This document shows, piece after piece, positions 1 to 64,000 of a stretch of 64,000 bases of DNA; position 1 is the first letter of the stretch; each line of letters begins with the position of its first letter. A program made the translations under genes and the position numbers. Under the pieces are notes generated by a model, which worked only from the letters and a program-made list of their open reading frames with translations, did not search any database and had not been told where the DNA came from. Source of the DNA: Chelativorans sp. J32 (lineage in GTDB: Bacteria; Pseudomonadota; Alphaproteobacteria; Rhizobiales; Rhizobiaceae). The stretch spans positions 1 to 64,000 of the forward strand of contig NZ_JAEQ01000010.1 of NCBI RefSeq assembly GCF_000518985.1, written 5' to 3'.

Positions 1-67
1 GACGGCAGAAAGAACTGCTGTTGCCGTACTCGCCAGAACCCAGCTTCTCGAAAACATGCGCTTCGCC

Positions 68-185
68 GACCTGGTGGTCATGGCGGGGTGGCTGCACCCG
101 TTCCCATTCCGAACACGGCCGTGAAACGCCCCAGCGCCGATGGTACTTCGTCTTAAGACGCGGGAGAGTAGGTCGCTGCCAGGTC
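68..185 (+). rRNA. rrf: 5S ribosomal RNA
   Basis: The segment opens with GACCTGGTGG and closes with CTGCCAGGTC, the complementary ends that form helix I of bacterial 5S rRNA. In between are the conserved CCGTTCCCATTCCGAACACG block and the GGGAGAGTAGG block. The length of about 118 nt is normal. A tRNA-fMet follows, the usual end of an alphaproteobacterial rrn operon. The 67 bases before it are presumably the 23S-5S spacer; no 23S sequence is recognisable in them. Ends are accurate to a few bases. Confidence 0.95.
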
Positions 186-326
186 TGCAAAACGCATGCT
201 TCTCATCTTCTCTTCACGCTTCCTCCGCCCCGATCGCGGAGAACGGTCCCGGCCGACGCCGAAAACAAGCCAAAACAAGGCCCGTCGGCGCAAAACGCTT
301 CCCGCAGGCAACGCCTGCCATGGTGA

Positions 327-2033
<1,707 letters not shown>

Positions 2034-2034
2034 A

Positions 2035-2226
2035 TCAGGAGGAGCGCTTCCTCCTTTGCCGTGACATCATCACTTCCTCTGCATAGCACTCCTGCGCCGC
2101 CTGCCTCGCCAGGATGCCGACCAGTCGCAGAAGGCGTGGGTCGGGATTGCCGCGTGGCGTAAACGTCAGCTCCGGCACGTCCAGCAGCAAGGATTCGAGC
2201 AGCGCTTCGCGCTCTCCTCCTGTCAT
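2035..2226 (-). CDS. Small conserved-looking ORF abutting the recombinase
   Basis: A 63-residue reading frame ends one base before the recombinase start codon, which implies translational coupling. It contains a segment rich in R, L and A (DPRLLRLVGILARQAA) of the kind I recall in short proteins placed just upstream of plasmid-borne serine recombinases. I do not know a function; an accessory role in recombination or in controlling the recombinase is only inference from position. The start at 2226 is uncertain, because the frame stays open further upstream (to 2325) and no strong ribosome site distinguishes the candidates. Confidence 0.5.
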   Translation of the reverse strand: MTGGEREALLESLLLDVPELTFTPRGNPDPRLLRLVGILARQAAQECYAEEVMMSRQRRKRSS

Positions 2227-2480
2227 CTTTGCCGGGTTTCCTGGGGCTCGCAAGGTCATAACTTGCAGCATTCGCCCCGAGGGAAGCATAAGCAACGGAA
2301 ATTGAAGGCGAATATTCGGCGGCAATTGGCGCGGGTGAGCGTGCTATCGCGTAGCTCAGCGTGTCCTGGCGAGCCATGGCGTAGCAAAATAACCTATCGG
2401 AATCCCTCGCTGGCCCGGTCATCATTGGCCTCGTCGCCTCTCCTCATGAGGTCATTGACTGTAGGCGCAACCTTATCGTA

Positions 2481-2498
2481 TTGTAATTCGCGATACAA
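2481..2498. promoter_or_regulatory. Inverted repeat upstream of the toxin-antitoxin pair
   Basis: TTGTA (2481-2485) and TACAA (2494-2498) are separated by 8 bases, 31 bases before the DUF1778 start. DUF1778 antitoxins are ribbon-helix-helix proteins that repress their own promoter, so this is a plausible operator. The arms are short and the call is tentative. Confidence 0.35.
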
Positions 2499-2528
2499 GG
2501 CGCTATATGCCGACCAAGGAGATTCGCC

Positions 2529-2828
2529 ATGGCCACGACCGCCGAACGCAAGGAATACCCGATCTCGATGCGCTTGCCCGAGGCGGATGTCGCAATGATC
2601 GATCGCGCCGCCAGCTTGCGCGGCCGCTCGCGCACCGATTTCGTGCGCGACGCCGCTGTGCGCGCGGCCGAGGAGGTCGTCATGGAGCAGGGCCTGATCC
2701 GGATGAGCCCGGAGGGCTTCGCCGAGTTCATGGATGTGCTGGCGCGTCCGGCCGCTCCCGTTCCGGAGATGGTAGACGTTCTGAAGCGGCCCGCGCCATG
2801 GGAGCCCGGCTACGTGGCGAAGCGGTAA
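2529..2828 (+). CDS. DUF1778 ribbon-helix-helix antitoxin
   Basis: A 99-residue protein with the DUF1778 signature: an N-terminal ISMRLPEADVAMIDRAA strand-helix segment (about 12-28), then RSRTDFVRDAA, and a long C-terminal tail that wraps the toxin in this family. It should bind DNA as a dimer and neutralise the acetyltransferase encoded 4 bases downstream. The start has AAGGAG in front of it. Such pairs stabilise mobile elements by killing or arresting cells that lose them. Confidence 0.9.
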   Translation: MATTAERKEYPISMRLPEADVAMIDRAASLRGRSRTDFVRDAAVRAAEEVVMEQGLIRMSPEGFAEFMDVLARPAAPVPEMVDVLKRPAPWEPGYVAKR

Positions 2829-2832
2829 GCTC

Positions 2833-3342
2833 TTGCACCTTTCGGGTCCTGAACCGCTCTCTGCCGAACACGATGTGTCCGAGTTCACCTGTGGCAAGCC
2901 CACGCTTGACCACTGGCTGAAATCACGCGCCCTCTCCAATCAGCAGAAGGGCTTCACCGCCGTCCTCGTCGTGCATGAGGCTGGGCGCGTGGTCGGCTTC
3001 TACGGCCTCGCGCCTACCGGTGTGGTGCCTTCGGTTCTGCCGCGTTCGATCAGGACGGGGCAGCCGCCCAACCCGGTCCCCTGTATGCTGCTCGGCCAAC
3101 TCGCAACCGACACCGGATGGGCAGGGCTGGGCATCGGGACCGGTCTTGTGAAGCATGCTCTCCAGCGCTGCGTTCAGGCCGCATCGCTGATCGGCGGGCG
3201 GGCCTTGCTGGTCAACGCCGTCGACGGGGAGGCGGCCAAGTTCTGGAGGCGGCGTGGCTTCGAGCCTTCCAGGGATGATCCCCTGGTTCTGCTCCGCTCG
3301 ATCAGCGACATCGCTGCCTCGCTCGGCGAGGGCGGTGGGTGA
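2833..3342 (+). CDS. GNAT-family acetyltransferase toxin
   Basis: This 169-residue protein follows the DUF1778 antitoxin by 4 bases. It begins with the typical LSAEHDVSEFTCGKPTLDHWL region and has the acetyl-CoA loop region near TDTGWAGLGIGTGL (about 95-110), with a C-terminal FWRRRGFEPS. Toxins of the TacT/AtaT/KacT type acetylate charged tRNAs and stop translation. No ATG lies early in the frame; TTG at 2833 is chosen because it matches the family's N-terminus and the tight spacing to the antitoxin. Confidence 0.9.
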   Translation: MHLSGPEPLSAEHDVSEFTCGKPTLDHWLKSRALSNQQKGFTAVLVVHEAGRVVGFYGLAPTGVVPSVLPRSIRTGQPPNPVPCMLLGQLATDTGWAGLGIGTGLVKHALQRCVQAASLIGGRALLVNAVDGEAAKFWRRRGFEPSRDDPLVLLRSISDIAASLGEGGG

Positions 3343-3410
3343 AAGCTTGGCTGGCCTCCAACCGTAGCGATCCGCCCCTTCAGTCAGATTGAAGTAGATC
3401 AGATCCGCCC

Positions 3411-3887
3411 ATGCAAATTCGTCCTCCCCCATTGCCCACATTCCACTGGCAGATGTTCGTGCTTTCCTTCGCGCTATTCTGGGCGGTCGGCGGCATGCCC
3501 GAACCTGCCAAGGCTCAGCCTCGGCCGCAGATTGCGAAGTGCGTTCCCGGCCAGGCCCGTACCGCCGACGAATATTGCCTCGTTGATGGCGACACGATCT
3601 GGATCGACGGGGAAAAGCTGCGCATGGAAGGCTACGACACCCCGGAACCGCAAACCCACATCTGTGGTGGCGACGCCGAAATCGCGCTGGCACACCGAGC
3701 CAGTGATCGGGTGATCGAGCTGCTGAACTCGCACGACTGGACCGTCGAATATGGAGAGCCGGACAACACCGGCACGCGGACGCTCGTGACGATCAGAATC
3801 GGTGGTCGCGACATCGGTGACATCCTGATTGCCGAAAGGCTGGCCAGACCCTGGCCCGATGGCGAAGAATGGTGGTGCAACCCGTAG
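3411..3887 (+). CDS. Thermonuclease (SNase-like) family protein, membrane-anchored or exported
   Basis: A 158-residue protein. Residues about 12-36 are hydrophobic and end in AKAQ, consistent with a signal peptide or anchor. The rest is SNase-like: VDGDTIWIDGEKLRMEGYDTPEP holds the Asp-rich metal-binding strand and the conserved PE(P) turn, and GRDIGDILIAERLARPW is the usual C-terminal helix. The motif RYGR seen in catalytically normal members is replaced by GTRTLVTIRI, so an active-site arginine may be missing. A second SNase-like gene lies at 24649. It would act in the periplasm; its role on the ICE is unknown. Confidence 0.8.
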   Translation: MQIRPPPLPTFHWQMFVLSFALFWAVGGMPEPAKAQPRPQIAKCVPGQARTADEYCLVDGDTIWIDGEKLRMEGYDTPEPQTHICGGDAEIALAHRASDRVIELLNSHDWTVEYGEPDNTGTRTLVTIRIGGRDIGDILIAERLARPWPDGEEWWCNP

Positions 3888-4115
3888 ACGTTAGTTCCAC
3901 GCCGTCGACCGCCTGGCGAGATCAAACTAACTCACTGTGCGCCCCTTCTCTGTCGTTTCGACGATGATCCGCTGATCCTGGAAGCAGCTTTTCAGCGCCC
4001 AGTGTGACCAAGGCTTTGCCGTGCGAGGTAGGCGCGACTTGATGGAGTAGCTGTTCATCGCACTTGCATTCCCGCCGCTCGGATTCGACAACTGGTGTAC
4101 TCGGGGGAAAATGCC

Positions 4116-6161
4116 ATGCAGCTTGAGCGTGCTCGCATCAGAAATTTCCGTTCACTTCGCGATGTCGAAGTCGTTTTTGGCGCACACACCGCATTGATCG
4201 GCGGCAATGGCGCAGGAAAGTCTTCAATCTTGAAGGCTATCGAGAAGTTCTACTCGACTACGAAAAACTGCGACGCTGACGATTTCTTTGGACGCGATCA
4301 AGGGCAGCCGATCGAGATTGAACTAACCTTTCACCAGCTTAGCGAGCAAGAAGCCGCAGCGTTCGAGGATCGGGTGCGGGATGGTAGGTTGGTCGTCACC
4401 CGCATTTTTGACGGAGGTCCATCAAGTGGACGCTATCATGGTGTCGTTCCACAGATTCCCGACTTCGTCGCTGTTCGGGCTCATTCCGCAGCCACACCCA
4501 AGCGCGCTGCTTATAATGCCCTGCGCGAGAATAACCCACTCTACGCCGACCTTCCCACTGCTGGCAGTGCGGCAGCGGTCGACCAGGCGATGCTAACCTG
4601 GGAGGCTGAGCATCCCGATCAGTTGGTGCTGCTGCCCGACGATGGTCAGTTTTTCGGATTCCAGAACAACAGCCGAGGCAAGCTCCAGCAGCACACGAGC
4701 TTCGTGTTCATTCCGGCGGTTCGCGACGCATCAGCGGACGCGGCGGACGGCAAGACGAGCGTCATCGGCAAACTACTCGAACTGCTAGTGCGCAGTCAGA
4801 TCCTTCAGCGGCCGGACGTTCAAGCGTTCAAGGCGCAGTTGACCGAGGCCTACCAGGCCTTGGTATCCGCCGAAAATATGCCTGAACTCGGTGCGCTCGC
4901 TGGGACCCTCACCGCCGACCTGCGGGGTTTGTATCAAGATGCTGAAGTTTCGTTGGCCTGGCGCGAGGTCGGCGAGATGCCAGTCCCGTTGCCAATGGCG
5001 GATGTGTTTCTCAAGGACGAAGGCTTCGGTGGACCGGTGGACAGGCAAGGTCACGGCCTCCAGCGTGCCTTCATCTTTACACTTCTCCAGCATCTTGCGC
5101 GAACTGCCGTGCCGGAGGGCGACGAGGCACCCCCTGATAGTGACGTTGACGGCAGTGATGACGCGCCCGCTGCGGCTGCGGCTGCGGTCATGGCGCAGGC
5201 ACCGACGCTTATCCTCGCAATTGAAGAACCCGAACTGTATCAGCATCCGACCAAACAGCGGCACTTCGCGGAAGTGCTGCGGGGCTTGAGTAGCGGTACG
5301 CTCCCTGGCGCGCAGGGCCACACACAGGTTATCTTCGGTTCGCACTCGCCAATGTTCATTTCGATGGGGAAGGCCGACGAGATCAGGCTTACCCGGCGCT
5401 CGCATTGTGACGACAGTGAATTCAAGCAATGCAGCCTGCAAGCGCTGGATCTCGGCACCGTTGCGCAGAAGCTCGAACGCGGCTGGAATAAGCCCGCTGG
5501 CACTTTCAGTGCACAGACTTTGATGCCGCGGTTGCACATTCTCGGTGCTGAATTGGCCGAAGGCTTTTTCGCCACCGGTGTGATTCTGGTTGAGGGCCGA
5601 AGCGATAAAGCGGCGCTCACCGCGACGGCGCGGATGCTCGGCGTGAATTTCGAGGCGGCCGGCATCGCCATCCTGTCAACCGAAGGCAAAGCCAATCTCG
5701 ATCGTCCCTATGTGATTTTTCGCGAGCTGGGTATTCCAACCTTCATGCTATGGGATTGCGACCAGCAGTTACCCGAGGCTAAACGAACGCCGGCAACCGA
5801 TCTTGCTTTGAGCAAGCTCGCTAAGCCGAACGATCAGATCGACGCCGCGCCCACTAGCGACCTCATCAGCGATTGTTACGCGCATTTCGAAAAGACATTG
5901 GAGCACAAGCTCAAGGAGGATCTCACGCCTGAAGTACACACGGCGTGCCTTGCTGCTGCCTGCGAACCCTTTGGTGTGCATCCGAGCAACGATGCGCAGA
6001 AGATACCGGAAATCGTCTATCAGACACTTCTCCGTGCTAAAGAACAGGGCCACGAGAGCGAGATGCTGAAGAGCCTCGTCCGTGCCATGTGGCGTTTCTT
6101 CCGCGATGAGGAAATCCCGGACCCGACGGAGGCGCAAGCTCCGGTAGCAGTGGGTGCGTGA
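4116..6161 (+). CDS. OLD-family ATPase/TOPRIM nuclease
   Basis: A 681-residue protein. The N-terminus is an ABC-type ATPase: Walker A GGNGAGKS at about 29-36, with the rest of the ATPase including LILAIEEPELYQHP (about residues 365-380), the usual Walker B region of OLD proteins. A C-terminal TOPRIM domain has VEGRSDK near 490 and the DCD pair near 546. No UvrD-like partner follows, so it is a solitary (class 1-like) OLD rather than a Gabija pair. OLD proteins cut DNA and many act against phage. It is followed after 33 bases by a SbcD/SbcC-like pair on the same strand. ATG 4116 is preferred over GTG 4095 because it starts the canonical N-terminus and has GGGGGAA upstream. Confidence 0.87.
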   Translation: MQLERARIRNFRSLRDVEVVFGAHTALIGGNGAGKSSILKAIEKFYSTTKNCDADDFFGRDQGQPIEIELTFHQLSEQEAAAFEDRVRDGRLVVTRIFDGGPSSGRYHGVVPQIPDFVAVRAHSAATPKRAAYNALRENNPLYADLPTAGSAAAVDQAMLTWEAEHPDQLVLLPDDGQFFGFQNNSRGKLQQHTSFVFIPAVRDASADAADGKTSVIGKLLELLVRSQILQRPDVQAFKAQLTEAYQALVSAENMPELGALAGTLTADLRGLYQDAEVSLAWREVGEMPVPLPMADVFLKDEGFGGPVDRQGHGLQRAFIFTLLQHLARTAVPEGDEAPPDSDVDGSDDAPAAAAAAVMAQAPTLILAIEEPELYQHPTKQRHFAEVLRGLSSGTLPGAQGHTQVIFGSHSPMFISMGKADEIRLTRRSHCDDSEFKQCSLQALDLGTVAQKLERGWNKPAGTFSAQTLMPRLHILGAELAEGFFATGVILVEGRSDKAALTATARMLGVNFEAAGIAILSTEGKANLDRPYVIFRELGIPTFMLWDCDQQLPEAKRTPATDLALSKLAKPNDQIDAAPTSDLISDCYAHFEKTLEHKLKEDLTPEVHTACLAAACEPFGVHPSNDAQKIPEIVYQTLLRAKEQGHESEMLKSLVRAMWRFFRDEEIPDPTEAQAPVAVGA

Positions 6162-6194
6162 TCCATGTGTGGCACTGTAACGAGGAACTGATTC

Positions 6195-7322
6195 GTGGCG
6201 ACGCTCAAGATCATCCATACGGCTGACTGGCAGCTCGGAAAGCCGTTCGGGCGCTTTCCGCAGGAGGTGCGTAGTGCGTTGGCTGAGGCTCGCCTCGATG
6301 CCATCGATCGCCTCGGTGCTGCGGCAATATCCAGCGGTGCCACGCACATCGTCGTCGCCGGTGATGTGTTCGACAACGTCGAACCCGGCGACCGCATCGT
6401 CACGCAGATGCTGTCACGTATGCAGCGGGCGTCGGTCACCTGGTGGCTGATGCCGGGCAACCACGATCATGCGCGAGCCGGTGGACTCTGGAGCAGGCTG
6501 CGCGGGCGTGCGCCTGCCTCAGTCCGGATCGTGGACACTCCCGAGCCTATTGAGATGGAGCAGGGTGCTTGGCTTCTGCCGGCGCCCCTGGAGCACCGGA
6601 AGACGGTGTCCGATCCTTCCGCGGCGATGGTCGATATGACGACGCCGCCGGGGGCACTCCGCATCGGTCTCGCACATGGCTCCATCACAGAGTTTGGCGC
6701 CACCGGAGAGAGCTCCAATCTGATCCCGCCGGATCGCGCCAAGTCCGCGGGCCTTGACTACCTCGCGCTCGGGGACTGGCATGGCTTTTTGACGGTTGGC
6801 GACCGGACCGCTTACAGCGGGACCCCTGAAATTGACCGGTTCGGGCGCGATGAGCCGGGCGGCTGCATCGGCGTGAGCCTGCGATCCAACGAAACGCCCG
6901 AGCTGCAGCGGATCGAGACCGGTCGATATCGCTGGATGTCGCGCCGCTGGAGTATGGAGAACATGGAAGACTTGGACCGTGAACTCGCCGCGCTCCGCAG
7001 CGAGGCGCGTTTGTCGGACGTGCTCCTTTCGCTCCATCTCGTCGGTGTGGTGAGTCTCGCCGACCGCGTCACGATGACGTCGGCCGTCCAGGACTGTCTG
7101 GCGCACGAACTGCGGCATTTGGAACTCGACGCGGATGGCCTGACCGCGCGTCCGACGGCAGAGGACGTCGCCCAAATCGATGTCCAAGGTGCGCTCGCCG
7201 GGGCGACTGCTACCCTACAGGCCAGGGCTACCGGATCGGGTTCCGATGCCCAGATCGCCGCCGCGGCGCTGGAGCGTCTCTATGTCGAGGCGATGCGATT
7301 CGATGCGGAGGTTGCGCGATGA
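6195..7322 (+). CDS. Mre11/SbcD-like metallophosphoesterase
   Basis: A 375-residue calcineurin-like phosphoesterase. Motifs appear in order: HTADWQ (8-13), GDVFDN (56-61), GNHDH (88-92), AHGS near 160 and GDWHG near 193, which together supply the two-metal nuclease site. It overlaps the next gene by ATGA, so the two proteins are almost certainly made together as a nuclease-ATPase complex, as with SbcD-SbcC or Mre11-Rad50. The GTG start at 6195 gives the canonical beginning. It diverges from chromosomal SbcD in its C-terminal half, so a specialised, perhaps defensive, role is inferred. Confidence 0.87.
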   Translation: MATLKIIHTADWQLGKPFGRFPQEVRSALAEARLDAIDRLGAAAISSGATHIVVAGDVFDNVEPGDRIVTQMLSRMQRASVTWWLMPGNHDHARAGGLWSRLRGRAPASVRIVDTPEPIEMEQGAWLLPAPLEHRKTVSDPSAAMVDMTTPPGALRIGLAHGSITEFGATGESSNLIPPDRAKSAGLDYLALGDWHGFLTVGDRTAYSGTPEIDRFGRDEPGGCIGVSLRSNETPELQRIETGRYRWMSRRWSMENMEDLDRELAALRSEARLSDVLLSLHLVGVVSLADRVTMTSAVQDCLAHELRHLELDADGLTARPTAEDVAQIDVQGALAGATATLQARATGSGSDAQIAAAALERLYVEAMRFDAEVAR

Positions 7323-9946
7323 TCCTCAAATCCCTGGAGGTCGAGAACTTCCGCAAGTTCCGCGAACCGCTACGCATCGACGGCTTCACCGACGGTTTGA
7401 ACATCGTAGTCGAGCCGAACGAGACGGGCAAATCTACCCTATTGGAGGCCCTGCGTGCGGCCTTCTTCATCCGCTACTCCGCCAAGACCGAACTCGTCCG
7501 TTCCTATGTCCCGACTGGTGATGACGTGGCGCCCCGTGTCACTGTCGGCTTCGGCCTCAACGGGCAGACTTGGAGGCTCGAGAAGCAGTTCATGAAGTCT
7601 CCCTCCGTGCGACTTACCGGCGCGAGCGGGCGACGAGAGAGCGATGCGGCCGAAGAAGCGCTGCAGGAGCTGCTCGGATTCGAGCGGGGCAACAACCGGG
7701 GCAGCGATCCCGAAACGCGCGGGCCCCTTGGCATGCTCTGGGTCGAGCAGGCGACGGCACTCTCCGTGGAGAGTCCAAACCGCATCGTGCGCGATACCGT
7801 TCGGGGAGTGCTCGAGGCGGAAGTCGGCGCGGTGACGGGTGGTCGACGCTTTGACGCGATCCGGGCCAGCATCGAAGCGGCATATTCAGCGCTGCGCACA
7901 TCGGCGACGGGCAAGTCGCGCGGCGACTTAGCGGTGGCAGAGGCTCGCGTGTCCACGGCGACGGCTGCCCGCCAGGCGGCCGAGACCAACTTCCATGAAT
8001 ACGAGAACACTCTCACCGAGTTGGACGCGGCGAGGTCACGGCTTAGGATTATCGAGCGTGATCTCGTCGACCCAGAGGCGGCGGAGCAGCGAAAAAAGCT
8101 CGAGGCGGACCAGAAGGTCGCGGAGACCGCCTCTCTGCGGTCGACTGCGGCGGAGGCGCAATTCGGACGCGCCGACGAGGTCGCGAAGACGGCTTCGTCG
8201 AGGATCGAGCGATTGGACGCAGCCGAGGCTCGCGTCGGATCCGCCGGCACATACCTCGAAGAGAAGGCTCGTCTGCGGGACGAAGCCAAGGCTGAGGCTG
8301 CTCGTGCCGGTGAGGAGGAAAAATCACTCCGCGCCGCGCTCGACGAGGCTCGCGCGGAAAGGGAGAAACACGAGGAGGCACTGTCCTCCGCACGCGCGCG
8401 ATTGCGCGGGTTCGCTAATGCCGCGGGCGCTCGTCGCGCGATCGATGCGCGAAAAGCTCTAGCCGAGCTAGAGGAGCGTGAGCGTGCGCTGGTTGATGAC
8501 TCCGCCGGGGCCGTCGAAAGTGACGACCTTGAGGAGATTACCGAACTCGAGCTTGCCGCCATCCAGGCACGCGCCCGGTTCGAAGCAGGCGCTGTGAAGG
8601 TAGAAGTCGAACTCGGGGCGGGCGCATCTTTGAGGATTGACGGGTTGACGACCGACGTCACCAGCGTTGACGTCCTCAAGACCACCAAGTTCGAGTTGGG
8701 TGATGCGGGCAGCCTAGTCGTGCGCCCGCCGCAGGGTTCGGGTCAGTCCATTGAGGCCGATCTTGCAGCGGCGACGGAAGAACTCGCTTCCGCCTTGCGG
8801 TCGCTCGGCATCAAGTCGCATGCGGAGGGCGTGGCCCGGAACGAACGGGCCTCCGCTGCCAAGCGCGAGTTGAAGGCGCTCCGGACACAGATCGCCTCGG
8901 CATGTCCTGGAGATCCGACAATCGGGTTGGCGCCCGGGGCAGATGCCCTGCGCGCCTTCGTGGCCGAGCTGGGCGACATCGCCGACGTTGTCGCCCCAAC
9001 CGACAATGTCGACACGCTGGAGAAGGCGGTGGTCGACGCCAAGCTCGCCGAGGCTGCCGCATCCGGAAAGCGCGAAGACGGGAGGACGGCTCTGTCGAAG
9101 GCGGAGAGTACGCTCGCAACGGCCGAAGCCGATTATTCCGCAGCCATCCGCGAATCCGAGGCTGCGGCTGAAGATCTCCGGAACCTCCTAGAGATCGGGG
9201 ATCGGGAAACGCTCGAAGCGGCGCGCGGTGAGGCTCAGCGGGAGCGTGCCGCGAAGTTCGAAGCTCTCGAGAAGGCGCGCGAAAGCGCCACGTCTTTCGA
9301 CGCCGACGCTATCCGACGCCGCATTGTGAACCTCGATCGTGCCGCCAGCCGGGCCGGCGAGGAACGACTTGAACTGACCGCCCGGATCGCGTCGCTCGAA
9401 TCCACGATCGTTAGGGAAGGGACAAACGGGCCTGCCGGTCGCCTTGCCGAAACGCGGGAGGAAGAGGAGGCCGCGATCGCCGCTTGCGATCGTTTGCGGC
9501 ATGAGGCCGACATGCTTGAGGTGCTCCGCGAGGCGCTGTCGGATGCCGCGAATGAAGCGTCGAGGACATTCCTCGCACCCGTCACGGCTCGGGCTAGTCG
9601 ATACATCCAGCAGCTTCTTCCCGGATGTGATCTGTCATTCAACGAGGAGCTCGGGCTGACCGGCCTCACGAGGGCGGGGATCGATGAATCCTGTGGTGAT
9701 CTCAGTCGAGGCACGCAGGAGCAGTTGGCGATATTGACTCGGCTCGCGTTTGCGGACCTCCTGCTCGAGGATGGAGCGCCGATCTCTCTGATCCTCGACG
9801 ACCCTCTCGTCTATTCCGATGATGCCCGCTTGGAGACGATGACCGACATCCTGCAGGACGCTTCGAAGCGGATGCAGGTGATACTTCTCACGTGCCGGTC
9901 GAAGGCTTTTCGTCACGTCGAAGCCAATAGGATCACGCTGAGATGA
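7319..9946 (+). CDS. Rad50/SbcC-like SMC-type ATPase
   Basis: An 875-residue protein whose two ends form one ABC ATPase head. Walker A EPNETGKST lies at about 32-40; the signature LSRGTQEQL is near 794 and Walker B LILDDPL near 823. The middle is a very long Ala/Glu/Arg-rich coiled coil interrupted by a globular patch around 410-480 where a hook would sit, but no CxxC zinc hook is visible. It partners the phosphoesterase upstream (ATGA overlap). Expected job: ATP-driven recognition and opening of DNA ends for the nuclease. Absence of a zinc hook suggests dimerisation through another contact. Confidence 0.87.
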   Translation: MILKSLEVENFRKFREPLRIDGFTDGLNIVVEPNETGKSTLLEALRAAFFIRYSAKTELVRSYVPTGDDVAPRVTVGFGLNGQTWRLEKQFMKSPSVRLTGASGRRESDAAEEALQELLGFERGNNRGSDPETRGPLGMLWVEQATALSVESPNRIVRDTVRGVLEAEVGAVTGGRRFDAIRASIEAAYSALRTSATGKSRGDLAVAEARVSTATAARQAAETNFHEYENTLTELDAARSRLRIIERDLVDPEAAEQRKKLEADQKVAETASLRSTAAEAQFGRADEVAKTASSRIERLDAAEARVGSAGTYLEEKARLRDEAKAEAARAGEEEKSLRAALDEARAEREKHEEALSSARARLRGFANAAGARRAIDARKALAELEERERALVDDSAGAVESDDLEEITELELAAIQARARFEAGAVKVEVELGAGASLRIDGLTTDVTSVDVLKTTKFELGDAGSLVVRPPQGSGQSIEADLAAATEELASALRSLGIKSHAEGVARNERASAAKRELKALRTQIASACPGDPTIGLAPGADALRAFVAELGDIADVVAPTDNVDTLEKAVVDAKLAEAAASGKREDGRTALSKAESTLATAEADYSAAIRESEAAAEDLRNLLEIGDRETLEAARGEAQRERAAKFEALEKARESATSFDADAIRRRIVNLDRAASRAGEERLELTARIASLESTIVREGTNGPAGRLAETREEEEAAIAACDRLRHEADMLEVLREALSDAANEASRTFLAPVTARASRYIQQLLPGCDLSFNEELGLTGLTRAGIDESCGDLSRGTQEQLAILTRLAFADLLLEDGAPISLILDDPLVYSDDARLETMTDILQDASKRMQVILLTCRSKAFRHVEANRITLR

Positions 9947-10184
9947 GCAAACGGATGGATGCGGCGAACCGCTACAGGCTCGCCTTCACTGAAGCGGAGG
10001 AGGCGCTGGTCGCACGGATCGATTTGCGTTGATCGCATGCCAACCATGCCGAGGCCCGTGCTGCCTACCTCGCGAACCAAGCCGATCTTGGATATGTTGA
10101 GATCGCTGAGAGAGCGGGACGCCGTGCCTGCTCAACGGATCAGCTATTGGACCCAGATTATCAGCCTGGACGCTTGAAGGGCTC
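9943..10184 (+). pseudogene. Small fourth ORF of the OLD/SbcDC operon, interrupted by a stop
   Basis: An ATG at 9943 overlaps the stop of the ATPase gene (ATGA) and codes for 29 residues (MSKRMDAANRYRLAFTEAEE...) before TGA at 10030-10032. The same frame then continues with protein-like composition (ANHAEARAAYLANQADLGYVEIAERAG) for some 50 codons before running into antisense of the next gene. This looks like a small coupled gene split by a nonsense mutation, or a true 29-residue peptide followed by chance reading frame. The right boundary given is approximate. Confidence 0.4.
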
Positions 10185-10229
10185 ATATGAGCAGCCGTTC
10201 GAGCGCAATGATTGCCGGAGCGAGGAAAT

Positions 10230-10592
10230 CTATACTGGCCTTCCCGCGAGGCGCTCGTCGAGAACCGGCTCGTCCCAGGTGCGCGTCACCCCGAGCCACT
10301 TGTCGATCACCGCCTGAAACTGGGGCTCTGCGAAACAGGTCTGGAACGTGTAGAGGCGATTGACCACTTGCCGCATCAGGTCGCGCATCTCCTCATCGTC
10401 GAACCGCGACACGCTTCCCCAGGGGATGTGGTTGCCGTCGGCGTCGATGACGAAGACATCGGAATAGTCACCGGTCTTCGTGACCGGGACCGGCCCCGCA
10501 TGCAGGTCCTCCAGCATGCTGTTGCGGACGCAGATCATCGCCATCGCCTTGGCGAGCGTCGCCGCTAACTGTTCTTCTTCCTTCCGGCCCAT
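10230..10592 (-). CDS. Hypothetical protein downstream of HMCES/YedK
   Basis: A 120-residue protein of unknown function, mostly alpha-helical in appearance, with no membrane segment. It has ADGNHIPWGSVSRFDDEEMRDLMRQVVNRLYTF in the middle and LDERLAGRPV at the end. ATG 10592 is chosen because GGAGG sits six bases before it; a start at 10610 is also open. It follows the HMCES gene by about 20 bases on the same strand, so the two are probably one SOS-controlled transcript. I do not recognise the family. Confidence 0.75.
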   Translation of the reverse strand: MGRKEEEQLAATLAKAMAMICVRNSMLEDLHAGPVPVTKTGDYSDVFVIDADGNHIPWGSVSRFDDEEMRDLMRQVVNRLYTFQTCFAEPQFQAVIDKWLGVTRTWDEPVLDERLAGRPV

Positions 10593-10612
10593 TTTCGTCC
10601 TCCGGATCATTG

Positions 10613-11302
10613 TCAGAGGCCCGGCAACATGCCATCGGCGGCTGCGCTCGCTGGCGTCTCCGCGATCACCAGCCGCTCGTCGGGCAGCGGCCGTTGCAGG
10701 TCCTTCGCTTCCTTCCAGTCGGCGGTTAGCCAGGTCTCGACTTCGTCACGGCCCGTCAGGATGACGGGCATGGCCTTCGGATGGATCGGTTTCACCACGC
10801 CATTGGCCTCGGTCGTCAGGAAGGCGAACAGCTGATGATCGCCCGGACGCGGGGTCCGGTTCGATCCGCGGGTTCCGCGCCATGGCGTCCAGATTCCCGC
10901 GAAGAAGAACAGGGGCTGGGTCTCATCGAGGGCGAACCAGTGCAGCGGTTTGCGCTTCGTGACCGGATCGGGCTTTTGCCCATATTCGGAAAAGGCGGTG
11001 GCCGGGACCACGCTGCGATGCTCAACTCCGAGCCATTTGCGCCAATGGGGGCTGGCCGTGTTGCGGATATTGGTGACGCCGGTGTCCGGTGCATCGCGGG
11101 ACTTCAGATATTCGATGGGCGTCGGCATGCCCCAGGTCAGCGAAGCCAGTTCCCGTCCGCCATCGGTGTTGCGCACCACCGGAGCCGGCCGGTCGGGATA
11201 GACGTCGATCGAAGGTTCGAGATTGCCGATGCTGTCATGGGTGGCGGCCACGAAATCCCTGATCGCCTGCTGATTGGTCGTAATGCGATACAGGTTGCAC
11301 AT
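10613..11302 (-). CDS. yedK: SOS response-associated peptidase (HMCES/YedK, SRAP)
   Basis: A 229-residue SRAP protein. Cys2 directly follows the initiator Met and forms the thiazolidine crosslink to abasic sites in single-stranded DNA. NIRNTASPHWR (about 78-88), PATAFSEYG with the catalytic Glu, and HPKAMPVIL with the conserved His are all present. It protects abasic sites at stalled forks. It diverges from imuA-imuB-dnaE2, and the LexA box between them suggests joint SOS induction. HMCES may also be useful while the ICE is single-stranded after transfer, which is inference. Confidence 0.95.
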   Translation of the reverse strand: MCNLYRITTNQQAIRDFVAATHDSIGNLEPSIDVYPDRPAPVVRNTDGGRELASLTWGMPTPIEYLKSRDAPDTGVTNIRNTASPHWRKWLGVEHRSVVPATAFSEYGQKPDPVTKRKPLHWFALDETQPLFFFAGIWTPWRGTRGSNRTPRPGDHQLFAFLTTEANGVVKPIHPKAMPVILTGRDEVETWLTADWKEAKDLQRPLPDERLVIAETPASAAADGMLPGL

Positions 11303-11402
11303 CGCCCCACTACTCTCCTTGCGAATACTTTACGCCACCATAGGGCATCGCGCGCCGTCGATCACTTCCGGGATGGCCGAGATTGACTCTCGACCCACAA
11401 GA

Positions 11403-11417
11403 GAACAAATAAAGAAC
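11403..11417. promoter_or_regulatory. LexA box (alphaproteobacterial type) between HMCES and imuA
   Basis: GAACAAATAAAGAAC reads GTTC-N7-GTTC on the other strand, exactly the direct-repeat LexA operator known from rhizobia and Rhodobacter. It sits 101 bases before the HMCES start and 49 bases before the imuA start, in the divergent promoter region, so it could control both transcripts. The identity of both flanking operons as SOS genes strengthens the call. Confidence 0.85.
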
Positions 11418-11465
11418 ATAGCAACAGAATCGACCAGTGCAAAGCCCCGGAGACGCCATCCTCAT

Positions 11466-12227
11466 ATGCCCAGCCGTGCCGACAGCCCAGCCATTGCCGA
11501 ACTTCGGGCGCGCATCGCGCGGCTCGAAGGCGATGGCGTGCGTCCGCACGAGGTGCTGCCCTTCGGGATCGCGCCGCTGGATCGCAAGCTGCCCGGTGGC
11601 GGACTGGCGCTCGGATGCCTCCATGAAGTCGCCGGAGGCGGCAACGGGGCGGTGGATGGCGCGGCTGCCGCCTGTTTCACCGCCGGGATCGCCGCCCGCA
11701 CCGCCGGCCAGGTGCTCTGGTGCGTGGCGCTCCAGGATCTCTTCGCACCGGGGCTGGAGCAGGCCGGATTGCCGCCCGGCCGGGTGATCTTCGTCGAAGC
11801 CGGGGACGACAAGGCGACTCTCGCCTGTATGGAGGAAGGGCTGCGGCATGGCGGGCTGGGGGCGGTCGTCGGTGACGTCGCGCGCCTGCCGATGCCCGCC
11901 TCGCGGCGGCTGCATCTGGCCGCGAAAGGTTCGGCGACGATCTGCATCGCGTTGCGCCGCTGGCGGCGGCAGGCGGAGGCGAGCGATTTCGGGCAGCCGA
12001 CGGCGGCGATGACCCGCTGGCGGATCTCGGCGCTGCCGTCCGCGCCCCTTCCGGTTCCCGGTGTTGGACGGCCGCGCTGGCTCGTTGAGTTGATCCGGGC
12101 GCGGGCGGGCGAATGTCTCGATATCGAACTGGAGGCGTGCGATGGCTCGGGTCATCTCTGTCTTCCTGCCGAACTGGCCGACAGACCGGTTGCGGCGGAA
12201 GGCGGGCGACGCAGCGCCGCCCGGTGA
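11466..12227 (+). CDS. imuA: ImuA-like protein of the mutasome
   Basis: A 253-residue RecA-fold protein that lacks a good Walker A motif, as is usual for ImuA. It has the family's opening (IAELRARIARLEG, then VLPFGIAPLDRKLPGGGLALGCLHEV), a VLWCVALQDLFAPGLEQAGL segment and LELRARAGECLD-like C-terminus. ImuA supports ImuB and DnaE2 in SOS translesion synthesis. ATG 11466 follows the LexA box. Its 3' end overlaps imuB by 86 bases in another frame, an unusually long overlap that implies tight translational coupling. Confidence 0.9.
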   Translation: MPSRADSPAIAELRARIARLEGDGVRPHEVLPFGIAPLDRKLPGGGLALGCLHEVAGGGNGAVDGAAAACFTAGIAARTAGQVLWCVALQDLFAPGLEQAGLPPGRVIFVEAGDDKATLACMEEGLRHGGLGAVVGDVARLPMPASRRLHLAAKGSATICIALRRWRRQAEASDFGQPTAAMTRWRISALPSAPLPVPGVGRPRWLVELIRARAGECLDIELEACDGSGHLCLPAELADRPVAAEGGRRSAAR

Positions 12228-13665
12228 GGCGCCGCTGGTCATCGCCGGAAAGGAGAAGAACCGCCGGGTGGTGACGGCGGCCGATCCGGCCGCGCAGGCG
12301 CTCGGCCTGCGCGCCGGAATGCCTGTCACCAAGGCCCAGGCGATGGTGCCCGGCCTCCACATCGAGCCCGCCGACCCGCGGGCCGACCTGGACAGCCTCG
12401 AACGCCTCGCGCTCTGGGTGCTGCAACGCTTCTCACCTATCGTCGCCGCCGACGCGCCGGACGGGATCGTCATCGACGCGACCGGCGCCGACCATCTGCA
12501 TGGCGGTGAGGCGGCCATGCTGGAGGTGCTGACCGGTCGGCTTGTCATGTCCGGCGTCACCGCCCGCGCCGCCATTGCCGATAGCTGGGGCGCGGCCCAT
12601 GCGCTGGCGCGCTACGCGGCCGATCCGCTGTTTGTCGCCCCTCCCGGCGAAACCGTCCCGGTCCTCGCGCCGCTGCCGCTGCAAGCACTGCGCCTGCCGC
12701 CCGCGATCGCGGTGGGGTTGAATGACCTGGGCTTTGTCCGCATCGGCGACCTGATCGGGCAGCCCCGTGCGCCCCTGACCCGGCGCTTCGGCCCGGAGCT
12801 CTGCCGGCGTCTCGATCAGGCCCTGGGTGCGGTCGCCGAACCCATCGAGCCGATCCGACTGGAGGAGCTGGTCTCCGTCCGCCGCGTCTTCGCCGAACCC
12901 ATAGGCGCCGCCGAGACCATCGCGCGCTATATTCGCAAGCTGGTCATGGCGCTCTGCGAGGCGCTCGAAGGGCGGGGTCTTGGCGCGCGCCGTCTCGACC
13001 TGCTCTGCTACCGCGTCGACAACCGGGTCGAGACGGTGCGCATCGGTCTGGCCATGCCGGTGCGGAATCCCGCGCGCCTGACCCGGCTTCTCTGCGACAA
13101 GATCGAGACGATCGCGCCAGGCTTCGGCGTCGAGATCATGTCGCTGACCGCCACCCTGGCCGAACCGCTGGCCCTGAAACAGGCGGCCAGCAGCCTGATC
13201 GAAGAGGGGGTGCCGGATCTCTCCGGCCTGATCGACACGCTGGCGAACCGGGTCGGCGCGCGGGCGGTCTATCGCTTCGCCCCGGTGGCGAGCGATGTGC
13301 CCGAACGCTCGGTCCGCCGCCTGCCGGCGCTTGCCGAGGATACGGGCGCAGGCTGGCCGGACCATTGGCCGCGCCCCTCGCGGCTGCTCTCCCAGCCGGA
13401 GCCGATCGAGACCATGGCGCTGCTGCCGGACCATCCTCCGAACTGGTTCTCCTGGAAGGGCGTGCGCCGCCGTGTTCGCCGGGCCGACGGCCCCGAGCGC
13501 ATCTTCGGGGAATGGTGGAAACGCGATGCCGAGCTCATCGCTGTGCGGGACTATTTCCGGGTCGAGGACGATGCCGGCGAACGCTTCTGGATCTTCCGCT
13601 CCGGCGATGGCGAGGATGCGGCCACCGGCTCGCATCGCTGGTTCCTGCACGGGATATTCGGATGA
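12142..13665 (+). CDS. imuB: ImuB, inactive Y-family polymerase of the mutasome
   Basis: A 507-residue Y-family-like protein. It begins [18 protein letters not shown], where the catalytic acidic residue of true Y polymerases is replaced, as in other ImuB proteins; it is thus an adaptor rather than an enzyme. It carries the palm and fingers (about 1-240), little-finger region and a C-terminal extension ending WFLHGIFG that contacts the clamp and DnaE2 in known systems. It overlaps imuA by 86 bases and dnaE2 by 4 (ATGA). Regulated by the LexA box upstream of imuA. Confidence 0.93.
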
Positions 13666-16600
13666 GCGCGCCCGCTTACGCCGAATTGCAGGTGACGTCG
13701 CATTTCTCCTTCCTGCGCGGCGCGTCCTCGGCCGAGGAGCTGTTCGCCGCGGCGGCCGCGATGGGGATCGAGGCGCTCGCCGTGACCGATCGCAACACGC
13801 TGGCCGGCATCGTGCGCGCCCATGAGGCGGCGAAGGAGGCGGGGGTGCGGCTGATCGTCGGCTGCCGCCTCGATCTTGCCTGCGGCATGTCGGTGCTGGT
13901 CTATCCGACCGACCGGGCGGCCTATTCACGGCTTTGCCGATTGCTGTCGCTGGGCAAGGGGAGGGCGGGCAAGGCGCGCTGTCATCTCGAATGGGACGAT
14001 CTGGTCGCCTATGGCGAGGGGTTGATCGTGGTCCTGGCGCCGGACCTCGCCGACGAGACCTGCGGTCTGCGGCTGCGGCGCCTGCGCGATGCCTTTGGCG
14101 ATCGCGCCTATCTCGGCCTGACGCTGCGCCGGCGGCCCAATGACCAGATGCGCCTCTGGGAGCTGTCGACGCTCGCTGCGGGCCTAGGTGTGCCCACCGT
14201 CGTGACCAATGACGTGCTCTTCCATGAGCCCGGACGCCGCATCCTGCAGGATGTCGTCACCGCGATCCGGCACAATCTCACCGTCGATGCGCTCGGCACC
14301 CGGCGCGATCGCCATGCCGACCGCTATCTGAAGCCGCCTGCCGAAATGCACCGGCTCTTCGCGCGCTGGCCCGAGGCTTTGGCCCGGACGCGTGAGATCG
14401 CGGATCGCTGCCGCTTCTCGCTCGACGAGCTGCGCTATCAATATCCCGAAGAGCGCGACGATCCGGCGCTGACCCCGCAGGAGACCCTGGAGCGGCTGAC
14501 CTGGGAGGGCGCGGCGAGCCGCTATCCCGAGGGTGTCCCCGACGAGGTGACAGCGGCGCTGAAGCATGAGCTGGCCCTGATCGGCAAGCTCGACTACGCG
14601 CCCTACTTCCTGACGGTGAACAGCATTGTCCGCTTCGCCCGGTCGCGCGGCATCCTCTGCCAGGGGCGCGGATCGGCCGCGAACTCGGCCGTCTGCTATG
14701 TGCTCGGTATCACCGCGATCGATCCCGGCCGCAACGATCTCCTCTTCGAGCGTTTCGTCTCCGAGGAGCGCCGGGAGCCGCCGGACATCGACGTGGATTT
14801 CGAGCATGAGCGGCGCGAGGAGGTGATCCAGTGGGTCTATGAGCATTACGGCCGCGAGCGCGCCGCGCTAACCGCCACCGTCATCCGCTACCGCTCCAAG
14901 GGCGCGCTGCGGGACGTCGGCAAGGCCCTGGGGCTTCCCGAAGACCTGATCCAGACGCTGTCCGGCCAGCTCTGGGGCTGGTCCGAGGCCGGTGTGACCG
15001 AGCAGCAGCTCCGCGATCTCAATCTCAACCCGCAAGATCGCCGATTGCGCCTGACGCTCGAACTGGCCGCACAGCTTCGCGGCGCGCCGCGGCATCTGTC
15101 GCAGCATCCGGGCGGTTTCGTGCTGACCCACGACCGGCTCGACGATCTCGTCCCCATCGAGCCCGCGGCGATGGAGGGGCGCCAGATCATCGAATGGGAC
15201 AAGGACGATATCGACGCGCTGCGCTTCATGAAGGTCGATGTCCTGGCGCTCGGCATGCTGAGCTGCATGCGCCGGGGGCTGGACCTGCTGGCCGAGCACA
15301 AGGATATCCGCCTCGATCTGGCGTCGATCCCGGCCGAGGATCCGCGCACCTATGCGATGATCCGCAAGGCCGACACACTCGGCACCTTCCAGATCGAGAG
15401 CCGGGCGCAGATGTCCATGCTGCCGCGCCTGAAGCCCCGGACCTATTACGACCTGGTGGTGCAGGTCGCGATCGTGCGGCCGGGGCCGATCCAGGGCGAT
15501 ATGGTTCATCCCTATCTGCGCCGGCGCGAGGGTCTGGAAGAGGTCGACTATCCCCGGCCCGAGCTGGAGAAGGTGCTGGGCAAGACGCTCGGCGTGCCGC
15601 TGTTCCAGGAACAGGCGATGCGCGTTGCCATCGAATGCGCGGGCTTCACCGCTGGCGAGGCCGATCTCCTGCGCAAGAGCATGGCGACCTTCAAGCATAC
15701 CGGCGGGGTCTCGAAGTTCCGCGACCGGCTGATCTCGGGGATGATCGAGCGTGGCTACGAGCAGGACTTCGCGGAGCGGACCTTCCAGCAGCTCGAAGGC
15801 TTCGGCTCCTATGGTTTTCCGGAAAGCCATGCGGCGAGCTTTGCGCTGATCGCCTATGCCTCGGCCTGGCTCAAATGCTGGCACCCGGATGTCTTCTGCG
15901 CTGCGCTCCTCAACGCCCAGCCCATGGGCTTTTATGCGCCGGCCCAGATTGTGCGCGACGCGCGCGAGCATGAAGTGGAGGTCCGCCCGGTCTGCATCAA
16001 TGCCTCCCGCTGGGACTGCACGCTGGAGCCGACCGGAGACGAAAGCCGATTCGCCGTCCGCCTCGGGCTGCGGATGGTCAAGGGTCTCGCCAATGCCCAT
16101 GCCGCCGCCATCGTCGCGGCCCAGGGCGATGAGATGTTCACCTCGGTCGACGATCTCTGGCGGCGGGCGGGTGTACCCGTGGCGGCGCTCGATCAGATCG
16201 CGGCGGCCGACGGATTCCGCCCGGCGTTCGGTCTGGCCCGGCGCGAGGCGCAATGGGCCATCAAGGGGCTGCGCGACGAGGAACTGCCGCTCTTCGCCGC
16301 CGCCTCGGAGCGCGAGGGACGGACCGTTCCGGAACTCGACGAGCCGGCGATCGCGCTCAGAGCGATGCCTGCTGGCCGCGAGGTGGTCGAGGATTATGGG
16401 CATATCGGCCTGTCGCTGCGTCGCCATCCGGTCTCCTTCCTGCGCGAGGACCTGGCGAGGCGCCGGATCGTCACCTGCGCCGAGGCGATGGCGGCCCGTG
16501 ATCAGCGCTGGCTGGAGGCTGCCGGGATCGTGCTGGTGCGCCAACGCCCCGGTTCGGCCAATGGCGTCATGTTCATCACGCTCGAGGACGAGACCGGCAT

Positions 16601-16841
16601 CGCCAATCTCGTCGTCTGGCAGAAGATTTTCGAGCGCTATCGCCGGGTCATTCTCTCATCGAGCATGATCGCCGTGCGGGGCCGCGTTCAGCGCGAGGGC
16701 GAGGTCGTGCATCTCGTCGCCCATCGGATCGTCGATCTGTCGCGGGATCTGGCGACTGTCGTGCAGCGCGAGGTGGCGACGGACGGGCAGCAGGGGCCGG
16801 GGGCCGGCGGTATCAGGGTGAAGGCGCGGGATTTTCGGTAA
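13662..16841 (+). CDS. dnaE2: Error-prone DNA polymerase DnaE2
   Basis: A 1059-residue C-family polymerase. An N-terminal PHP domain (about 1-220) starts [18 protein letters not shown]. The palm has PDIDVDF near 373 with the catalytic aspartates and [19 protein letters not shown] before it. A helix-hairpin-helix and an OB fold (about 955-1040) follow, and there is no beta-clamp-rich tail like that of DnaE1. It extends past lesions during SOS mutagenesis with ImuA and ImuB. The ATG at 13662 overlaps the imuB stop. Being on an ICE, it makes inducible mutagenesis transferable. Confidence 0.95.
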
Positions 16842-16905
16842 AGCCGGTGGCTTTGACAGAAGGCGGTATCGGTTCGAACCAACGAATCGGCCTGCCTCTC
16901 GGGGG

Positions 16906-17793
16906 TCACAAATCTTCTGGCCGGATCGACCATTCTGCGATTTCTCTATCGATCAATCGCCATTGCTCTAAAAGGTCGGCAAGGTCGGCGCTGTCTACGA
17001 CCGCATGATCGAGGCCCTCGAATTGGTCACCGAGATATGTGGCGAGGCCCGCACCGCCTTCGTTGGCGAACCACACTCCGACCAGATCCGCGATTTCCTT
17101 CAACTGCCTGAGAGTCTTTTCGGCATCGCGAATGTCGAAATCACCAAGCTCCCTGTCCTGCCGACTTTGCTTGTTCCCGGCATGAGCAACATGCGAGTTA
17201 ACGTGCTCGGCAATTCGATCAAGGCTGGCGAGCCGAGTTTCGATCTTCTCCAATACCGTGGCTGAGATCAGATCGCTCGGGTTACGCCCTGATGGAGACA
17301 CGCCGCTCAAAACATCGAAATGCCGATGCGCGGCCTGACTTTTCATGAGCTCTGGATCACCCCACACCGGACGCCCATTCGCGGCGACGAGGTGGTCATG
17401 TTGTTCTTGATGCAGGCGATCGAGATCGTATTGCGCGTCAAGCACTTTCTCGACGTAGATTCTCCTGGTCAACCAGTTTTGGCTCGCTTTCACGTCGTTG
17501 ACGACAGATCGGATCGAGTAAACTCCCTTGGGGCCATTGATCGGGGCCTTATCGAGAAGTCGGCGAGTGCCGAGAAGCAGGCTTGACCAGTACCCCTCGG
17601 AAACGAGATTGAACATCATCTGGTTAAGCGGGGGTCTCGAGCCTCTCTTCTCATTTGCAAGACGGACGATCCGAACCGTCGTGCGAAAGGCGGCGTAGTT
17701 CCAGAGCAGATCCTGAATGGTTCTGTGGATGCCCGTTGTCTCGTCGCGAAAAGCATCCCGCCACGTGGCGATGTGCTGGTCATGCTGCGTCAT
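16906..17793 (-). CDS. Putative HEPN/AbiU2-like protein
   Basis: About 295 helical residues with RLLDKAP near the first third and HVNSHVAHAGN in the second half. These resemble the conserved segments of AbiU2-type HEPN proteins, which tend to be RNases or abortive-infection factors, but the R-x4-6-H HEPN motif is not clear-cut. It lies alone on the minus strand between dnaE2 and the ArdC block, is less GC-rich than its neighbours, and may be a separate acquisition. A longer reading from 17880 is open; 17793 is preferred because TTGGAAAAC precedes it and the extra N-terminus looks non-native. Confidence 0.65.
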   Translation of the reverse strand: MTQHDQHIATWRDAFRDETTGIHRTIQDLLWNYAAFRTTVRIVRLANEKRGSRPPLNQMMFNLVSEGYWSSLLLGTRRLLDKAPINGPKGVYSIRSVVNDVKASQNWLTRRIYVEKVLDAQYDLDRLHQEQHDHLVAANGRPVWGDPELMKSQAAHRHFDVLSGVSPSGRNPSDLISATVLEKIETRLASLDRIAEHVNSHVAHAGNKQSRQDRELGDFDIRDAEKTLRQLKEIADLVGVWFANEGGAGLATYLGDQFEGLDHAVVDSADLADLLEQWRLIDREIAEWSIRPEDL

Positions 17794-17883
17794 TAGTTTT
17801 CCAAGCCTGAGCGCCAAACTCACCTCATCATACCGGCAGACGCCAACACCGGCGACGGCTATTCGCTTCTGATTCTTCATTCG

Positions 17884-18007
17884 CGCGGGCTCTTTTTATT
17901 GTTCCCGCGAATAAACGCGCATCTTGCCGTGGGCCTGACGGGGGAAGGCCTTCCCCCTGGCCGGCACTATCGTTGCCGGCGCACCCCCTTCAGCGGGGAG
18001 ACCCCGC
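17884..18007. repeat. Cluster of four hairpin-forming palindromes before ardC
   Basis: Four inverted repeats follow one another: CGCGGG/CCCGCG (17884-17889, 17904-17909), the perfect palindrome GGGGGAAGGCCTTCCCCC (17940-17957), GCCGGC/GCCGGC (17960-17965, 17975-17980) and GCGGGG/CCCCGC (17993-17998, 18002-18007). A fifth structure, the leader at 18045, follows. Such density suggests function in folded single-stranded DNA or RNA, for example a single-strand promoter or initiation site in the entering strand. Confidence 0.6.
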
Positions 18008-18044
18008 AACGCCCCCTGAGAGGGAGAGTGCGGACGGGTTTTCC

Positions 18045-18092
18045 GTGACGGGTTGAGTGCTGGAGGAGTGGCCTCCGGCGCCCGTCGCGGAG
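18045..18092 (+). promoter_or_regulatory. Structured RNA leader of ardC (copy A)
   Basis: GTGACGGG (18045-18052) pairs with CCCGTCGC (18081-18088); TTGAGT is bulged; GCTGGAGG (18059-18066) pairs with CCTCCGGC (18072-18079) around loop AGTGG. The ribosome site GGAG (18089-18092) follows at once and can itself pair with TTCC at 18041-18044, which would hide it. Copies B (19517) and C (25093) share this layout with compensatory base changes. Confidence 0.7.
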
Positions 18093-18101
18093 ATCATCCC
18101 G

Positions 18102-19058
18102 ATGGCCAGACAGGACCGCGCTCGCCCAGGCGGCGCCCGCAGCAATCTCTATGACGACATCACCGACAAGATCATCGCCGAGCTGGAGGAAGGACGGCTT
18201 CCCTGGGTCCAGCCTTGGGGGACTGCGGCGAAAGCGCCGCTTGCCATGCCGCGAAACGCCGCGACCTCGCGGCAGTATTCCGGGATCAATGTGCTGATCC
18301 TCTGGGGTGCCGTGGTCCAGAACGGCTATCCGACCCAGCATTGGCTCACCTATCGCCAGGCGGCAGCCCTCGGCGGCAATGTCCGTAAGGGCGAGCACGG
18401 CACGACGGTCGTCTATGCCGACCGCTTCACCCCGGAAGACGAGAAGCGCCGAGCCCGCGAGACCGGTGAAGAACCGGGACGCGTCCCGTTCCTGAAGCGT
18501 TTCACCGTGTTCAACGCGGCGCAATGCGAAGGCTTGCCCGAGGACATCGCTGTCGAGGCACCACCACCACCGCCAGGCATGATCGAGCCGAGGGTCGAGG
18601 CGCTGATCTGTGCCACTGGTATCGATTTCCGCATCGGCGGGGATCGCGCCTTCTATGTTCCGGCGCTCGACTATGTCCAGGTGCCGCCACCGGCCGCCTA
18701 TTTCGAACCGATCAACTGGCACAGGACGGCGCTCCACGAGATGGGTCACGCCACAGGCCATGCCTCGCGCCTGGGGCGGGATTTTTCGGGCAGTTTCGGC
18801 ACGAAGAAATACGCCTTCGAGGAGCTGGTGGCTGAGATGAACGCGGCCTTCTGCTGCGCCTCGCTCGGCATCGTGCCGACCGTGCGCCATGCCGACTACA
18901 TCGGCTCCTGGCTGGAGGTGCTGCGCGAGGATAACCGCGCCATTGTCCGCGCGGCCTCACAGGCCAGTAAGGCGGCCGACTGGCTGCTGGCGCATCTGCC
19001 GGCCGAAGATGCCGGGGAACCGGATCCGGCTGCAATCGACGAGAGGGTCGCGGCATGA
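18102..19058 (+). CDS. ardC: ArdC-type antirestriction protein
   Basis: A 318-residue protein. The N-terminal ssDNA-binding domain (about 10-130) includes YDDITDKIIAELEEGRLPWVQPW and NVLILW, and a C-terminal zincin-like metallopeptidase domain carries HEMGH near 211-215 with FEELVAEMNAAF supplying the third ligand. ArdC proteins bind incoming single-stranded DNA and protect plasmids from restriction in recipients. It is preceded by a structured leader and followed, with a 4-base overlap, by a DUF2958 gene, a standard pairing on alphaproteobacterial plasmids. Confidence 0.95.
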   Translation: MARQDRARPGGARSNLYDDITDKIIAELEEGRLPWVQPWGTAAKAPLAMPRNAATSRQYSGINVLILWGAVVQNGYPTQHWLTYRQAAALGGNVRKGEHGTTVVYADRFTPEDEKRRARETGEEPGRVPFLKRFTVFNAAQCEGLPEDIAVEAPPPPPGMIEPRVEALICATGIDFRIGGDRAFYVPALDYVQVPPPAAYFEPINWHRTALHEMGHATGHASRLGRDFSGSFGTKKYAFEELVAEMNAAFCCASLGIVPTVRHADYIGSWLEVLREDNRAIVRAASQASKAADWLLAHLPAEDAGEPDPAAIDERVAA

Positions 19059-19450
19059 TCCTCCTGACCGGAACACAGCGTGACCGGCTTCTGGCCAATG
19101 GATGCCAGCGCGGCGGGGATCACATCCCCGTCGTGAAATTCTTCAACCCCTTCGGCGCGGGCGTCTGGCTCGCCACCGAGCTGGATCAGGGCGGCGACAT
19201 CATGTTCGGCCTGGCCGATATCGGCTACCCCGAACTCGGCTCGTGGAGCCTGGAAGAGCTGCGTGGGGTCCGGTTGCCCTTCGGCATGGGGATCGAGCGG
19301 GATCTGCTCTTCACCGGGGATTTCCCGATCTCGGTCTGGGCGGAGGCTGCGTGGGAAACCGGCAGCATCCAGGCGGCGGAACGAGCCCTCTACCGCGCCG
19401 GTGCGGCATTCACCCGCACATCCACAGATACGGAAAGCCGGGAATCCTGA
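19055..19450 (+). CDS. DUF2958 domain protein
   Basis: A 131-residue protein of the DUF2958 family: LLTGTQRDRLLANG at the start, VVKFFNPFGAGVWLATEL, then DIMFGLADIGYPELGSWSLEEL and the LPFGMGIERDLLF block. The function of the family is unknown; it is almost always next to ArdC or ParB on plasmids and ICEs. Start ATG 19055 overlaps the ardC stop, so it is co-translated. A role in establishment after transfer is inferred from context. Confidence 0.92.
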   Translation: MILLTGTQRDRLLANGCQRGGDHIPVVKFFNPFGAGVWLATELDQGGDIMFGLADIGYPELGSWSLEELRGVRLPFGMGIERDLLFTGDFPISVWAEAAWETGSIQAAERALYRAGAAFTRTSTDTESRES

Positions 19451-19516
19451 TTTCCGGTTGCCGGCTTTGTGGCCTGGCGTCGCACTCTTCAGAGGAAGAG
19501 GGCGGCGCTTCGCTTC

Positions 19517-19565
19517 GTGACGGGTTGGAGGTCGAGAGAGTGGCTCCCGGCCGCCCGTGGCGGAG
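19517..19565 (+). promoter_or_regulatory. Structured RNA leader of the parB gene (copy B)
   Basis: GTGACGGG (19517-19524) pairs with CCCGTGGC (19554-19561) with one mismatch. GTCGAGAG (19531-19538) pairs with CTCCCGGC (19544-19551), seven of eight, around the same AGTGG loop. The GGAG ribosome site (19562-19565) can pair with CTTC at 19513-19516. The layout is that of copy A, one base longer on the right side. Confidence 0.65.
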
Positions 19566-19573
19566 AAATCACC

Positions 19574-21724
19574 ATGGCCAAAGCTGCCAGGAAGAAGCCC
19601 GTCGCCCCGATGATCGTCTTTTCACGGGCGCGCGACATTCCGTTCAACCGGATCAGGCTGTCGGACAGCAATGTTCGCGAGGCTGACGTCGAGGCGGGTC
19701 TGGACGAACTTACCCATGACATCGACCGGCGCGAGGATCTCGTGCAGGGCCTCAACGTTCGCGCCATCCTCGACGCGGACGGCGTTGAGACCGGCGATTT
19801 CGAGACCCCGGCCGGCGGCCGCCGCTACAGGTCCATCGCGCGCCTCGTCGAAGCCGGTCGCTTCCCGGCCGATGGCCTCGTCCCCTGCATCGTCAAGAAG
19901 GCCGATGCCAAGACCTCGGCAGTCGACGACTCGCTGGCCGAGAACCTGCTGCGCCTCGCCCTGCATCCGCTCGACCAGTTCAAGGCGTTCAAGCGGATGT
20001 TCGACATGGGCATGTCGAAGGAGGAGATCGCCGACGCCTGGCGGACCACGCCGCGCTACATCATGCAGCGCCTTCGTCTCGCGACGGTCGCGCCGGCGCT
20101 GCACGACGCCTATGCGCGGAATGAGATGACGCTGGCGATGCTGGAAGCCTTCACCGTCAATCCCGACCACGAGCGCCAGCAGCAGGTCTGGGAGCGGATC
20201 AGCACGTCGTGGCAGAAAGAGCCCTGGCACATCCGCAGCCTGCTGACCGAGACCACGGTTCCGGCTGCCGACAAGCGCGCCCGCTTCATCGGCATCGACG
20301 CCTATGAGGCGGCGGGCGGCCCGGTGCTGCGCGATCTCTTCTCCGACGAGAACGGCGGTTGGTTGCAGGACGTCACGCTGCTCGACCGCCTGGTTGACGA
20401 TAAGCTGCGCACTGTCGCCGACGAGATCGCCGGACAGGGCTGGAAGTGGATCGACGCGGCAGTCGAACTTCCCTACGGCTACGCCAACGGCCTGCGCAGG
20501 CTGGTCGGTGTGACCCAGGAGCTGACCGACGAGGAGCGCACCGCCCGCGAGGCGCTGCGCGACGAGTATGACGAACTCGAAGCGCAGTATGCAGAAGCCG
20601 ACGACCTGCCCGATGAGATCGACCAGCGGCTCGGGGAGATCGAAGCCGAGTTGGAAGGCTTCGAGAACCGGCCCGTCACCTTCGCGCCGGAAGACATCGC
20701 CCGTGCCGGTGTTTTCGTCAGCATCGACCGCGATGGCGAGTTGATCGTCAGTCCCGGTTATGTCCGCCCCGAGGACGAACAACCCGAGAGCGTCGATGGT
20801 GAGGATGCGGGCGAAGGTGCCGACCCGTCCGATCCCGATGCGGTGCAGCGCGCGGTTATCACCGTCGGCGGCGAGCCGGTCCCGGACGGCGATGAAGAGG
20901 AGGACGATGCCGTCAAGCCGCTGCCCGAGCGGCTGGTGACCGACCTGACCGCCTGGCGGACGCTGGCGTTGCGCAATGCGCTTGCCGAGAATCCGCGCGT
21001 CGCCATGACGGCGCTGCTGCACAAGCTGGTTCTCGATACTTTCGAGCGCACCGCCACCTCGGGAACCAGCCTCTATGCCGCCGTGCGTCACATCTATCTT
21101 CCCACGGATGCGACCGGGCTCGCTGACAGCGCCGCCGCGAAGATGATCGACGAGCGCGCGGACGCCTGGCGGGGCGACATCCCCGCTGGCGATGACGACC
21201 GGCTCTGGGACTGGATCGACGGTCTCGACGATGCCAGCCGCCTGGCGCTGCTCGCCCATTGCGTCAGTTTCGGGGTCAACGCGCTTTACGAGCGGCCCAA
21301 CCCCTATTCGGGGAATGGCATCTCGCAGCACGGTCTCGACCGCCGCATGGCCGAGGCCGAACGGCTGGCACAGGCCACCGGCCTCGATCTCGTCGAAGCG
21401 GGCTGGAGGCCCACGGTCGAGAACTACCTGGGTCGCGTGACCAAGACCCGCATCATCGAGGCGGTGCGCGAGGGCGCCGGCGATCGCGCGGCCGATCTCA
21501 TCGCGCATCTCAAGAAGGGCGATATGGCGAAGGAGGCCGAACGGCTCCTGGCCGATACCGGCTGGCTGCCGGAGCCGCTGCGCCCCGCCATCGAGGCGCA
21601 GGCCGTGGATGGCGCGACCGATCAGGACGAGGACAGCGTGGCGCTGCCCGACTTCCTCGCCGGTGGCCATGAGGACACGGCCGAGGCCGCCGACGATCCA
21701 GAGGCCCTCGTCGCCGCCGAGTGA
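19574..21724 (+). CDS. ParB/RepB-type protein, large
   Basis: A 716-residue protein. It has an N-terminal ParB-like domain (about 15-125) with GLNVRAILDADG, ETPAGGRRYRSIARL and DDSLAENLLRLALHPLDQFKAF, then a helix-turn-helix region KEEIADAWRTTPRYIMQRLRLATVAP. A long acidic, low-similarity C-terminus (about 300-716) has no function I can assign. It is far larger than partition ParB proteins and is not next to parA (51.5 kb); this class is common beside ArdC on rhizobial plasmids. It may bind and spread on, or process, incoming ICE DNA. Start ATG 19574 has GGAG nine bases upstream. Confidence 0.9.
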   Translation: MAKAARKKPVAPMIVFSRARDIPFNRIRLSDSNVREADVEAGLDELTHDIDRREDLVQGLNVRAILDADGVETGDFETPAGGRRYRSIARLVEAGRFPADGLVPCIVKKADAKTSAVDDSLAENLLRLALHPLDQFKAFKRMFDMGMSKEEIADAWRTTPRYIMQRLRLATVAPALHDAYARNEMTLAMLEAFTVNPDHERQQQVWERISTSWQKEPWHIRSLLTETTVPAADKRARFIGIDAYEAAGGPVLRDLFSDENGGWLQDVTLLDRLVDDKLRTVADEIAGQGWKWIDAAVELPYGYANGLRRLVGVTQELTDEERTAREALRDEYDELEAQYAEADDLPDEIDQRLGEIEAELEGFENRPVTFAPEDIARAGVFVSIDRDGELIVSPGYVRPEDEQPESVDGEDAGEGADPSDPDAVQRAVITVGGEPVPDGDEEEDDAVKPLPERLVTDLTAWRTLALRNALAENPRVAMTALLHKLVLDTFERTATSGTSLYAAVRHIYLPTDATGLADSAAAKMIDERADAWRGDIPAGDDDRLWDWIDGLDDASRLALLAHCVSFGVNALYERPNPYSGNGISQHGLDRRMAEAERLAQATGLDLVEAGWRPTVENYLGRVTKTRIIEAVREGAGDRAADLIAHLKKGDMAKEAERLLADTGWLPEPLRPAIEAQAVDGATDQDEDSVALPDFLAGGHEDTAEAADDPEALVAAE

Positions 21725-21733
21725 CGCGCAGCA

Positions 21734-21757
21734 GCGGGGCGGCCTCCGCCGCCCCGC
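21734..21757 (+). terminator. Strong hairpin after parB
   Basis: GCGGGGCGGC (21734-21743) and GCCGCCCCGC (21748-21757) form a perfect 10-bp stem with loop CTCC, starting 10 bases after the parB stop. There is no T run, so termination would need Rho or the hairpin may instead protect the mRNA end. Confidence 0.5.
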
Positions 21758-21778
21758 ATTCCATCCCTTCCATCTGAA

Positions 21779-21815
21779 GGCCCGGCATCTCGCCGGGCCG
21801 CTTTCGTTTCAGGAG
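21779..21815 (+). promoter_or_regulatory. GGCCCGGC hairpin plus TTTCAGGAG leader, copy 1
   Basis: GGCCCGGC (21779-21786) and GCCGGGCC (21792-21799) form a perfect stem with loop ATCTC. It is followed by CTTTCGTTTCAGGAG, whose AGGAG (21811-21815) is the ribosome site of the gene starting at 21823. The same arrangement recurs at 22322 and 25731. Confidence 0.6.
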
Positions 21816-21822
21816 CAAGATC

Positions 21823-22299
21823 ATGTCCGCTTCCCTCATTTTCGACATTGCGCCTCTCGGCTCGCTCGTGGCCTATAGCGACGGCCAGCCGAAACCGCCC
21901 GCACGTTTCACCAAGAAGCTCGCCGCGTGGAAATCCCGCAACGGGGCCGGTCGCCTCGTGCGCAAGGAACCGGGCCGCGAGCGCCCGACCTACACGACGC
22001 CGCCGTCCTTCACCCTGCATGAGGGTGATTTCGGCGAAGGCGGCATCATCCTCATCACCATCATGCGCAGCTACGGCATCGACAGCGATCTGAGCTTCCG
22101 GGTTGTCGAACGCCCGAAGATCGGTCAGGTCCGTGTTGTGCAGGATGTCGGAGAGAACGTCGAATTGCTGCACCTCGCGGAGAACCACGAGGCGGCCGAA
22201 CTCTGGCTAGCCAGGAACGGCTACAGCCGCGCGCGCCTCGAGGAGATCACCGCCGACGAGGCAGGCGCCGATGCCGTCGAGGGTCGAGCTGCCGCGTGA
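21823..22299 (+). CDS. Hypothetical conserved plasmid/ICE protein
   Basis: A 158-residue soluble protein. A basic middle (PPARFTKKLAAWKSRNGAGRLVRKEPG) is followed by YTTPPSFTLHEGDFGEGGIILITIMRSYGIDSDLSFRV and a helical acidic C-terminus. I do not recognise a domain. It starts with a very good AGGAG after the hairpin leader and belongs to the run of small plus-strand genes after parB. Composition and codon use are typical of its neighbours, so it is very likely real. Confidence 0.8.
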   Translation: MSASLIFDIAPLGSLVAYSDGQPKPPARFTKKLAAWKSRNGAGRLVRKEPGRERPTYTTPPSFTLHEGDFGEGGIILITIMRSYGIDSDLSFRVVERPKIGQVRVVQDVGENVELLHLAENHEAAELWLARNGYSRARLEEITADEAGADAVEGRAAA

Positions 22300-22321
22300 C
22301 CATCGCCGATCCCGTTCATCC

Positions 22322-22364
22322 GGCCCGCTTGTCCCGTGACGGCGGGCCTTCTTCGTTTCAGGAG
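22322..22364 (+). promoter_or_regulatory. GGCCCGC hairpin plus TTTCAGGAG leader, copy 2
   Basis: GGCCCGC (22322-22328) and GCGGGCC (22342-22348) enclose a 13-base loop. CTTCTTCGTTTCAGGAG follows and supplies the ribosome site (22360-22364) of the gene at 22371. The tail is nearly identical to copies 1 and 3. Confidence 0.6.
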
Positions 22365-22370
22365 AACACA

Positions 22371-22637
22371 ATGGCCATTCCCGATCCCGTTCGAACGAAC
22401 TTCGACACTCTGCTTCGTGCTGCCGATGACGGCAATCTCGCCCTTATGGAATGCCTCGACGCCGCGACCCGTGAGACACGCTATGTCCTGTGCGCGGTCG
22501 GCCGCGACGGGGGTGATTACGTCTTCACGCCGTTCGGCCATCTCGCAAGCGGCAACCCCTATGACGCCTATCTGCCGCCGGATCCCGACGATCCTGCCGG
22601 CTTTGTCGAGAAGGCCGAAGATGGGGGCGCATCATGA
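22371..22637 (+). CDS. DUF6117-like small protein
   Basis: An 88-residue protein: MAIPDPVRTNFDTLLRAADDG, LALMECLDAATRETRYVLCAVGRDGGDYVFTPFGHL, NPYDAYLPPDPDD. This matches, from memory, the DUF6117 family found on alphaproteobacterial plasmids; its function is unknown. ATG 22371 is chosen over an upstream GTG because AGGAG lies six bases before it. Its end overlaps the next start, so the two are coupled. Confidence 0.85.
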   Translation: MAIPDPVRTNFDTLLRAADDGNLALMECLDAATRETRYVLCAVGRDGGDYVFTPFGHLASGNPYDAYLPPDPDDPAGFVEKAEDGGAS

Positions 22638-22930
22638 TGACGGTCGATGAAATCTTCGCCGATGACCGCCGCAATCCGCCATCGGAGCGCTCGCTTCCCT
22701 GGGAGGAAACCCGCAACGGCGTCACCGTCATCGTGGAACCGAAACCGCATTGGGCCGAGGACATGCGCGCCTTCCGGCTCGATGCCCGCGAATACTGCCG
22801 CTATGCCGACTGGACGGCCCATGGCGCCCGGACGCGCTTTTTCGGTCATATCGACACCTCCGGCGACGATGTGATGATGAAGGCCCGCGCCATGATCGCC
22901 CGCGAAATCGCCGATGGGTTCTGGGACTGA
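22634..22930 (+). CDS. Hypothetical small protein
   Basis: A 98-residue protein starting 4 bases inside the previous gene (ATGATG at 22634). It contains VTVIVEPKPHWAEDMRAFRLDAREYCRYADWTAHGARTRFFGHIDTSGDDVMMKARAMIAREI. It is probably a small soluble alpha/beta protein. No family recognised. Coupling with the DUF6117-like gene suggests a shared job in the establishment block. Confidence 0.75.
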   Translation: MMTVDEIFADDRRNPPSERSLPWEETRNGVTVIVEPKPHWAEDMRAFRLDAREYCRYADWTAHGARTRFFGHIDTSGDDVMMKARAMIAREIADGFWD

Positions 22931-22984
22931 CCGGCCCTGAAAGCCGAACCTTGCACACGGGGCTATCGGGTATCGCTGCACAAG

Positions 22985-23090
22985 CAGCGATGGATCGAGT
23001 TCGAGCTTCACCATTGCGCCAACTCCTTGGTGTTGTGGGGGTAACGGGTTCCGTCCCCGGCCTGAAACACACCCTGAATATCCGCCGGCA
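22985..23090 (-). pseudogene. Decayed inverted copy of the small gene at 23355
   Basis: On the minus strand this stretch reads VFQAGDGTRYPHN and, in another frame, MVKLELDPSLL. The intact plus-strand gene has VFQAGDGTHGAMP and MVKLELDPFG. At the DNA level about 80 bases are similar, in opposite orientation, 350 bases apart. It is a broken, frameshifted relic of an inverted duplication. The rest of 22931-23303 shows no gene that I can support. Confidence 0.55.
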
Positions 23091-23303
23091 ACGAGGCTGG
23101 CGCAGCAAAGCATCTGCGACGGGTTTCCGGCACCGGCTCGACGCAAAGCACCATCCCCCGCTTCCATTCGCTAACCTTGGTCCGACCGTCTCTTTGCATT
23201 CAACCCCGGTGGGGTCGGCTTACGCGCGCGTGCCGCCCTCGGGGATTCGGAAAGAATCCGAACGCCCGAGGGTGATTGCAGATCCGGTCAGACACTTCGG
23301 GCG

Positions 23304-23345
23304 CCTGTCGCGCGGGGGATGGTCCCCCGCCTCCAAAGACAGGAG
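23304..23345 (+). promoter_or_regulatory. Nested hairpin leader overlapping the ribosome site
   Basis: An inner stem GCGGGGGA/TCCCCCGC (23312-23319, 23323-23330) with loop TGG is enclosed by CCTGTC/GACAGG (23304-23309, 23338-23343). The outer 3' arm includes the first bases of AGGAG (23341-23345), the ribosome site for 23355, so folding should limit initiation. Confidence 0.6.
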
Positions 23346-23354
23346 CCGGAACCC

Positions 23355-23519
23355 ATGTCCTACGCAGATGCCACCGCTTTCGCCGCCAGCCTCGCCACCA
23401 CGCTGATGGTCGTGATCGTCGTGTTCCAGGCCGGGGACGGCACCCACGGCGCCATGCCCGCCGACGAGTTCGACGGCGACGAAGAGATGGTGAAGCTCGA
23501 ACTCGATCCCTTCGGCTGA
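23355..23519 (+). CDS. Small membrane protein of unknown function
   Basis: A 54-residue protein. Residues about 8-27 (AFAASLATTLMVVIVVFQAG) form one membrane segment, followed by an acidic tail DEFDGDEEMVKLELDPFG that should be cytoplasmic or periplasmic. The ribosome site AGGAG is good but lies in a hairpin. A degraded inverted relative lies just upstream. It ends within a hairpin (GAGGCGC/GCGCCTC, 23518-23535) that overlaps the stop codon. Confidence 0.7.
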   Translation: MSYADATAFAASLATTLMVVIVVFQAGDGTHGAMPADEFDGDEEMVKLELDPFG

Positions 23520-23543
23520 GGCGCGAAAGCGCCTCCGCCCGAC

Positions 23544-23573
23544 GGCCCGGCCCGCGTCAGGCGCAGCCGGGCC
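23544..23573 (+). repeat. GGCCCGGC/GCCGGGCC hairpin, copy without TTTCAGGAG
   Basis: GGCCCGGC (23544-23551) and GCCGGGCC (23566-23573) repeat the stem of the leaders at 21779 and 25731, but the TTTCAGGAG tail is missing. The 23575-23729 stretch that follows holds further stems (GGCGG/CCGCC and GGAGAG/CTCTCC) ending in TGGAGG before the gene at 23730, again a hairpin leader. Confidence 0.5.
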
Positions 23574-23729
23574 TTGTGCCATGCGCAGGCTGCGCATCGC
23601 CAGCGGCGGTGCCGAGGCCTCGCCTCGGCTCTGGAAAGGGAGAGTTGGGCCGGGATCGGGGCGAGCCTGGCGGAAGGAGAGGAGAGCGCCGCCGGGCCAT
23701 ATCATCCCGCTCTCCTGGAGGATCATCCA

Positions 23730-24218
23730 ATGACCGATACCGACAAACCAGCCACGCCGGAATTCGACATGGCCGCCAGCGTCGCGCGCTTCTTCGCCGA
23801 GCGCGATGAGCGCAACCGTCGCGCTGAAGCGGTCCGTCCCGACAACAAGACGGCGCTGTTCGATGCGCTGGCCGCCGCAGGCATCACTCTCGTGACCGTC
23901 ACCTTCGACGGTTCTGGCGACAGCGGCCAGATCGAGGACATCACCGCGCAATCGGACGACCGGACCGTGGACCTGCCGCAGGGCGAGATCACCATTGCCA
24001 CGGTGGCATGGGGAACCGACAAGGTGACCGCAATCTCAATGGGCGTTGAGGCGGCCATCGAACAGCTCGCCTATGACTTCCTCTCGGAAACCCATGGCGG
24101 CTGGGAGAACAATGATGGCGCCTATGGCGAGTTCAGCTTCGATGTGGCGGCGCGCACCATCACGCTCGACTACAACGAGCGCTACACCGCCACCGAATTC
24201 TACAGTCACGAGTTCTGA
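23730..24218 (+). CDS. DUF6878-like protein
   Basis: A 162-residue acidic protein: NKTALFDALAAAGITLVTVTFDGSGDSGQIEDI, GEITIATVAWG, EAAIEQLAYDFLSETHGGWENNDGAYGEFSFDVAARTITLDYNERY. From memory this is the DUF6878 family of plasmid-borne proteins, function unknown. It has a TGGAGG ribosome site and a structured leader. It is followed after 10 bases by a DUF6915-like gene, so they form a pair. Confidence 0.82.
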   Translation: MTDTDKPATPEFDMAASVARFFAERDERNRRAEAVRPDNKTALFDALAAAGITLVTVTFDGSGDSGQIEDITAQSDDRTVDLPQGEITIATVAWGTDKVTAISMGVEAAIEQLAYDFLSETHGGWENNDGAYGEFSFDVAARTITLDYNERYTATEFYSHEF

Positions 24219-24228
24219 GGGGGTGGAA

Positions 24229-24609
24229 ATGGCACATCCCTATCATCATGCGCTCTCGTCGGTGAAGAAATGGGGCGGCACGGTCGAGGATTACTTGCCC
24301 ATCCATAGCTGGTTCGATGCCAGCAAGGAGATCCTGGCCGATTTTCGTCATCGCGCGCTTCGCCACCATGCCGAGGGCATCTTCATGGCCGAGACCATTT
24401 TCGGGGCGACGATCACCCTGTCCACCGGCAGGGTGATCCCGGCCCGATGGGTCGGGGAGCAGCATGTCCGCGAGGATCTGGGCCGTATCCCGTCCTTCGC
24501 CGATTGGGCGCGGGCAATCCACCCGGCGCCTTGGATGGGGCGGACGCAGCGGATCGAGGCGGAGGTCGATCCGCATTGCGTCAATGGCCGACTTCAGGAA
24601 GAAGTCTGA
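24229..24609 (+). CDS. DUF6915-like protein
   Basis: A 126-residue protein: AHPYHHALSSVKKWGGTVEDYLPIHSWFDASKEILADFRHRALRHHAEGIFMAETIFG, then HVREDLGRIPSFADWARAI. The many conserved His and the opening match the DUF6915 family as I remember it. It may bind metal; no reaction is known. GGGGTGG precedes the start. Part of the establishment block. Confidence 0.82.
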   Translation: MAHPYHHALSSVKKWGGTVEDYLPIHSWFDASKEILADFRHRALRHHAEGIFMAETIFGATITLSTGRVIPARWVGEQHVREDLGRIPSFADWARAIHPAPWMGRTQRIEAEVDPHCVNGRLQEEV

Positions 24610-24648
24610 GCAGTCGCGTCAGCCTCCCCCTTATGAAAGCCTCTTGCC

Positions 24649-25017
24649 ATGCTCAGCCATATCGTCATCTCCGTCCTGCTCTGCACGGCTTCCTGCGAAC
24701 CGGCGGAAATCCGCGTCTGGGACGGTGACTCGATCCGGCTGGGTATGGGACAGCAGTCCGAAGCTGTTCGGATATTCAACATCGACGCTCCCGAAATGGA
24801 GGGCCGCTGCATCCATGAAACCGACCTTGCCCGGCAAGCGAAGATCAGGCTGGCGGAAATCCTGCAAGGTCGGCGGGTCGAAATCCTGCGTCAGGGGACC
24901 GACCGCTATGGCCGGACCCTGGCGGCGATACGCGTCGAAGGCCGCGATGTCGGCGATATTCTCGTCGATGAAGGGCTGGCGAGAACCTGGGCCGGGCGGC
25001 GTGAGCCCTGGTGCTGA
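24649..25017 (+). CDS. SNase-like thermonuclease family protein, exported
   Basis: A 122-residue protein. The short hydrophobic N-terminus (LSHIVISVLLCTASC) is a signal peptide, perhaps a lipoprotein one with Cys at about 16. SNase motifs are VWDGDSIRLGM, RIFNIDAPEM, and GTDRYGRTLAAIRVEGRDVGDILVDEGLA; unlike the protein at 3411 it keeps RYGR, so it could be active. It would cut nucleic acid in the periplasm or at the envelope. Two related but different nucleases on one ICE is notable. Confidence 0.85.
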   Translation: MLSHIVISVLLCTASCEPAEIRVWDGDSIRLGMGQQSEAVRIFNIDAPEMEGRCIHETDLARQAKIRLAEILQGRRVEILRQGTDRYGRTLAAIRVEGRDVGDILVDEGLARTWAGRREPWC

Positions 25018-25092
25018 TCGCCGGATCGTCCCGCCGAGGTGCGGGACGATCCACCGTCGGGACGGGAGAGTAAGAGTGCGGGCCGGTTGGCC

Positions 25093-25140
25093 GTGACGGA
25101 TTGTGAGGCGGGAGAGGGGCTTCCGCCGTCCGTCGCGGAG
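25093..25140 (+). promoter_or_regulatory. Structured RNA leader (copy C)
   Basis: GTGACGGA (25093-25100) pairs with TCCGTCGC (25129-25136), the last pair being A-T where copy A has G-C. GGCGGGAG (25107-25114) pairs perfectly, with one wobble, with CTTCCGCC (25120-25127) around AGGGG. GGAG (25137-25140) follows and the start codon is 9 bases on. These compensatory changes argue for an RNA (or ssDNA) fold. Confidence 0.7.
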
Positions 25141-25148
25141 CATTCCCC

Positions 25149-25706
25149 ATGAGCCTTTCCCACCACACCACTTTCGCCTCGATCGGCGAAATTGTCGCGC
25201 GACAGATCCTGCCCCGGCTGCGTCATGCCCAGAAGCTGCCGCTGCGCATCTCCTGCATCGGTATCGCCAGCGATGACGAAAGCGATGACGTCGGCGGCTT
25301 CGAGCGCACGCTCGTCATCGGCCAGTGCCAATCCCCCGAAGAGGCGTTGATCATCGCCAGCCAGCGCGTTGCGCGCGGTGATTTCCGCGTTGGACAGGGC
25401 GATGCGCTGCGCTTTCGCCCCCGCGTCATGGTCATTCAGGACAACGAACTGGGCCTTGTCCTTGCCGGTGAGGTCCGGGCCGGGATCGTGCTCTGGCAGC
25501 ATCCGGTCGCCTCCGACGCCGAGGCTCGCCGCACCGTCACGGAGGCCAGCCGTCTGCGGGGCATGGCCTTCACGGCATCCGGGCGCGGCGATGCGGTATC
25601 GGCTCGTGATCTCCGCCACCGCGCCAGCCTGCTCGAGGCGCGGCTGGTCGATCCCTTCTGGCGCGAGACGACTGCCGATCTGCTGCGGCTGCCACAAGCT
25701 GCCTGA
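25149..25706 (+). CDS. Hypothetical protein with covarying RNA leader
   Basis: A 185-residue soluble protein: FASIGEIVARQILPRL, RISCIGIASDDESDDVGGFERTLVIGQCQSPEEALIIASQRVARG, then DALRFRPRVMVIQDNELGLVLAGEVRAGIVLWQHP. No family recognised. It shares its leader type with ardC and parB, which suggests it is expressed with them. Composition is that of a real gene. Confidence 0.8.
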   Translation: MSLSHHTTFASIGEIVARQILPRLRHAQKLPLRISCIGIASDDESDDVGGFERTLVIGQCQSPEEALIIASQRVARGDFRVGQGDALRFRPRVMVIQDNELGLVLAGEVRAGIVLWQHPVASDAEARRTVTEASRLRGMAFTASGRGDAVSARDLRHRASLLEARLVDPFWRETTADLLRLPQAA

Positions 25707-25730
25707 CCTGTCGCCCCTTTCCATCCACTA

Positions 25731-25766
25731 GGCCCGGCCCCGCGCCGGGCCTTCTCGTTTCAGGAG
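25731..25766 (+). promoter_or_regulatory. GGCCCGGC hairpin plus TTTCAGGAG leader, copy 3
   Basis: GGCCCGGC (25731-25738) and GCCGGGCC (25744-25751) flank a CCCGC loop. CTTCTCGTTTCAGGAG follows, with AGGAG at 25762-25766 before the start at 25773. Stem and tail match copy 1 almost base for base although the flanking genes are unrelated. Confidence 0.6.
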
Positions 25767-25772
25767 CCTGAC

Positions 25773-26189
25773 ATGGCCGACTACTTCACCCATTTCTCCT
25801 GCCTGCTCGACGTGGGCAGCCCCGAGAACGCCGCCCGCGCGCTTGATCTCTACAACGCGCTGGCGCGCGAAAACGCCGCCGAAGATCCGCCCTCGGACGG
25901 CTTCATGCTTTCGATCCAGCCCGAACATGGCGGCACCCAGCTCTGGATGCGCGATGACGGCACCGGCGATCCCGAGCATGTCATCCAGTTCGTCAAACGC
26001 TGTGCCGCCGCGTTCGGCCTGACCGGGCTATGGGGGATGCAATACGCCAATACCTGCTCACGTCCGAGAATCGACGGGTTCGGGGGCGGCGCGCATGTCC
26101 TCGACCTCGCCACCGGCGAGACGGTGGACTGGATCTACACCGACGGTTGGCTTTCCACCGTTCTGGACGGGGGCGACCCCAATGCCTGA
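25773..26189 (+). CDS. Hypothetical conserved protein
   Basis: A 138-residue protein: YFTHFSCLLDVGSPENAARALDLYNAL, GFMLSIQPEHGGTQLWMRDDGTGDPEHVIQFVKRCAAAFGLTGLWGMQYANTCSRPRIDGFGGGAHVLDL. It resembles small plasmid-encoded proteins I have seen without assigned function. It overlaps the next gene by 8 bases, so the two are coupled. Confidence 0.8.
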   Translation: MADYFTHFSCLLDVGSPENAARALDLYNALARENAAEDPPSDGFMLSIQPEHGGTQLWMRDDGTGDPEHVIQFVKRCAAAFGLTGLWGMQYANTCSRPRIDGFGGGAHVLDLATGETVDWIYTDGWLSTVLDGGDPNA

Positions 26190-26826
26190 CGTCATCGAAA
26201 CCACGGTCTATCGGCTCGACGAGCTTTCCGAAGCCGCGAAAGACAATGCCCGCGCCTGGTATCGCGAGGGCGGCTTCGACTACGATTGGTACGATGCCGT
26301 CTATGAGGATTTCCGGCGGATCGCGGACATCCTCGGCATCCGCATCAAGAGCCGCACCGTCCGCCTCATGGGCGGCGGCGTGCGACAAGAGCCTTGCATC
26401 TGGTTTACGGGCTTCTGGTCGCAGGGCGATGGCGCCGCGTTCGAAGGCCACTATTCCTATCGCAAAGGCACGGCGGCGGAAATCCGTACCTATGCGCCGA
26501 AGGATGTGGAGCTGCACCGCATCGCGGATGCCCTGCACCAGGCGCAACGCCGCAACTTCTACCAGTTGACCGCCGAGGCGACCCATCGGGGGCGATACTA
26601 TCACGAATACTGCATGGCGATCTCGGTCACCCGCGACAGCCCGACCTGGCAGGACATGACCGCCGATGCCGAGGAGACCGTCATGGAGGCATTGCGCGAT
26701 CTCGCCCGTTGGCTTTATCGCCAGCTTGAGCGCGAATACGACTACCTGACTTCGGATGAGGCGGTCGATGAGGCCATCGTTGCCAACGAATACAGCTTCA
26801 CAGTTGATGGAAAGCGCTTCGGCTGA
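26182..26826 (+). CDS. Conserved protein, sometimes labelled antitoxin of a stability system
   Basis: A 214-residue protein beginning DVIETTVYRLDELSEAAKDNARAWYREGGFDYDWYDAVYEDFRRIADILGI. Proteins with this start are often annotated, without proof that I know of, as an antitoxin of a toxin-antitoxin stability system. It has a glycine-rich middle (GGGVRQEPCIWFTGFW) and a helical C-terminus. No toxin partner is evident next to it. It overlaps the 25773 gene by 8 bases. Confidence 0.8.
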   Translation: MPDVIETTVYRLDELSEAAKDNARAWYREGGFDYDWYDAVYEDFRRIADILGIRIKSRTVRLMGGGVRQEPCIWFTGFWSQGDGAAFEGHYSYRKGTAAEIRTYAPKDVELHRIADALHQAQRRNFYQLTAEATHRGRYYHEYCMAISVTRDSPTWQDMTADAEETVMEALRDLARWLYRQLEREYDYLTSDEAVDEAIVANEYSFTVDGKRFG

Positions 26827-26843
26827 AACCCTTCTGCGCTGCC

Positions 26844-27227
26844 TCACAGAACCGACAGCAGGTCCGTCCGTGAGAAGTCGTCGCCGACGAAGAGCAACGG
26901 GCAGCCGCGTTCGCTGGCGACCTCATAGGCGAAGCAATCCCCGTAGTTGAGTCCGGCGGGATGAACGCCCTTGCCCCAGCGGGCATAGGCTTCGGCGATC
27001 CTGCGTGCCGAGGCTTCAGTGACGGAGACCACCTCGAACCCAAGGCCCTCGACCAGGGCGGCGATCTCTTCACCGACATTGCGCCGCCCGGCGACGATCA
27101 GCGCCTCGGCCACTGTTCCGGCCGAGATCAGCAGGCCGTCTGCCGCCTCGATCGCCACCATGCAGGTCTCGGCCTGCGGCTCGTCCAGCACGATGGCCAT
27201 CAGCGCCGAGGTATCGACGGCGATCAT
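26844..27227 (-). CDS. vapC: VapC-family PIN-domain toxin
   Basis: A 127-residue PIN domain protein. Acidic residues sit as expected: VDTSALMAI (Asp5), GTVAEALIVAG, LNYGDCFAYEVA (Asp), and LLFVGDDFSRTD. VapC toxins are Mg-dependent RNases that cleave tRNA or rRNA. The start overlaps the antitoxin stop by 4 bases. The pair is antisense to the surrounding block, which suggests it was inserted later; it would make loss of the ICE costly. Confidence 0.93.
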   Translation of the reverse strand: MIAVDTSALMAIVLDEPQAETCMVAIEAADGLLISAGTVAEALIVAGRRNVGEEIAALVEGLGFEVVSVTEASARRIAEAYARWGKGVHPAGLNYGDCFAYEVASERGCPLLFVGDDFSRTDLLSVL

Positions 27228-27481
27228 GCCGGCATCCCGTCATCCCCGTAGAGGAAATCCTGGCTGCGCGCGGCAGCCGCGCCGGGCAATGCCTTGCCCC
27301 GCGCCGTGGCCCGGACCCGCTCCATCAGCGCGCGCCGGCCTTTCGGGGTCGCCACCACGGCAACCGGCACGAGGCGGGCGACCTCGTGGCCCCGCCGCGT
27401 CAGGATCACCTCGTCGCCGGCTTCGGCCCGCTTCACCAGTTCGGTGAGCTGCCCCTTCGCCTCGGTGACAGAAACCCTCAT
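27224..27481 (-). CDS. vapB: Phd/YefM-type antitoxin of VapC
   Basis: An 85-residue protein with the Phd/YefM fold: RVSVTEAKGQLTELVKRAEAGDEVILTRRGHEVARLVPV in the DNA-binding half, and a C-terminal toxin-binding tail (about 50-85). It neutralises VapC and would repress their shared promoter, which must lie in the 27482-27560 stretch. Its 3' end overlaps vapC. Confidence 0.92.
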   Translation of the reverse strand: MRVSVTEAKGQLTELVKRAEAGDEVILTRRGHEVARLVPVAVVATPKGRRALMERVRATARGKALPGAAAARSQDFLYGDDGMPA

Positions 27482-27596
27482 CGCATATCACTCCAGATGT
27501 TCTCCGCTATTCTGCACAAGATGGTCCAGATAATGGTCCACTTCAAGCCCCCAGAGCGAAAGGAGGGCCGGGAACAGGTGCCCCCGGACGGGTTGA

Positions 27597-27635
27597 GAGA
27601 GGGTCGTCCGGCAGGTGCCCCTTTCCCTCTCGGAG
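27597..27635 (+). promoter_or_regulatory. Hairpin leader next to the ribosome site of the ArdB/KlcA-like gene
   Basis: GAGAGGG (27597-27603) pairs with CCCTCTC (27625-27631), directly followed by GGAG (27632-27635). An inner GGC/GCC stem has loop AGGT. Just upstream CGGACGGGTTGAG resembles the GACGGGTTGAG start of leader A. The alternative stem CCGGACG/CGTCCGG overlaps the left arm, so two folds compete. Confidence 0.45.
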
Positions 27636-27642
27636 ACCGATC

Positions 27643-28065
27643 ATGGCTTTGCCCGAACTTGCTTCCCAATCCGCAATCCGCGTCCCCGACGAGCGCCGCA
27701 TGGACTTCCTGCCGCGCCTTTTTGGCCGGCGCCTGCTCATCATCGGCGAGCATACCGTCTTTCGCTTCATGGAGATACTCAGCCCCGGCGATTACGGCGG
27801 CGGGCTCTGGGATTTCTACGAACGCGCCGGCCAGCCGCTCTATCTCGCGCCGACCTCAAAGCCCCGTTGCCGCCTGTTCTGCGAAGGCAACGGCTTCGAG
27901 GGCGAGGTCTCAAGCGATGCCGCCGGGATCATCGCCACGCTCTTCGCCTTCTCGCATCTTTCCTTCCGCTACGATGACGACGAACTCGCCGAGGGCTATG
28001 GTCGCCTCTACGAGCATGCCGCCGATCACGCGGAGGCGGCGGCGATTTTCCAGGCCATCGACTGA
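27643..28065 (+). CDS. ArdB/KlcA-family antirestriction protein
   Basis: A 140-residue protein with the family core: RMDFLPRLFGRRLLIIGEHTVFRFMEILSPGDYGGGLWDFYE, then LYLAPTS and SDAAGIIATLFAFSHLSF. ArdB/KlcA proteins inhibit type I restriction without mimicking DNA charge. It is the second antirestriction gene of the element after ArdC. A hairpin leader precedes it and a clear terminator follows. Confidence 0.88.
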   Translation: MALPELASQSAIRVPDERRMDFLPRLFGRRLLIIGEHTVFRFMEILSPGDYGGGLWDFYERAGQPLYLAPTSKPRCRLFCEGNGFEGEVSSDAAGIIATLFAFSHLSFRYDDDELAEGYGRLYEHAADHAEAAAIFQAID

Positions 28066-28071
28066 AACCCA

Positions 28072-28104
28072 CAAGCGCCCAGCCTGACGGTCGGGCGCTT
28101 GTTT
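28072..28104 (+). terminator. Rho-independent terminator after the ArdB/KlcA-like gene
   Basis: CAAGCGCCC (28072-28080) pairs with GGGCGCTTG (28093-28101), followed by TTT. It lies 6 bases after the stop of the antirestriction gene, so that gene is its own transcription unit. Confidence 0.75.
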
Positions 28105-28174
28105 CATGCCTGCTTTCGCCACGGCTTCAGAGCGAGAGATGGGCCGGAAGGGGTTTGAGCCGGTGCGGTCGAGA

Positions 28175-28209
28175 GAGAGCGCTGCCCGGCTTGATCCTGA
28201 CTTGCTCTC
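28175..28209 (+). promoter_or_regulatory. Hairpin upstream of the strawberry-notch gene
   Basis: GAGAGC (28175-28180) pairs with GCTCTC (28204-28209); CGAGGAA serves as ribosome site just after it and the start codon is at 28224. It follows the general pattern of a stem placed immediately before the ribosome site seen at many genes of this block. Confidence 0.4.
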
Positions 28210-28223
28210 CCGAGGAATCCCCG

Positions 28224-31200
28224 ATGAACATGATTTCCGCATCCGCGGCGGCATCCGCCACCGCGCCGCTTCCGTTCGACCATGACGCTGAGACCGCGGC
28301 CTGCGTTTTCACCGCTGCCGGTCTGCTGCTGCCGCATCTGGAACGCGGTCAGCGTGTCGACGCCGCCACGCTGCGCGGCGCCATGGAGGCCGCCTTCGGC
28401 ACGTCCGATGCCGCCGGCGCTTGGGACTGGAAGACCGCCTATGATGCCTGCGAGGCGGCGACCGTCCTCTTCCTGCGCAAATACGGCAATGCACTTTTCC
28501 GCAAAGCCGGGTCTCCGTCGGCAATCCTGCCGCAGCTTACGAAAATTGCCGGGCTCCTGCCGACCCACACCCGGCGTTCCGAGGAAGCGCAGACCTTCCA
28601 GCAGTTCTCCACCCCGATCCCTCTCGGCTTCGCTGCGGTGACGGCGGCGGCGATCACGCACGCCGACCGCGTGCTGGAGCCCTCGGCCGGCACCGGGCTC
28701 CTCGCCATCCTGGCCGAGATCGCCGGCGGTGCGCTGCTCGTCAACGAACTGGCCGAGGTCCGCGCCGGCCTGCTTTCCTCCCTCTTTCCGGCCCTGTCCA
28801 TCACCCGCTTCGACGCCGCCCAGATCGACGATCATCTCGATCCCGGCCTGATCCCGACAGTGGTGCTGATGAACCCGCCGTTCTCGGTCATGGCCCATGT
28901 CGAGGGCCGCGTGGCTGATGCCGCCTTCCGCCATGTCGCCTCGACGCTGGCGCGCCTTGCGCCCGGCGGGCGGCTCGTCACCATCACCGGCGCGAGCTTC
29001 GCCCCCGACAATCCGGCCTGGACGGCTAACTGGAAACGGCTGCAGGAGCGCGGCCGCGTGGTCTTCTCGGCCGTCATCGATGGATCGGTCTATGCCAAGC
29101 ACGGCACCACCATCGACACGCGGCTGACCGTCATCGACAAGCTGCCCGCCGAAGACCCGGCGGTGTTCCCGGCAGCGCCCGGTGTGGCGTCGGATGTTGC
29201 CACCCTGATGGGCTGGCTGGCGGAGCAACTTCCGGCCAGGCTTCCCGTCGATCCCGGCCTGGCCGTGCCGGTGGCACGACCGACCGCGCCGCGCACCGTG
29301 CGCGGCTATGTCAACCGCGCCGCGCGATCCGCGCCCGACGCGCCCCTTGCGGAACCGGAGGCCGTGCCGGTCGCCTACGAGATCGTGGATTGGGAACCGG
29401 CCGAGGGCGGCCGCCTCTCCGACGCGATCTACGAGGAATACGGTCTTCAGACCATCCGCATCGCCGGGGCGCAGGCGCATCCGACCCAGCTCGTGCAGTC
29501 GGCCTCGATGGCGAGCATCGCGCCGCCGAAGCCGAGCTATCGTCCGGTGCTGCCCAAAGACATTCTCGGCAGGCTGTCCGAGGCGCAGTTGGAGACGGTG
29601 ATCTATGCCGGCGAGGCCCATATGGGATTCCTCGCCGGCGCCTGGACGGTCGATGACACGCTCGACAATCTCGCCGCTGCGCCGGAGGATGCCGAGGACG
29701 CCATCCGCTTTCGGCAGGGCTTCATGATCGGCGACGGCACTGGCGTCGGCAAGGGCCGGGAATCCGCAGCCATCATCCTCGACAACTGGATGCAGGGCCG
29801 CCGCAAGGCGGTGTGGATCAGCAAGTCCGACAAACTGCTGGAAGACGCGCAGCGCGATTGGTCGGCCCTCGGCATGGAGCGGCTGCTGGTCACGCCGCTG
29901 TCGCGCTTCCCGCAGGGGAAGCCCATCACGCTGAACGAAGGCATCCTATTTTTAACCTATGCCACGCTGCGCTCCGATGATCGCGGAGAAAGGGTTTCGC
30001 GCGTCAAACAGATCGTCGAATGGTTGGGCAAGGACTTCGATGGAGTGGTGATTTTCGACGAGGCGCATGCCATGGCCAACGCCGCCGGCGGCAAGGGAGA
30101 ACGCGGTGATGTCGCCGCCAGCCAGCAGGGTCGCGCCGGGCTGCGCCTCCAGCATGCCCTGCCGCAGGCCCGCGTCGTCTATGTCTCGGCGACCGGCGCC
30201 ACCACCGTCCACAATCTCGCATATGCGCAAAGATTGGGCCTCTGGGGCGGCGAGGATTTCCCGTTCTCGACCCGTGCCGAGTTCGTCGAGGCGATCGAGG
30301 CCGGCGGCGTCGCGGCCATGGAGGTTCTGGCGCGCGACCTGCGGGCGCTCGGCCTCTACACCGCCCGGTCGTTGTCGTTCAAAGGCGTCGAATACGAGCT
30401 GCTCGACCACGAGCTGACGCCCGAGCAGGTCCGCATCTACGACAGCTATGCCGATGCCTTCGCCATCATCCACAACAACCTCGATGCCGCGATGCAGGCC
30501 GCCAACATCACAGGCGGCGAAGGCGGCTCCGGCACGCTGAACCGGCAGGCAAAATCCGCCGCCCGCTCGGCCTTCGAGAGCGCCAAGCAGCGCTTCTTCG
30601 GTCATCTCCTGACCAGCATGAAAACCCCGACGCTGATCCGCTCGATCACCGCCGATCTGGAAGCGGGCCATTCGGCCGTCATCCAGATCGTCTCGACCGG
30701 CGAGGCGCTGATGGAGCGGCGTCTGGCGGAGATCCCCACAGAGGAATGGGGTGACCTGAAAATGGACCTGTCGCCGCGCGAATACGTCCTCGACTACCTC
30801 GTCCATTCCTTCCCGGTCCAGCTCTACGAGCCGTTCACGGATTCAGAAGGTAACCTGTCCTCGCGCCCGGTCTATCGCGACGGCCAGCCGGTCGAAAGCC
30901 GCGAAGCCGTGGCGCGGCGCGACGAGATGATCGCCAGTCTGGCTTCGCTGCCGCCGGTTCCCGGCGCGCTCGACCAGATCATCCAGCATTTCGGGACCGA
31001 TACGGTCGCCGAGGTGACGGGGCGCTCGCGGCGCATCGTCCGCAAGCGCGGCGTGACCATCGACCGCCTCATCGTGGAGAACCGCGCGGGTTCGGCGAAC
31101 CTCGCGGAAACCCAAGCCTTCATGGACGATGCCAAGCGCGTGCTGGTCTTTTCCGACGCTGGCGGCACCGGCAGGTCGTATCACGCCGAGCTGTCAGCGA

Positions 31201-32573
31201 AGAACACCCGGCTGCGCGTCCATTATCTGCTCGAGGCGGGCTGGAAGGCGGACGCCGCCATCCAGGGCCTTGGCCGCACGCATCGCACTAATCAGGCGCA
31301 GCCGCCGCTGTTCCGGCCGATCTCCACGAACGTCAAAGCCGAAAAGCGCTTCCTCTCGACCATTGCCCGCCGCCTCGACACGCTGGGCGCGATCACGCGC
31401 GGTCAGCGCCAGACCGGCGGCCAGGGCCTGTTCCGCCCCGAGGACAATCTGGAATCCCATTACGCGCGCGATGCGCTGCGCCAGCTCTATCTGCTGCTGG
31501 TGCGAGGCAAGGTCGAGGGCTGCTCGCTGGAGCGGTTCGAGTCCGCCACCGGCCTGAAGCTGATGGACAGCAACGGCATCAAGGACGATCTGCCCGCCAT
31601 CACCACCTTCCTCAACCGGGTGTTGGCACTGACCATCGAGCTTCAGGGTATCCTGTTCACCGCCTTCGAGCAGCTTCTGACCGCGCGCATCGAAGGCGCC
31701 ATCGCTTCGGGCACCTATGACGCCGGGCTGGAGACGCTGCGCGCGGAATCGTTCACCGTCAGCGACCGGCAGGTGATCTACACCCATCCGCGCACCGGGG
31801 CCGAAACCAGCCTGCTGACGATCACCGAGCGCAGGCGCAACCGGCCGGTGACGCTCGACGTCGCCCTGGCGGAACTCGATGATCCGCGCGCGAAGCTGCT
31901 GATCAACGAGCGCTCGGGCCGCGCGGCGGTGCAGATCCCCACCACCAGCGTCATGCTCGACGATGGCGAGATCGAGCGCCGCGTCAGGCTGATCCGGCCG
32001 ATGGAAGCGCAGAACATCCCGGTCAGAATGATGGGCGAAACCCATTGGGTCGAGGTGGACCGGGACGCCTTCGCTTCGGCTTGGAAGGCCGAACTCGCGG
32101 AGGTGCCGGAATTTGCCGACGCCACCCTGCATATGGTGACGGGCCTGCTGCTGCCGATCTGGAAGCGGCTGCCGAATGACTCCACCCGTGTTTATCGGCT
32201 TCAGACCGATGCCGGCGAGCGCATCATCGGCCGCAAGGTCTCCCCGGCCTGGGCGGCAAACGCGACCACTACCGGCATAGCATCTGTCACGCCCGAAGAT
32301 GCCTTCGCGGCGCTGATGGAAGGCCGGACGATCCTCGATCTCTCCGAGGGCCTCCAGCTTCGCCGGGCGCGCGTCATGGGCGTGAACCGCATCGAACTCT
32401 CCGGCTTCACCGACAGCATGCGCCAGCGCCTCACGGCCTATGGCCTGTTCCACGAGATCATCTCGTGGAAGCTGCGCATGTTCGTTCCGATCGATGCCGC
32501 CGGCCCTGCGGTGCTTGCCAAGGTTCTCGACCGCTGGCCGGTCGAACGCATCGGCGAGCGGGAGGCCGCGTGA
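28224..32573 (+). CDS. Strawberry-notch-like helicase fused to a methyltransferase domain
   Basis: A 1449-residue protein. The N-terminal half has a class I SAM methyltransferase with VLEPSAGTGLLAILAE (about 155-170) and the N6-adenine motif NPPF near 215. A superfamily 2 helicase of the strawberry-notch type follows: Walker A GDGTGVGKG near 502-511, DEAH near 611-614, and the C-terminal SNO domain with VFSDAGGTGRSYHAE and GLGRTHRTNQ. Such giants are known from plasmids and phages and are thought to modify and remodel DNA. It is coupled to the TOPRIM gene downstream (TGATG). Confidence 0.92.
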   Translation: MNMISASAAASATAPLPFDHDAETAACVFTAAGLLLPHLERGQRVDAATLRGAMEAAFGTSDAAGAWDWKTAYDACEAATVLFLRKYGNALFRKAGSPSAILPQLTKIAGLLPTHTRRSEEAQTFQQFSTPIPLGFAAVTAAAITHADRVLEPSAGTGLLAILAEIAGGALLVNELAEVRAGLLSSLFPALSITRFDAAQIDDHLDPGLIPTVVLMNPPFSVMAHVEGRVADAAFRHVASTLARLAPGGRLVTITGASFAPDNPAWTANWKRLQERGRVVFSAVIDGSVYAKHGTTIDTRLTVIDKLPAEDPAVFPAAPGVASDVATLMGWLAEQLPARLPVDPGLAVPVARPTAPRTVRGYVNRAARSAPDAPLAEPEAVPVAYEIVDWEPAEGGRLSDAIYEEYGLQTIRIAGAQAHPTQLVQSASMASIAPPKPSYRPVLPKDILGRLSEAQLETVIYAGEAHMGFLAGAWTVDDTLDNLAAAPEDAEDAIRFRQGFMIGDGTGVGKGRESAAIILDNWMQGRRKAVWISKSDKLLEDAQRDWSALGMERLLVTPLSRFPQGKPITLNEGILFLTYATLRSDDRGERVSRVKQIVEWLGKDFDGVVIFDEAHAMANAAGGKGERGDVAASQQGRAGLRLQHALPQARVVYVSATGATTVHNLAYAQRLGLWGGEDFPFSTRAEFVEAIEAGGVAAMEVLARDLRALGLYTARSLSFKGVEYELLDHELTPEQVRIYDSYADAFAIIHNNLDAAMQAANITGGEGGSGTLNRQAKSAARSAFESAKQRFFGHLLTSMKTPTLIRSITADLEAGHSAVIQIVSTGEALMERRLAEIPTEEWGDLKMDLSPREYVLDYLVHSFPVQLYEPFTDSEGNLSSRPVYRDGQPVESREAVARRDEMIASLASLPPVPGALDQIIQHFGTDTVAEVTGRSRRIVRKRGVTIDRLIVENRAGSANLAETQAFMDDAKRVLVFSDAGGTGRSYHAELSAKNTRLRVHYLLEAGWKADAAIQGLGRTHRTNQAQPPLFRPISTNVKAEKRFLSTIARRLDTLGAITRGQRQTGGQGLFRPEDNLESHYARDALRQLYLLLVRGKVEGCSLERFESATGLKLMDSNGIKDDLPAITTFLNRVLALTIELQGILFTAFEQLLTARIEGAIASGTYDAGLETLRAESFTVSDRQVIYTHPRTGAETSLLTITERRRNRPVTLDVALAELDDPRAKLLINERSGRAAVQIPTTSVMLDDGEIERRVRLIRPMEAQNIPVRMMGETHWVEVDRDAFASAWKAELAEVPEFADATLHMVTGLLLPIWKRLPNDSTRVYRLQTDAGERIIGRKVSPAWAANATTTGIASVTPEDAFAALMEGRTILDLSEGLQLRRARVMGVNRIELSGFTDSMRQRLTAYGLFHEIISWKLRMFVPIDAAGPAVLAKVLDRWPVERIGEREAA

Positions 32574-33616
32574 TGCCGCGTCACGACGCATCCGAACTGG
32601 CGATCCGTCTCGGCCGCGAGGCCGAGGCGGTCTGCCGCCACTACCTGTCGTCCGGCCGTCGCGCCGGGCGATACTGGCTGGTCGGCGATGTGCAGAACAC
32701 GCCCGGCCGTTCCATGTTCGTCCGTCTCACCGGCCAGGAATCCGGCAAGGGCGCGGCGGGGAAATGGACCGATATGGCCACGGGTGAGCATGGCGATCTG
32801 CTCGACGTCATCCGCGAGGCGCTTGGCCTTGTCGACTTCAAGGACGTGGCCGAGGAAGCGCGCCGTTTCCTTGCCCTCCCGCATCCTGAACCGGAGAAGA
32901 CGAGGACGCCGACCGGCAGCACATCCAGCAGCGTGCCCGGTTCGCCTGAAGCGTCGCGCCGCCTCTTCGCCATGGCGCAGCCGATCCACGGCACCCTTGC
33001 GGCGATCTACCTCAACGGGCGGGCGATCACCTCCCTCTCGGACACCACCGCGCTGCGCTACCATCCGAGGTGCTACTATAGACCCGACGAGTCTTCACCC
33101 ACCGAGATCCGGCCGGCACTCGTTGCCGCCGTCACCGATCTTGCGGGCCAGCAGACCGGCGCGCATCGCACCTGGCTCGCCCCGGACGGTTCCGGCAAGG
33201 CGGCTGTCGAAACACCGCGGCGGGCGATGGGCGTCCTTCTCGGGCACGCTGTCCGCTTCGGAACCGCCGCTGAGGTTCTCGCCGCCGGCGAGGGCATCGA
33301 GACCGTGCTGTCGCCCCGTCAGGTTCTGCCCCGCATGCCGATGCTGGCGGCGCTTTCGGCCGCTCACCTCGCTGCCATCCTGTTCCCGCCGTCGCTGCGC
33401 CGGCTCTATGTCGTCAGGGATCGCGACCCGGCCGGGGACGGTGCAAGAGACGGCCTGGCCGCCAGAGCAGAGAGCCTCGGGATCGAGGCGATGTCGCTCA
33501 CGCCGCTCAACGGCGATTTCAACGATGATCTGCGACGCCACGGCGCCGATGCCCTCCGGGCGCGTCTGAAGGATCAGCTTCATCCTGAAGACGTCCGCCG
33601 GTTCATGGAGAGGTGA
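32573..33616 (+). CDS. DUF7146/TOPRIM domain protein (primase-like)
   Basis: A 347-residue protein. The N-terminal half resembles a primase zinc-binding-like module with GKWTDMATGEHGDLLDVIREAL (about 65-86), typical of plasmid DUF7146 proteins. The C-terminal TOPRIM domain has the GEGIETVLS Glu motif near 239 and VVRDRDPAGDGA near 280-291. It may prime or process DNA after transfer. The ATG overlaps the stop of the helicase gene, so both products are made together. Confidence 0.88.
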   Translation: MPRHDASELAIRLGREAEAVCRHYLSSGRRAGRYWLVGDVQNTPGRSMFVRLTGQESGKGAAGKWTDMATGEHGDLLDVIREALGLVDFKDVAEEARRFLALPHPEPEKTRTPTGSTSSSVPGSPEASRRLFAMAQPIHGTLAAIYLNGRAITSLSDTTALRYHPRCYYRPDESSPTEIRPALVAAVTDLAGQQTGAHRTWLAPDGSGKAAVETPRRAMGVLLGHAVRFGTAAEVLAAGEGIETVLSPRQVLPRMPMLAALSAAHLAAILFPPSLRRLYVVRDRDPAGDGARDGLAARAESLGIEAMSLTPLNGDFNDDLRRHGADALRARLKDQLHPEDVRRFMER

Positions 33617-33954
33617 GGTCGTGATCGGTCCCGGAGGCGCGGCCCAGCGTCATCCTCTGCCGGTTTCAGTCTTTCGCCATCGGCAGGTGCATCCATCGTC
33701 GGAGAGTCCCGCGCCCACGGCCTTCGGAGAGGGCGATCGGCGCACAAACGGGCCGGGCAGGCAATGGCCGGGTTTGGACTATTTTCCGCCGGCGGGGACG
33801 AACCCCGCCTTTGCATCGCGAAAGTCAAAATAGCCCACCCCCGGCCATCAAGGCCCTCGCGGAGCGGGCGAGGGCTGCCAACCCGTCCCGCCCGTGCGCT
33901 TCGACGCCTGCGAAGGCCGCGATGGGCGCGGTCTCCAGACGAAGGACGCTCCCG

Positions 33955-34890
33955 ATGACGAACGAAACCTATTCCGCAGGCGACGAGCCGGTCCACACCT
34001 CCTCCCAGACCGATCACACCCTCACCGAACTCCAGCTCTACGGCTGGCGCCCGTTCCAGGACGAACCCGATCCGAGGCCGCTGCCCGAGGGCAACACCGT
34101 CGCCGCCGCCGTCACCGACATCTTCGACGCCCTCGTCGCGACGCTCGGCGACACCCGCTTAGAGCCCGACCTCGAAGAGCTGCTCTGGGGGACCGTCAAT
34201 CTCTTCCACCGCGCCACCGGCCGGGTGGAGCGCGATCTCGACGACAACGAGCAGGCGCAGCGCCGGCTTCAGCGGGAACAGGACGGCAGCGAGGTCAAGT
34301 CGGTCGAACTCGAACGCCTCACGGCCGAGGGGCAGACCCTGATCGAACGGCGCGCCAGCATGGAACTCTTCCGCGACCTCGCGGCCGAGGCTTTCGAGCA
34401 CCACACCGGCAGTGCCTGGCGGCCGCGCAGCGGCTCGATGGTCAACCATCGCAACCTGACCGCCGCGATGATCGACAGCCGCGACTTCCTTGCCGCGAAG
34501 CGCCGGGCCGAGACCGAGGTGATGCTGCCCGCCGGCCCGAAGGTTGCCGTGACTGGCGGCGCGGACTTCAACGATCACCGCCTGATCTGGGCGAAGCTCG
34601 ATCAGGTCCATGCCAAGCACCCCGAGATGGTGCTGCTGCACGGCGGGTCGCCGAAGGGAGCCGAACTGATCGCTTCCCGTTGGGCAGATCACCGCAAGGT
34701 GCCCCAGGTCGCCTTCCGGCCCGACTGGACCAAGCACGCCAAGGCGGCGCCGTTCAAGCGAAACGATGCCATGCTGGACGTGCTGCCGGTCGGCGTCCTC
34801 GTCTTCCCCGGCACCGGGATTCAGGAGAATCTCGCCGACAAGGCCCGCAAGCTCGGCATCCCGGTCATGAAGTTCGACGGCGGCGCGTAA
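33955..34890 (+). CDS. DUF2493 (SLOG-fold) protein
   Basis: A 311-residue protein. The N-terminal 190 residues are helical and acidic. The C-terminal domain (about 195-300) is DUF2493, a SLOG-type Rossmann fold with KVAVTGGADFNDHRLIWAKLDQV, VLLHGGSPKGAELIASRWA and VLVFPGTGIQENLADKAR. SLOG proteins bind nucleotides or nucleotide-derived signals. It is a normal member of this ICE/plasmid block; function unknown. A GCCCTCGC/GCGAGGGC hairpin lies about 85 bases upstream. Confidence 0.88.
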   Translation: MTNETYSAGDEPVHTSSQTDHTLTELQLYGWRPFQDEPDPRPLPEGNTVAAAVTDIFDALVATLGDTRLEPDLEELLWGTVNLFHRATGRVERDLDDNEQAQRRLQREQDGSEVKSVELERLTAEGQTLIERRASMELFRDLAAEAFEHHTGSAWRPRSGSMVNHRNLTAAMIDSRDFLAAKRRAETEVMLPAGPKVAVTGGADFNDHRLIWAKLDQVHAKHPEMVLLHGGSPKGAELIASRWADHRKVPQVAFRPDWTKHAKAAPFKRNDAMLDVLPVGVLVFPGTGIQENLADKARKLGIPVMKFDGGA

Positions 34891-35050
34891 GCGCCGCCGC
34901 CTGGCGGCTTTCGGCCGCCGATACTTGACAAGATGCAAGGCCGCGCCTTTGATGGAACATCCTTGCAGAACCGGCGAAGCAGCATAGTCGCAGGCGGAGC
35001 GCATCTCCCGGCAGCCTGTCGTGATCCCCAACCGTTCTCTGGAGGTTTCC

Positions 35051-35467
35051 ATGACGCTGATCCTGCTCGCCATCTCGCTCACCATCGCGGCCTGCGTGAT
35101 CGCCTGGAATCTCGCGATCTATGCCTTGCCCGTCATGGCAGCCATCACGGCCGCGCAATATGCCTGGGGCGCGGGCGCCGGGGTCGTGATGTCCGGCCTC
35201 ATGGCCATCGGCGCCGCCGTGCTCTCGATCGCGCTTGTGATCGTGACTCTTGGCTTCGCGAAGAACCCGGCCCTGCGGCTCATTGCGCTCGCTCTCTTCG
35301 CCGTGCCCGCCGTCATCGCCGGCTATGCCCTTGTCTATGGCATCACCAAGAACGCCATCGACTCGGGGCTGGTTCTCAACCTGTTCGGCGGCATGGGCGG
35401 TCTCGTCCTCGGCATCTCGGCCATCGTCAATCTGAACGCCCTCGGCGAGTCGGTGTTCTCGCGCTGA
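35051..35467 (+). CDS. Small multi-span membrane protein
   Basis: A 138-residue hydrophobic protein with about four membrane segments (residues about 2-20, 25-45, 55-75 and 85-110) and a glycine-rich C-terminus. CTGGAGG precedes ATG 35051. No family recognised. It could be an entry-exclusion or envelope protein, but nothing in the sequence shows this. Confidence 0.75.
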   Translation: MTLILLAISLTIAACVIAWNLAIYALPVMAAITAAQYAWGAGAGVVMSGLMAIGAAVLSIALVIVTLGFAKNPALRLIALALFAVPAVIAGYALVYGITKNAIDSGLVLNLFGGMGGLVLGISAIVNLNALGESVFSR

Positions 35468-35858
35468 AACGGCAGACGCGATCAGCCACTTCTGAGGAAG
35501 GCCGGCAGCTTGCGCCGCCGAGCCCCGGTCGTTTCGCCCAAGACGGAAAAGCAGTTCGTCGCAGCATGTCACCATCGCACCCGGTCTGCTTCTCGCGGCG
35601 CTTGAAATGGTCTGCGGTGCGAACCGTGGTCCCGTGCGGTCGATGCCCCGCTGCATCGGTCCACGTCGTTTCGTGGGGCCTTCGCGAACACCTTCCTTGT
35701 CCCTTCACGATGCTGAGGGACCGAGCCTTTGGCCGATGAAGCAGGGCGGCGCCATACCGGACCTGAGAACCCGATAGCCTGTCCGATCACATCGCGGATG
35801 ACATGGCCTTCCGGCGGCGGACACGACGGTGACCGGCAAAGACGGTTGAAGGAGTGCC

Positions 35859-35975
35859 ATGCCGGTGGTCTCGGTTCGCATGGGGGCCTGCCTGGTCGCT
35901 GTCGCCAGCAAGGACGATGGTTCTGCTGTGCGTCCCCGATCTGCTTTCGAAAGCACCATCCCTCCGCCTGACTGA
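35859..35975 (+). CDS. Possible 38-residue small protein
   Basis: ATG 35859 has AAGGAG at a suitable distance and codes for MPVVSVRMGACLVAVASKDDG... ending PPPD. There is no homologue I can name. The surrounding 35468-36123 shows no longer gene on either strand that I can support. This could be leader peptide-like or chance. Confidence 0.25.
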   Translation: MPVVSVRMGACLVAVASKDDGSAVRPRSAFESTIPPPD

Positions 35976-36123
35976 TCCCCTAAGTCCGTTCGGCTTCCAC
36001 CAGCAACCCCCGCGGCTCCCAGCCGTGTTGCCGCGCAAACGCGGCTGCCCGCCCCACCTGGGGCCTTGGGGGCAAGCTGCAGCAAGGGCGGCAGTTGCAG
36101 GAGTCTTCCGACGGCCTTGGCCG

Positions 36124-36166
36124 GGTCTCGTCGGAGGGACGGTCCCTCCGAGGAGCAACGGAGACC
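36124..36166 (+). promoter_or_regulatory. Nested hairpin leader hiding the ssb ribosome site
   Basis: A perfect 9-bp stem TCGGAGGGA/TCCCTCCGA (36131-36139, 36143-36151, loop CGG) is enclosed by GGTCTC/GAGACC (36124-36129, 36161-36166). The outer 3' arm contains part of the GGAG (36160-36163) before the ssb start, so the folded leader should block translation. Confidence 0.65.
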
Positions 36167-36170
36167 TACA

Positions 36171-36572
36171 ATGCAGAACATCGTCATCCTCGCCGGCAAC
36201 ATCGGCCAGGCCCCCGAAACCCGCACCACCCAGGGCGGCACCGGCATCACCCACTTCACCCTGGCCACCTCGCGCCCCCGCTATTCGGAAGGCCGCGTCC
36301 TGCGCGACGAGAACGGCTATCGGGTCCAGGACACCGAATGGCACCGCATCACCTGCTTCAACGGCCTCGGCAAGACGGTCCAGCAGCATTGCGACAAGGG
36401 CATGAAGGTTCTGGTTCGCGGCCGCATCCACTACACGAAATGGACCGATGCCGCCGGGGTCGATCGCTACGGCTGCGAGATCATCGCCGAGACGGTCGAT
36501 TTCCTGAGCCGGGCGAAGCAGACCCAGAACGACGACGGCAAGTTCATCGACGACGATGACATTCCGTTCTGA
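36171..36572 (+). CDS. ssb: Single-stranded DNA-binding protein
   Basis: A 133-residue SSB: OB fold with NIVILAGNIGQAPETRTTQGGTGITHFTLATS, WHRITCFNGLGKTVQQHCDKG and LVRGRIHYTKWTD, a short linker and the C-terminal DDDDIPF tip that recruits partners. Shorter than chromosomal SSB, as usual for plasmid versions. It would coat the entering strand. Together with ArdC, ArdB/KlcA-like and ParB it gives the block the content of a leading region. A structured leader may keep it off until needed. Confidence 0.95.
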   Translation: MQNIVILAGNIGQAPETRTTQGGTGITHFTLATSRPRYSEGRVLRDENGYRVQDTEWHRITCFNGLGKTVQQHCDKGMKVLVRGRIHYTKWTDAAGVDRYGCEIIAETVDFLSRAKQTQNDDGKFIDDDDIPF

Positions 36573-36801
36573 TCGGGAACCCGAGGCCCGGCGGCGCAAG
36601 CCGCCGGGTTTCCCTCCTGCTTCACCGGATCGCGCCCGCCGCTTCTGGCAAGGTCCGGCGACCGAATCAGACGGGCATGGACGGGAGCGTCGTCTCTCTA
36701 TCCTTGATAATTGCACCTGAATTTCGGCTGGTGCTCACAGCGAGAACGACTATTATAGATGGGGTATTCGGTCGCTCCCGGATGGCAGCTTCGAGCCTTG
36801 G

Positions 36802-36945
36802 TCAGTCGTTCCCGCCACGCTTCACGAATGACCGCATTGTGCCCCCTCCTGACCGTTGTGGACGTCTTTGCCGCTTCCTGTAAGCAGACATGTAGAAACC
36901 ACGAGCAATGAGGCTTCTTGCGGCACAGAGCAGATGCTCAGGCAT
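36802..36945 (-). CDS. Possible small basic protein at the end of the stress island
   Basis: A 47-residue frame on the minus strand with a textbook AGGAG six bases before ATG 36945. It is rich in Arg and Lys (SAYRKRQRRPQRSGGGTMRSFVKRGG). It lies 50 bases after the histidine kinase gene on the same strand and may be the last gene of that operon. Family not recognised. Nothing else is evident in 36573-36801. Confidence 0.35.
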   Translation of the reverse strand: MPEHLLCAARSLIARGFYMSAYRKRQRRPQRSGGGTMRSFVKRGGND

Positions 36946-36994
36946 ACTCGTCTCCTGCGGAAGCGGGCGGTCTATCCGAGCCAACGGAATGATC

Positions 36995-38107
36995 CTACGC
37001 CCCGAGAGGTCCGACCGCAGGTATCCTGGCCGGGACTCCGGCGATGCCAGCCGAAGGCTGTTGCTCCAGAGACAGGGTCAGGCCGAACTCCAATCCAGAC
37101 GGCTGAAAATCAAAGGAAAAGCCTGCTCCCTTGCGACTACCCAGCATACGCTGGATCAGCTTGGTTCCGAAGCCTTGCCGGCCAGGCTGCGTTACGGAAG
37201 GACCGTCGCGCTCGACCCAGCGCAGAGCGAGTTCCAGTTCGGTGTCGTCTGCTCGTATTTCCCAGTTGACCTCGAGCCGACCGGCTGGGGTCGACAGGGC
37301 GCCATATTTGGCGGCGTTCGTCGCTAACTCGTGAAACGCCATCCCAAGCGCCAGGGCGAGATCGGGCGGCAATTCCACTTCCGGGCCTTCGAGCTGAATA
37401 CGCATGCCGTCGCCGAACGGACTGAGCTCGCCCCGCAGAATCTCCCTGAGCGGCACGGCCTGCCAATCACCAGCAAGCAGCAGGTCGTGGGTCTGGGCCA
37501 GCGACTGGAGGCGCGCCGAGAGGATGTCCCGGAACTCGGCGACGCTGCCCACGGCGGTCGTCGGCGCCCGGATCAGCGCCTGCACGGTGGCGAGCATGTT
37601 TTTAACACGGTGATGCAGCTCGCGGATCAGGATTTCCTTGTGCTCCTCAGAGCGCCGGCGTTCGTCCAGGTAAAGCTCGGCCTCGCGCTGGCGCCGGCGC
37701 GCCCGCGCCGCCGAGCGCACGGCATTGACCAGCACGTTGGGGTGGAACGGCCGCTCGAGGATGGTGACGTTGCCGAGCAGCTCGACCAGGCGCGGATCGG
37801 GGGCCGCACCGCGGAAGGTGAGGAGGACGAAGGGGAAGTCGGACCACGGCGGCTGCGAGTTGATCCATGCCGCCAATTCCTGCCGGTCCGCGCGGAGGAG
37901 CCCTTCCGCCGAGACCACAGCACAGCTGGCCTCCGGCAGGTGTTCGATGAGTTCCGGGATAACCCGGACGGCGCGCGAGGTAATGCCCACGTTGCGCAAG
38001 ATAGCGGAGGCTACCTCTGCATCGCGGCCCTCGGGCGTGAGAAGCAGGACGCGCCCGCTATCCGGCGGCATCGCGTTGCCTGATGAGTGTCTGGTCGTCG
38101 CCTTCAT
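36995..38107 (-). CDS. HWE/HisKA_2-family sensor histidine kinase with receiver-like N-terminus
   Basis: A 370-residue protein. Residues about 15-135 look like a receiver-type fold (VLLLTPEGRDAEVASAIL), with no clear phospho-acceptor Asp at the usual place. The kinase core has ELHHRVKNMLATVQALI (His near 167), NELATNAAKYGAL-like ATP site (HELATNAAKYGALS) and GFGTKLI. It is soluble. It lies 15 bases after the KaiC-like gene and should be co-transcribed. KaiC-like plus HWE kinase modules may link ATPase timing or redox state to the general stress response; that is inference. Confidence 0.88.
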   Translation of the reverse strand: MKATTRHSSGNAMPPDSGRVLLLTPEGRDAEVASAILRNVGITSRAVRVIPELIEHLPEASCAVVSAEGLLRADRQELAAWINSQPPWSDFPFVLLTFRGAAPDPRLVELLGNVTILERPFHPNVLVNAVRSAARARRRQREAELYLDERRRSEEHKEILIRELHHRVKNMLATVQALIRAPTTAVGSVAEFRDILSARLQSLAQTHDLLLAGDWQAVPLREILRGELSPFGDGMRIQLEGPEVELPPDLALALGMAFHELATNAAKYGALSTPAGRLEVNWEIRADDTELELALRWVERDGPSVTQPGRQGFGTKLIQRMLGSRKGAGFSFDFQPSGLEFGLTLSLEQQPSAGIAGVPARIPAVGPLGA

Positions 38108-38122
38108 ATGCCGGGACGCCGG

Positions 38123-39559
38123 TTAGCACCCGCGGAACGTGGTCAGCGCCTCGCCTACCCGGATGCCGCCGGCGTCGATCATGAACTCGCGGATGGTGCT
38201 TTCATGCGGACCGGTGCGCTTCTTGATCGCCGAGGCGGCGCGCCGAATGCGGCCGCCGGCCTCGAAGAAGCGCAGCATCAGCACGGCGTCGCTAAGATAG
38301 GTCAGGTCGAGCGGCGAATGCATCTGCCCTACCATGCCGCTCTGCGCGAGGATAAGGATGCTCACCACGCCCTGTTGGTTGAGATAGGTCGCCAGCTCGT
38401 GCATCTGCAGCAGCAGGAACTGCTCCTCGGGCATCGCGTTCATGTATCCGCTGAGGGAGTCGATCACGACCACCCGGGCGTCGTGTCCCTCGACCGCGTT
38501 GCGGATCCTGCCGACGAGTTCGCCCGGCGACAGCTCCGCAGGGTCCACGTGCTCCGCCACAAGCGCGCCGGCGTCGTGGAAGGGCTGGAGGTCCATTCCG
38601 AGGCCGGCCGCCCTGCGGAAGAAGACGTGCCGCGTCTCGTCGAAATTGACGAAAAGGGCATGCTCGCCGCGCTTCAGCGCAGCGTAAGCGAATGCGAGCG
38701 CCAGCGACGACTTGCCCGAACCGGAGGGGCCGGCGATCAGCGTCGTAGTGCCGCGGTCTAGTCCGCCGCCGAGCAACGCGTCGAGCTCCGGCAGTGCGCT
38801 GGAGGCGGGTTCCGAGTCGAAGGCGCGCTGGTGCTCCTGGGCGACGAGGCGAGGAAACACTTGCACCCCGCCGCGCCGAATGATGAGGTCGTGATACCCG
38901 CCGCGGAAATGCGTTCCACGCATTTTGATGACCCGGACACGCCGCCGCTCCACACCATAGATGGGCGCCAGTTGCTCCAGCCGGATGATGGCGTGGGCCA
39001 AGCTGTGAAGATTGAGGTCGTCAGGTCCGGCCGCGAGATCGTCGAGCAGGAGAACTGTCGTATTATGGAGCAGGAAGAAATTCTTCAGCGCCAGCACCTG
39101 CCGCCGGTAGCGCAGGGAGCCCTGTGACAACAGGCGGATTTCCGAGAGGCTGTCGAAGACCACGCGGGTGGGCTTGACCCGCTCGGCCTCTGCCAGGACC
39201 ATGCGCACCGTCTCCCCGAGTTCCAGCTCGGAGGAATGGATCAGTGTCTGCTGGTTGCTCGGATCGAGGCTCAGTTCGGGCGGGATGAGCTCGTAGATTT
39301 CGAGGCCGGAGAGATCCCAGCCGTGTCGCTCGGCTACGGCCAGCAGCTCACGCTTGCTTTCGGATAGCGTGATGTAAAGACACCTTTCGCTGCTGCGCAG
39401 GCCTTCGAGCAGAAACTGGATGCCGATCGTGGTCTTTCCGGAACCTGGCTGACCCTCGATGAGGTGAGCACGGTTGGCGGCATAGCCACCTGCCAGGATG
39501 TCGTCCAGGCCCGGCACGCCAGTAGGCACGATGACTGCGTCCCCAGACAATACGCTCAT
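38123..39559 (-). CDS. KaiC-like double RecA-domain ATPase
   Basis: A 478-residue protein with two RecA-like domains: Walker A GQPGSGKTT at 36-44 and GPSGSGKSS at about 274-282, each followed by a plausible Walker B (VVFDSLSE and VVVIDSLSG) . This is the KaiC architecture, but the cyanobacterial phosphorylation pair (ST) is not evident. It may autophosphorylate or act as a hexameric ATPase that talks to the kinase downstream. It is the seventh-from-start part of the stress island and is 131 bases after ftsH. Confidence 0.9.
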   Translation of the reverse strand: MSVLSGDAVIVPTGVPGLDDILAGGYAANRAHLIEGQPGSGKTTIGIQFLLEGLRSSERCLYITLSESKRELLAVAERHGWDLSGLEIYELIPPELSLDPSNQQTLIHSSELELGETVRMVLAEAERVKPTRVVFDSLSEIRLLSQGSLRYRRQVLALKNFFLLHNTTVLLLDDLAAGPDDLNLHSLAHAIIRLEQLAPIYGVERRRVRVIKMRGTHFRGGYHDLIIRRGGVQVFPRLVAQEHQRAFDSEPASSALPELDALLGGGLDRGTTTLIAGPSGSGKSSLALAFAYAALKRGEHALFVNFDETRHVFFRRAAGLGMDLQPFHDAGALVAEHVDPAELSPGELVGRIRNAVEGHDARVVVIDSLSGYMNAMPEEQFLLLQMHELATYLNQQGVVSILILAQSGMVGQMHSPLDLTYLSDAVLMLRFFEAGGRIRRAASAIKKRTGPHESTIREFMIDAGGIRVGEALTTFRGC

Positions 39560-39690
39560 TCAAACCCTTAGCAACTGTCGTGAAATAGTTGATATTGGGG
39601 CGTGAAAGCTGGTGCAAGCACCAAGCTTGCAAGCTCTCGAAGCTGCGGCAAGTCGTCGCGATGCAGGTTTGGCAGATCCACGCTACGTCC

Positions 39691-41535
<1,845 letters not shown>

Positions 41536-41550
41536 GGTCGCAGCTCCCGT

Positions 41551-42930
41551 TCACCTCACGACTAGCAGGAGACGGCCGCCGTCGCGGATCAGCTCCAGCG
41601 CCAGTATGGTGCGCTGGCCCGCAATCGCGCCGCGCAAATCCGCCACGGAAGAGACCGGCGACCTGTTGACCGCCACGATCATGTCTCCGGGACGCAGGCC
41701 AGCCCGTGCTGCGGGGCTGTCGGGCAGAATGCTCTCGATGACTACACCGTCGGCTCCGGCCTGCTGCGCCTCGGGCGGGGAAGCATCCCGCATCCGGGCG
41801 CCATCGAGCGGCGTGCCGGACAGATCGGCCGACGTGCCGGTCTCCGCGGCGATCTTGGCGCTGACGACCTGCTCGCTGTCCCCGCGTCTGATCGTCAGGC
41901 CGATCGTGCTGCCGACCGGGGTGAGGCCGATGCGGTTCCTGAGGTCCGTCGCTCCCTGAACGGGATGCCCGTCGATCGCGGTGACCACGTCTCCCACCTG
42001 CAAGCCGGCCCGCTCGGCTGGCGAGCCGGGCTCGACATTGGCGATCACAGCCCCTCGCAGCTCGCCGAGCTGGAGCGCCTCCGCGAGATCGGGTGTGAGG
42101 TCTTGTATGCCGATGCCCAGCCTGCCGCGCCGCACCTCGCCGTGCTCGATCAACTGGTTCATGACGGAAACCGCCATGTTGCTGGGCACCGCGAATCCGA
42201 TACCGATGTTGCCGCCTGCTGGGGTGAGGATCGCCGTGTTGATGCCGATGAGCCTGCCGTCCAGCGTCACCAGGGCGCCGCCCGAGTTTCCGGGATTGAT
42301 GGAGGCATCGGTCTGGATGAAATCCTCATAGCCGTCATTGCTGATGCCGCTGCGGCCAAGCGCGCTGACGATGCCGGAGGTGACCGTCTGGCCGAGGCCG
42401 AAGGGATTGCCGATGGCGACCACATAGTCGCCGACCTTGAGGCGGTTGGAATCGCCGATCTCCAGCGCGACGAGATTGCTGCTCTCGACCTTGAGGAGAG
42501 CGATGTCCGTCGCCTGGTCCGAACCGACAAGCTCGGCGCGCAGGCGACGCCCGTCCTTCAGCGTGACCGTGATCTCGCGGGCGTTGGAAACCACGTGATG
42601 GTTGGTGAGCACATGGCCATTGGCCGCGTCGACGATCACGCCGGAACCGGCGCTCATGCGCTGCCGCGGGGGCGGCGCTTCGGGAAGATCGAAGAAACGT
42701 CGGAAGTACGGATCGTTGTAAAGCGGATTGGATGCCGCGGGCGTCTCCGAGACGACCGAGATGTTGACCACGGCTGGCGTCACCCGTTCGAGCACGGGGG
42801 CAAGGGTGGGAAGCGCTCCCGCAACGCCCGGCACGGCCTGCCCAATGGCCGCGGACGGCAGTCCCGCGAAGGCGAGGGCCGCGCAGAATGTGATGATGGC
42901 CGGACGCAGGGTTATGACACTCCTGAACAT
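41551..42930 (-). CDS. HtrA/DegP-type periplasmic serine protease
   Basis: A 459-residue protein. Residues 1-30 form a signal peptide. Catalytic triad His112 (TNHHVV), Asp142 (ATDIALLKV) and Ser216 (NPGNSGGAL) are all intact. Two PDZ domains follow (about 250-340 and 380-459). It degrades or refolds misfolded periplasmic proteins. ATG 42930 is chosen because of the signal peptide and GGAG upstream; the frame is open further but that part is not protein-like. It belongs to the stress island, upstream of ftsH by 15 bases. Confidence 0.94.
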   Translation of the reverse strand: MFRSVITLRPAIITFCAALAFAGLPSAAIGQAVPGVAGALPTLAPVLERVTPAVVNISVVSETPAASNPLYNDPYFRRFFDLPEAPPPRQRMSAGSGVIVDAANGHVLTNHHVVSNAREITVTLKDGRRLRAELVGSDQATDIALLKVESSNLVALEIGDSNRLKVGDYVVAIGNPFGLGQTVTSGIVSALGRSGISNDGYEDFIQTDASINPGNSGGALVTLDGRLIGINTAILTPAGGNIGIGFAVPSNMAVSVMNQLIEHGEVRRGRLGIGIQDLTPDLAEALQLGELRGAVIANVEPGSPAERAGLQVGDVVTAIDGHPVQGATDLRNRIGLTPVGSTIGLTIRRGDSEQVVSAKIAAETGTSADLSGTPLDGARMRDASPPEAQQAGADGVVIESILPDSPAARAGLRPGDMIVAVNRSPVSSVADLRGAIAGQRTILALELIRDGGRLLLVVR

Positions 42931-43033
42931 GAGCGATCTCCGTTTTTGACCAGTCGGCTGATGTCCTCCTTTCCGCCTGAGGTCAGACGGAGAGTGCGAA
43001 TAGGCCCGGCGCACGGCCGGGCCATTTTTGACG

Positions 43034-43399
43034 TCAAGCTGTCGAATATGGCTGGTTGCTGCCGAGCCACAGGCTGACTGCGGCCAGGGCCGCGGCGATG
43101 AGGCCGGCAATGACATGCGCCGCCATCGCGGCCGTCACGGCCGAGAAGCCCAATGCCCAAGGCGCGATCACGGCCCAAAGGCCGAGCGCAACGTTGGCCC
43201 ATCCCTCTACCTGATGGAACGCGAAGAGCGCGGCGACCCCGATCAGCGTCACGGCGGCGCCGACGACCCAGGCATTCCACGCGGCATAGGTTTCGGCCGA
43301 ATAGCCGAGATACCAAGGTGACAGCAGAAGACCGAGACCGGCGACGATATTGACGATATCGAAAGCGGTCCGGTTGTCGGAGTTCAGAGACTTTAGCAT
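43034..43399 (-). CDS. SPW-repeat membrane protein
   Basis: A 121-residue protein with four membrane segments and two SPW-type motifs, LSPWYLGYS (about 27-35) and IAPWALGFS (about 79-87), the mark of the SPW repeat family. The function is unknown; the family often sits in stress-tolerance loci, like HdeD or YfdX in enterobacterial islands. It precedes htrA in the same direction. Confidence 0.9.
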   Translation of the reverse strand: MLKSLNSDNRTAFDIVNIVAGLGLLLSPWYLGYSAETYAAWNAWVVGAAVTLIGVAALFAFHQVEGWANVALGLWAVIAPWALGFSAVTAAMAAHVIAGLIAAALAAVSLWLGSNQPYSTA

Positions 43400-43431
43400 C
43401 GTTCATTCCTCACTGTCGGTTGGTTGCGTCA

Positions 43432-43752
43432 TCAATGAACCGTCTCCCGCTGACGGGAGGCGGGTGCGGCAGCGGCGCTTCCGCAACCGCCGCCGCGAAG
43501 CCTGGAACCCGGACCGGGAGGAGGAAGAGAACGCCTTCCGCCCGGATCGAGCAGAAACGGTGCAAGCTCGTTGCGCGTAAACACGCCGGCTGCAATCTCA
43601 TGCAGCGCAAGATCGGTCACACTGCCATTGTCCGCATCGAGCCTTGGCTCAGCGCCCCGGCCGAGCGCCCGGGTGCGCGCGGCGGCGGCAAGCGTCAGTG
43701 CAAACCTGTTCGGCAAAGCCTTCTGGCAATCGAAGACGACATGCGGGTCCAT
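43432..43752 (-). CDS. RNA polymerase omega (RpoZ)-like protein
   Basis: A 106-residue protein whose first 68 residues follow the omega subunit: VFDCQKALPNRFALTLAAAARTRALGRGAEP aligns with the VEDCxxKVPNRFxLVLLAAxRARxLxxGxxP core of RpoZ, and LDADNGS-LALHEIAAG with DRDNxK-VALREIA. The remaining 38 residues are a Gly/Pro/Arg-rich tail not found in RpoZ. It could replace or compete with host omega during stress. It lies 9 bases after the NDUFS4-domain gene in the stress operon. Recognition is from residue pattern only. Confidence 0.7.
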   Translation of the reverse strand: MDPHVVFDCQKALPNRFALTLAAAARTRALGRGAEPRLDADNGSVTDLALHEIAAGVFTRNELAPFLLDPGGRRSLPPPGPGSRLRGGGCGSAAAAPASRQRETVH

Positions 43753-43761
43753 CGCTGCACC

Positions 43762-44520
43762 TCACGCTGCCTTTCGTGCGCCTGAATCATTCCGATCGGC
43801 CGCAACTCCTCGTTCGAGTGCGAGCAGCGCCTGTTCGACCTCGTCGAGGCGCGATGGCCGGTTGTTTTCAGGCATGCCCTCGTTGGTGGCCTGGTCGATC
43901 AGATACTCCGTCAAGGCCCAGTTCATAAGGATCGAACGCTTGGCCTCCAGCGTCAGCGTTGGATCATCGACCACGCCCATGGGCGTTGCCCAGCTTTCCG
44001 GACCAGGCGGATCGTTGCGGTTCGCCGCGCTATCGAGCGCGCGCCCATAGCTTTCCTGAAGAGCCGAAAGGCCGAGCCGGTCCAAGGTCGCGTCGGAGAA
44101 GGCGTGCATCCGCCTTCCGTCATGCACAGGCGCTTCATCGGCTGGCCGGCGGTCTGCAGCAATCTGTGCGTCCGGAGCTTGGACCACATAGGTCAGTCCC
44201 TGCCGTTCGGCGTAGTTGATCGCGGTTTCCAATGACGGAAAACTGAGCTCGACCTGGGTCAGCGTATCGTCGCCGCCCGTATAGCCCATAAGCGGCTCGA
44301 TAAAAGGCGCGGTGCGCCGCTCGAAGGCGAGGCGCCAGCCCTTCGTGCGCGCCTTGCCGGAGGACATTACCGAGCGGGATGGTTTGTAGATGCGCGCGAC
44401 CGCGTCCTCCGGAAAAAATGAACTTGCCATCGAAAGAGGCCTGTGCCGGTTGTCGTTGCACGGCCAACTCGGCGGAACCTGCGTTTTCGGCGTTTGCTCT
44501 ATCTGTCCTACAATCTCCAT
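43762..44520 (-). CDS. NDUFS4/ETC complex I subunit-domain fusion protein
   Basis: A 252-residue protein. Residues about 40-115 match the NDUFS4-like family: ARIYKPSRSVMSSGKARTKGWRLAFE, then MGYTGGDDTLTQVELSFPSLETAINYAERQGLTYVV. The C-terminal half (about 185-250) has DDPTLTLEAKRSILMNWALTEYLI, a motif I recall from proteins next to Hsp20 genes in stress islands. The first domain suggests contact with respiratory complex I; the fusion is unusual. GGGAGGG lies before ATG 44520. Function unproven. Confidence 0.8.
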   Translation of the reverse strand: MEIVGQIEQTPKTQVPPSWPCNDNRHRPLSMASSFFPEDAVARIYKPSRSVMSSGKARTKGWRLAFERRTAPFIEPLMGYTGGDDTLTQVELSFPSLETAINYAERQGLTYVVQAPDAQIAADRRPADEAPVHDGRRMHAFSDATLDRLGLSALQESYGRALDSAANRNDPPGPESWATPMGVVDDPTLTLEAKRSILMNWALTEYLIDQATNEGMPENNRPSRLDEVEQALLALERGVAADRNDSGARKAA

Positions 44521-44592
44521 CGTTCATCCCTCCCTGGTTGGCGAAGGATGCGCCGGCGGCGGCCGAATGGCCCGCCGCCGGCCTGCCATGCG

Positions 44593-45102
44593 TCAGCTCT
44601 TGATAGCGATGCGCTTGACCCGCGACTGCGCCTTCTCGCTCTTTGGTAAGGTCACCGTCAGCACACCATTCCTGAAACGTGCATCGACCTTGTCTTCCTG
44701 GAGCTCGTAGCCGAGCGGGATACGGCGCTCGAAACGGCCATAGAAGCGCTCGGAGAACTGCCTGTCCTTGTCCTCCGTCTCGGAGCGCTTTTCGCCACGC
44801 AGTGTCAGCACGCCGTCGTTGAGCAGGACTTCGATGTCCTCCTCCTCGAGCCCCGGCACCTCGGCCGTCACCTTGATCTCCTTCTCGCCGTCGGAGATTT
44901 CGACGTTTGGCCAACTCCCGCCGAAAGCGGAGACACCACCGAAGGATGGCAGGCTGGAACCGAAGCCACGGAAGACATCATCGAACAGCCGGTTCACCTC
45001 ACGATGCAGCGACAGGAACGGATCACGCTCGCCATCGCGGAAGAGGCTCGGGGGCTGGTTTCCGTTGTTTCGGCCCCACGGAATCAGATCACGAACACTC
45101 AT
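44593..45102 (-). CDS. Hsp20-family small heat shock protein (HspA class)
   Basis: A 169-residue protein. The alpha-crystallin domain (about 60-155) includes VEISDGEKEIKVTAEVPGLEEEDIEVLLNDGVLTLRGEKRSE, and a terminal VTLPKSEKAQSRVKRIAIKS carries an I-x-I-like anchor. It prevents aggregation of unfolded proteins. It is strongly acidic in its N-terminal half (MSVRDLIPWGRNNGNQ). GGAG precedes the start. Paired with a second, different Hsp20 just upstream. Confidence 0.95.
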   Translation of the reverse strand: MSVRDLIPWGRNNGNQPPSLFRDGERDPFLSLHREVNRLFDDVFRGFGSSLPSFGGVSAFGGSWPNVEISDGEKEIKVTAEVPGLEEEDIEVLLNDGVLTLRGEKRSETEDKDRQFSERFYGRFERRIPLGYELQEDKVDARFRNGVLTVTLPKSEKAQSRVKRIAIKS

Positions 45103-45199
45103 TGTTTTTCTCCTTCCGGTTCACTGGATTGCAAAGCTTCCCCGTCGGCGCCGAACGGATTGCCCGGCGCCGGGTGCGCGAGTTGCGATGGGGACGGCC

Positions 45200-45676
45200 T
45201 TAGGCGGCCTGCTTTTCGGCTTCGATCTGCTTGGTCTCGACCTTGGGGAGCGACTCGCCCGCCGCGATCTCGATCCGGCGCGGCTTCATCTCTTCGGGAA
45301 CCTCGCGCTTGAGATCTATCTTCAGTAGACCGTTGACGAGGCTCGCGCCCACGACCTTTACATGGTCGGCCAGCTCGAAGCGGCGCTGGAAAGCGCGTCC
45401 GGCGATGCCGCGATGCAGATACTGACCGTTGTCCTCACCAGCCTTCTGACCGGACACCATGAGCATGTTCTGCTCCTGCGTGATGGTCAGCTCGTCCTGG
45501 CTGAAGCCGGCCACCGCCATGGTGATGCGGTAGTCGTCCTCGCCAGTCTTGGCGATGTCATAGGGAGGCCAGTTGTCGATGGTCTCGACGCGGCTCGCGG
45601 CTTCGAGCGCGCTCAGCATTCGGTCGAAGCCGATGCTTGACCGGAACAGGGGAGTGAAATCGAAAGTGGTTCTCAT
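45200..45676 (-). CDS. Hsp20-family small heat shock protein (IbpA class)
   Basis: A 158-residue protein of the IbpA class: MRTTFDFTPLFRSSIGFDRM at the start, YDIAKTGEDDYRITMAVAGFSQDELTITQEQNMLMVSG in the alpha-crystallin domain, and FERRFELADHVKV-like dimer loop. A KxPxxI-like anchor (PRRIEI) lies near the end. It is the first gene of the stress operon, with AAGGAGG seven bases before ATG 45676. Having both Hsp20 classes matches known heat-resistance islands. Confidence 0.95.
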   Translation of the reverse strand: MRTTFDFTPLFRSSIGFDRMLSALEAASRVETIDNWPPYDIAKTGEDDYRITMAVAGFSQDELTITQEQNMLMVSGQKAGEDNGQYLHRGIAGRAFQRRFELADHVKVVGASLVNGLLKIDLKREVPEEMKPRRIEIAAGESLPKVETKQIEAEKQAA

Positions 45677-45781
45677 AGCCACATCCTCCTTTGAGCAACA
45701 TGGATACAAGTCCTTTGTCGCCGACTGCTCTCTCGCATTCACACGACATGCCGGCCCCGAATGGGCATCCGGCAGAAGACG

Positions 45782-45809
45782 ATTTAGTTCAGTTGATTGG
45801 TTGTTCAAG
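45782..45809 (-). promoter_or_regulatory. Candidate RpoH heat-shock promoter of the stress operon
   Basis: On the minus strand CTTGAA (45809-45804) and CTAAAT (45787-45782) are 16 bases apart and point toward the IbpA-class gene 106 bases downstream. Alphaproteobacterial RpoH promoters favour CTTGA in the -35 box. The -10 match is only fair, so the call is tentative. Confidence 0.4.
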
Positions 45810-46195
45810 AGCCCTGCAGGCGCCCCGCTTGAAATGGGCAGCCGAGGTTTTGTCTGTGTCAGGGGCATACAGCAGGCCTGCTTCCCCGGCCTATCCAGAA
45901 GTAGCCGATCTGCCTACGCCCCGAACACGTCATTCGGCCATCAACGTGCCAATGACCGCTCATTCCGCTTTGCTTCCGTCCCTCAGCAAAGCGACGTTTT
46001 GTCTTCATCCGTGTGCGCTGGTCGAACCATTTCACTCTTCTCTCCAAACCAATCTTGAATACTTCTGACACGTTAGCAGCGCGTTTCGATGACGCGTGGA
46101 ACCGTGCACCAGCAAGCCGTGCCCTCGCACCACAGAACTTTGCGGGAACGGAATTTGGCATGCTTTGTTTCGTATCATGACGAGAAGGGATACGG

Positions 46196-46410
46196 ATGCA
46201 GATGAGACGGGACACGAATTTTGAGGTGTCGCGCGCAATTGGCGCGGGCATCGGAGAGAGATTACCCGACAGCTGCAAAGGCATCCCGCCTTTGCATTGC
46301 CTACCGGATCCGAAGACATGTTCCGGCACCTACTCGAAAAGCTCGATCACGTTGCAGGCGGCGATGCCATGAGGTCATTTGCATCCCGTTCCGGCGCGCA
46401 GCCACAGTAA
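46196..46410 (+). pseudogene. Frameshifted NepR-like small gene
   Basis: ATG 46196 begins MQMRRDTNFEVSRAIGAGIGE; from a GAGAGAG run (46254-46260) another frame continues EITRQLQRHPAFALPTGSEDMFRHLLEKLDHVAGG to a TAA near 46410. Joined, this resembles NepR-type anti-sigma factors (IG..LR ... F..LL..LD). Loss of one GA would restore one frame, so it is broken, phase-variable or a sequencing slip. In the gene-free stretch 45690-46772 this is the only protein-like signal that I see. Confidence 0.4.
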
Positions 46411-46699
46411 TGCTGCGAGCCGGAACGACCTCCCCCAGCCGCTCGGCCGATTCTGGCGCGAGCAACTCCAGATGCAACGAGAATATCTCTGCGCCATACA
46501 TTCGCTCGGGGACAGACGCTTCCAAGGATGATTTTCCCCCCAGGTGTGACGATCCTGGATCTACCTTGCAAGCAAGTGCCCGGGTATCCCCATGAACGAA
46601 GATCTCAGCGCGTGGCAGTGGCCGTGACGTCAGGAACTCCGGAGCCGCTTGCAGCCGGCGCTATCGTTCCAGCGAACATGCCAGGAACGACTGAAATAG

Positions 46700-47950
46700 T
46701 CGTAGTTTACAAAACCGTCCGAAGATTGGTTATGAGAACTGCCGGTCCTTGATTCGAAGAAGGGGATTCGGAATGTCTCAAAGCTATTATATCGGGCTGG
46801 ATGTCTCGGCCCGCAGTGTCAATCTCTGCGTCGTCGATCACGATGGCAACGTGGTGCATGAACGCAAGCTTTTCTCCGATCCGGAAGAGATCGCTCAGCA
46901 TATCCTGTCACTTCAGTTTCCGATCGTCCGCGTCGGTCTCGAGGCGGGGATGTTGTCACAGCATATCTATGGGTCGTTGGCGGAAGCCAACATTCCGGTT
47001 GTCTGCGTCGAAACCCGACACATGAAAGCAGCGCTGGCGGCGCAACTCAACAAGACAGACCGGCACGATGCGCGCGGGATTGCGCAGATGATGCGCGTCG
47101 GACTGTTCAAGCCGGTGCATGTGAAAACGCCCAACAGCCAGCGTCTCCGCACCATCCTCACCGCGCGGCAACTCCTGCGGAACAAGCTGCAGGACGTCGA
47201 AAACGAAATCCGCGGCCTCATCCGAAACTTCGGCTATCACCTCGGCAAGGTGACTGCTCGCGACTTCGAGTCTCGGGTGCGCGAGTTGATCGCTGACACG
47301 GACCTGCACACCGTGGCCGACGCTTTGCTGCTGGCGCGGCGCGGGTTGCGAGAGCAATTTGGCCGGTTGGATGACATGCTTGTCCGGTTAGCCCGCCAGG
47401 ATGAAGTGACACGCCGGTTCATGACCGTTCCCGGCGTCGGTCCTCTTGTCGCACTGACGTTCCGGGCGACGGTCGATGTTCCGGCCCGCTTCACGCGCTC
47501 ACGCACTGTCGGCGCCCACTTTGGACTGACACCACGCAAGCTACAATCCGGCGAAGTCGATCGCAACGGACGGATATCGAGATGGGGCGATGAGATGATG
47601 CGAAGCCTCCTCTATGAGGCCGCGCAAGTGCTGCTGACGCGCGTGAAACGGTGGTCGGCGCTCAAGGCATGGGGTGCACAGATCTCGCGACGCCGAGGCC
47701 ACAAGAAGGCAATCATCGCGTTGGCGCGGAAAATCGCTGTGATCCTCCATCGCATGTGGATCGACGGAACGGAATTCAACTGGGGCCAGCGGCCGGAAGG
47801 CGCAACTCCATCGGCATAAAGATTCGATCGGGTTGCTGCTCGATCGAGGCACTTCCCGTGAGGGGACGGGGAACGGCGAGCGCGCAAATACGACTTGACC
47901 GCCAAGGCCGATGCCGAGGTGATGTCGCAATTTAGATTGTCCCGCCGGTT
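46700..47950 (+). mobile_element. IS110-family insertion sequence (ends approximate)
   Basis: An intact IS110 transposase lies between the stress island and the regulatory genes, with about 100 unassigned bases before it and 200 after. IS110 elements lack long terminal repeats and the ends cannot be set by eye, so the limits are estimates. The noncoding flanks should hold the bridge RNA that guides IS110 target choice. Confidence 0.45.
46773..47819 (+). CDS. IS110-family transposase
   Basis: A 348-residue transposase. The N-terminal DEDD RuvC-like domain has YYIGLDVSARSVNLCVVD, VGLEAGMLSQHIY, VCVETRHMKAALAAQLNKTDRHDARGIAQM. A coiled coil follows, then the C-terminal transposase_20 domain with FMTVPGVGPLVALTFRATVDVPARF and the Ser-containing GAHFGLTPRKLQSGEVDRNGRISRWGDEMMRSLLYEAA. 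ATG 46773 is the start with GGGGATTCGGA before it. It recombines DNA under guidance of an RNA transcribed from the element's flank. It looks intact. Confidence 0.95.
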   Translation: MSQSYYIGLDVSARSVNLCVVDHDGNVVHERKLFSDPEEIAQHILSLQFPIVRVGLEAGMLSQHIYGSLAEANIPVVCVETRHMKAALAAQLNKTDRHDARGIAQMMRVGLFKPVHVKTPNSQRLRTILTARQLLRNKLQDVENEIRGLIRNFGYHLGKVTARDFESRVRELIADTDLHTVADALLLARRGLREQFGRLDDMLVRLARQDEVTRRFMTVPGVGPLVALTFRATVDVPARFTRSRTVGAHFGLTPRKLQSGEVDRNGRISRWGDEMMRSLLYEAAQVLLTRVKRWSALKAWGAQISRRRGHKKAIIALARKIAVILHRMWIDGTEFNWGQRPEGATPSA

Positions 47951-48020
47951 CCTCTGATCCCATCCTGTGGCGGTCTTGTACCGACCACGAAGAGAAGCAT
48001 GATCCTCGCGGGTGTGCCGC

Positions 48021-48239
48021 TCAAACCTCGTCGTCGGGCTCGACCAGATCGACGTGGCTGACGCCGAGGGCCTGGGCGAGTTCATACAGCGTAATCACGG
48101 TCGGATTCCTCCGCCCACGTTCGAGGCTGCTGAGATATTGCTGGCTGAAGCCGGAACGTGCTTCGACCTCTTCCTGAGTCAGGCCCTTCTCCCGACGCAG
48201 GCGGGCGAAGTTCCGGCCGACCAGTTTGCGCATGTCCAT
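48021..48239 (-). CDS. XRE-family regulator (QseC-like position)
   Basis: A 72-residue helix-turn-helix protein, essentially only the DNA-binding domain: NFARLRREKGLTQEEVEARSGFSQQYLSSLERGRRNPTVITLYELAQALG. It has a short acidic tail DLVEPDDEV. A perfect 12-bp inverted repeat lies just upstream of its start (48257-48293), a likely autoregulatory operator that could also control the divergent plus-strand genes. In rhizobial ICEs a small regulator, QseC, holds this place next to qseM; the likeness is by position and size. Confidence 0.85.
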   Translation of the reverse strand: MDMRKLVGRNFARLRREKGLTQEEVEARSGFSQQYLSSLERGRRNPTVITLYELAQALGVSHVDLVEPDDEV

Positions 48240-48256
48240 GCGCAGGAAGATCGCGA

Positions 48257-48293
48257 TTTACATACTATGAGTTTATCAACTATAGTATGTAAA
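48257..48293. promoter_or_regulatory. Perfect 12-bp palindromic operator between divergent regulators
   Basis: TTTACATACTAT (48257-48268) and ATAGTATGTAAA (48282-48293) are exact inverted copies, 13 bases apart; the spacer itself contains AGTT-TATC-AACT symmetry. It is AT-rich in a GC-rich region and lies between the XRE gene (start 48239, minus) and the plus-strand genes. Its size suits binding of two XRE dimers. Confidence 0.8.
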
Positions 48294-48394
48294 ATGTCCG
48301 CTCGAGAGTGACGGGTCTCTCGCTACTGGGTTGGTCCGAATAGAGAAGTCGTAGTTCTGGAGTGCGTGCGTATCCCGGTGGGAGGTGATCATGT

Positions 48395-48646
48395 ATGATC
48401 ACCGCTCGCCAATCTCGGGCTGCGCGCGCGTTACTGGGATGGACACAGGAGACGCTCGCCGACAAGGCCCAGGTCGCATTGACCGCACTCAAACGCCTCG
48501 AATCCCAAAGCGGGCTCGAGGTGTTCGAGTCCACCCGCGACCAGGTGCGCCGCGCTCTCGAAGCGGCCGGGATCGTTTTCTTGTCGACGGATAAGGGCGA
48601 GGGCGTGTTGCTGCAACACGATACGGTCAACACCGACAAACGGTGA
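48395..48646 (+). CDS. XRE-family regulator
   Basis: An 83-residue protein with ITARQSRAARALLGWTQETLADKAQVALTALKRLESQSGLEVFESTRDQVRRALEAAGIVFL. This is the compact HTH type common on rhizobial plasmids and ICEs, where the tail ends with a short beta hairpin. It may be the antagonist of the minus-strand XRE protein. GGAGG lies before the start (ATG 48395 chosen; ATG 48391 is out of frame). Confidence 0.85.
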   Translation: MITARQSRAARALLGWTQETLADKAQVALTALKRLESQSGLEVFESTRDQVRRALEAAGIVFLSTDKGEGVLLQHDTVNTDKR

Positions 48647-48739
48647 AACAGCGGCCAGCGTGATGTCAGGTTCTCGTCAAAAGGAATGGCTATCTTCCGC
48701 CGAAGATGGTTAACAAATACGTTACCCGAACGTGAGCGA

Positions 48740-49018
48740 ATGATGGGCCGCGCGACACAGACATATCTCGACACACCACCGTCCAGCCAGACGCTGACGT
48801 CTTATGATCGCGAGCATATGAAACTCTACATGCGCCTTCTCGATGCCGAGCGTGATGGCGCCGATTGGCGCGAAGCTGTGCAGGTTCTCTTTGGCCTCGA
48901 TCCAGAGTGCGATCCCGACCGCTGCCGCTCCATCCATGATACTCATCTCGCTCGCGCGCATTGGATGACCGAACACGGCTACCGCGAACTGGTCCGCGAA
49001 AGCCAGCGCAATTCCTGA
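48740..49018 (+). CDS. DUF2285-only protein (QseM-like antiactivator)
   Basis: A 92-residue protein made of one DUF2285-type domain: YDREHMKLYMRLLDAERDGADWREAVQVLFGLDPECDPDRCRSIHDTHLARAHWMTEHGYRELV. It is acidic (many Asp and Glu), as QseM of ICEMlSymR7A is, and lacks a DUF6499 domain. QseM binds the DUF6499 part of the activator FseA and stops excision. An FseA-like gene follows 112 bases later. The start is uncertain (48686 also open). Confidence 0.7.
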   Translation: MMGRATQTYLDTPPSSQTLTSYDREHMKLYMRLLDAERDGADWREAVQVLFGLDPECDPDRCRSIHDTHLARAHWMTEHGYRELVRESQRNS

Positions 49019-49097
49019 CGCGTGATGCGTGCCGCGCATCACCTGTTGACCATCGCCTGACTTCCTCAATTCAACGCGTGCGGGAATCCTGACCCTT

Positions 49098-49112
49098 CTC
49101 AATTCGTTTGAG
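49098..49112. promoter_or_regulatory. Inverted repeat before the FseA-like gene
   Basis: CTCAA (49098-49102) and TTGAG (49108-49112) flank TTCGT. It lies 18 bases before the start codon, between the DUF2285 gene and the DUF6499 gene, and may be an operator. Short arms; tentative. Confidence 0.3.
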
Positions 49113-49130
49113 TAGACCCGGGAGGCCGCG

Positions 49131-49902
49131 ATGACCCCTGACGCATCGACTTGGCGTTCGTCGGCGCAATACGACCATCTGGATGAACTGACGGCATCCG
49201 ATCTGGCCTGGGAATGGCTGCGCCGCAATGACGATTATGACGCAGATTTTGAAGCCTCAATTGCCGACCATGGAGACCCCCAACCGCTGACCGAACGGAT
49301 CCGGCAGCGCTGGGGGTTGCGATTTCCCTGTCGATCCGCTGGTCCCGCCACCCGATGCGCCGGTCTTCTGGCTCCCAGCGGAGGACACAAGTGTGGTGGT
49401 GCTGACCGAAGCCCCTTCGGAACTTGACGACAGCACTGACGGCGCTCCGCCGAACTGGCGCCTCGACTTCTCGGTCGAGAACGCTGGCGCGGAGTTCCAT
49501 GTCCCGCTTGGCAATGGGCGGAAGCTCCAGATCTTCGACGGCGCCATTATGGGGGACGCGATCGCGGTCGCCGTCGTCCCTCTCAGCCTCGCCGGTTTCG
49601 ACCGGATCGAGGCCATTCAACGCTTCCTTTCGGCCCTGCATGGTCGCGCGATCCCGCCGGATACGCGCCTGACACGCCAGCAACGCGCGCGCCTCCGACG
49701 GATGCTGCGGGCCTTCGATGGCCATCGGGCCGGCGCGACGCAGCAGGAGATCGCGCGGGTTCTTCTGAACACCGGCCGGCTTGAGCGGGACGAATGGCAG
49801 GCGTCCTCGGCCCGTCATGCCATCAAGGCATTCCTGCGCGACGCCCGTTCCATGGTCGCCGGCGGTTATCGGAAACTCCTGCGTCATCGCCGCCCACGAT
49901 AA
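49131..49902 (+). CDS. FseA-like DUF6499-DUF2285 activator needing a +1 frameshift
   Basis: The zero frame (49131-49427) codes for a DUF6499 domain: WRSSAQYDHLDELTASDLAWEWLRRNDDYDADFEASI, then RWGLRFP. The +1 frame continues VDPLVPPPDAPVFWLPAED and a DUF2285 domain ending MLRAFDGHRAGATQQEIARVLL ... AGGYRKLL at 49902. The join lies at CCC-T (49326-49329). In ICEMlSymR7A the activator FseA is made from two frames (msi172, msi171) by programmed +1 frameshifting, so the split here is probably functional. Without a shift the product is a 98-residue DUF6499 protein. Confidence 0.8.
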
Positions 49903-50041
49903 CGCGATCCTTTGCCCTGATGGTGGGCGATTTCGATACCCCCCAACTTCGCCCTGCAACTCGCCGCTCTTCCTGCGCCACCGTGGTCATTGCCCGCCGC
50001 TGATCCGCAGCGGCCGCTTGCAACCCCACGGAGGCCCGATC

Positions 50042-50323
50042 ATGCCACATGAACCCGTCGTCCTGCCGCCGCGTTTTCTACGGACCAAGGAGGCCGCGAC
50101 CTTTCTCAGCCTCTCGGCCCGGACCCTCGAAAAGCACCGCACCTACGGAACCGGGCCAGCCTATCGCAAGCTTGGCGGCCGTGTGGTCTATGCCATCGAC
50201 GATCTTGAGGCCTGGACCGAGCGCGGCGCGGTGACCTCCACCTCCGATCCGCGCGGCTCCGTGCTGCCCGCCAAGCGTCATGCGTTTCCGTCCGGCCCGC
50301 AGGCCGGTCGTTACGCCCGCTGA
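50042..50323 (+). CDS. AlpA/MerR-like DNA-binding protein (RdfS-like)
   Basis: A 93-residue protein with a winged helix-turn-helix: PPRFLRTKEAATFLSLSARTLEKHRTYGTGPAYRKLGGRVVYAIDDLEAWTERGAVTSTSDPR. It is of the AlpA/excisionase-like type and holds the place of RdfS, the recombination directionality factor activated by FseA in rhizobial ICEs. GGAGG is well placed before ATG 50042. The integrase here is a serine enzyme while RdfS-type factors serve tyrosine integrases, so its job may instead be control of repA, 19 bases downstream. Confidence 0.82.
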   Translation: MPHEPVVLPPRFLRTKEAATFLSLSARTLEKHRTYGTGPAYRKLGGRVVYAIDDLEAWTERGAVTSTSDPRGSVLPAKRHAFPSGPQAGRYAR

Positions 50324-50341
50324 TCGCAGCCGGTTCCCTTC

Positions 50342-51517
50342 ATGACGGTGCGACGCCGATCCCTTTCTGAGCGCGGGCAGCTCGACCTGTTCCGGGCGCT
50401 CCCCGGCGATTTCGCGCCACGAGACGCGCAGGATCTCATGGCCTATCCCTTCTTCTCCCTCGCCAAGTCGAAGCGCATCGCGCCCATCGACTTCGCCGCC
50501 GGCAATGTCTCCATCCGGGTCGAGGCTGTTCCCGATCACGGCATGGCCACGATCTGGGACGCCGATATTCTGATCTGGGCGGCGAGCCAGATCGTCGAAG
50601 CCCGCGACAGCGGCCTTCGCACCTCCCGGCTGATGGCCGCCACGCCCTACGAGATTCTCACCTATGTCGGGCGCGGCACCGGCTTGCGCGACTATCAGCG
50701 CCTGAAGGCGGCGCTCGACCGGCTGCAATCGACCACGATTTCCACCTCGATCCGCCAGCCGGTCGAAGGGCGCCGGCATCGCTTCTCCTGGATCAACGAA
50801 TGGCAGGAACGCACCGACCATAGCGGCAGACCCGATGGCATCGAGATGATCGTGCCGGACTGGTTCTACCAGGCCGTCCTCGACGATGCGCTCGTGCTGA
50901 CCATCGACCGGACCTATTTCGATCTCACCGGCGGCCTCGACCGCTGGCTCTACCGCCTGGTGCGCAAGCACGGCGGCCGCCAGCGCGATGGCTGGCGGTT
51001 CGATTTCCGTCACCTTCACCAGAAATCCGGCAGCCTGTCGCCGTTCAAGCGCTTCGCCTTCGAGTTGCGCGACATCATCCGGCGCCAGCCGCTGCCGGGC
51101 TATTCGCTGTTTCTCGAGGCCGAGGTCGGCGGGCGAATGCAGCTGGCCTTCGAGCCGCTCGCGCCCTGTGGAAAACCTGTGGATGGCCTCGTGCTATCGG
51201 GAACCCGGACTATCGTGCTATCGGGAACCGGAGGCTCGTGCTATCAGGAACCGAAACCGGGCTTAACACCCGGAACCCATTCAGGAAATCGCGCCCTTAA
51301 CTTAGAGTCTAACAAAGAGTCTAACTTTGAAGAGCGCGCGCGCGATGTGGAAAACCTCATCCGCGACACCGCCAGAAGCCTTGGTAGAGCCGCTAAGAAG
51401 AGGGCATCCGACGCCCCGGCATCGCCTCGACCGGCATCTGATCGAGGCGCAACCGAGGCTCCTGAATCTGCAGAAAGACCCCGCCTGCCTCTCGATCTGC
51501 CGGGGGGGTGCAAATGA
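50342..51517 (+). CDS. repA: RepA-type replication initiator (RPA family)
   Basis: A 391-residue initiator: LMAYPFFSLAKSKRIAPIDF, DADILIWAASQIVEA, YEILTYVGRGTG-RDYQRLKAALDRLQSTTISTS, and ALVLTIDRTYFDLTGGLDRWLYRLVRKHGG, the RPA (PF10134-type) core. The C-terminus is a Pro/Arg/Ala-rich tail that contains three 17-bp direct repeats in its DNA (51189-51252). It would start replication of the excised circle from an origin near these repeats. It overlaps parA by 4 bases. Confidence 0.92.
   Translation: MTVRRRSLSERGQLDLFRALPGDFAPRDAQDLMAYPFFSLAKSKRIAPIDFAAGNVSIRVEAVPDHGMATIWDADILIWAASQIVEARDSGLRTSRLMAATPYEILTYVGRGTGLRDYQRLKAALDRLQSTTISTSIRQPVEGRRHRFSWINEWQERTDHSGRPDGIEMIVPDWFYQAVLDDALVLTIDRTYFDLTGGLDRWLYRLVRKHGGRQRDGWRFDFRHLHQKSGSLSPFKRFAFELRDIIRRQPLPGYSLFLEAEVGGRMQLAFEPLAPCGKPVDGLVLSGTRTIVLSGTGGSCYQEPKPGLTPGTHSGNRALNLESNKESNFEERARDVENLIRDTARSLGRAAKKRASDAPASPRPASDRGATEAPESAERPRLPLDLPGGCK
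51189..51252 (+). repeat. Three iteron-like 17-bp direct repeats inside repA
   Basis: TCGTGCTATCGGGAACC occurs at 51189-51205 and 51213-51229, and with one change (TCAGG) at 51236-51252, at spacings of 24 and 23 bases. This is near-helical spacing, as for iterons bound by a Rep protein. They lie in the 3' part of repA, and a likely origin of replication is here or just after. Confidence 0.8.
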
Positions 51518-52167
51518 TCATCGCGCTCCTCAACCAGAAGGGCGGTGTCGGCAAGACGACGCTGGCGCTGCATCTTGCCGGTGAACTGGCTCAGGGTGGC
51601 AAGCGCGTCACCCTGATCGACGCCGATCCGCAAGGCTCCGCCCTCGACTGGTCGCAACAACGCGCGCGTGAGGGCCTGCCACGCGCCTTCGGCACCGTTG
51701 GCCTGGCCCGCGACACGCTGCATCGCGAAGCGCCCGAACTCGCCCGCGATGTCGATCGCATCGTCATCGACGGGCCACCGCGCGTCGCCGGCCTCATGCG
51801 CTCCGCGCTGCTCGCCGCCGATCTCGTGCTGATCCCGGTGCAGCCATCGCCGTTCGACGGCTGGGCTTCGGCGGAGATGCTCGCCCTCCTGGCGGAGGCG
51901 CGCATCTACCGGCCCCAGCTCGTTGCCCGCTTCGTGCTCAACCGCTGCGGTGCCCGCACCGTCATCGCCCGCGAGACCGCCGAGACGCTGGCGGACCACG
52001 ATCCTCCCGTGCTCACCAGCGCCATCGGCCAGCGCGTCGTCTTCGCCGACGCCGCGCAGACCGGGCGGCTCGTCCGCGAGATCGGGCGCCGATCACCCGC
52101 CGCGCGCGAGATTGCCGCCCTGGCCGCCGAGATCGGCCTGCTGGGGATCGGGAGGGTATCGGCATGA
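51514..52167 (+). CDS. parA: ParA-family partition ATPase
   Basis: A 217-residue ParA/MinD ATPase with the deviant Walker A KGGVGKTT (9-16), IDADPQGSALDW and IVIDGPPR. It is short and lacks an N-terminal DNA-binding domain (type Ib). It would position the replicating ICE with a small DNA-binding partner, most likely the RHH protein at 52904; the large ParB at 19.6 kb is far away. The ATG at 51514 overlaps the repA stop. Confidence 0.95.
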   Translation: MIIALLNQKGGVGKTTLALHLAGELAQGGKRVTLIDADPQGSALDWSQQRAREGLPRAFGTVGLARDTLHREAPELARDVDRIVIDGPPRVAGLMRSALLAADLVLIPVQPSPFDGWASAEMLALLAEARIYRPQLVARFVLNRCGARTVIARETAETLADHDPPVLTSAIGQRVVFADAAQTGRLVREIGRRSPAAREIAALAAEIGLLGIGRVSA

Positions 52168-52907
52168 CGATCCTTACCGGCGACTGCCGCGAAGAAATGC
52201 CCTGGCACGCACCCTACGACATGATCATCGCCGATCCGCCCTATGGCGACACTTCGCTCGCCTGGGATCGGCGCGTCGAGGGCTGGGTCGTGCTGGCGCG
52301 CGCCGCCCTCAGGCCGACCGGCTCGCTCTGGGTCTTCGGCTCGCTGCGCAGCTTCATGGCGACCGCCGACCGCTTCACTGACGCCGGCTTGCGGATCGCG
52401 CAGGAGATCGTCTGGGAAAAGCAGAACGGCACCGGCTTTCATGCCGACCGCTTCAAGCGGGTGCATGAACTGGCCGTCCAGTTCTATCCCGCCGAGACCG
52501 CTTGGCGTGACATCTACAACGACGTCCAGACCACGCCCGACGCGACGGCCCGCACGGTGCGGCGCAAGCAGCGCCCGCCCCATACCGGCCAGATCGACGC
52601 CGGCCATTATGTCAGCCATGACGGCGGGCCGCGCCTCATGCGCTCGGTCATCTACCTGCGCAACTGCCACGGCCGCGCCATCCATCCGACCGAAAAGCCG
52701 TCGGCGCTCCTGGAGATCCTGATCCGCACGAGCTGCCCCGAAGGCGGCCTGGTCGGCGACTGGTTCGCCGGTTCCGGCGCGGCCGGGGAAGCCTGCCGGC
52801 TTTCCGGCCGGCGCTATCTCGGCTGCGAGATCGACCCCGACATGGCCGAGTGCGCGCGGGCGCGCATCGCCACCGTGCTGCCATTCCATGACGGAATTTC
52901 GTCATGA
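52164..52907 (+). CDS. DNA methyltransferase (DPPY type)
   Basis: A 247-residue N6-adenine/N4-cytosine-type methylase with the catalytic DPPY (IIADPPYGDTSLAWDRR) at about residues 23-35, then NGTGFHADRFKRVHE, and a C-terminal SAM-binding FAGSG (VGDWFAGSGAAGEACRLSGRRYLGCEID). The order DPPY before FAGSG is the beta class. No restriction enzyme is next to it. It probably modifies ICE DNA against restriction or marks the origin. Overlaps parA by 4 bases. Confidence 0.92.
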   Translation: MTILTGDCREEMPWHAPYDMIIADPPYGDTSLAWDRRVEGWVVLARAALRPTGSLWVFGSLRSFMATADRFTDAGLRIAQEIVWEKQNGTGFHADRFKRVHELAVQFYPAETAWRDIYNDVQTTPDATARTVRRKQRPPHTGQIDAGHYVSHDGGPRLMRSVIYLRNCHGRAIHPTEKPSALLEILIRTSCPEGGLVGDWFAGSGAAGEACRLSGRRYLGCEIDPDMAECARARIATVLPFHDGISS

Positions 52908-53158
52908 CGGCGCGCACCGAGAAGCGCTGCTTCGCTACGCGCCCGGCCGATCCCGATAGCTGGATCAAGGCCGGCGACGCGCCGCCAAAGCGCACGGATA
53001 CCGCCGACGCCTATTCGGCGCGGCTGACCGTGGACATCACGCCGGCGCTGCGCGGCCGCATCAAGATCGCGGCCTTCCAGCGCGGCATCACCGTCGCCGA
53101 CATGCTGCGCGACCTGCTGGCGCGCGAGTTTCCCGACATAGGGGGAGACCGCCCATGA
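52904..53158 (+). CDS. Small ribbon-helix-helix-like protein, possible partition partner
   Basis: An 84-residue protein: a disordered N-terminal half with RTDTADAYSARLTVDITPALRGRIKIAAFQRGITVADMLRDLLAREF in the second half, which fits a ribbon-helix-helix fold of the ParG type. It overlaps the methylase by 4 bases and the DUF2840 gene by 4. It could be the centromere-binding partner of ParA. Confidence 0.8.
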   Translation: MTARTEKRCFATRPADPDSWIKAGDAPPKRTDTADAYSARLTVDITPALRGRIKIAAFQRGITVADMLRDLLAREFPDIGGDRP

Positions 53159-53640
53159 TCGGCATCGACGCCCATGACGGCGATCTGACCCGCGCGGAAC
53201 TGACCTGGGTGGAAGGCAAGACCGAATACTGGATCAGATTCGGCCATGCGACTGGTGAGCAGATCCTCGATCGCAACCGGCGTGTTGTATTCTTCCATCC
53301 CGGCACGGTGTTTGCGTTCGTCCGCTGGGCGGCGAACGACCACGGCACGATCATTTCGCGCCTCGACATCCTGCGCGCGGTTGCGCCGGGCCAGTCCTAT
53401 CAGACGCTGCCCTTCGTCCGTCCAGGCGGCGAAATCCTGCTGAAGATCGAAGGCTGGCCGAAGGTCGAGGCTGTCCTTCGCCATGTCGACGGGATCGAGG
53501 CCATAGGTGTCGATCCGGCCCAAGTCGATCCCGATCATTGGCGGCACGTCTCCCACTGGATAAACGCAGGCGAAGCGCCGCGTCCCTACACCGCGGAGCG
53601 TCATCAGGCATGGCTCTGGCGGCGGGAGATCGCCCCATGA
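53155..53640 (+). CDS. DUF2840 domain protein
   Basis: A 161-residue protein of the DUF2840 family: LTWVEGKTEYWIRFGHATGEQILDRNRRVVFFHPGTVFAFVRWAANDHGTIISRLDILRAV and a second WRHVSHWINAGEAPRPYTAERHQAWLWRREI. It is standard between the partition and TraF genes of this ICE type. Function unknown. Overlaps both neighbours by 4 bases, so it is part of a single operon running from repA. Confidence 0.9.
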   Translation: MIGIDAHDGDLTRAELTWVEGKTEYWIRFGHATGEQILDRNRRVVFFHPGTVFAFVRWAANDHGTIISRLDILRAVAPGQSYQTLPFVRPGGEILLKIEGWPKVEAVLRHVDGIEAIGVDPAQVDPDHWRHVSHWINAGEAPRPYTAERHQAWLWRREIAP

Positions 53641-54182
53641 CGCGCTTTCGCTATGTCATGGTGACGACGGTTGCCACGCTCGGGATCGCCTTTGCCGGAT
53701 TCGTTCCGACTGCGCCAAGGCTGGTCTGGAACGCATCGGCCAGCGTGCCGATCGGGTTCTATACTGTCGCACCCGACGACCGGATCGCGGTGCCCGATCT
53801 GGTCGCCGTCATCCCACCCGAACCCTTCGCCTCGTTTATGGTCGAGCGCGGCTACGTCGCACGCGACGTGCCGCTTCTGAAGCACGTTCTCGGCCTGCCC
53901 GGACAGCGCCTGTGCCGCGATGGCCGCGCCATTATCGTCGACGGCGTTCCGCTCGGCGAGGCGCGCGACCACGACAGCTTCGGCCGAGACCTGCCGGTCT
54001 GGCAGGGCTGTCGCGTCATCGCCGAGGGCGAAGTGTTCCTGATGAACCCGGACGTCGGCGACAGCCTCGACGGCCGCTATTTCGGCCCGTTCCCCGCCTC
54101 GGCGGTGATCGGCCACGCGATCCCGCTTTTCACCGACGAAGACGGCGAGGGCCGCTTTGTCTGGCGCGCGCCGATGCGGTGA
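53637..54182 (+). CDS. traF: TraF, S26-family signal peptidase-like maturation protease
   Basis: A 181-residue membrane-anchored peptidase. Residues about 8-25 form the anchor. Ser in NASASVPIGFYTV (the SxPxGxY motif) and Lys in VPLLKHVLGLPGQ give the catalytic Ser-Lys pair, and GEVFLMNPDVGDSLDGRYFGPFP is the usual late box. TraF processes or cyclises the conjugal pilin. It sits in the repA-to-relaxase operon. Confidence 0.93.
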   Translation: MTRFRYVMVTTVATLGIAFAGFVPTAPRLVWNASASVPIGFYTVAPDDRIAVPDLVAVIPPEPFASFMVERGYVARDVPLLKHVLGLPGQRLCRDGRAIIVDGVPLGEARDHDSFGRDLPVWQGCRVIAEGEVFLMNPDVGDSLDGRYFGPFPASAVIGHAIPLFTDEDGEGRFVWRAPMR

Positions 54183-54250
54183 CAGCGCGTCCAGAGCGGG
54201 GCCGTTGAGCCGTCCCGCGTCTTCTCCACCGCATAGGAAAGGAGCCTTCC

Positions 54251-54586
54251 ATGGCACAGATCGGCCAGTTTACCCGCACCCCGTCCGGCTATTCCGGGCG
54301 ACTCCGCACGCTCTCGCTGGACGTCGAGCTGACCTTTACGCCGTCGGAAAATGCGGACGCCGACAAGGCGCCTGCCTATCGCATCCATCTCGGCGATGAG
54401 TATGGGCCGGAAGTCGGCGCACGCTGGAAACATTCCGGCGAGCGCGCGGGACCGTTCGTCTCCGTGCTTCTCGACGATCCAGTTTTCCAGCAGCCGATCC
54501 GCGCCCGCCTGTTCCAGTCGGACGAAGACGGCCGCGACTGGGGCTTGCACTGGACCCGCCAAAAGAAGCGCGACGAGCAGGAGTGA
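54251..54586 (+). CDS. DUF736 domain protein
   Basis: A 111-residue DUF736 protein: IGQFTRTPSGYSGRLRTLSLDVELTFTPSENADADKAPAYRIHLG, EVGARWKHSGERAGPFVSVLLDDP, and RLFQSDEDGRDWGLHWTR. Very common next to traF and the relaxase on alphaproteobacterial elements. It may bind single-stranded DNA, which is unproven. AAAGGAG precedes the start. Confidence 0.93.
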   Translation: MAQIGQFTRTPSGYSGRLRTLSLDVELTFTPSENADADKAPAYRIHLGDEYGPEVGARWKHSGERAGPFVSVLLDDPVFQQPIRARLFQSDEDGRDWGLHWTRQKKRDEQE

Positions 54587-54588
54587 TC

Positions 54589-55353
54589 ATGGTCACGTCC
54601 TGCATCCGTCCCGCCTCGGGGAGATGTGGCGCCCGCCGCCGCATCCTCCTCCTTCTTCTTTCCGGCCTGTTCGTCACAGCCATTGCCCCGCTGCCCGGCC
54701 TGGCGCAGATCGCCGTGATGGGTCGTGCCGTCGCCGTGCATCCGCACGGCGCCCATATCGAAGAGGCTTCGCAGCGGTTCGGCATCCCGGCGGCATGGAT
54801 CATCGCCGTGATGCAGGTCGAAAGCGCGGGCAATATGCACGCCATATCGTCTGCCGGCGCGATGGGGCTGATGCAGGTCATGCCCTCGACTTGGGCGGAG
54901 CTGCGCATCCGCCATGCTCTCGGCCGCGACCCCTTCGAGCCGCGCGACAACATCCTCGCGGGCACCGCCTACCTACGCGAGATGTGGGATCGCTACGGCA
55001 ATGTTGCCGCGATGCTCGCGGCCTACAATGCCGGTCCCGGTCGCTACGATGAATACCGCGCGACGGCTCGTCCGCTGCCTGCCGAGACGCGCGCCTATGT
55101 CGCTGCTTTGACGCCGATCCTGCTCGGCGAGCGGCCTTCCGGCAGCGGCTCGACGGTCGCTCCGCCGCCCGACTGGCGCGAGGCGGCGCTCTTCGTCGCG
55201 CGTGAAATCGGCGCTTCCGCTGCCGATCCCGCGTCCCCCGACCGCACGCCGGACGATGCCCCTTCGCTCGTCCCGGCGGCACCGGACGCACTCACCGCCT
55301 TGCAGTCGGAGGGGCTGTTCGTCGCCCGCGATGCCGGTGGGGACCGGCCATGA
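54589..55353 (+). CDS. Conjugal lytic transglycosylase (VirB1-like)
   Basis: A 254-residue protein. A signal peptide (about 1-37) precedes a SLT domain: FGIPAAWIIAVMQVESAGNMHAISSAGAMGLMQVMPSTW, with Glu in QVESAGN as catalyst, and LAAYNAGPGRYDEYR. The C-terminal 90 residues are Pro/Ala-rich. It opens peptidoglycan for the mating pore. ATG 54589, with AGGAG upstream, is preferred to GTG 54583. Confidence 0.92.
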   Translation: MVTSCIRPASGRCGARRRILLLLLSGLFVTAIAPLPGLAQIAVMGRAVAVHPHGAHIEEASQRFGIPAAWIIAVMQVESAGNMHAISSAGAMGLMQVMPSTWAELRIRHALGRDPFEPRDNILAGTAYLREMWDRYGNVAAMLAAYNAGPGRYDEYRATARPLPAETRAYVAALTPILLGERPSGSGSTVAPPPDWREAALFVAREIGASAADPASPDRTPDDAPSLVPAAPDALTALQSEGLFVARDAGGDRP

Positions 55354-55453
55354 GCAGCGGCACCGCAATTCGCATCCCATCGGGCGCTGGCGTGTCATGG
55401 AGGGCGCAGAGGGTGGCGGCAGGCACCACGACCGAAAGATGGCGAGATAAAAG

Positions 55454-55586
55454 GCCGCACGGTGCGGCTGTGGCGGGCGGTTGTTTTTGTTCAGGTTTCC
55501 GGCGCGTCCCGCACCGTGCGGCGCTGGCGCGCACCGTGCGCTGCGCGCTCCTCTTCCTGATTTTCCTTGATGATTTGCACCGTGCG
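55454..55586. promoter_or_regulatory. Four palindromic CGCACNGTGCG sites before the relaxase gene
   Basis: Palindromes centred on 55461 (GCCGCAC-G-GTGCGGC, 55454-55468), 55515 (CGCAC-C-GTGCG, 55510-55520), 55535 (GCGCAC-C-GTGCGC, 55529-55541) and one partial site at 55577-55586 (GCACCGTGCG) lie in the 240-base gap before the relaxase. The spacing of the last three is 20 and 46 bases. They may be operators for a dimeric regulator and part of oriT. Confidence 0.7.
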
Positions 55587-55596
55587 GGGGCGCCCC

Positions 55597-57336
55597 ATGT
55601 CCGATGACAACGAGTTCCGCATCCGTCCGGGCCGTATCCGCTCGACCCGCGCGCAACAGGCGAGGCCCTTTGTCGCCCAGGCGCTCGCCGCCGCCCAGAA
55701 AGCCGGCGGACGCGTCTCGCGCTCCGGCAAGATCACCTCGGGCAACCGCTCACGCTTCGTGCGCGGTCAGCGCGCCAGCATCCAGGCCAACCGGCTTCTC
55801 ACCGGACGCTCGCGCATCGCCGTCATCAAGACCCGCGTGGTTCGCCAAACGGCACGCTCGGCTCCGCTCGGCGCACACCTTAATTATCTGCGCCGCGATG
55901 GCGTGACCCGCGACGGGGAAAAGGCGCGGATGTTCGGCCCGGAAAGGGACGACATGGATGTCGGCGCTTTCGCGGAAAAGTGCCAGGACGACAGGCATCA
56001 TTTCCGCTTCATCGTCTCGCCCGAAGACGCGGTGGACATGGCCAATCTGAAGGATCACGCCCGCGAGCTGATGGGGCAGATGGAGAAGGATCTCGGCACG
56101 CGCCTCGATTGGGTCGCCGTCGATCACTGGAACACCGACAATCCCCATATCCATATCATCCTGCGCGGCCGCACCGACGATGGCCAGGACCTGGTGATTT
56201 CCCGCGACTACATCAAGGAGGGCATGCGCGCCCGTGCGCAGGATCTGGTCACGCAGGAACTCGGGCCCCGCACCGATCTGGAGATCCACCGCAATCTGGA
56301 GCGGCAGGTCGAGGCGGAACGCTGGACGCAGCTCGACCGGCAGCTTGTGCGCGACGCCGGCAAGTCCGGCATCATCGACCTTGCCCCGCTTCCCGACCGC
56401 CAGCCGGACGAGTTTCATACTCTGAAGGTGGGGCGGCTGCGAACCCTTGAAATCCGCGGGCTTGCCGAAGAGATCGGCCTCTCGCAATGGTTCATCAAGC
56501 CCGAAGCCGAAGCGGTCCTGCGTGAACTGGGCGAGCGCGGCGACATCATCAAGCGCATGCACCGTGCCCTGACCGAACGCGGCATCGAACGCGGCTCGGC
56601 CAGCTATGTCCTCGCCGGCGAAAGCCTTGACGTTCCCGTCATCGGCCGCCTGGTCGAGCGCGGCCTCGACGACGAGTTGAAGGGCACCGCTTATGCCGTG
56701 GTCGACGGCACCGACGGGCGGACCCATCACATCAAGCTGCCGCATCTCGACGCCGCCGGCGACAGTCCGCCCGGTTCCATCGTCGAGTTGCGATCCTGGG
56801 AGGACCCGCAGGGGCAGCGCCGCGTCGCGCTCGCCGTCCGCGCCGATCTCGATCTTGGTGCGCAAGTCGGCGCCTCGGGCGCGACCTGGCTCGACCGGCA
56901 GGCCATCGCCCGCGATCCGATCGCGCTGTCGGACAGCGGTTTCGGCGCTGAGGTCCGTCAGGCTCTGGACGAACGCGCTGAACATCTGATCGGCGAGGGC
57001 TTTGCCGAGCGGCAGGGCGGTCGCGTCGTCTTCGCGCGCCGGCTGCTCAGCACCTTGCGCCAACGCGAACTCGACAACCTCGGCGAGAAGCTCGCAACCG
57101 AGACCGGCATGTCCTTCGAGCGCGCAGCCAGCGGCGAATATGTCGCCGGCTCCTATCGCCAGCGTTTCGCGCTCGCCTCCGGCCGCTTCGCCATGATCGA
57201 CGACGGCCTCGGCTTCCAGCTCGTGCCCTGGTCGCCCTCTCTCGAAAAACAGATCGGCCGTCACGTCTCCGGCGTAGCCCGCGATGATGGCGGCGTAGAT
57301 TGGGACTTCGGGCGCAAGCGCTCCCTCGGCCTTTAG
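55597..57336 (+). CDS. VirD2-like relaxase (DUF3363)
   Basis: A 579-residue relaxase. The N-terminal 60 residues are Arg/Gln-rich. The HUH core is HWNTDNPHIHIILRG (about 180-194), with HHFRFIVSPEDA (about 130-141) and the catalytic Tyr in the HLNYLRRDGV (about 98-107) region. The C-terminal DUF3363 domain (about 210-579) is typical of this class. It nicks oriT and carries the strand through the channel. ATG 55597 is preferred because the palindromic repeats end just before it. Confidence 0.95.
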   Translation: MSDDNEFRIRPGRIRSTRAQQARPFVAQALAAAQKAGGRVSRSGKITSGNRSRFVRGQRASIQANRLLTGRSRIAVIKTRVVRQTARSAPLGAHLNYLRRDGVTRDGEKARMFGPERDDMDVGAFAEKCQDDRHHFRFIVSPEDAVDMANLKDHARELMGQMEKDLGTRLDWVAVDHWNTDNPHIHIILRGRTDDGQDLVISRDYIKEGMRARAQDLVTQELGPRTDLEIHRNLERQVEAERWTQLDRQLVRDAGKSGIIDLAPLPDRQPDEFHTLKVGRLRTLEIRGLAEEIGLSQWFIKPEAEAVLRELGERGDIIKRMHRALTERGIERGSASYVLAGESLDVPVIGRLVERGLDDELKGTAYAVVDGTDGRTHHIKLPHLDAAGDSPPGSIVELRSWEDPQGQRRVALAVRADLDLGAQVGASGATWLDRQAIARDPIALSDSGFGAEVRQALDERAEHLIGEGFAERQGGRVVFARRLLSTLRQRELDNLGEKLATETGMSFERAASGEYVAGSYRQRFALASGRFAMIDDGLGFQLVPWSPSLEKQIGRHVSGVARDDGGVDWDFGRKRSLGL

Positions 57337-57360
57337 CCTCAACCAGAAAGGACCATCGCA

Positions 57361-59346
57361 ATGTCCGCGACCAAGATCCTCTGGGGACAGATCACCATCG
57401 TCTTCCTCATCATCCTCGCCACCACCTGGGGCGCGACCCAGTATGTCGCCTCGAGCCTCGGTTATCAGGCGCAACTCGGGCCGCCCTGGTTCGTGATGTT
57501 CGGCGTGCCGATCTATTATCCGCCCGCGATCTTCTGGTGGTGGTATTTCTACGAAGCCTATGCGCCGCCGATCTTCGCCAAGGGCGGGATCATCGCGGCA
57601 TCGGGCGGCTTCATCGCCATTGCCGTCGCCATCGGCATGTCGGTCTGGCGGGCGCGCGAGGCGAAAAACGTCGCCACCTATGGCTCGGCGCGATGGGCCG
57701 GGAAAGGAGAGATCAAGGCGGCGGGCCTGCTCGATCCCGATGGTGTTGTTCTCGGCCGTTACGAGAAGGACTATCTACGCCATGACGGGCCGGAGCATGT
57801 CCTGTGCTTTGCCCCGACACGTTCGGGCAAAGGCGTCGGCCTCGTCGTCCCGTCGCTGCTGACCTGGCCGGGGTCGGCCATCGTCCACGACATCAAGGGT
57901 GAGAACTGGCAGCTCACCTCCGGCTTCCGCTCGCAGCACGGCCGCGTGCTGCTCTTCGACCCGACCAACCCGAAATCCTCGGCCTACAATCCGCTGCTGG
58001 AAGTGCGCCGCGGCGAGTGGGAGGTGCGCGACGTCCAGAACATCGCCGACATCCTCGTCGATCCGGAAGGCAGTCTCGACAAGCGCAACCATTGGGAAAA
58101 GACCAGCCATTCGCTGCTGGTGGGCGCCATCCTGCATGTGCTTTACGCCGAACCCGACAAGACCCTGGCAGGTGTGGCCAAATTCCTGTCCGATCCGAAG
58201 CGCCCGGTGGATTCCACGTTGCGCGCCATGATGAAGACCGCGCATCTGGGCGAAGCGGGGCCGCACCCGGTCGTTGCCAGCGCCGCGCGCGAGCTGCGCA
58301 ACAAGTCCGAGAACGAGCGCAGCGGCGTGTTGTCGACGGCGATGTCGTTTCTGGGCCTCTATCGCGATCCCGTCGTGGCCAAGGTCACGCGCCGCTCCGA
58401 TTGGCGGATCGGCGATATTGTGGCCGGCGATCAGCCGACCACGCTCTACCTCGTGGTGCCACCATCCGACATCAACCGCACCAAACCCCTGATGCGTTTG
58501 CTGCTGAACCAGGTCGGCCGCCGCCTGACCGAGGATCTGCAGGCGAATGCCGGGCGGCATCGGCTGCTCTTGATGCTCGACGAGTTTCCGGCGCTCGGGC
58601 GACTGGACTTCTTCGAGACGGCGCTGGCGTTCATGGCCGGCTATGGCCTCAAGAGCTTCCTGATCGCGCAGTCGCTGAACCAGATCGAGAAAGCCTACGG
58701 GCCGAACAACTCGATCCTCGACAACTGCCATCTCCGCGTCAGCTTCGCCACCAACGACGAGCGCACGGCGAAACGGGTGTCGGATGCGCTCGGCACCGCC
58801 ACCGAGATGAAGGCGATGAAGAACTATGCCGGCCATCGCCTGTCGCCCTGGCTCGGGCACCTTATGGTCTCGCGCTCGGAAACCGCGCGCCAGTTGCTGA
58901 CGCCGGGCGAGATCATGCAGCTTCCCCCACATGAGGAGATCGTCATGGTGGCGGGCATCCCCCCGATCCGGGCGACGAAGGCGCGCTATTACGAGGACGC
59001 CCGGTTTCGCGAGCGCGTTCTGTCACCGCCTGAATTGAAAGGTCCCGAAGAAACGCGGCCCGACGACTGGACCAAGCTTCCGATCCCGGCGCGACCGGAA
59101 GGCGCCACGGATCACGGCGACCAGAGAACCAATGACGAAGATCCGACCGAATCCGAACGCCGATTGCAGCCTGAACTCAGCCGCGTAAAGCCCGTGGAGA
59201 AGAAAAAGCCCCTCGAGAACGAATTCGAGATCGCGCCGCCCGATGAAGTTGAGGAAGAGGCCATGCAAAATCGGCGCATGATCCGCCAGGTGCAGGGCAT
59301 TGCCCGGCAGGTTGCCATGGACCCGAACGACGGCATGGAGCTGTAG
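57361..59346 (+). CDS. traG: TraG/VirD4 coupling protein
   Basis: A 661-residue coupling ATPase. Two to three membrane segments lie within the first 105 residues. Walker A APTRSGKGVGLVVPSLL near 150-166 and Walker B LLMLDEFPALGRLDFFE near 400-415 are intact, with IAQSLNQIEKAYG as sensor region. It hands the relaxase-DNA complex to the type IV secretion channel. The order relaxase-traG-CopG is that of Tn4371-like ICEs. Confidence 0.96.
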   Translation: MSATKILWGQITIVFLIILATTWGATQYVASSLGYQAQLGPPWFVMFGVPIYYPPAIFWWWYFYEAYAPPIFAKGGIIAASGGFIAIAVAIGMSVWRAREAKNVATYGSARWAGKGEIKAAGLLDPDGVVLGRYEKDYLRHDGPEHVLCFAPTRSGKGVGLVVPSLLTWPGSAIVHDIKGENWQLTSGFRSQHGRVLLFDPTNPKSSAYNPLLEVRRGEWEVRDVQNIADILVDPEGSLDKRNHWEKTSHSLLVGAILHVLYAEPDKTLAGVAKFLSDPKRPVDSTLRAMMKTAHLGEAGPHPVVASAARELRNKSENERSGVLSTAMSFLGLYRDPVVAKVTRRSDWRIGDIVAGDQPTTLYLVVPPSDINRTKPLMRLLLNQVGRRLTEDLQANAGRHRLLLMLDEFPALGRLDFFETALAFMAGYGLKSFLIAQSLNQIEKAYGPNNSILDNCHLRVSFATNDERTAKRVSDALGTATEMKAMKNYAGHRLSPWLGHLMVSRSETARQLLTPGEIMQLPPHEEIVMVAGIPPIRATKARYYEDARFRERVLSPPELKGPEETRPDDWTKLPIPARPEGATDHGDQRTNDEDPTESERRLQPELSRVKPVEKKKPLENEFEIAPPDEVEEEAMQNRRMIRQVQGIARQVAMDPNDGMEL

Positions 59347-59350
59347 CGCC

Positions 59351-59800
59351 ATGGCCAATCTCCGGAAGAAGAAAAAACTCACCGTCTATCTGGACCCCGA
59401 TGTCGAAAAAGCCCTGACCGAGTTTGCCGCGCGGCGGGACCGGTCGCAGTCGATGATCGGCGAGGCGGCCATCGCCTCATTCCTGTCTCCCGACGATGCC
59501 GAACGCCGAGAGGCGATAATCGCCAAGCGCCTCGATCGACTCGATCGCCGCATGGACCGGCTTGAACGAGACGTCGGCATCGCCGTCGAAAGCCTGGCGG
59601 TCTTCATCCGCTTCTGGGTCAACACCACACCGGCCTTGCCTGAGCCGGCGGCAAAGGCCGCGAAGGCCAAATCAGCGGAGCGATACGAGGCGTTCATCAC
59701 CGCGCTCGGTCGCCGCCTCGCACAGGGACCGAAGCTGCGGCAGGAGGTGTCGGAGGATGTGACGGATCAGAGAGTTGAATTTGGCCGCCTTAGTCGTTGA
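59351..59800 (+). CDS. CopG-like ribbon-helix-helix protein
   Basis: A 149-residue protein: KKKLTVYLDPDVEKALTEFAARRDRSQSMIGEAAIASF at the N-terminus is a ribbon-helix-helix unit; a coiled coil (RLDRLDRRMDRLERDVG) and a short hydrophobic stretch follow. Such CopG family proteins usually separate traG from trbB and may control the trb operon. It lies 4 bases after traG. The trb genes do not follow here; cargo does. Confidence 0.9.
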   Translation: MANLRKKKKLTVYLDPDVEKALTEFAARRDRSQSMIGEAAIASFLSPDDAERREAIIAKRLDRLDRRMDRLERDVGIAVESLAVFIRFWVNTTPALPEPAAKAAKAKSAERYEAFITALGRRLAQGPKLRQEVSEDVTDQRVEFGRLSR

Positions 59801-59940
59801 CACGAGTTCCCGCTCCCGGTTGGCTGAGCAGTAACAAGGATCCGCCGGAAGCGGCCTTCGCGACTGTCGCGGTCTTTGGGATTTTCGCGAATTATCCTAA
59901 GGTGATGGCTGTATATTCACTCGACTTTGGAGGAACAGCC

Positions 59941-60225
59941 TTGAGACTTGCCATTGCCAGCCTGTTCGCCATCGGTCTCGCCGTCCCTGCCTTCGCCCAG
60001 ACGGAACCGCCCGCAGATTTTGACGAAGCCGCATGGCAGGCCGAATGGGACGCGGGCGACACGGATGGCGACGGCAAGCTGAGCCGGGAAGAGGCGAAAG
60101 CCGGGAATCCGAACATGACCGATGAAGTCTTCGACCAGATCGACACCGATGGCGACGGTTTCATCAGCCCCGCGGAAGACAAGGCCGCGCTCTTCGAAGC
60201 ACGCGGCAAAACCACAAATGAATAG
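59941..60225 (+). CDS. Exported EF-hand (calmodulin-like) protein
   Basis: A 94-residue protein. A signal peptide (about 1-20, cleavage after AFA) is followed by two EF-hand loops, DTDGDGKLSREE and DTDGDGFISPAE, each with the canonical Asp/Asn/Gly pattern for calcium. The start codon is TTG 59941, chosen because GGAGGA lies six bases before it and because it begins the signal peptide. It ends 8 bases into the next gene. The target is unknown. Confidence 0.85.
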   Translation: MRLAIASLFAIGLAVPAFAQTEPPADFDEAAWQAEWDAGDTDGDGKLSREEAKAGNPNMTDEVFDQIDTDGDGFISPAEDKAALFEARGKTTNE

Positions 60226-60793
60226 GGTATGGGCGGGGGCTTTTGGCGCAACGGTGTTTGTCGCGGCAGCATCCGTGGCAGGCGCGGAGGCGCCCACGTC
60301 CGCCAGACCGGCCGGGTTGCCTGAGAACTATGTTCCTGAAATCCCCTCGCATGAGATGGAGCCGGACACCGGCCCGCTTTCGGCCGCCCTACAGGAGCGT
60401 TTCCGCGACCGTATCGCCGGTATCTTCATCGAGCGCGAGCCCGATTTCCATGTCGTCGTCAGGCTAACGGGAGACCGGGATGCGGGCACGCTTCAGTACC
60501 AATTGGGCGAAGATCGGGTGCGTGTCGAAGTCCTGACAGGCGCATCCCATACCGTCGATCAACTGGTCGCCGCGTTGGATGACCGCCAGATGATTACGCG
60601 CGTTCTTCCCGATGGCTACGGCGGATATGTCGATGAGCGCACCGGATATGTGGTTCTTACGGTTCTCCCCGGAACAGAGCTTGCCGGTGGCAGCGAAGCA
60701 TCCCTTTCGGCTGCTTTGGGCGTGCCGATCCGCATCATCGAAGGGGAACCCGCTACAATCGGTCCAGCACCACAGCAGCGGGAAGAGCGGTAA
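60218..60793 (+). CDS. Exported protein resembling a protease prodomain without protease
   Basis: A 191-residue protein with a signal peptide (about 1-24). The rest (LQERFRDRIAGIFIEREPDFHVVVRLTGD, DERTGYVVLTVLPGT, LGVPIRIIEGEPATIG) resembles the N-terminal prodomain of streptogrisin-like trypsin-type proteases. The catalytic domain that normally follows is absent, and there is no frame for it downstream. It could be a stand-alone inhibitor or a truncated relic. It overlaps the EF-hand gene by 8 bases, so they are coupled. Confidence 0.65.
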   Translation: MNRVWAGAFGATVFVAAASVAGAEAPTSARPAGLPENYVPEIPSHEMEPDTGPLSAALQERFRDRIAGIFIEREPDFHVVVRLTGDRDAGTLQYQLGEDRVRVEVLTGASHTVDQLVAALDDRQMITRVLPDGYGGYVDERTGYVVLTVLPGTELAGGSEASLSAALGVPIRIIEGEPATIGPAPQQREER

Positions 60794-60799
60794 TCCATT

Positions 60800-60820
60800 G
60801 CGGCCCGGATTCCGGGCCGC
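60800..60820 (+). terminator. Hairpin after the exported protein pair
   Basis: GCGGCCCGG (60800-60808) and CCGGGCCGC (60812-60820) make a perfect 9-bp stem with loop ATT, starting 7 bases after the stop. No T tract follows. Confidence 0.55.
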
Positions 60821-60824
60821 GACG

Positions 60825-60877
60825 TGTCGCAAAAATCAGTCGCACAATTTTGACTTTCGCACGCGACATTTGCGACA
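60825..60877. repeat. Inverted TGTCGCAAA repeats at the edge of the ars cargo
   Basis: TGTCGCAAA (60825-60833) and TTTGCGACA (60869-60877) are exact inverted copies; another GCGACA half-site lies at 60863-60868. The arrangement, just where cargo begins, resembles a resolvase (res) site or a transposon end. No recombinase is next to it. Confidence 0.5.
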
Positions 60878-60945
60878 GAAATTCCCCTGAAAATTCAACG
60901 TTGGCCTGACCTGCTACAAAAATCAGGGATCTTCGTGACGGCTTC

Positions 60946-62172
60946 TCAAAACTTATCGTTGCTTCCCGCTTCTCCTTTGATCGGCCCCCATAACAGCGCG
61001 ACGAGGGCGAGATTGGCGATGGCGAGAGCTGCCAGCGCCACAAGAGTTTGATCGGTGCCCCCGACCGAAAGCAGGATCGCACCCACGGTTGGGCCGGCAG
61101 CTTGGGCGACGAGACTGGGCCGGGCAAGCCGCCCCATGATCGGCGCATAGCGGGAAGGTCCGAACAGGGCGAGCGGGAGCGCACCCTTGGCGATCGAGAA
61201 GATGCCATTGCCGGCCCCGTAGAGGATGAGCGACAGGCCGATGATGAGAAAACCTGCCGCGAGCATCGTCACCCCTGCCGCGCTCAGGACGGAGGCGGCC
61301 GCGAGTGTCCAGAAGGGATGATGCCTCCCCCCGCTCGCCATTTCGCCAATTCGGCCGGCGACTTGGGCCGGGCCTATCAGCGCGCCGAGGGCTACAGCTT
61401 CGCCCAGCGACAGCCCGCGTTGCTGCAACAGGGTCAGCAGATGCACCGATATGATGGTGACGCCCAATCCGGCCAGCACCACGATCGCCATCATGATCAG
61501 ATAGGCCCGGCGCTCATGGTCGCGCAGCTTGATCGCAGGAGCTTGGTCTTTGCCACCGATCGGCCTGGGCTTGCCGTTGCTCGGAAGGACCAGCAGCACG
61601 AGCGGCAGGCAGATCGCGAGATGAATGCCGGCATAGGCCATGCAGGCCCCGCGCCATCCCAGATGCTCCAGAAACAAGGCCGAGAGCGGCCAGCAGACCG
61701 TGCTTGCGAAGCCGCCCCACAAGGTCAGTGTAGTGATGGCGGATCGCGCGGAACGGCCATAATAGCCCCCGAGCGTGGCAAATGCCGCATCATAAAGGCC
61801 GGCCCCCATGCCGATACCGAGCACGATCCATCCGGCGACGAATACCCATAGGGACGGCGCAGCCGCAAGGATGACGAGGCCGGCAGCGAACAGCAGGCAA
61901 GCCAGAGCAAGGATGGGACGCCCGCCGTGCTGGCCAATGGCGTCACCCACGCGCGGGGAAACGACGCCGGCCGCGAGCAGGCCAATGGAGAGAGCGCCGA
62001 CGATCCATGAAAGCGGCCAACCCGTATCGGCCGCGATCGGGGCGGCGAGAACGGCGAGCAGGTAATAGGAGCTGCCCCATGCAAATATCTGTACGATGCC
62101 GAGCGCGGAGATGACGGGCCACCTTCTCGCGTCGGGAGACAGGCCCGTTTGAGCCGGCAGGTTTGTCGTCAC
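60946..62172 (-). CDS. MFS transporter of the arsenic operon
   Basis: A 408-residue protein with about 12 membrane segments: [39 protein letters not shown], then [15 protein letters not shown]-like loop 2-3 motif. It starts with GTG 62172, overlapping the arsH stop (GTGA). It resembles MFS proteins found at the end of alphaproteobacterial ars operons; it may export organoarsenicals or arsenite, but the substrate is not shown by sequence. Confidence 0.88.
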
Positions 62173-62885
62173 CGGACGCGCTTGAGCGCCATACGCTCTT
62201 CCAGCTTTTGGGCGGTTTCCTTGCGCTCGCTGTAGCGGTCGGTGAGGTAAGGAGCGACGTCGCGGGTCAGAAGCGTGAACTTCACCAGTTCCTCCATCAC
62301 ATCGACCACCCGGTCGTAATAGGATGAAGGCTTCATTCGACCCGCTTCGTCGAACTCCTGATATGCCTTGGCGACCGAGGACTGGTTGGGGATGGTGATC
62401 ATCCGCATCCAGCGGCCGAGGACGCGAAGTTGGTTGACGGCGTTGAAACTCTGCGAGCCGCCAGAGACTTGCATCACGGCCAATGTGCGGCCCTGGGTGG
62501 GGCGAACTGCGCCAACCGCGAGCGGTATCCAGTCGATTTGCGCCTTGAGGACTCCGCTCATGGCACCGTGACGTTCGGGGCTGGTCCAGACCTGCCCTTC
62601 GGACCATTCCGAAAGTTTCCGAAGCTCCTGCACCTTCGGATGATCAACGGGCGCACCATCAGGCAGCGGCAGGCCGTGCGGATCGAACACACGGGTTTCC
62701 GCGCCGAAGTGGTTGAGGAGCCGTTCGGCTTCGAGCGTGAGCAGCTTGCTATAGGAGCGTTCACGCAACGAGCCGTAGAGCAGGAGAATGCGCGGCGGAT
62801 GAGCAGAGGGCGTCGTTCGTAGGCGTTCAGCCGATGGGCTGTCGAGCACCGCGCGGACCACATTAGGAAGGTCGGAAACCGTCAT
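62169..62885 (-). CDS. arsH: ArsH, NADPH-dependent FMN reductase
   Basis: A 238-residue flavodoxin-like protein. [24 protein letters not shown] carries the FMN phosphate loop GSLRERS (about 38-44), followed by [11 protein letters not shown] and [21 protein letters not shown], the ArsH signature. ArsH oxidises trivalent organoarsenicals and confers resistance. It overlaps acr3 (ATG inside the stop region) and the MFS gene, so all three form one operon. Confidence 0.95.
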
Positions 62886-63970
62886 GGCTTGGCCTCGGCC
62901 GGAACGGCAACGGGCGTCCCTTTCTCGGGAAACCACTTCGCGCCGAGCCTGAGCGCGACATGAACGAGCAGGATCAGTGCGGGCACTTCCACGAGCGGGC
63001 CGATGACGGCGGCGAAGGCCACCGGCGATGCGAGACCGAATGCCGCGATGGCGACCGCGATGGCCAACTCGAAATTATTGCCGGCAGCGGTGAAGGCGAT
63101 GGCCGTGGTGCGCGGATAATCCGCCTCGATCAGCCGGCCCATCGCGAAGCTGATGAGGAACTGGATGACGAAATAAAGCGCCAGGGGAATGGCTATGCGC
63201 AGGACATCGAGAGGCAGCGACACCACGTCCGCGCCCTTGAGGCTGAACATGGCGACAATGGTGAACAGCAGCGCGGCTAGCGTTATGGGGCTGATGCGCG
63301 GCAGAAATTCGTGCTCATACCAGCCCGCGCCTTTGCGAGCGATGAGGATGCGGCGCGTCAGGAACCCGGCGAGGAAGGGAATGCCGAGATAGATCAGCAC
63401 CGCTTCGGTAATGGTCCAGAAGCTCACGTCTATGACGCTGCCCTCAAGGCCGAAGAGGGGTGGCAAGACGGAAAGGAAAAACCACGCATAGGTGGAGAAG
63501 AACAGAATCTGGAATATCGAGTTGAAGGCAACCAGACCGGCGACATATTGATTGTCGCCGCGCGCGAGTTGGTTCCAGACCAGCACCATAGCGATGCAGC
63601 GGGCGAGTCCGATCAGGATCAGTCCTGTCATGTATTCCGGGTGGTCGCGCAGGAAGATCACGGCCAGCGCGAACATCAGCGTCGGGCCGATGATCCAGTT
63701 TTGTACCAGCGAAAGGATCAGCACTCGCTTGTCGGAAAAGACCCGGTGCAGTTCTTCGTAGCGCACCTTGGCGAGCGGCGGATACATCATCAGGATCAGG
63801 CCGATGGCGATCGGTATGTTGGTGGTGCCGACCGACATGGCGTTGAGAGCTTCCGGCAAGCCGGTGAATATCGTGCCCAGCACGACGCCGAGTGCCATCG
63901 CGGCGAAAATCCACACCGTCAGATAGCGGTCGAGGAAACCAAGGCGGGAAGCTGGCTTGAGGGAAGCCAT
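62882..63970 (-). CDS. acr3: ACR3-family arsenite efflux permease
   Basis: A 362-residue permease with ten membrane segments. Family motifs: [23 protein letters not shown] (about 51-73), [29 protein letters not shown] containing the essential Cys (about 128-140) and [17 protein letters not shown], and a late [20 protein letters not shown]. It exports arsenite. It is the first of the three ars genes visible; arsR and arsC are probably just beyond base 64000. ATG at 63970 has TATTCTCCAATC upstream with a weak ribosome site. Confidence 0.96.
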
Positions 63971-64000
63971 CAGTATTCTCCAATCGCAGGCTGAAAGTCA

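Follow-up and report, generated by a model that had tools for sequence, protein, structure and literature searches.

Structured AGAG-bearing mRNA leaders before establishment genes of alphaproteobacterial conjugative elements: a candidate post-transcriptional regulon

The window, that is, the whole stretch of 64,000 nucleotides analysed here from Chelativorans sp. J32, carries six genes that are each preceded by a leader of one of two types (Table 1). Type I leaders stand before the gene of the anti-restriction factor ArdC, before a parB-like gene whose homologues cluster with L005 (ParB_N match of 2.5e-7), and before the gene of a 185-aa protein; for the latter, searches of Pfam and PADLOC returned no match, the AlphaFold model is of modest quality (mean pLDDT 70.7) and a fold search of this model against the PDB returned nothing at E <= 0.001. 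Type II leaders stand before a klcA/ardB-type antirestriction gene, a gene for a strawberry-notch-like helicase of 1449 aa and a DUF6878 gene. Terminator-like hairpins also lie directly before the Shine-Dalgarno (SD) sequence of several neighbouring genes (21779, 22327 and 25730); hairpins before start codons are thus common in the element of the window.

Table 1. Leaders and the genes behind them in the window; type I leaders were delimited from sequence and folds.
Feature	Position	Strand	Parts or supporting match
Type I leader A, before ardC (ATG 18102)	18013..18101	+	AGAG box 18019-18028; stems 18045-18052/18081-18088 (outer) and 18059-18066/18072-18079 (inner); AGTGG loop 18067-18071; SD GGAG 18089-18092; R1 94.0 bits, training member
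ardC, anti-restriction factor	18102..19058	+	Pfam ArdcN 2.1e-44, MPTase-PolyVal 4.5e-50
Type I leader B, before parB-like gene (ATG 19574)	19485..19573	+	box 19491-19500; stems 19517-19524/19554-19561 (outer) and 19531-19538/19544-19551 (inner); AGTGG loop 19539-19543; SD 19562-19565; R1 76.5 bits, training member
parB-like gene	19574..21724	+	HTH_ParB 4.6e-4, below its cut-off
Divergent type II leader, before DUF6878 gene (ATG 23730)	23633..23729	+	box AAAGGGAGAG 23635-23644; hairpin with GGAGAGGAGAG loop; GCTCTCC; SD GGAG 23717-23720; R2 41.5 bits, E 6.5e-6, outside training set
DUF6878 gene	23730..24218	+	PF21798 7.1e-58
Type I leader C, before 185-aa protein gene (ATG 25149)	25061..25148	+	box 25067-25076; stems 25093-25100/25129-25136 (outer) and 25107-25114/25120-25127 (inner); AGGGG loop 25115-25119; SD 25137-25140; R1 85.4 bits, training member
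185-aa protein (copy-C) gene	25149..25706	+	family without annotation
Divergent type II leader, before klcA/ardB (ATG 27643)	27551..27642	+	box AGAGCGAAAG 27553-27562; hairpin loop with GAGAGAGGG; CCCTCTC; SD GGAG 27632-27635; R2 31.3 bits, E 8.8e-4, outside training set
klcA/ardB-type antirestriction gene	27643..28065	+	Antirestrict PF03230 3.2e-38
Type II leader, before helicase gene (ATG 28224)	28127..28223	+	box 28129-28138; hairpin apical loop GAGAGAGAG 28171-28179; GCTCTCCC 28204-28211; SD GAGG 28212-28215; R2 89.7 bits, training member
Strawberry-notch-like helicase gene	28224..32573	+	AAA_34 2.7e-121, Helicase_C_4 4.7e-99

The type I leader is the one that a preliminary description of this DNA had proposed as a covarying RNA leader before ardC, parB and a third gene. 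Its three copies lie where they had been placed (18045-18092, 19517-19565 and 25093-25140, + strand) and before these genes, and reading of the sequence bears out the order of the elements: outer stem, bulge beginning with TTG, inner stem, AG(T/G)GG loop, outer 3' arm and then GGAG. Stems of 8 + 8 bp had been claimed for all three; copy B is imperfect, with a G.G at the third outer pair (19519/19559) and an A.C in the inner stem (19535/19547). The innermost pair of the outer stem is, as noted, G-C in copy A and A-T in copy C, and the suggested pairing of GGAG with TTCC (A) and CTTC (B) appears in the folds of longer pieces. The 48-nt cores of A, B and C fold better than shuffles (z -4.65, -2.21 and -4.43); for pieces of 76-78 nt the values are -4.59, -0.73 and -2.39, so that the fold of copy B is weak. 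The pattern GTGACGGRTTGN{10,40}GTNGCGGAG has three matches in the host genome, exactly leaders A, B and C; a scan of the window with two mismatches gives 33 matches against 32.9 expected, the three exact ones being the leaders.

Relatives were collected with a pattern that fixes most of the outer stem and the GGAG and that matches at least 119 stretches at no fewer than 80 loci. After removal of six chance-looking loci and of short-flank matches the remainder was thinned to 56, and all except L053 and L067, which form a divergent subtype, went into the type I covariance model R1 (54 members). R1 matches 31 of 385 alphaproteobacterial genomes, 20 of them at least twice, although four of the 31 (G217, G306, G346 and G424) each count by one weak and perhaps accidental match (E 6.5e-4 to 0.006); all 34 matching genomes of a phylum-wide sample of 398, for which the out-of-class share was not recorded, are Alphaproteobacteria. 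Matches are thus found well beyond the element of the window, and they covary. Among 133 distinct type I members, 98.2% of cells pair (93.6% after shuffling, 36-47% when slid) and 155 cells are changed on both sides against 40.5 +/- 10.6 in shuffled sets, at 7 of 7 inner and 3 of 11 outer pairs; these sequence sets contain related members, and the stored structure of alignment A2 (the best 150 of 159 matches), like that of A5, results from a fit to its own model, which favours it. The mRNA strand is the one that folds, since G.U far exceeds A.C among the 2392 cells (452 to 20, or 219 to 18 once consensus-U.G pairs are removed). The competing upstream stem that had hinted at a switch fares less well: a 4-bp stem of the ACGG/CCGT type occurs in 23 of the 39 scorable leaders among 40 thinned to 80% identity, against a mean of 16.1 in linker shuffles (23 being reached by 6 of 500). 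It is far shorter than the outer stem and is found mostly in leaders having CCGT there (14/16); this enrichment is moderate and speaks weakly for two states. That the leader could not be placed in a known RNA family agrees with Rfam 15, which at gathering thresholds gives only 5S rRNA, tRNA and ROSE matches in the whole window and nothing at the leaders, while permissive scans of 17900-27000 and three type I/II relatives reach a best E of 0.19, far below the cut-offs; the motif description was likewise not found in the literature searched, which covers few subscription papers.

Type I leaders hold a fixed place at the start codon. Among the pattern matches listed, GGAG lies 7-9 nt before ATG in 130 of 144, and the first two G of the SD pair with a YC (columns 33-88 in 131 and 34-87 in 132 of 133 distinct rows), with mean unpaired probabilities of 0.05 for GG and 0.25 for AG (131 leaders). 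This conserved mRNA-strand structure, which includes or abuts the SD, is of the sort expected of an RBS-controlling mRNA leader, and unaided initiation should be weak because the first two G are inside the stem. The protein families behind type I leaders are mutually unrelated (ParB-like 90, ArdC 79, DUF932-like 27, copy-C family 15). ArdC does not need the leader, since 54 of 66 ArdcN places, fragments included and compared by eye, have no R1 leader. By co-occurrence, the common core of leader regions consists of the parB-like, primase and helicase families and a family of 333 aa.

Beyond the features of the preliminary description, a AGAGNNAGAG box lies about 16 nt 5' of the type I stem and is conserved as strongly as the stem itself. 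Although the pattern does not contain the box, 119 of the 144 matches listed have it within 45 nt upstream, and its distance to the stem is 15-17 in 124 of 129 leaders. Column conservation in 40 type I sequences, thinned to 80% identity, is at least 95% at every AGAG position, with 45-55% for the NN, 33-53% for the six 5' flanking columns and 40-78% for the four 3' ones. A second AGAG run occupies the apical loop of both leader types, the loop being AGAGG in 98 of 133 distinct type I rows; in type I the box and the loop are mostly unpaired (0.74 and 0.97), and the type II box is often paired in folds (unpaired 0.40). In the window alone, AGAGNNARAG occurs 6 times against 2.4 expected, a modest excess when taken alone (1 of 100 shuffles reaches 6). 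Forty-one fetched regions hold 107 AGAGNNAGAG sites on both strands against 22.8 expected, a density that is not a genome average since the regions were drawn only from genomes already known to carry type I leaders. Eighty-three of these sites lie ahead of an ATG open reading frame with an SD, all at a distance of 80-84 or 90-97 nt except for one at 102 nt; the other 24 have no called reading frame and by eye comprise about six leaders and otherwise scattered sites. Among homologues found in the fetched regions by protein similarity alone, the strict box is upstream of 71 of 95 members of the six leader-gene families (helicase 21/24, ardC 15/21, parB-like 27/35, copy-C gene 4/4, klcA 2/4, DUF6878 2/7); the corresponding count for six neighbouring genes is 1 of 74 (DUF2958 0/7, DUF6117 0/12, primase 0/32, ORF 25773 1/12, ORF 21823 0/5, ORF 22634 0/6). 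The choice of regions favours ardC and parB.

The three type II leaders, also absent from the preliminary description, extend this picture. Relatives were found for the helicase leader, and the training set of the type II covariance model R2 was selected by box and loop motifs, so that conservation of box and loop within that set proves nothing. The window's own copies fold no better than shuffles (z -0.41 for the helicase, -0.32 for klcA and -0.70 for DUF6878), and three relatives fold better (z -3.26, -4.07 and -3.01). Compensatory change is seen in 102 cells against 23.0 +/- 3.8 in shuffled sets and at 12 of 12 pairs (83 rows), and G.U exceeds A.C by 176 to 10 of 875 cells, or 127 to 10 without consensus-U.G pairs, in the 74 distinct rows kept after 7 of the 83 were judged type I or ambiguous. 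The type II SD is not always within a helix. Behind these leaders lie helicase (55), KlcA (8), DUF6878 (4) and RadC (1) genes (79/83 R2 rows); four of the seven DUF6878 homologues are without a box. With regard to a riboswitch, no metabolic theme was seen among the genes downstream of either type. Of the 19 genomes with type II leaders, 18 belong to the 31 of 385 that R1 matches (hypergeometric 1e-21, uncorrected for kinship). Leaders are thus common to unrelated genes of one element, and with the AGAG box and the second leader type this looks like a regulon, not a single motif.

The shared AGAG motifs suggest joint RNA-level control of several establishment genes by a putative factor. We think it somewhat probable that the leaders are a cis-acting family through which the establishment and anti-restriction genes of alphaproteobacterial conjugative elements form a post-transcriptional regulon, in which a clamp on the RBS is combined with a factor reading AGAG. 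The GC-rich hairpin of each leader, ending on the ribosome-binding site, would be the clamp and would keep initiation weak unless aided; recognition in all leaders would fall on the 5' box (AGAGNNAGAG) and on the purine loop at the apex (AGAGG or GAGAGAGAG); and a single factor acting in trans, either a protein that binds RNA or a small RNA rich in CU, would read AGAG and decide for the leader genes jointly between a closed and an open clamp. Its sign is a guess, namely repression by a factor that the resident element supplies and a fresh recipient lacks. We offer only tentatively, and hold doubtful, the fuller version in which one element-borne AGAG-binding factor reads both architectures on about six unrelated genes, giving a burst in the new recipient and shut-off as it accumulates, i.e., zygotic induction by control of translation, not of a promoter. 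The 45 gene clusters that recur most widely in the fetched regions include, by eye, no obvious RNA-binding family. Two known proteins were rejected as the factor: CsrA occurs in 4 of 21 leader-bearing genomes and the main loop is AGAGG, and TRAP (PF02081) occurs in none of the 21, its Bacillus subtilis positive control being detected.

Could the hairpin act alone? A passive structure, insulating the RBS from the upstream transcript or protecting the mRNA and giving a fixed low output, would suit folds that are very stable (mean -31.9 kcal/mol at 37 C in 130 type I leaders) and adjoin the SD, as well as the hairpins before the SD of other neighbouring genes; we consider it unlikely, as it leaves unexplained why the type I loop and box are as conserved as the stem and why the box stands before some genes and is absent before their neighbours. 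A special case of the regulon, in which AGAG is the target of a CUCU-bearing small RNA from element or host, appears improbable. Purine-rich unpaired sites near the ribosome-binding site would serve it, and in a cis variant the GCTCTCC that many type II leaders carry beside the SD could pair with box or loop; both pairings of CTCTCC fit and its bases hardly vary. Against this, no recurring antisense CTCTNNCTCT element was recognised in the 41 regions, and some type II leaders, e.g., L200 and L207, are without CTCTC.

A reading at the level of double-stranded DNA, with AGAGNNAGAG as a direct-repeat operator of a DNA-binding repressor and the inverted repeat incidental, draws on AGAG-NN-AGAG as two half sites 6 bp apart, recalling the dual motifs of p576 Reg as far as the accessible text describes them (PMC8708921), and on the narrow box-to-stem spacing. 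Strand asymmetry and compensatory stems speak against it, as do a box-to-start distance that depends on the type (80-84 vs 90-97) and the second AGAG run in the apical loops of both types, and we rate it quite improbable. Barely credible is a single-stranded promoter of the Frpo/ssi kind, from which RNA polymerase would transcribe the entering strand: gene kinds (anti-restriction, establishment) and a hairpin just upstream agree, yet a promoter of that kind needs its fold in the template strand, where each G.U of the mRNA becomes A.C, and a sigma-70-like scan of 17850-28700 found no such site at any leader. Three further readings were rejected. For a leader peptide, GTG ACG GGT TGA is not preserved, TTGG being common among members instead of TTGA; for a ROSE-type thermometer, marked by a ROSE model match and marginal stem melting near 42 C, the only match is at 45670-45772 and the mean predicted type I fold at 42 C is -29.3 kcal/mol; and as to a phage origin, three viral contigs match the pattern, L140 and L142 scoring 24.5 and 22.8 bits and L141 giving nothing at E <= 0.01.

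The regulon proposed here resembles several known systems. Ribosomal protein S15 leaders are autogenous, translational operators in mRNA leaders, likewise structured and beside the SD; here, however, one kind of leader serves several unrelated genes and the factor is putative. In CsrA/RsmA regulons one factor likewise acts on many mRNAs through short purine motifs placed in loops close to the SD, but their motif is ANGGA and not AGAG, and CsrA was not found in 17 of the 21 leader-bearing genomes. The family would imply an RNA-level regulator, and none such was found in the literature searched; the two covariance models in turn mark establishment and anti-restriction genes, even unannotated ones such as that of the 185-aa protein.

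Among conjugative elements, Frpo elements precede leading-region genes of F-like plasmids and fold in the transferred template DNA to form -35/-10 elements, according to the part of the source available (PMC11541004). The leaders share with Frpo/ssi the hairpins before anti-defence genes and differ in folding in the mRNA strand, in being GC-rich and in having no sigma-70-like elements. Closer in arrangement are EGeRS1 and EGeRS2 of the Bacillus pLS20 family, described in the accessible text as repeated conserved sequences immediately 5' of the ribosome-binding sites for ardC and further establishment genes (PMC8708921), a position that the leaders share within one conjugative element. EGeRS1 is there given as 420-750 bp long and rich in inverted repeats, with an RNAalifold consensus by its authors, whereas the leader module measures about 90 nt; EGeRS2 of p576 is a promoter carrying repressor operators with dual motifs TTATCCCnnTTATCCC, whereas the leader box is AGAGNNAGAG and no sigma-70-like site lies at the leaders. 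The pLS20 family belongs to another phylum, and the accessible text gives no covariation statistics for EGeRS. The brief switch-on of establishment and anti-restriction genes after DNA entry is explained in few cases, by single-stranded promoters and by the p576 repressor, and, according to the same text, not yet for EGeRS1 (PMC8708921). With a widespread family of leaders preceding ArdC, KlcA, RadC and strawberry-notch helicase genes, this question becomes testable in Alphaproteobacteria.

The leaders ahead of ardC, a parB-like gene and a 185-aa gene (copies A, B and C) are members of a real, widespread and covarying family of leader RNAs for which no listing was found; this family is larger than the preliminary description had it, comprising two architectures with one common AGAG code and one gene theme. 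All three leaders are present in the sequence where they had been placed, and their motif, written as a pattern, matches the host genome exactly three times, at copies A, B and C. Compared with dinucleotide shuffles, the 48-nt cores of A, B and C fold with z-scores of -4.65, -2.21 and -4.43, and longer pieces with -4.59, -0.73 and -2.39. The stems of copy B hold one G.G and one A.C. Since the window also encodes an RPA-type replication initiator, a DUF3363 protein with a relaxase match above cut-off and a TraG-like coupling protein, it is taken for a conjugative element or part of one. Defence-like genes lie beside this element. Other features of the window are a ROSE RNA thermometer, two nested long inverted repeats that surround and enter a small ORF near 23356, and another recurring, intercistronic leader made of a GC hairpin whose T-rich tail leads directly into (TTC)TCGTTTCAGGAG and then the start codon.

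Leaders and other features, with positions in the window unless a locus from a related genome (L-number) is named
Feature	Position	Strand	Gene or remark
Type I leader, copy A	18045		ardC; Pfam ArdcN and MPTase-PolyVal
Type I leader, copy B	19517		parB-like; 716 aa, own HTH_ParB match sub-cutoff
Type I leader, copy C	25093		third (copy-C) gene; 185 aa, no Pfam match
Type II leader	28127-28223	+	helicase
Type II leader	27551-27642	+	KlcA
Type II leader	23633-23729	+	DUF6878
Hairpin run	17930-18012		upstream of ardC-leader box
KlcA-leader box	27553-27562		AGAGCGAAAG
Pyrimidine stretch before KlcA SD	27621-27630		CTTTCCCTCT
Terminator-like hairpin and T-run	28082-28100		just upstream of helicase leader
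OLD-like ATPase with TOPRIM	4095-6161	+	defence-like
AbiU2 HEPN protein	16906-17880	-	defence-like
ROSE RNA thermometer	45670-45772	-	57.2 bits, cut-off 45
Inverted repeat	22992-23014 with 23487-23509		23 nt, 100%
Inverted repeat	23046-23070 with 23421-23445		25 nt, 92%
Intercistronic leader	21779-21815		ORF 21823
Intercistronic leader	22327-22364		ORF 22371
Intercistronic leader	25730-25766		ORF 25773
AlpA-like regulator gene with type I leader	L156 1667-2044	-	
Possible third leader subtype	L067 2230-2317; L200 ~2237; L203; L204		171-173 aa protein

The first architecture, type I, consists of an outer and an inner stem and ends on the Shine-Dalgarno (SD) GGAG. The pattern GTGACGGNTTGN{15,40}CCGTNGCGGAG is present in 13 of 61 relatives, in which the reversed pattern has zero matches; a slightly narrower pattern finds at least 119 stretches in a species-level genome collection. 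The covariance-model search suggested in the preliminary description finds members well beyond this element: R1, the type I model built on 54 non-redundant members, gives 63 matches when run on 385 alphaproteobacterial genomes; 31 genomes are hit, 20 of them at least twice and four by a single weak match each (E 6.5e-4 to 0.006). R1 matches 34 of 398 genomes of a phylum-wide sample, and each of the 34 carries the label own, same family, same order or same class; how far this points to a class limit depends on the out-of-class share of the sample. BLAST with leader A returns 101 plasmid records, and the ten genera named in their tally are Alphaproteobacteria; against 20,395 E. coli records, the same leader finds nothing. 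The three type I copies of the window, themselves training members of R1, score 94.0 (A), 85.4 (C) and 76.5 bits (B), with the next best match at 13.1 bits; this fourth match, the fifth (11.7) and the seventh (10.0 bits) overlap type II leaders, the last two being at chance level taken alone.

The covariation claimed for the leaders is borne out among 133 distinct type I members, in which 10 of 18 pairs are changed on both sides, compared with 5.4 +/- 1.0 when shuffled. In the same members 98.2% of cells pair, versus 93.6% shuffled, and pairing falls to 36-47% with the partner slid by 1-3 columns. All 7 counted inner pairs are changed on both sides, and part of the outer-stem exchanges comes from members outside the reach of the pattern, such as those with ...CATGGAG ends. 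G.U far exceeds A.C (452 versus 20; 219 versus 18 without pairs of U.G consensus); since the complement strand would show A.C at these places, this count places the fold in the mRNA strand. The ATG lies 7-9 nt past GGAG in 130 of 144 pattern hits, the rest comprising nine without a clear start and five that are spaced differently or begin with GTG. Within the SD, the first two G are paired with the YC ahead of the outer stem in 131 and 132 of 133 rows, and predicted folds give them a mean unpaired probability of 0.05, with 0.25 for the following AG. The switch that the preliminary description attributed to a small upstream stem could operate in the ardC class, but such stems are only moderately above chance (23/39 versus 16.1 expected, 6 of 500 shuffles reaching 23).

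The leaders carry an element that the preliminary description missed, the AGAG box: of 129 type I leaders, 124 have AGAGNNAGAG 15-17 nt ahead of the stem, a sequence not included in the search pattern. Its strict form stands at most 45 nt upstream in 119 of the 144 pattern hits, and a purine-change form in 129. Among 40 sequences thinned to 80% identity, its eight fixed columns are each conserved at 95% or more, with 45-55% at NN, 33-53% in six 5' flank columns and 40-78% in four 3' flank columns. Predicted type I folds leave the box mostly unpaired (0.74), and likewise the loop (0.97). Upstream of the box, many of the ardC leaders also contain a conserved run of hairpins, GGGGAAAGCCTTCCCC ... 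GCGGGGAGACCCCGCAACGCCCC; other ardC copies share the box and stem but lack this run.

Also missed was a second architecture, type II, which was traced by inspecting the sequence ahead of homologues within 40 fetched regions and by scanning all loci for box, SD and ORF. As AGAGNNARAG, which has six sites in the window versus 2.4 expected, the box also precedes the helicase and KlcA genes; upstream of the DUF6878 gene it reads AAAGGGAGAG. The order is box, a longer multi-helix hairpin (GGGACGGGTTTGAGCCGG...), an apical loop RAGAGAGAGC, in most cases a GCTCTCC stretch, then the SD. In A5, the alignment from the type II covariance model R2, 12 of 12 counted pairs are changed on both sides versus 7.7 +/- 1.3 shuffled, 91.5% of cells pair versus 76.8% shuffled and 47-64% slid, and G.U exceeds A.C by 176 to 10. 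R2 recovers the KlcA (E 8.8e-4) and DUF6878 (E 6.5e-6) leaders of the window, neither in its training set. In the window itself, none of the three type II leaders folds better than shuffles (z -0.41, -0.32 and -0.70), whereas those of three relatives do (z -3.26, -4.07 and -3.01). The box is often paired in predicted type II folds (unpaired 0.40); in the KlcA leader it is complementary at 9 of 10 positions to a pyrimidine stretch before the SD, a hint that the two may pair. Relatives share the terminator-like hairpin and T-run upstream of the helicase leader; in one of them (L190), such a hairpin lies, by eye, ~16 nt ahead of the box, leaving little promoter room. A possible third subtype, with box, loop GAGAGA and a shorter hairpin, precedes a conserved protein with the N-terminus MFQ.

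The two architectures occur together: R2 matches 19 of the 385 genomes searched with R1, and 18 of these also belong to the type I set of 31 (hypergeometric 1e-21, a statistic that ignores kinship). Across 41 regions, the window and 40 from relatives selected for type I leaders, AGAGNNAGAG has 107 sites on both strands versus 22.8 expected, and 83 of these stand ahead of an ATG ORF with SD, at distances solely of 80-84 and 90-97 nt, and one at 102. With genes picked by protein similarity alone, the strict box lies upstream of 71 of 95 homologues of six families (helicase 21/24, ardC 15/21, parB-like 27/35, copy-C 4/4, klcA 2/4, DUF6878 2/7). For homologues of six neighbouring genes, which have no leader in the window, the figure is 1 of 74. 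The choice of regions is biased toward ardC and parB and not toward the other four families. A downstream gene was called for 291 of 315 distinct leaders. Type I leaders precede ParB-like (90), ArdC (79), DUF932-like (27, named from a match below its cut-off) and copy-C (15) genes, and rare or singleton genes in ten further cases; type II leaders precede helicase (55), KlcA (8), DUF6878 (4) and RadC (1) genes, and two R2 rows that fall in the ParB cluster look like type I leaders. Downstream of one type I leader lies an AlpA-like regulator gene, which may offer a lead to a regulator belonging to the proposed regulon formed by these genes. The leader is no fixed companion of ArdC: 45 of the 385 genomes hold 66 ArdcN places, fragments counted, and in a comparison by eye 12 of these places have an R1 leader; a second ArdC of the host genome, on another contig, has no R1 match.

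We infer the function of the leaders only from their position and conservation. Pairing in cis is not enough to explain the AGAG motifs: type I folds leave box and loop mostly unpaired, and a CTCTC able to pair with the motifs is absent from some type II members. Most likely, the stem holds the ribosome-binding site, so that unaided initiation should be weak, and the AGAG motifs are read by a trans factor. One such factor, recognising both architectures, would account for the motifs being shared by two architectures and several unrelated genes. It may be an RNA-binding protein or else a small RNA rich in CU; searches of the fetched regions and leader-bearing genomes turned up neither. The kinds of genes involved suggest that establishment after transfer is what is controlled; if the factor were a repressor that a fresh recipient lacks, expression would be transient, as expected for such genes.

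The preliminary description could place the leader in no known RNA family; comparison with Rfam likewise gives no matching family, and no description of the motif was found in the literature searched. Frpo/ssi promoters work in template DNA that is single-stranded and contain -35/-10 elements (PMC11541004); both features fail at the leaders, which, by the G.U/A.C count, have no template-strand fold and show no sigma-70-like site, and a promoter of this type is rejected. In the Bacillus pLS20 plasmid family, EGeRS2 is a promoter with operators and EGeRS1 consists of repeated inverted-repeat leaders of 420-750 bp directly before the ribosome-binding sites of ardC and other operons (PMC8708921). 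With its inverted repeats at the ribosome-binding sites of ardC and other operons, EGeRS1 is the nearest in spirit to the leaders described here.

Follow-up and report, generated by a model that had tools for sequence, protein, structure and literature searches.

Conservation across elements settles that the leaders described here are real, and six of them stand in the window, i.e., the 64,000-nucleotide stretch of Chelativorans sp. J32 DNA that we analyzed, each ahead of one of six genes (Table 1; leaders A to C are of type 1, leaders D to F of type 2). These data suggest a shared mRNA-level control of anti-restriction and neighboring genes on alphaproteobacterial mobile DNA. Our main reading, to which we assign a probability of about one half, is that the leaders unite establishment genes across the element in one translational regulon, with a putative GA-binding trans-factor. 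Their fold, their nature as sense-strand RNA, their fixed geometry relative to the start codon, their restriction to one island in their own genome and the kind of genes that they precede are supported by the analyses reported below.

Table 1. Positions of the leaders and of the genes that follow them in the window.
Feature	Position	Strand	Evidence and remarks
Type 1 leader A, before ardC	18019..18101	+	R1 seed, 91.5 bits (match by construction)
Parts of leader A	5' motif AGAGGGAGAG 18019-18028; outer-helix 5' arm from ~18042; GGAG 18089-18092; start codon 18102		
ardC-like antirestriction gene, 318 aa	18102..19058	+	Pfam ArdcN 2.1e-44, MPTase-PolyVal 4.5e-50
Type 1 leader B, before ParB-like gene	19491..19573	+	R1 seed, 74.8 bits; GGAG 19562-19565
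ParB-like gene, 716 aa	19574..21724	+	Pfam HTH_ParB 4.6e-4, below curated cut-off; NCBIfam ParB-type models score far under cut-off
Type 2 leader D, before DUF6878 gene	23635..23729	+	R2 match 44.1 bits, outside seed
DUF6878 gene	23730..24218	+	Pfam 7.1e-58
Type 1 leader C, before 185-aa gene	25067..25148	+	R1 seed, 82.9 bits; GGAG 25137-25140; start codon 25149
185-aa gene	25149..25706	+	Family behind 11/169 type 1 leaders; no Pfam or NCBIfam match
Type 2 leader E (diverged), before ardB-like gene	27553..27642	+	R2 match 23.0 bits, E 3.5e-6, outside seed
ardB-like antirestriction gene	27643..28065	+	Pfam Antirestrict PF03230 3.2e-38
Type 2 leader F, before Strawberry-notch-type helicase gene	28129..28223	+	R2 seed, 80.7 bits; 35-sequence alignment A5
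Strawberry-notch-type helicase gene, 1449 aa	28224..32573	+	Pfam AAA_34 2.7e-121, Helicase_C_4 4.7e-99

An earlier note on this DNA had described covarying two-stem RNA leaders that form a family and stand ahead of genes of the establishment type, and our covariance-model, Rfam and covariation searches bear this description out. The three leaders that it listed are present, with GTGACGGG at 18045 and 19517 and GTGACGGA at 25093. Leaders A, B and C possess the same order of an outer arm, a bulge beginning with TTG, an inner hairpin, an AG(T/G)GG loop, the outer 3' arm and GGAG, and the exchange of a G-C pair in the outer stem of leader A for A-T in leader C is real. Several details need to be amended. 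The outer stem, taken to be 8 bp long, contains one G.G mismatch in copy B, and the helix of leader A extends in our folds beyond 8 bp into the ribosome-binding site. Pairing of the inner stem was said to be kept between the copies; covariation upholds this family-wide, but copy B pairs imperfectly (an A.C mismatch). The AG(T/G)GG loop holds for the three copies, whereas AGAGG prevails in the family, 105 of 120 distinct A4 rows having A as the third base. The unit also begins 26 nt further 5' than had been assumed, at AGAGNNAGAG (18019, 19491, and 25067). This box, the GAGAG tip as a common feature and the type 2 leaders had all been missed.

AGAGNNAGAG is near-invariant and lies about 26 nt before GTGACGG. 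It is present with at most one mismatch in 132 of the 134 matches to a pattern that is blind to this motif (a set that leaves out matches within 40 bases of a locus end), and it is found at exactly 26 nt in 101 of them. AGAG and ATG are separated by 81-84 nt in 145 of 169 type 1 leaders, and ATG follows GGAG after 7-9 nt in 129 of the 134 pattern matches (9, 8, and 8 nt in leaders A, B, and C). The conserved unit spans AGAG to the start codon; upstream of it, columns -80 to -1 all remain at or below 0.35 bit (170 elements). Within the window, AGAGNNAGAGNNNGG with at most one mismatch occurs 12 times vs. 4.4 expected, a count reached by none of 100 shuffles; six of these matches are the six leaders. 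We rejected an antisense copy of the 5' motif in the window, because each of the four minus-strand matches to AGAGNNAGAGNNNGG contains a mismatch. GTGACGGRTTG by itself hardly exceeds chance when one mismatch is tolerated (6 vs. 2.0 expected; 5 of 100 shuffles reach 6), and its three exact matches in the window are leaders A, B, and C. An in-frame stop in 113 of 169 leaders led us to reject the idea that they are read-through coding sequences. Terminator or attenuator features are rare: TTTT follows within 8 nt of GGAG in just 5 of the 134 pattern matches, and a terminator scan has no entry at any of the six leaders.

Fixed spacing and a strict AGAGNNAGAG would also be in keeping with a DNA-binding protein, so that the unit might act in DNA, as the operator or promoter through which one regulator controls transcription of these genes, with hairpins that are incidental. 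We consider this improbable: there is no promoter-like conservation in the 80 nt upstream, neither of the two sites proposed by a sigma-70-like scan of 17800-28400 (which covers alphaproteobacterial promoters poorly) lies at a leader, and the compensatory pairing of the inner stem together with the excess of G.U over A.C cells points to a folded sense strand.

This folding is documented by several tests on type 1 leaders, for which the R1 seed (A2) comprises 13 of the 15 leaders of A1, the diverged L007a and L008a being left out. Two-sided changes are found in 17 of 21 pairs in A3 and in 14 of 21 in A4, and none of 500 shuffles is as good. When 2,556 column pairs are ranked in a tree-aware manner, the six most strongly covarying ones all belong to the model. 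Significance in a tree-aware test is reached by 5 of 21 pairs if only the structure enters the test and by none if all column pairs do; a first such test on A4 alone yielded no pair with E < 0.05. The earlier note had named many matches with significant covariation as the outcome that would support it, and this outcome was largely obtained, with the qualification that single pairs are significant in tree-aware terms only within the structure-limited test. On the mRNA strand, G.U and A.C cells stand at 622:61 in 170 leaders and at 49:5 among the 13 seeds, and this excess of G.U argues for a folded RNA and against a fold of the opposite DNA strand. Hence, the leaders display sense-strand covarying helices at a fixed distance from the start codon, as a structured cis-acting mRNA leader should.

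The same counts bear on the view that the unit is an Frpo/ssi-like promoter, working from the transferred strand while it enters as single-stranded DNA. Its target genes are of the same kind as those in the anti-defense islands treated in PMC11541004, the repeated hairpins all lie on one strand in the window, and the module is located upstream of the relaxase gene both here and in pLX01, so that the template strand could be the transferred one. Nevertheless, the strand required to fold would carry A.C mismatches in place of the 622 G.U cells, the reverse of what is expected if the template strand, presumed to be the transferred one, folds stably. Moreover, the hairpin extends as far as GGAG, so that a start site would hardly fit ahead of the ribosome-binding site, and the column make-up, judged by eye, reveals no -10/-35-like boxes in the conserved unit. 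A promoter of this kind is consequently very improbable.

The second, related leader type stands before ardB-like, DUF6878 and Strawberry-notch helicase genes. Its helices differ from those of type 1 while its GA boxes are the same, and its ribosome-binding site is situated just past a CUCUCC stretch, whereas that of type 1 adjoins the outer helix. Counterparts of leader D precede DUF6878 relatives in three loci (L006, L007, and L008) and are absent before three other such relatives (L089, L122, and L135). The 5' motif, with at most one mismatch, is missing from 3 of 7 distinct DUF6878 and from 1 of 10 helicase upstream regions; the helicase rows of this comparison mark homologous DNA, and the type 2 leaders were found independently of that query. 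Clearer type 2 leaders precede the ardB-like relatives in all five rows inspected (L063, L081, L093, L113, and L139). The type 2 alignment A5 holds 35 of 56 rows chosen by eye, with 11 type 1 and 10 other type 2-like rows taken out and three rows trimmed. RNAalifold proposes a different fold for it, in which a GAGAGCG tip faces CGCTCTC before the ribosome-binding site, with two-sided change in 1 of 15 pairs; this alternative type 2 pairing or a tip pseudoknot may exist. Since the MAFFT alignment misplaces the variable arms, we tested the hairpin by arm swapping instead. On the 35 rows, with the mis-anchored L079 kept, the native arms gave -20.2 vs. -18.0 kcal/mol for swapped ones, and none of 300 swaps was as low.

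The two types also differ in the accessibility of their ribosome-binding sites. GGAG of type 1 has a mean probability of being unpaired of 0.18 (167 leaders) vs. 0.30 in 350 control starts (P = 5e-9), while folding predicts no extra occlusion of the start codons relative to controls. In type 2 the site is largely free of pairing (0.63; n = 35), as computed from folds that end at ATG, those of type 1 including sequence past it. The suggestion in the earlier note that GGAG is paired therefore stands in part, as a partial sequestration in type 1, and the open type 2 site means that sequestration is not the common denominator of the two types; this is the GA-rich 5' motif together with a hairpin carrying a GAGAG tip. 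A competing upstream stem, from which a switch had been conjectured, can be drawn in leaders A and C, but it is weak family-wide: its mean energy is -3.35 vs. -2.99 kcal/mol with swapped partners (165 leaders), and although none of 200 swaps reaches the native energy, related sequences inflate this test. The switch is accordingly not borne out.

A point against a regulon is that the conserved GA boxes might act on the ribosome itself and need no factor. The leaders would then be constitutive devices for translation or stability, lacking both trans-factor and switch, with the GA boxes as a ribosome standby site and a hairpin that protects or presents the ribosome-binding site. The resemblance of these boxes to ribosome-binding sequence fits this possibility, as do the mostly open type 2 site, the lack of a clearly conserved competing stem and the failure to find a regulator among our candidates. 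A standby site, however, should not require a 5' box as strict as this one, either in sequence (132/134 with at most one mismatch) or in position (101/134 at 26 nt), and a type 1 helix that hides GGAG more than in controls is odd for a translation enhancer. We judge constitutive leaders rather unlikely. Far less probable is a self-contained RNA sensor, be it a metabolite riboswitch or a thermosensor placed before establishment genes. The nearly invariant bases of the tip and the 5' box and the hidden type 1 GGAG would agree with it; the fold is nevertheless small, with two helices and no junction, its G+C-rich helices are poorly suited to melting, and Rfam yields no riboswitch or thermosensor match at the leaders.

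The earlier note could not place the leaders in a known RNA family, and Rfam contains no match to them. An Rfam 15 scan of the window at gathering scores reports only 5S, tRNA and ROSE, none at the leaders, the sole ROSE match lying away from them (45670-45772, minus strand), and a permissive scan of 17000-27000 adds three weak snoRNA matches, none at leaders A-D. The covariance model detects the type 1 family in 20 of 289 sampled alphaproteobacterial genomes, and blastn with leader A retrieves 100 plasmid records, 45 of them matching over at least 80% of the query. The same query has no match in 50,697 phage records; a pattern scan of viral contigs returned three stretches. In 4.7 Mb of the strain's own genome, each leader type has three matches with E <= 0.001, every one of them inside this island. 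Some leaders precede a first gene and others an internal cistron; leader B starts 40 nt past a DUF2958 gene and leader C 49 nt past a nuclease gene, and this arrangement suits control of each cistron.

Among 169 type 1 leaders, 80 precede ParB-like genes, 38 ArdC genes, 27 genes of a cluster with DUF932-labeled members and 11 genes of the 185-aa family. In the class sample, a leader stands before all 19 scored ParB-like genes with an identity of 45% or more across most of their length (positions compared by eye). No clear leader was seen at nine ParB-like places with at most 42% identity and no strong model match, among which the match begins at residue 73 in G105 and G252 and G288 is cut by a contig end. 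The ParB-like protein was rejected as the regulator; a relative exists in 17 of the 20 leader-bearing genomes and is missing in G065, G096, and G247. ArdC is found in 10 of these 20. RadC was dropped as a target because the genes so labeled in two plasmid records are members of the 185-aa family without a Pfam match.

These findings lend themselves to a model in which cis-acting mRNA leaders would place separate cistrons in the establishment island of a mobile element, with its genes for anti-restriction and early DNA processing, under one translation-level control. The transcript would present, in order, the AGAGNNAGAG box, a bulged two-part hairpin with its GAGAG tip and the ribosome-binding site. 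The repeated GA motifs would be bound by a single trans-acting factor, in all likelihood a protein, which the element itself may encode; this factor would set the access of ribosomes, so that the target genes switch in concert upon arrival of the element in a new cell. Pairing of the type 1 hairpin with GGAG may keep resting translation low. The effect on translation, the factor and the timing are what we infer. A more specific version, for the anti-defense and establishment islands of alphaproteobacterial plasmids and integrative elements, is less probable: a single element-borne or host RNA-binding factor that the recipient cytoplasm lacks would read the GA boxes of both types, with a burst of translation upon entry that is then turned off. 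Against a regulon we have counted the open type 2 site, the unhidden start codons, the weak competing stem, the upstream regions without the motif and the all-pairs test.

The timing with which anti-restriction and establishment genes are expressed is known in few conjugative systems, which employ single-stranded-DNA promoters or promoter repressors. A structured mRNA leader shared in many Alphaproteobacteria would add a level of control that we did not meet in the literature searched. A gene behind such a leader becomes a candidate anti-defense gene, and the leader can consequently serve as a marker for the discovery of such genes, with the 185-aa family and DUF6878 as examples; it can also be used as bait in a pull-down to identify the regulator. 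RNA-binding proteins bind mRNA leaders that mask ribosome-binding sites, the autogenous leaders of ribosomal proteins being an example. The leaders studied here resemble these in their bulged hairpin adjoining the ribosome-binding site and in the invariant tip bases, but they are common to several unrelated cistrons of a mobile element, and their binding protein is hypothetical.

EGeRS1 is a 400-600 bp upstream region on pLS20-family Bacillus plasmids whose mechanism is unknown (PMC8708921). It is similar in being conserved, rich in inverted repeats and present in several copies on the same conjugative element, each ahead of an operon for establishment, with ardC among the genes concerned (PMC8708921). 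By description, not by sequence, it differs from the alphaproteobacterial mRNA leader of 80-100 nt that ends at the start codon, and we found no conserved region of 400-600 bp here, nothing being conserved in the 80 nt upstream of AGAG. In Frpo/ssi promoters, the transferred DNA strand folds to form -35 and -10 boxes (PMC11541004); here, it is the sense strand that bears the covariation and the G.U pairs, and no promoter boxes were seen in the unit. In zygotic induction of the p576 type, protein repressors control promoters (PMC8708921). The expected outcome would be alike, with establishment genes on after transfer and then off, whereas control is exerted there at promoters and the conserved element resides here in the mRNA. 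If true, a regulon of the kind that we propose would represent zygotic induction at the level of translation.

The sequence blocks that the earlier note had described as RNA leaders of ardC, parB and a third gene are all present in the window, and each of these type 1 leaders (A, B and C; see the table) closes with the GGAG that it had reported, followed after 8-9 nt by ATG. These leaders are real. Behind them lie ardC, a ParB-like gene, and a gene for a 185-aa protein without a Pfam or NCBIfam match. Folding recovers the proposed two-stem structure as a bulged two-part hairpin in all three leaders alike; the outer helix of leader A, claimed to span 8 bp, measures 14 bp and extends into the GGAG, and in leader B each helix is interrupted by a single mismatch, G·G in the outer and A·C in the inner.

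Leaders and other features of the window (nt; gene positions in brackets)
Feature	Position	Remarks
Leader A, type 1	18045	before ardC (18102)
Leader B, type 1	19517	before ParB-like gene (19574)
Leader C, type 1	25093	before 185-aa gene (25149)
Leader D, type 2		before DUF6878 gene (23730); R2 44.1 bits
Leader E, type 2		before ardB-like gene (27643; Pfam Antirestrict); R2 23.0 bits
Leader F, type 2		before Strawberry-notch-type helicase gene (28224); R2 80.7 bits, F being among R2's 35 leaders
Second recurrent leader	21779-21838, 22327-22372, 25730-25774	before three genes of the island
OLD-type AAA/TOPRIM gene, phosphoesterase and SMC-like pair, HEPN AbiU2-type gene	4095-9946 and 16906-17880	beside the anti-restriction island
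DNA polymerase III alpha homologue	13365-16841	1158 aa ORF
FtsH-like, trypsin/PDZ protease, KaiC-like genes	38123-43116	near ROSE
ROSE RNA thermosensor	45670-45772	minus strand; 57.2 bits
Serine recombinase gene		adjoins tRNA-Met
Relaxase gene	55567-57336	
Coupling protein gene	57361-59346	

Our type 1 covariance model R1 (13 seed leaders), run on 80 listed loci (130 matches) and 35 earlier sources (60 matches), yielded 170 distinct leaders, in which the conserved block reaches from AGAG to the start codon; the 80 nt preceding AGAG hold no column above 0.35 bit. In a non-circular check of the 5' box, we inspected the 34 nt upstream of 134 distinct matches of a sequence pattern lacking it; AGAGNNAGAG was found there exactly in 114, with one mismatch in 18 and not at all in two, and it starts precisely 26 nt before GTGACGG in 101 of the 134. 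The anatomy of type 1 is strict.

Evolution supports the type 1 fold. Paired cells amount to 94.7% in alignment A3, with two-sided changes in 17 of 21 pairs, and to 93.2% in A4, with such changes in 14 of 21; the pattern used to collect A4 dictates most bases of the outer helix and innermost stem, so that conservation there is partly imposed, and A3 is free of that selection, although it was the model that supplied its rows. None of 500 shuffles did equally well, and sliding the partner columns by 1-3 lowered pairing to 33-52%. Since shuffles ignore relatedness, we devised a tree-aware test that re-places each column's inferred changes at random on a FastTree tree. With the 170 sequences, the six strongest of 2,556 column pairs are model pairs, and five of the 21 model pairs, all in the inner stem, reach E <0.05 in a test confined to the structure, and none when all pairs are tested. 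No pair passes the all-pairs test in A4 alone, and variation in the outer helix is too scarce to be informative. Right after the structure pairs, in seventh place, comes the pair of columns 16 and 23; its signal may stem from a short upstream hairpin or from gene-specific subfamilies.

The pairs also bear on which strand folds. In the 170 leaders, 2,680 cells of the model pairs are Watson-Crick and 622 are G·U, with 61 A·C and a further 162 of other kinds; in the 13 seeds, which came from blastn matches and a sequence pattern in fetched loci without structure search, the corresponding counts are 205, 49, 5 and 13. The seeds provide the cleaner G·U count because the 170 leaders were picked by a G·U-favouring model. 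On the opposite strand the G·U cells would turn into A·C mismatches, which argues against a cruciform as well as against a single-stranded DNA promoter folded from the template strand. The type 1 element thus looks like an RNA of the mRNA strand.

The covariance-model search that had been suggested was carried out, and in a sample that spans the class R1 matches 20 of 289 genomes, belonging to 17 of 224 genera; blastn with leader A matches 100 plasmid records, and in 45 the match covers 80% of the query or more. In a draw of 398 genomes across the phylum, in which the share of other classes is not given, the 32 positive genomes are without exception our own strain or members of its family, order or class. 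When genomes of named species were scanned with a sequence pattern, at least 120 stretches matched; among the 80 listed by name, 77 bear alphaproteobacterial names, two read only "Proteobacteria" and one only "Bacterium". Neither this list nor the phylum draw holds a member clearly outside the Alphaproteobacteria. The type 1 family is wide. Three contigs of a viral collection (L182, L183, L184) also bear the pattern, and are either phages or mislabelled plasmids.

The genes behind both leader types are of the establishment kind. A start can be read behind 169 type 1 leaders. The gene there is ParB-like in 80 cases and ArdC in 38; in 27 it belongs to a gene cluster some of whose members are labelled DUF932 (of three tested, two score just below the Pfam DUF932 cut-off), in 11 it is the 185-aa gene, and the last 13 have other or broken frames. 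Two plasmid records give the label RadC to relatives of the 185-aa gene; the one tested has no Pfam match. When positions were compared in the class sample, the leader stood directly upstream of all 19 scored ParB-like genes that reach 45% identity or more across most of the protein; the next full-length ParB-like gene (42% identity) has none.

Type 2 leaders are longer than those of type 1 and differ from them in their helices; D, E and F share AGAGNNAGAG, a ACGGGTTTGAG-like stretch and a GAGAGAG tip. Leaders D and E are more diverged type 2 members. The sequence-only model R2, built from 35 leaders, F included, matches 14 of the 289 class genomes, two of them by short partial hits; each of the remaining 12 also belongs to the 20 genomes that carry type 1. 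In plasmid pLX01 an R2 match directly precedes a gene labelled strawberry notch. The 5' motif, with at most one mismatch, precedes 9/10 helicase, 5/5 ardB-like and 4/7 DUF6878 rows; a type 2 leader is hence not found before every gene of these kinds. Its hairpin stands up in an arm-swap test. At the 3' end, CUCUCC or a similar sequence is followed by the ribosome-binding site, and has several possible partners: the 5' box, the tip and, in a number of leaders, the GAG of that site; covariation cannot choose among these pairings because the bases hardly vary. Locus L177 (238-340) perhaps shows a third leader type: a remote ParB-like match, of 30% identity and starting at residue 73, is preceded by AAAGGGAGAGTGGGCC, then a hairpin of another kind and an ATG. 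In the second recurrent leader of the window, a G+C-rich terminator-like hairpin comes before TTTCGTTTCAGGAG, or a sequence close to it, and then the start codon; relatives show ends of this sort too (rows L089, L135).

Its recombinase, relaxase and coupling protein genes give the window the look of an integrative element. It also holds a DNA polymerase III alpha homologue, possible defence cargo (OLD-type, phosphoesterase/SMC-like and HEPN AbiU2-type genes), and a ROSE element which, with the protease and KaiC-like region, resembles a mobile heat-tolerance cluster. All six leader matches of the genome, of both types, fall inside one island. The relaxase gene is found downstream of it, and the leaders all share one strand, an arrangement also seen in pLX01 of Thioclava. 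Because relaxase genes typically lie in the last-entering region, according to PMC11541004, a leading position of the island during transfer is plausible.

Folding predicts the GGAG of type 1 to be more hidden than control starts (probability unpaired 0.18, n=167, versus 0.30, n=350); the type 2 ribosome-binding site, folded without downstream sequence (n=35), is not hidden (0.63). A U run rarely follows the leader (TTTT in 5/134), so the leaders are unlikely to attenuate by means of an intrinsic terminator. Both types have GA boxes in common, one double box at the 5' side and one at the hairpin tip, and for this reason we favour a putative trans-acting factor that would read these boxes and set ribosome access, with the type 1 hairpin adding a low resting level through its hidden GGAG. 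Leaders before internal cistrons fit control of each cistron separately. The main rival to such a factor is a standby or stability role that would need none. In the literature on ArdC, ArdB, ParB, DUF932, Strawberry notch, DUF2493, cis-regulatory RNA and leading regions, covered in part and mostly without subscription papers and preprints, we found no earlier description of the element. Its nearest analogue, described in PMC8708921, is EGeRS1 before ardC of pLS20, which differs from the leader family in length, place and host group.
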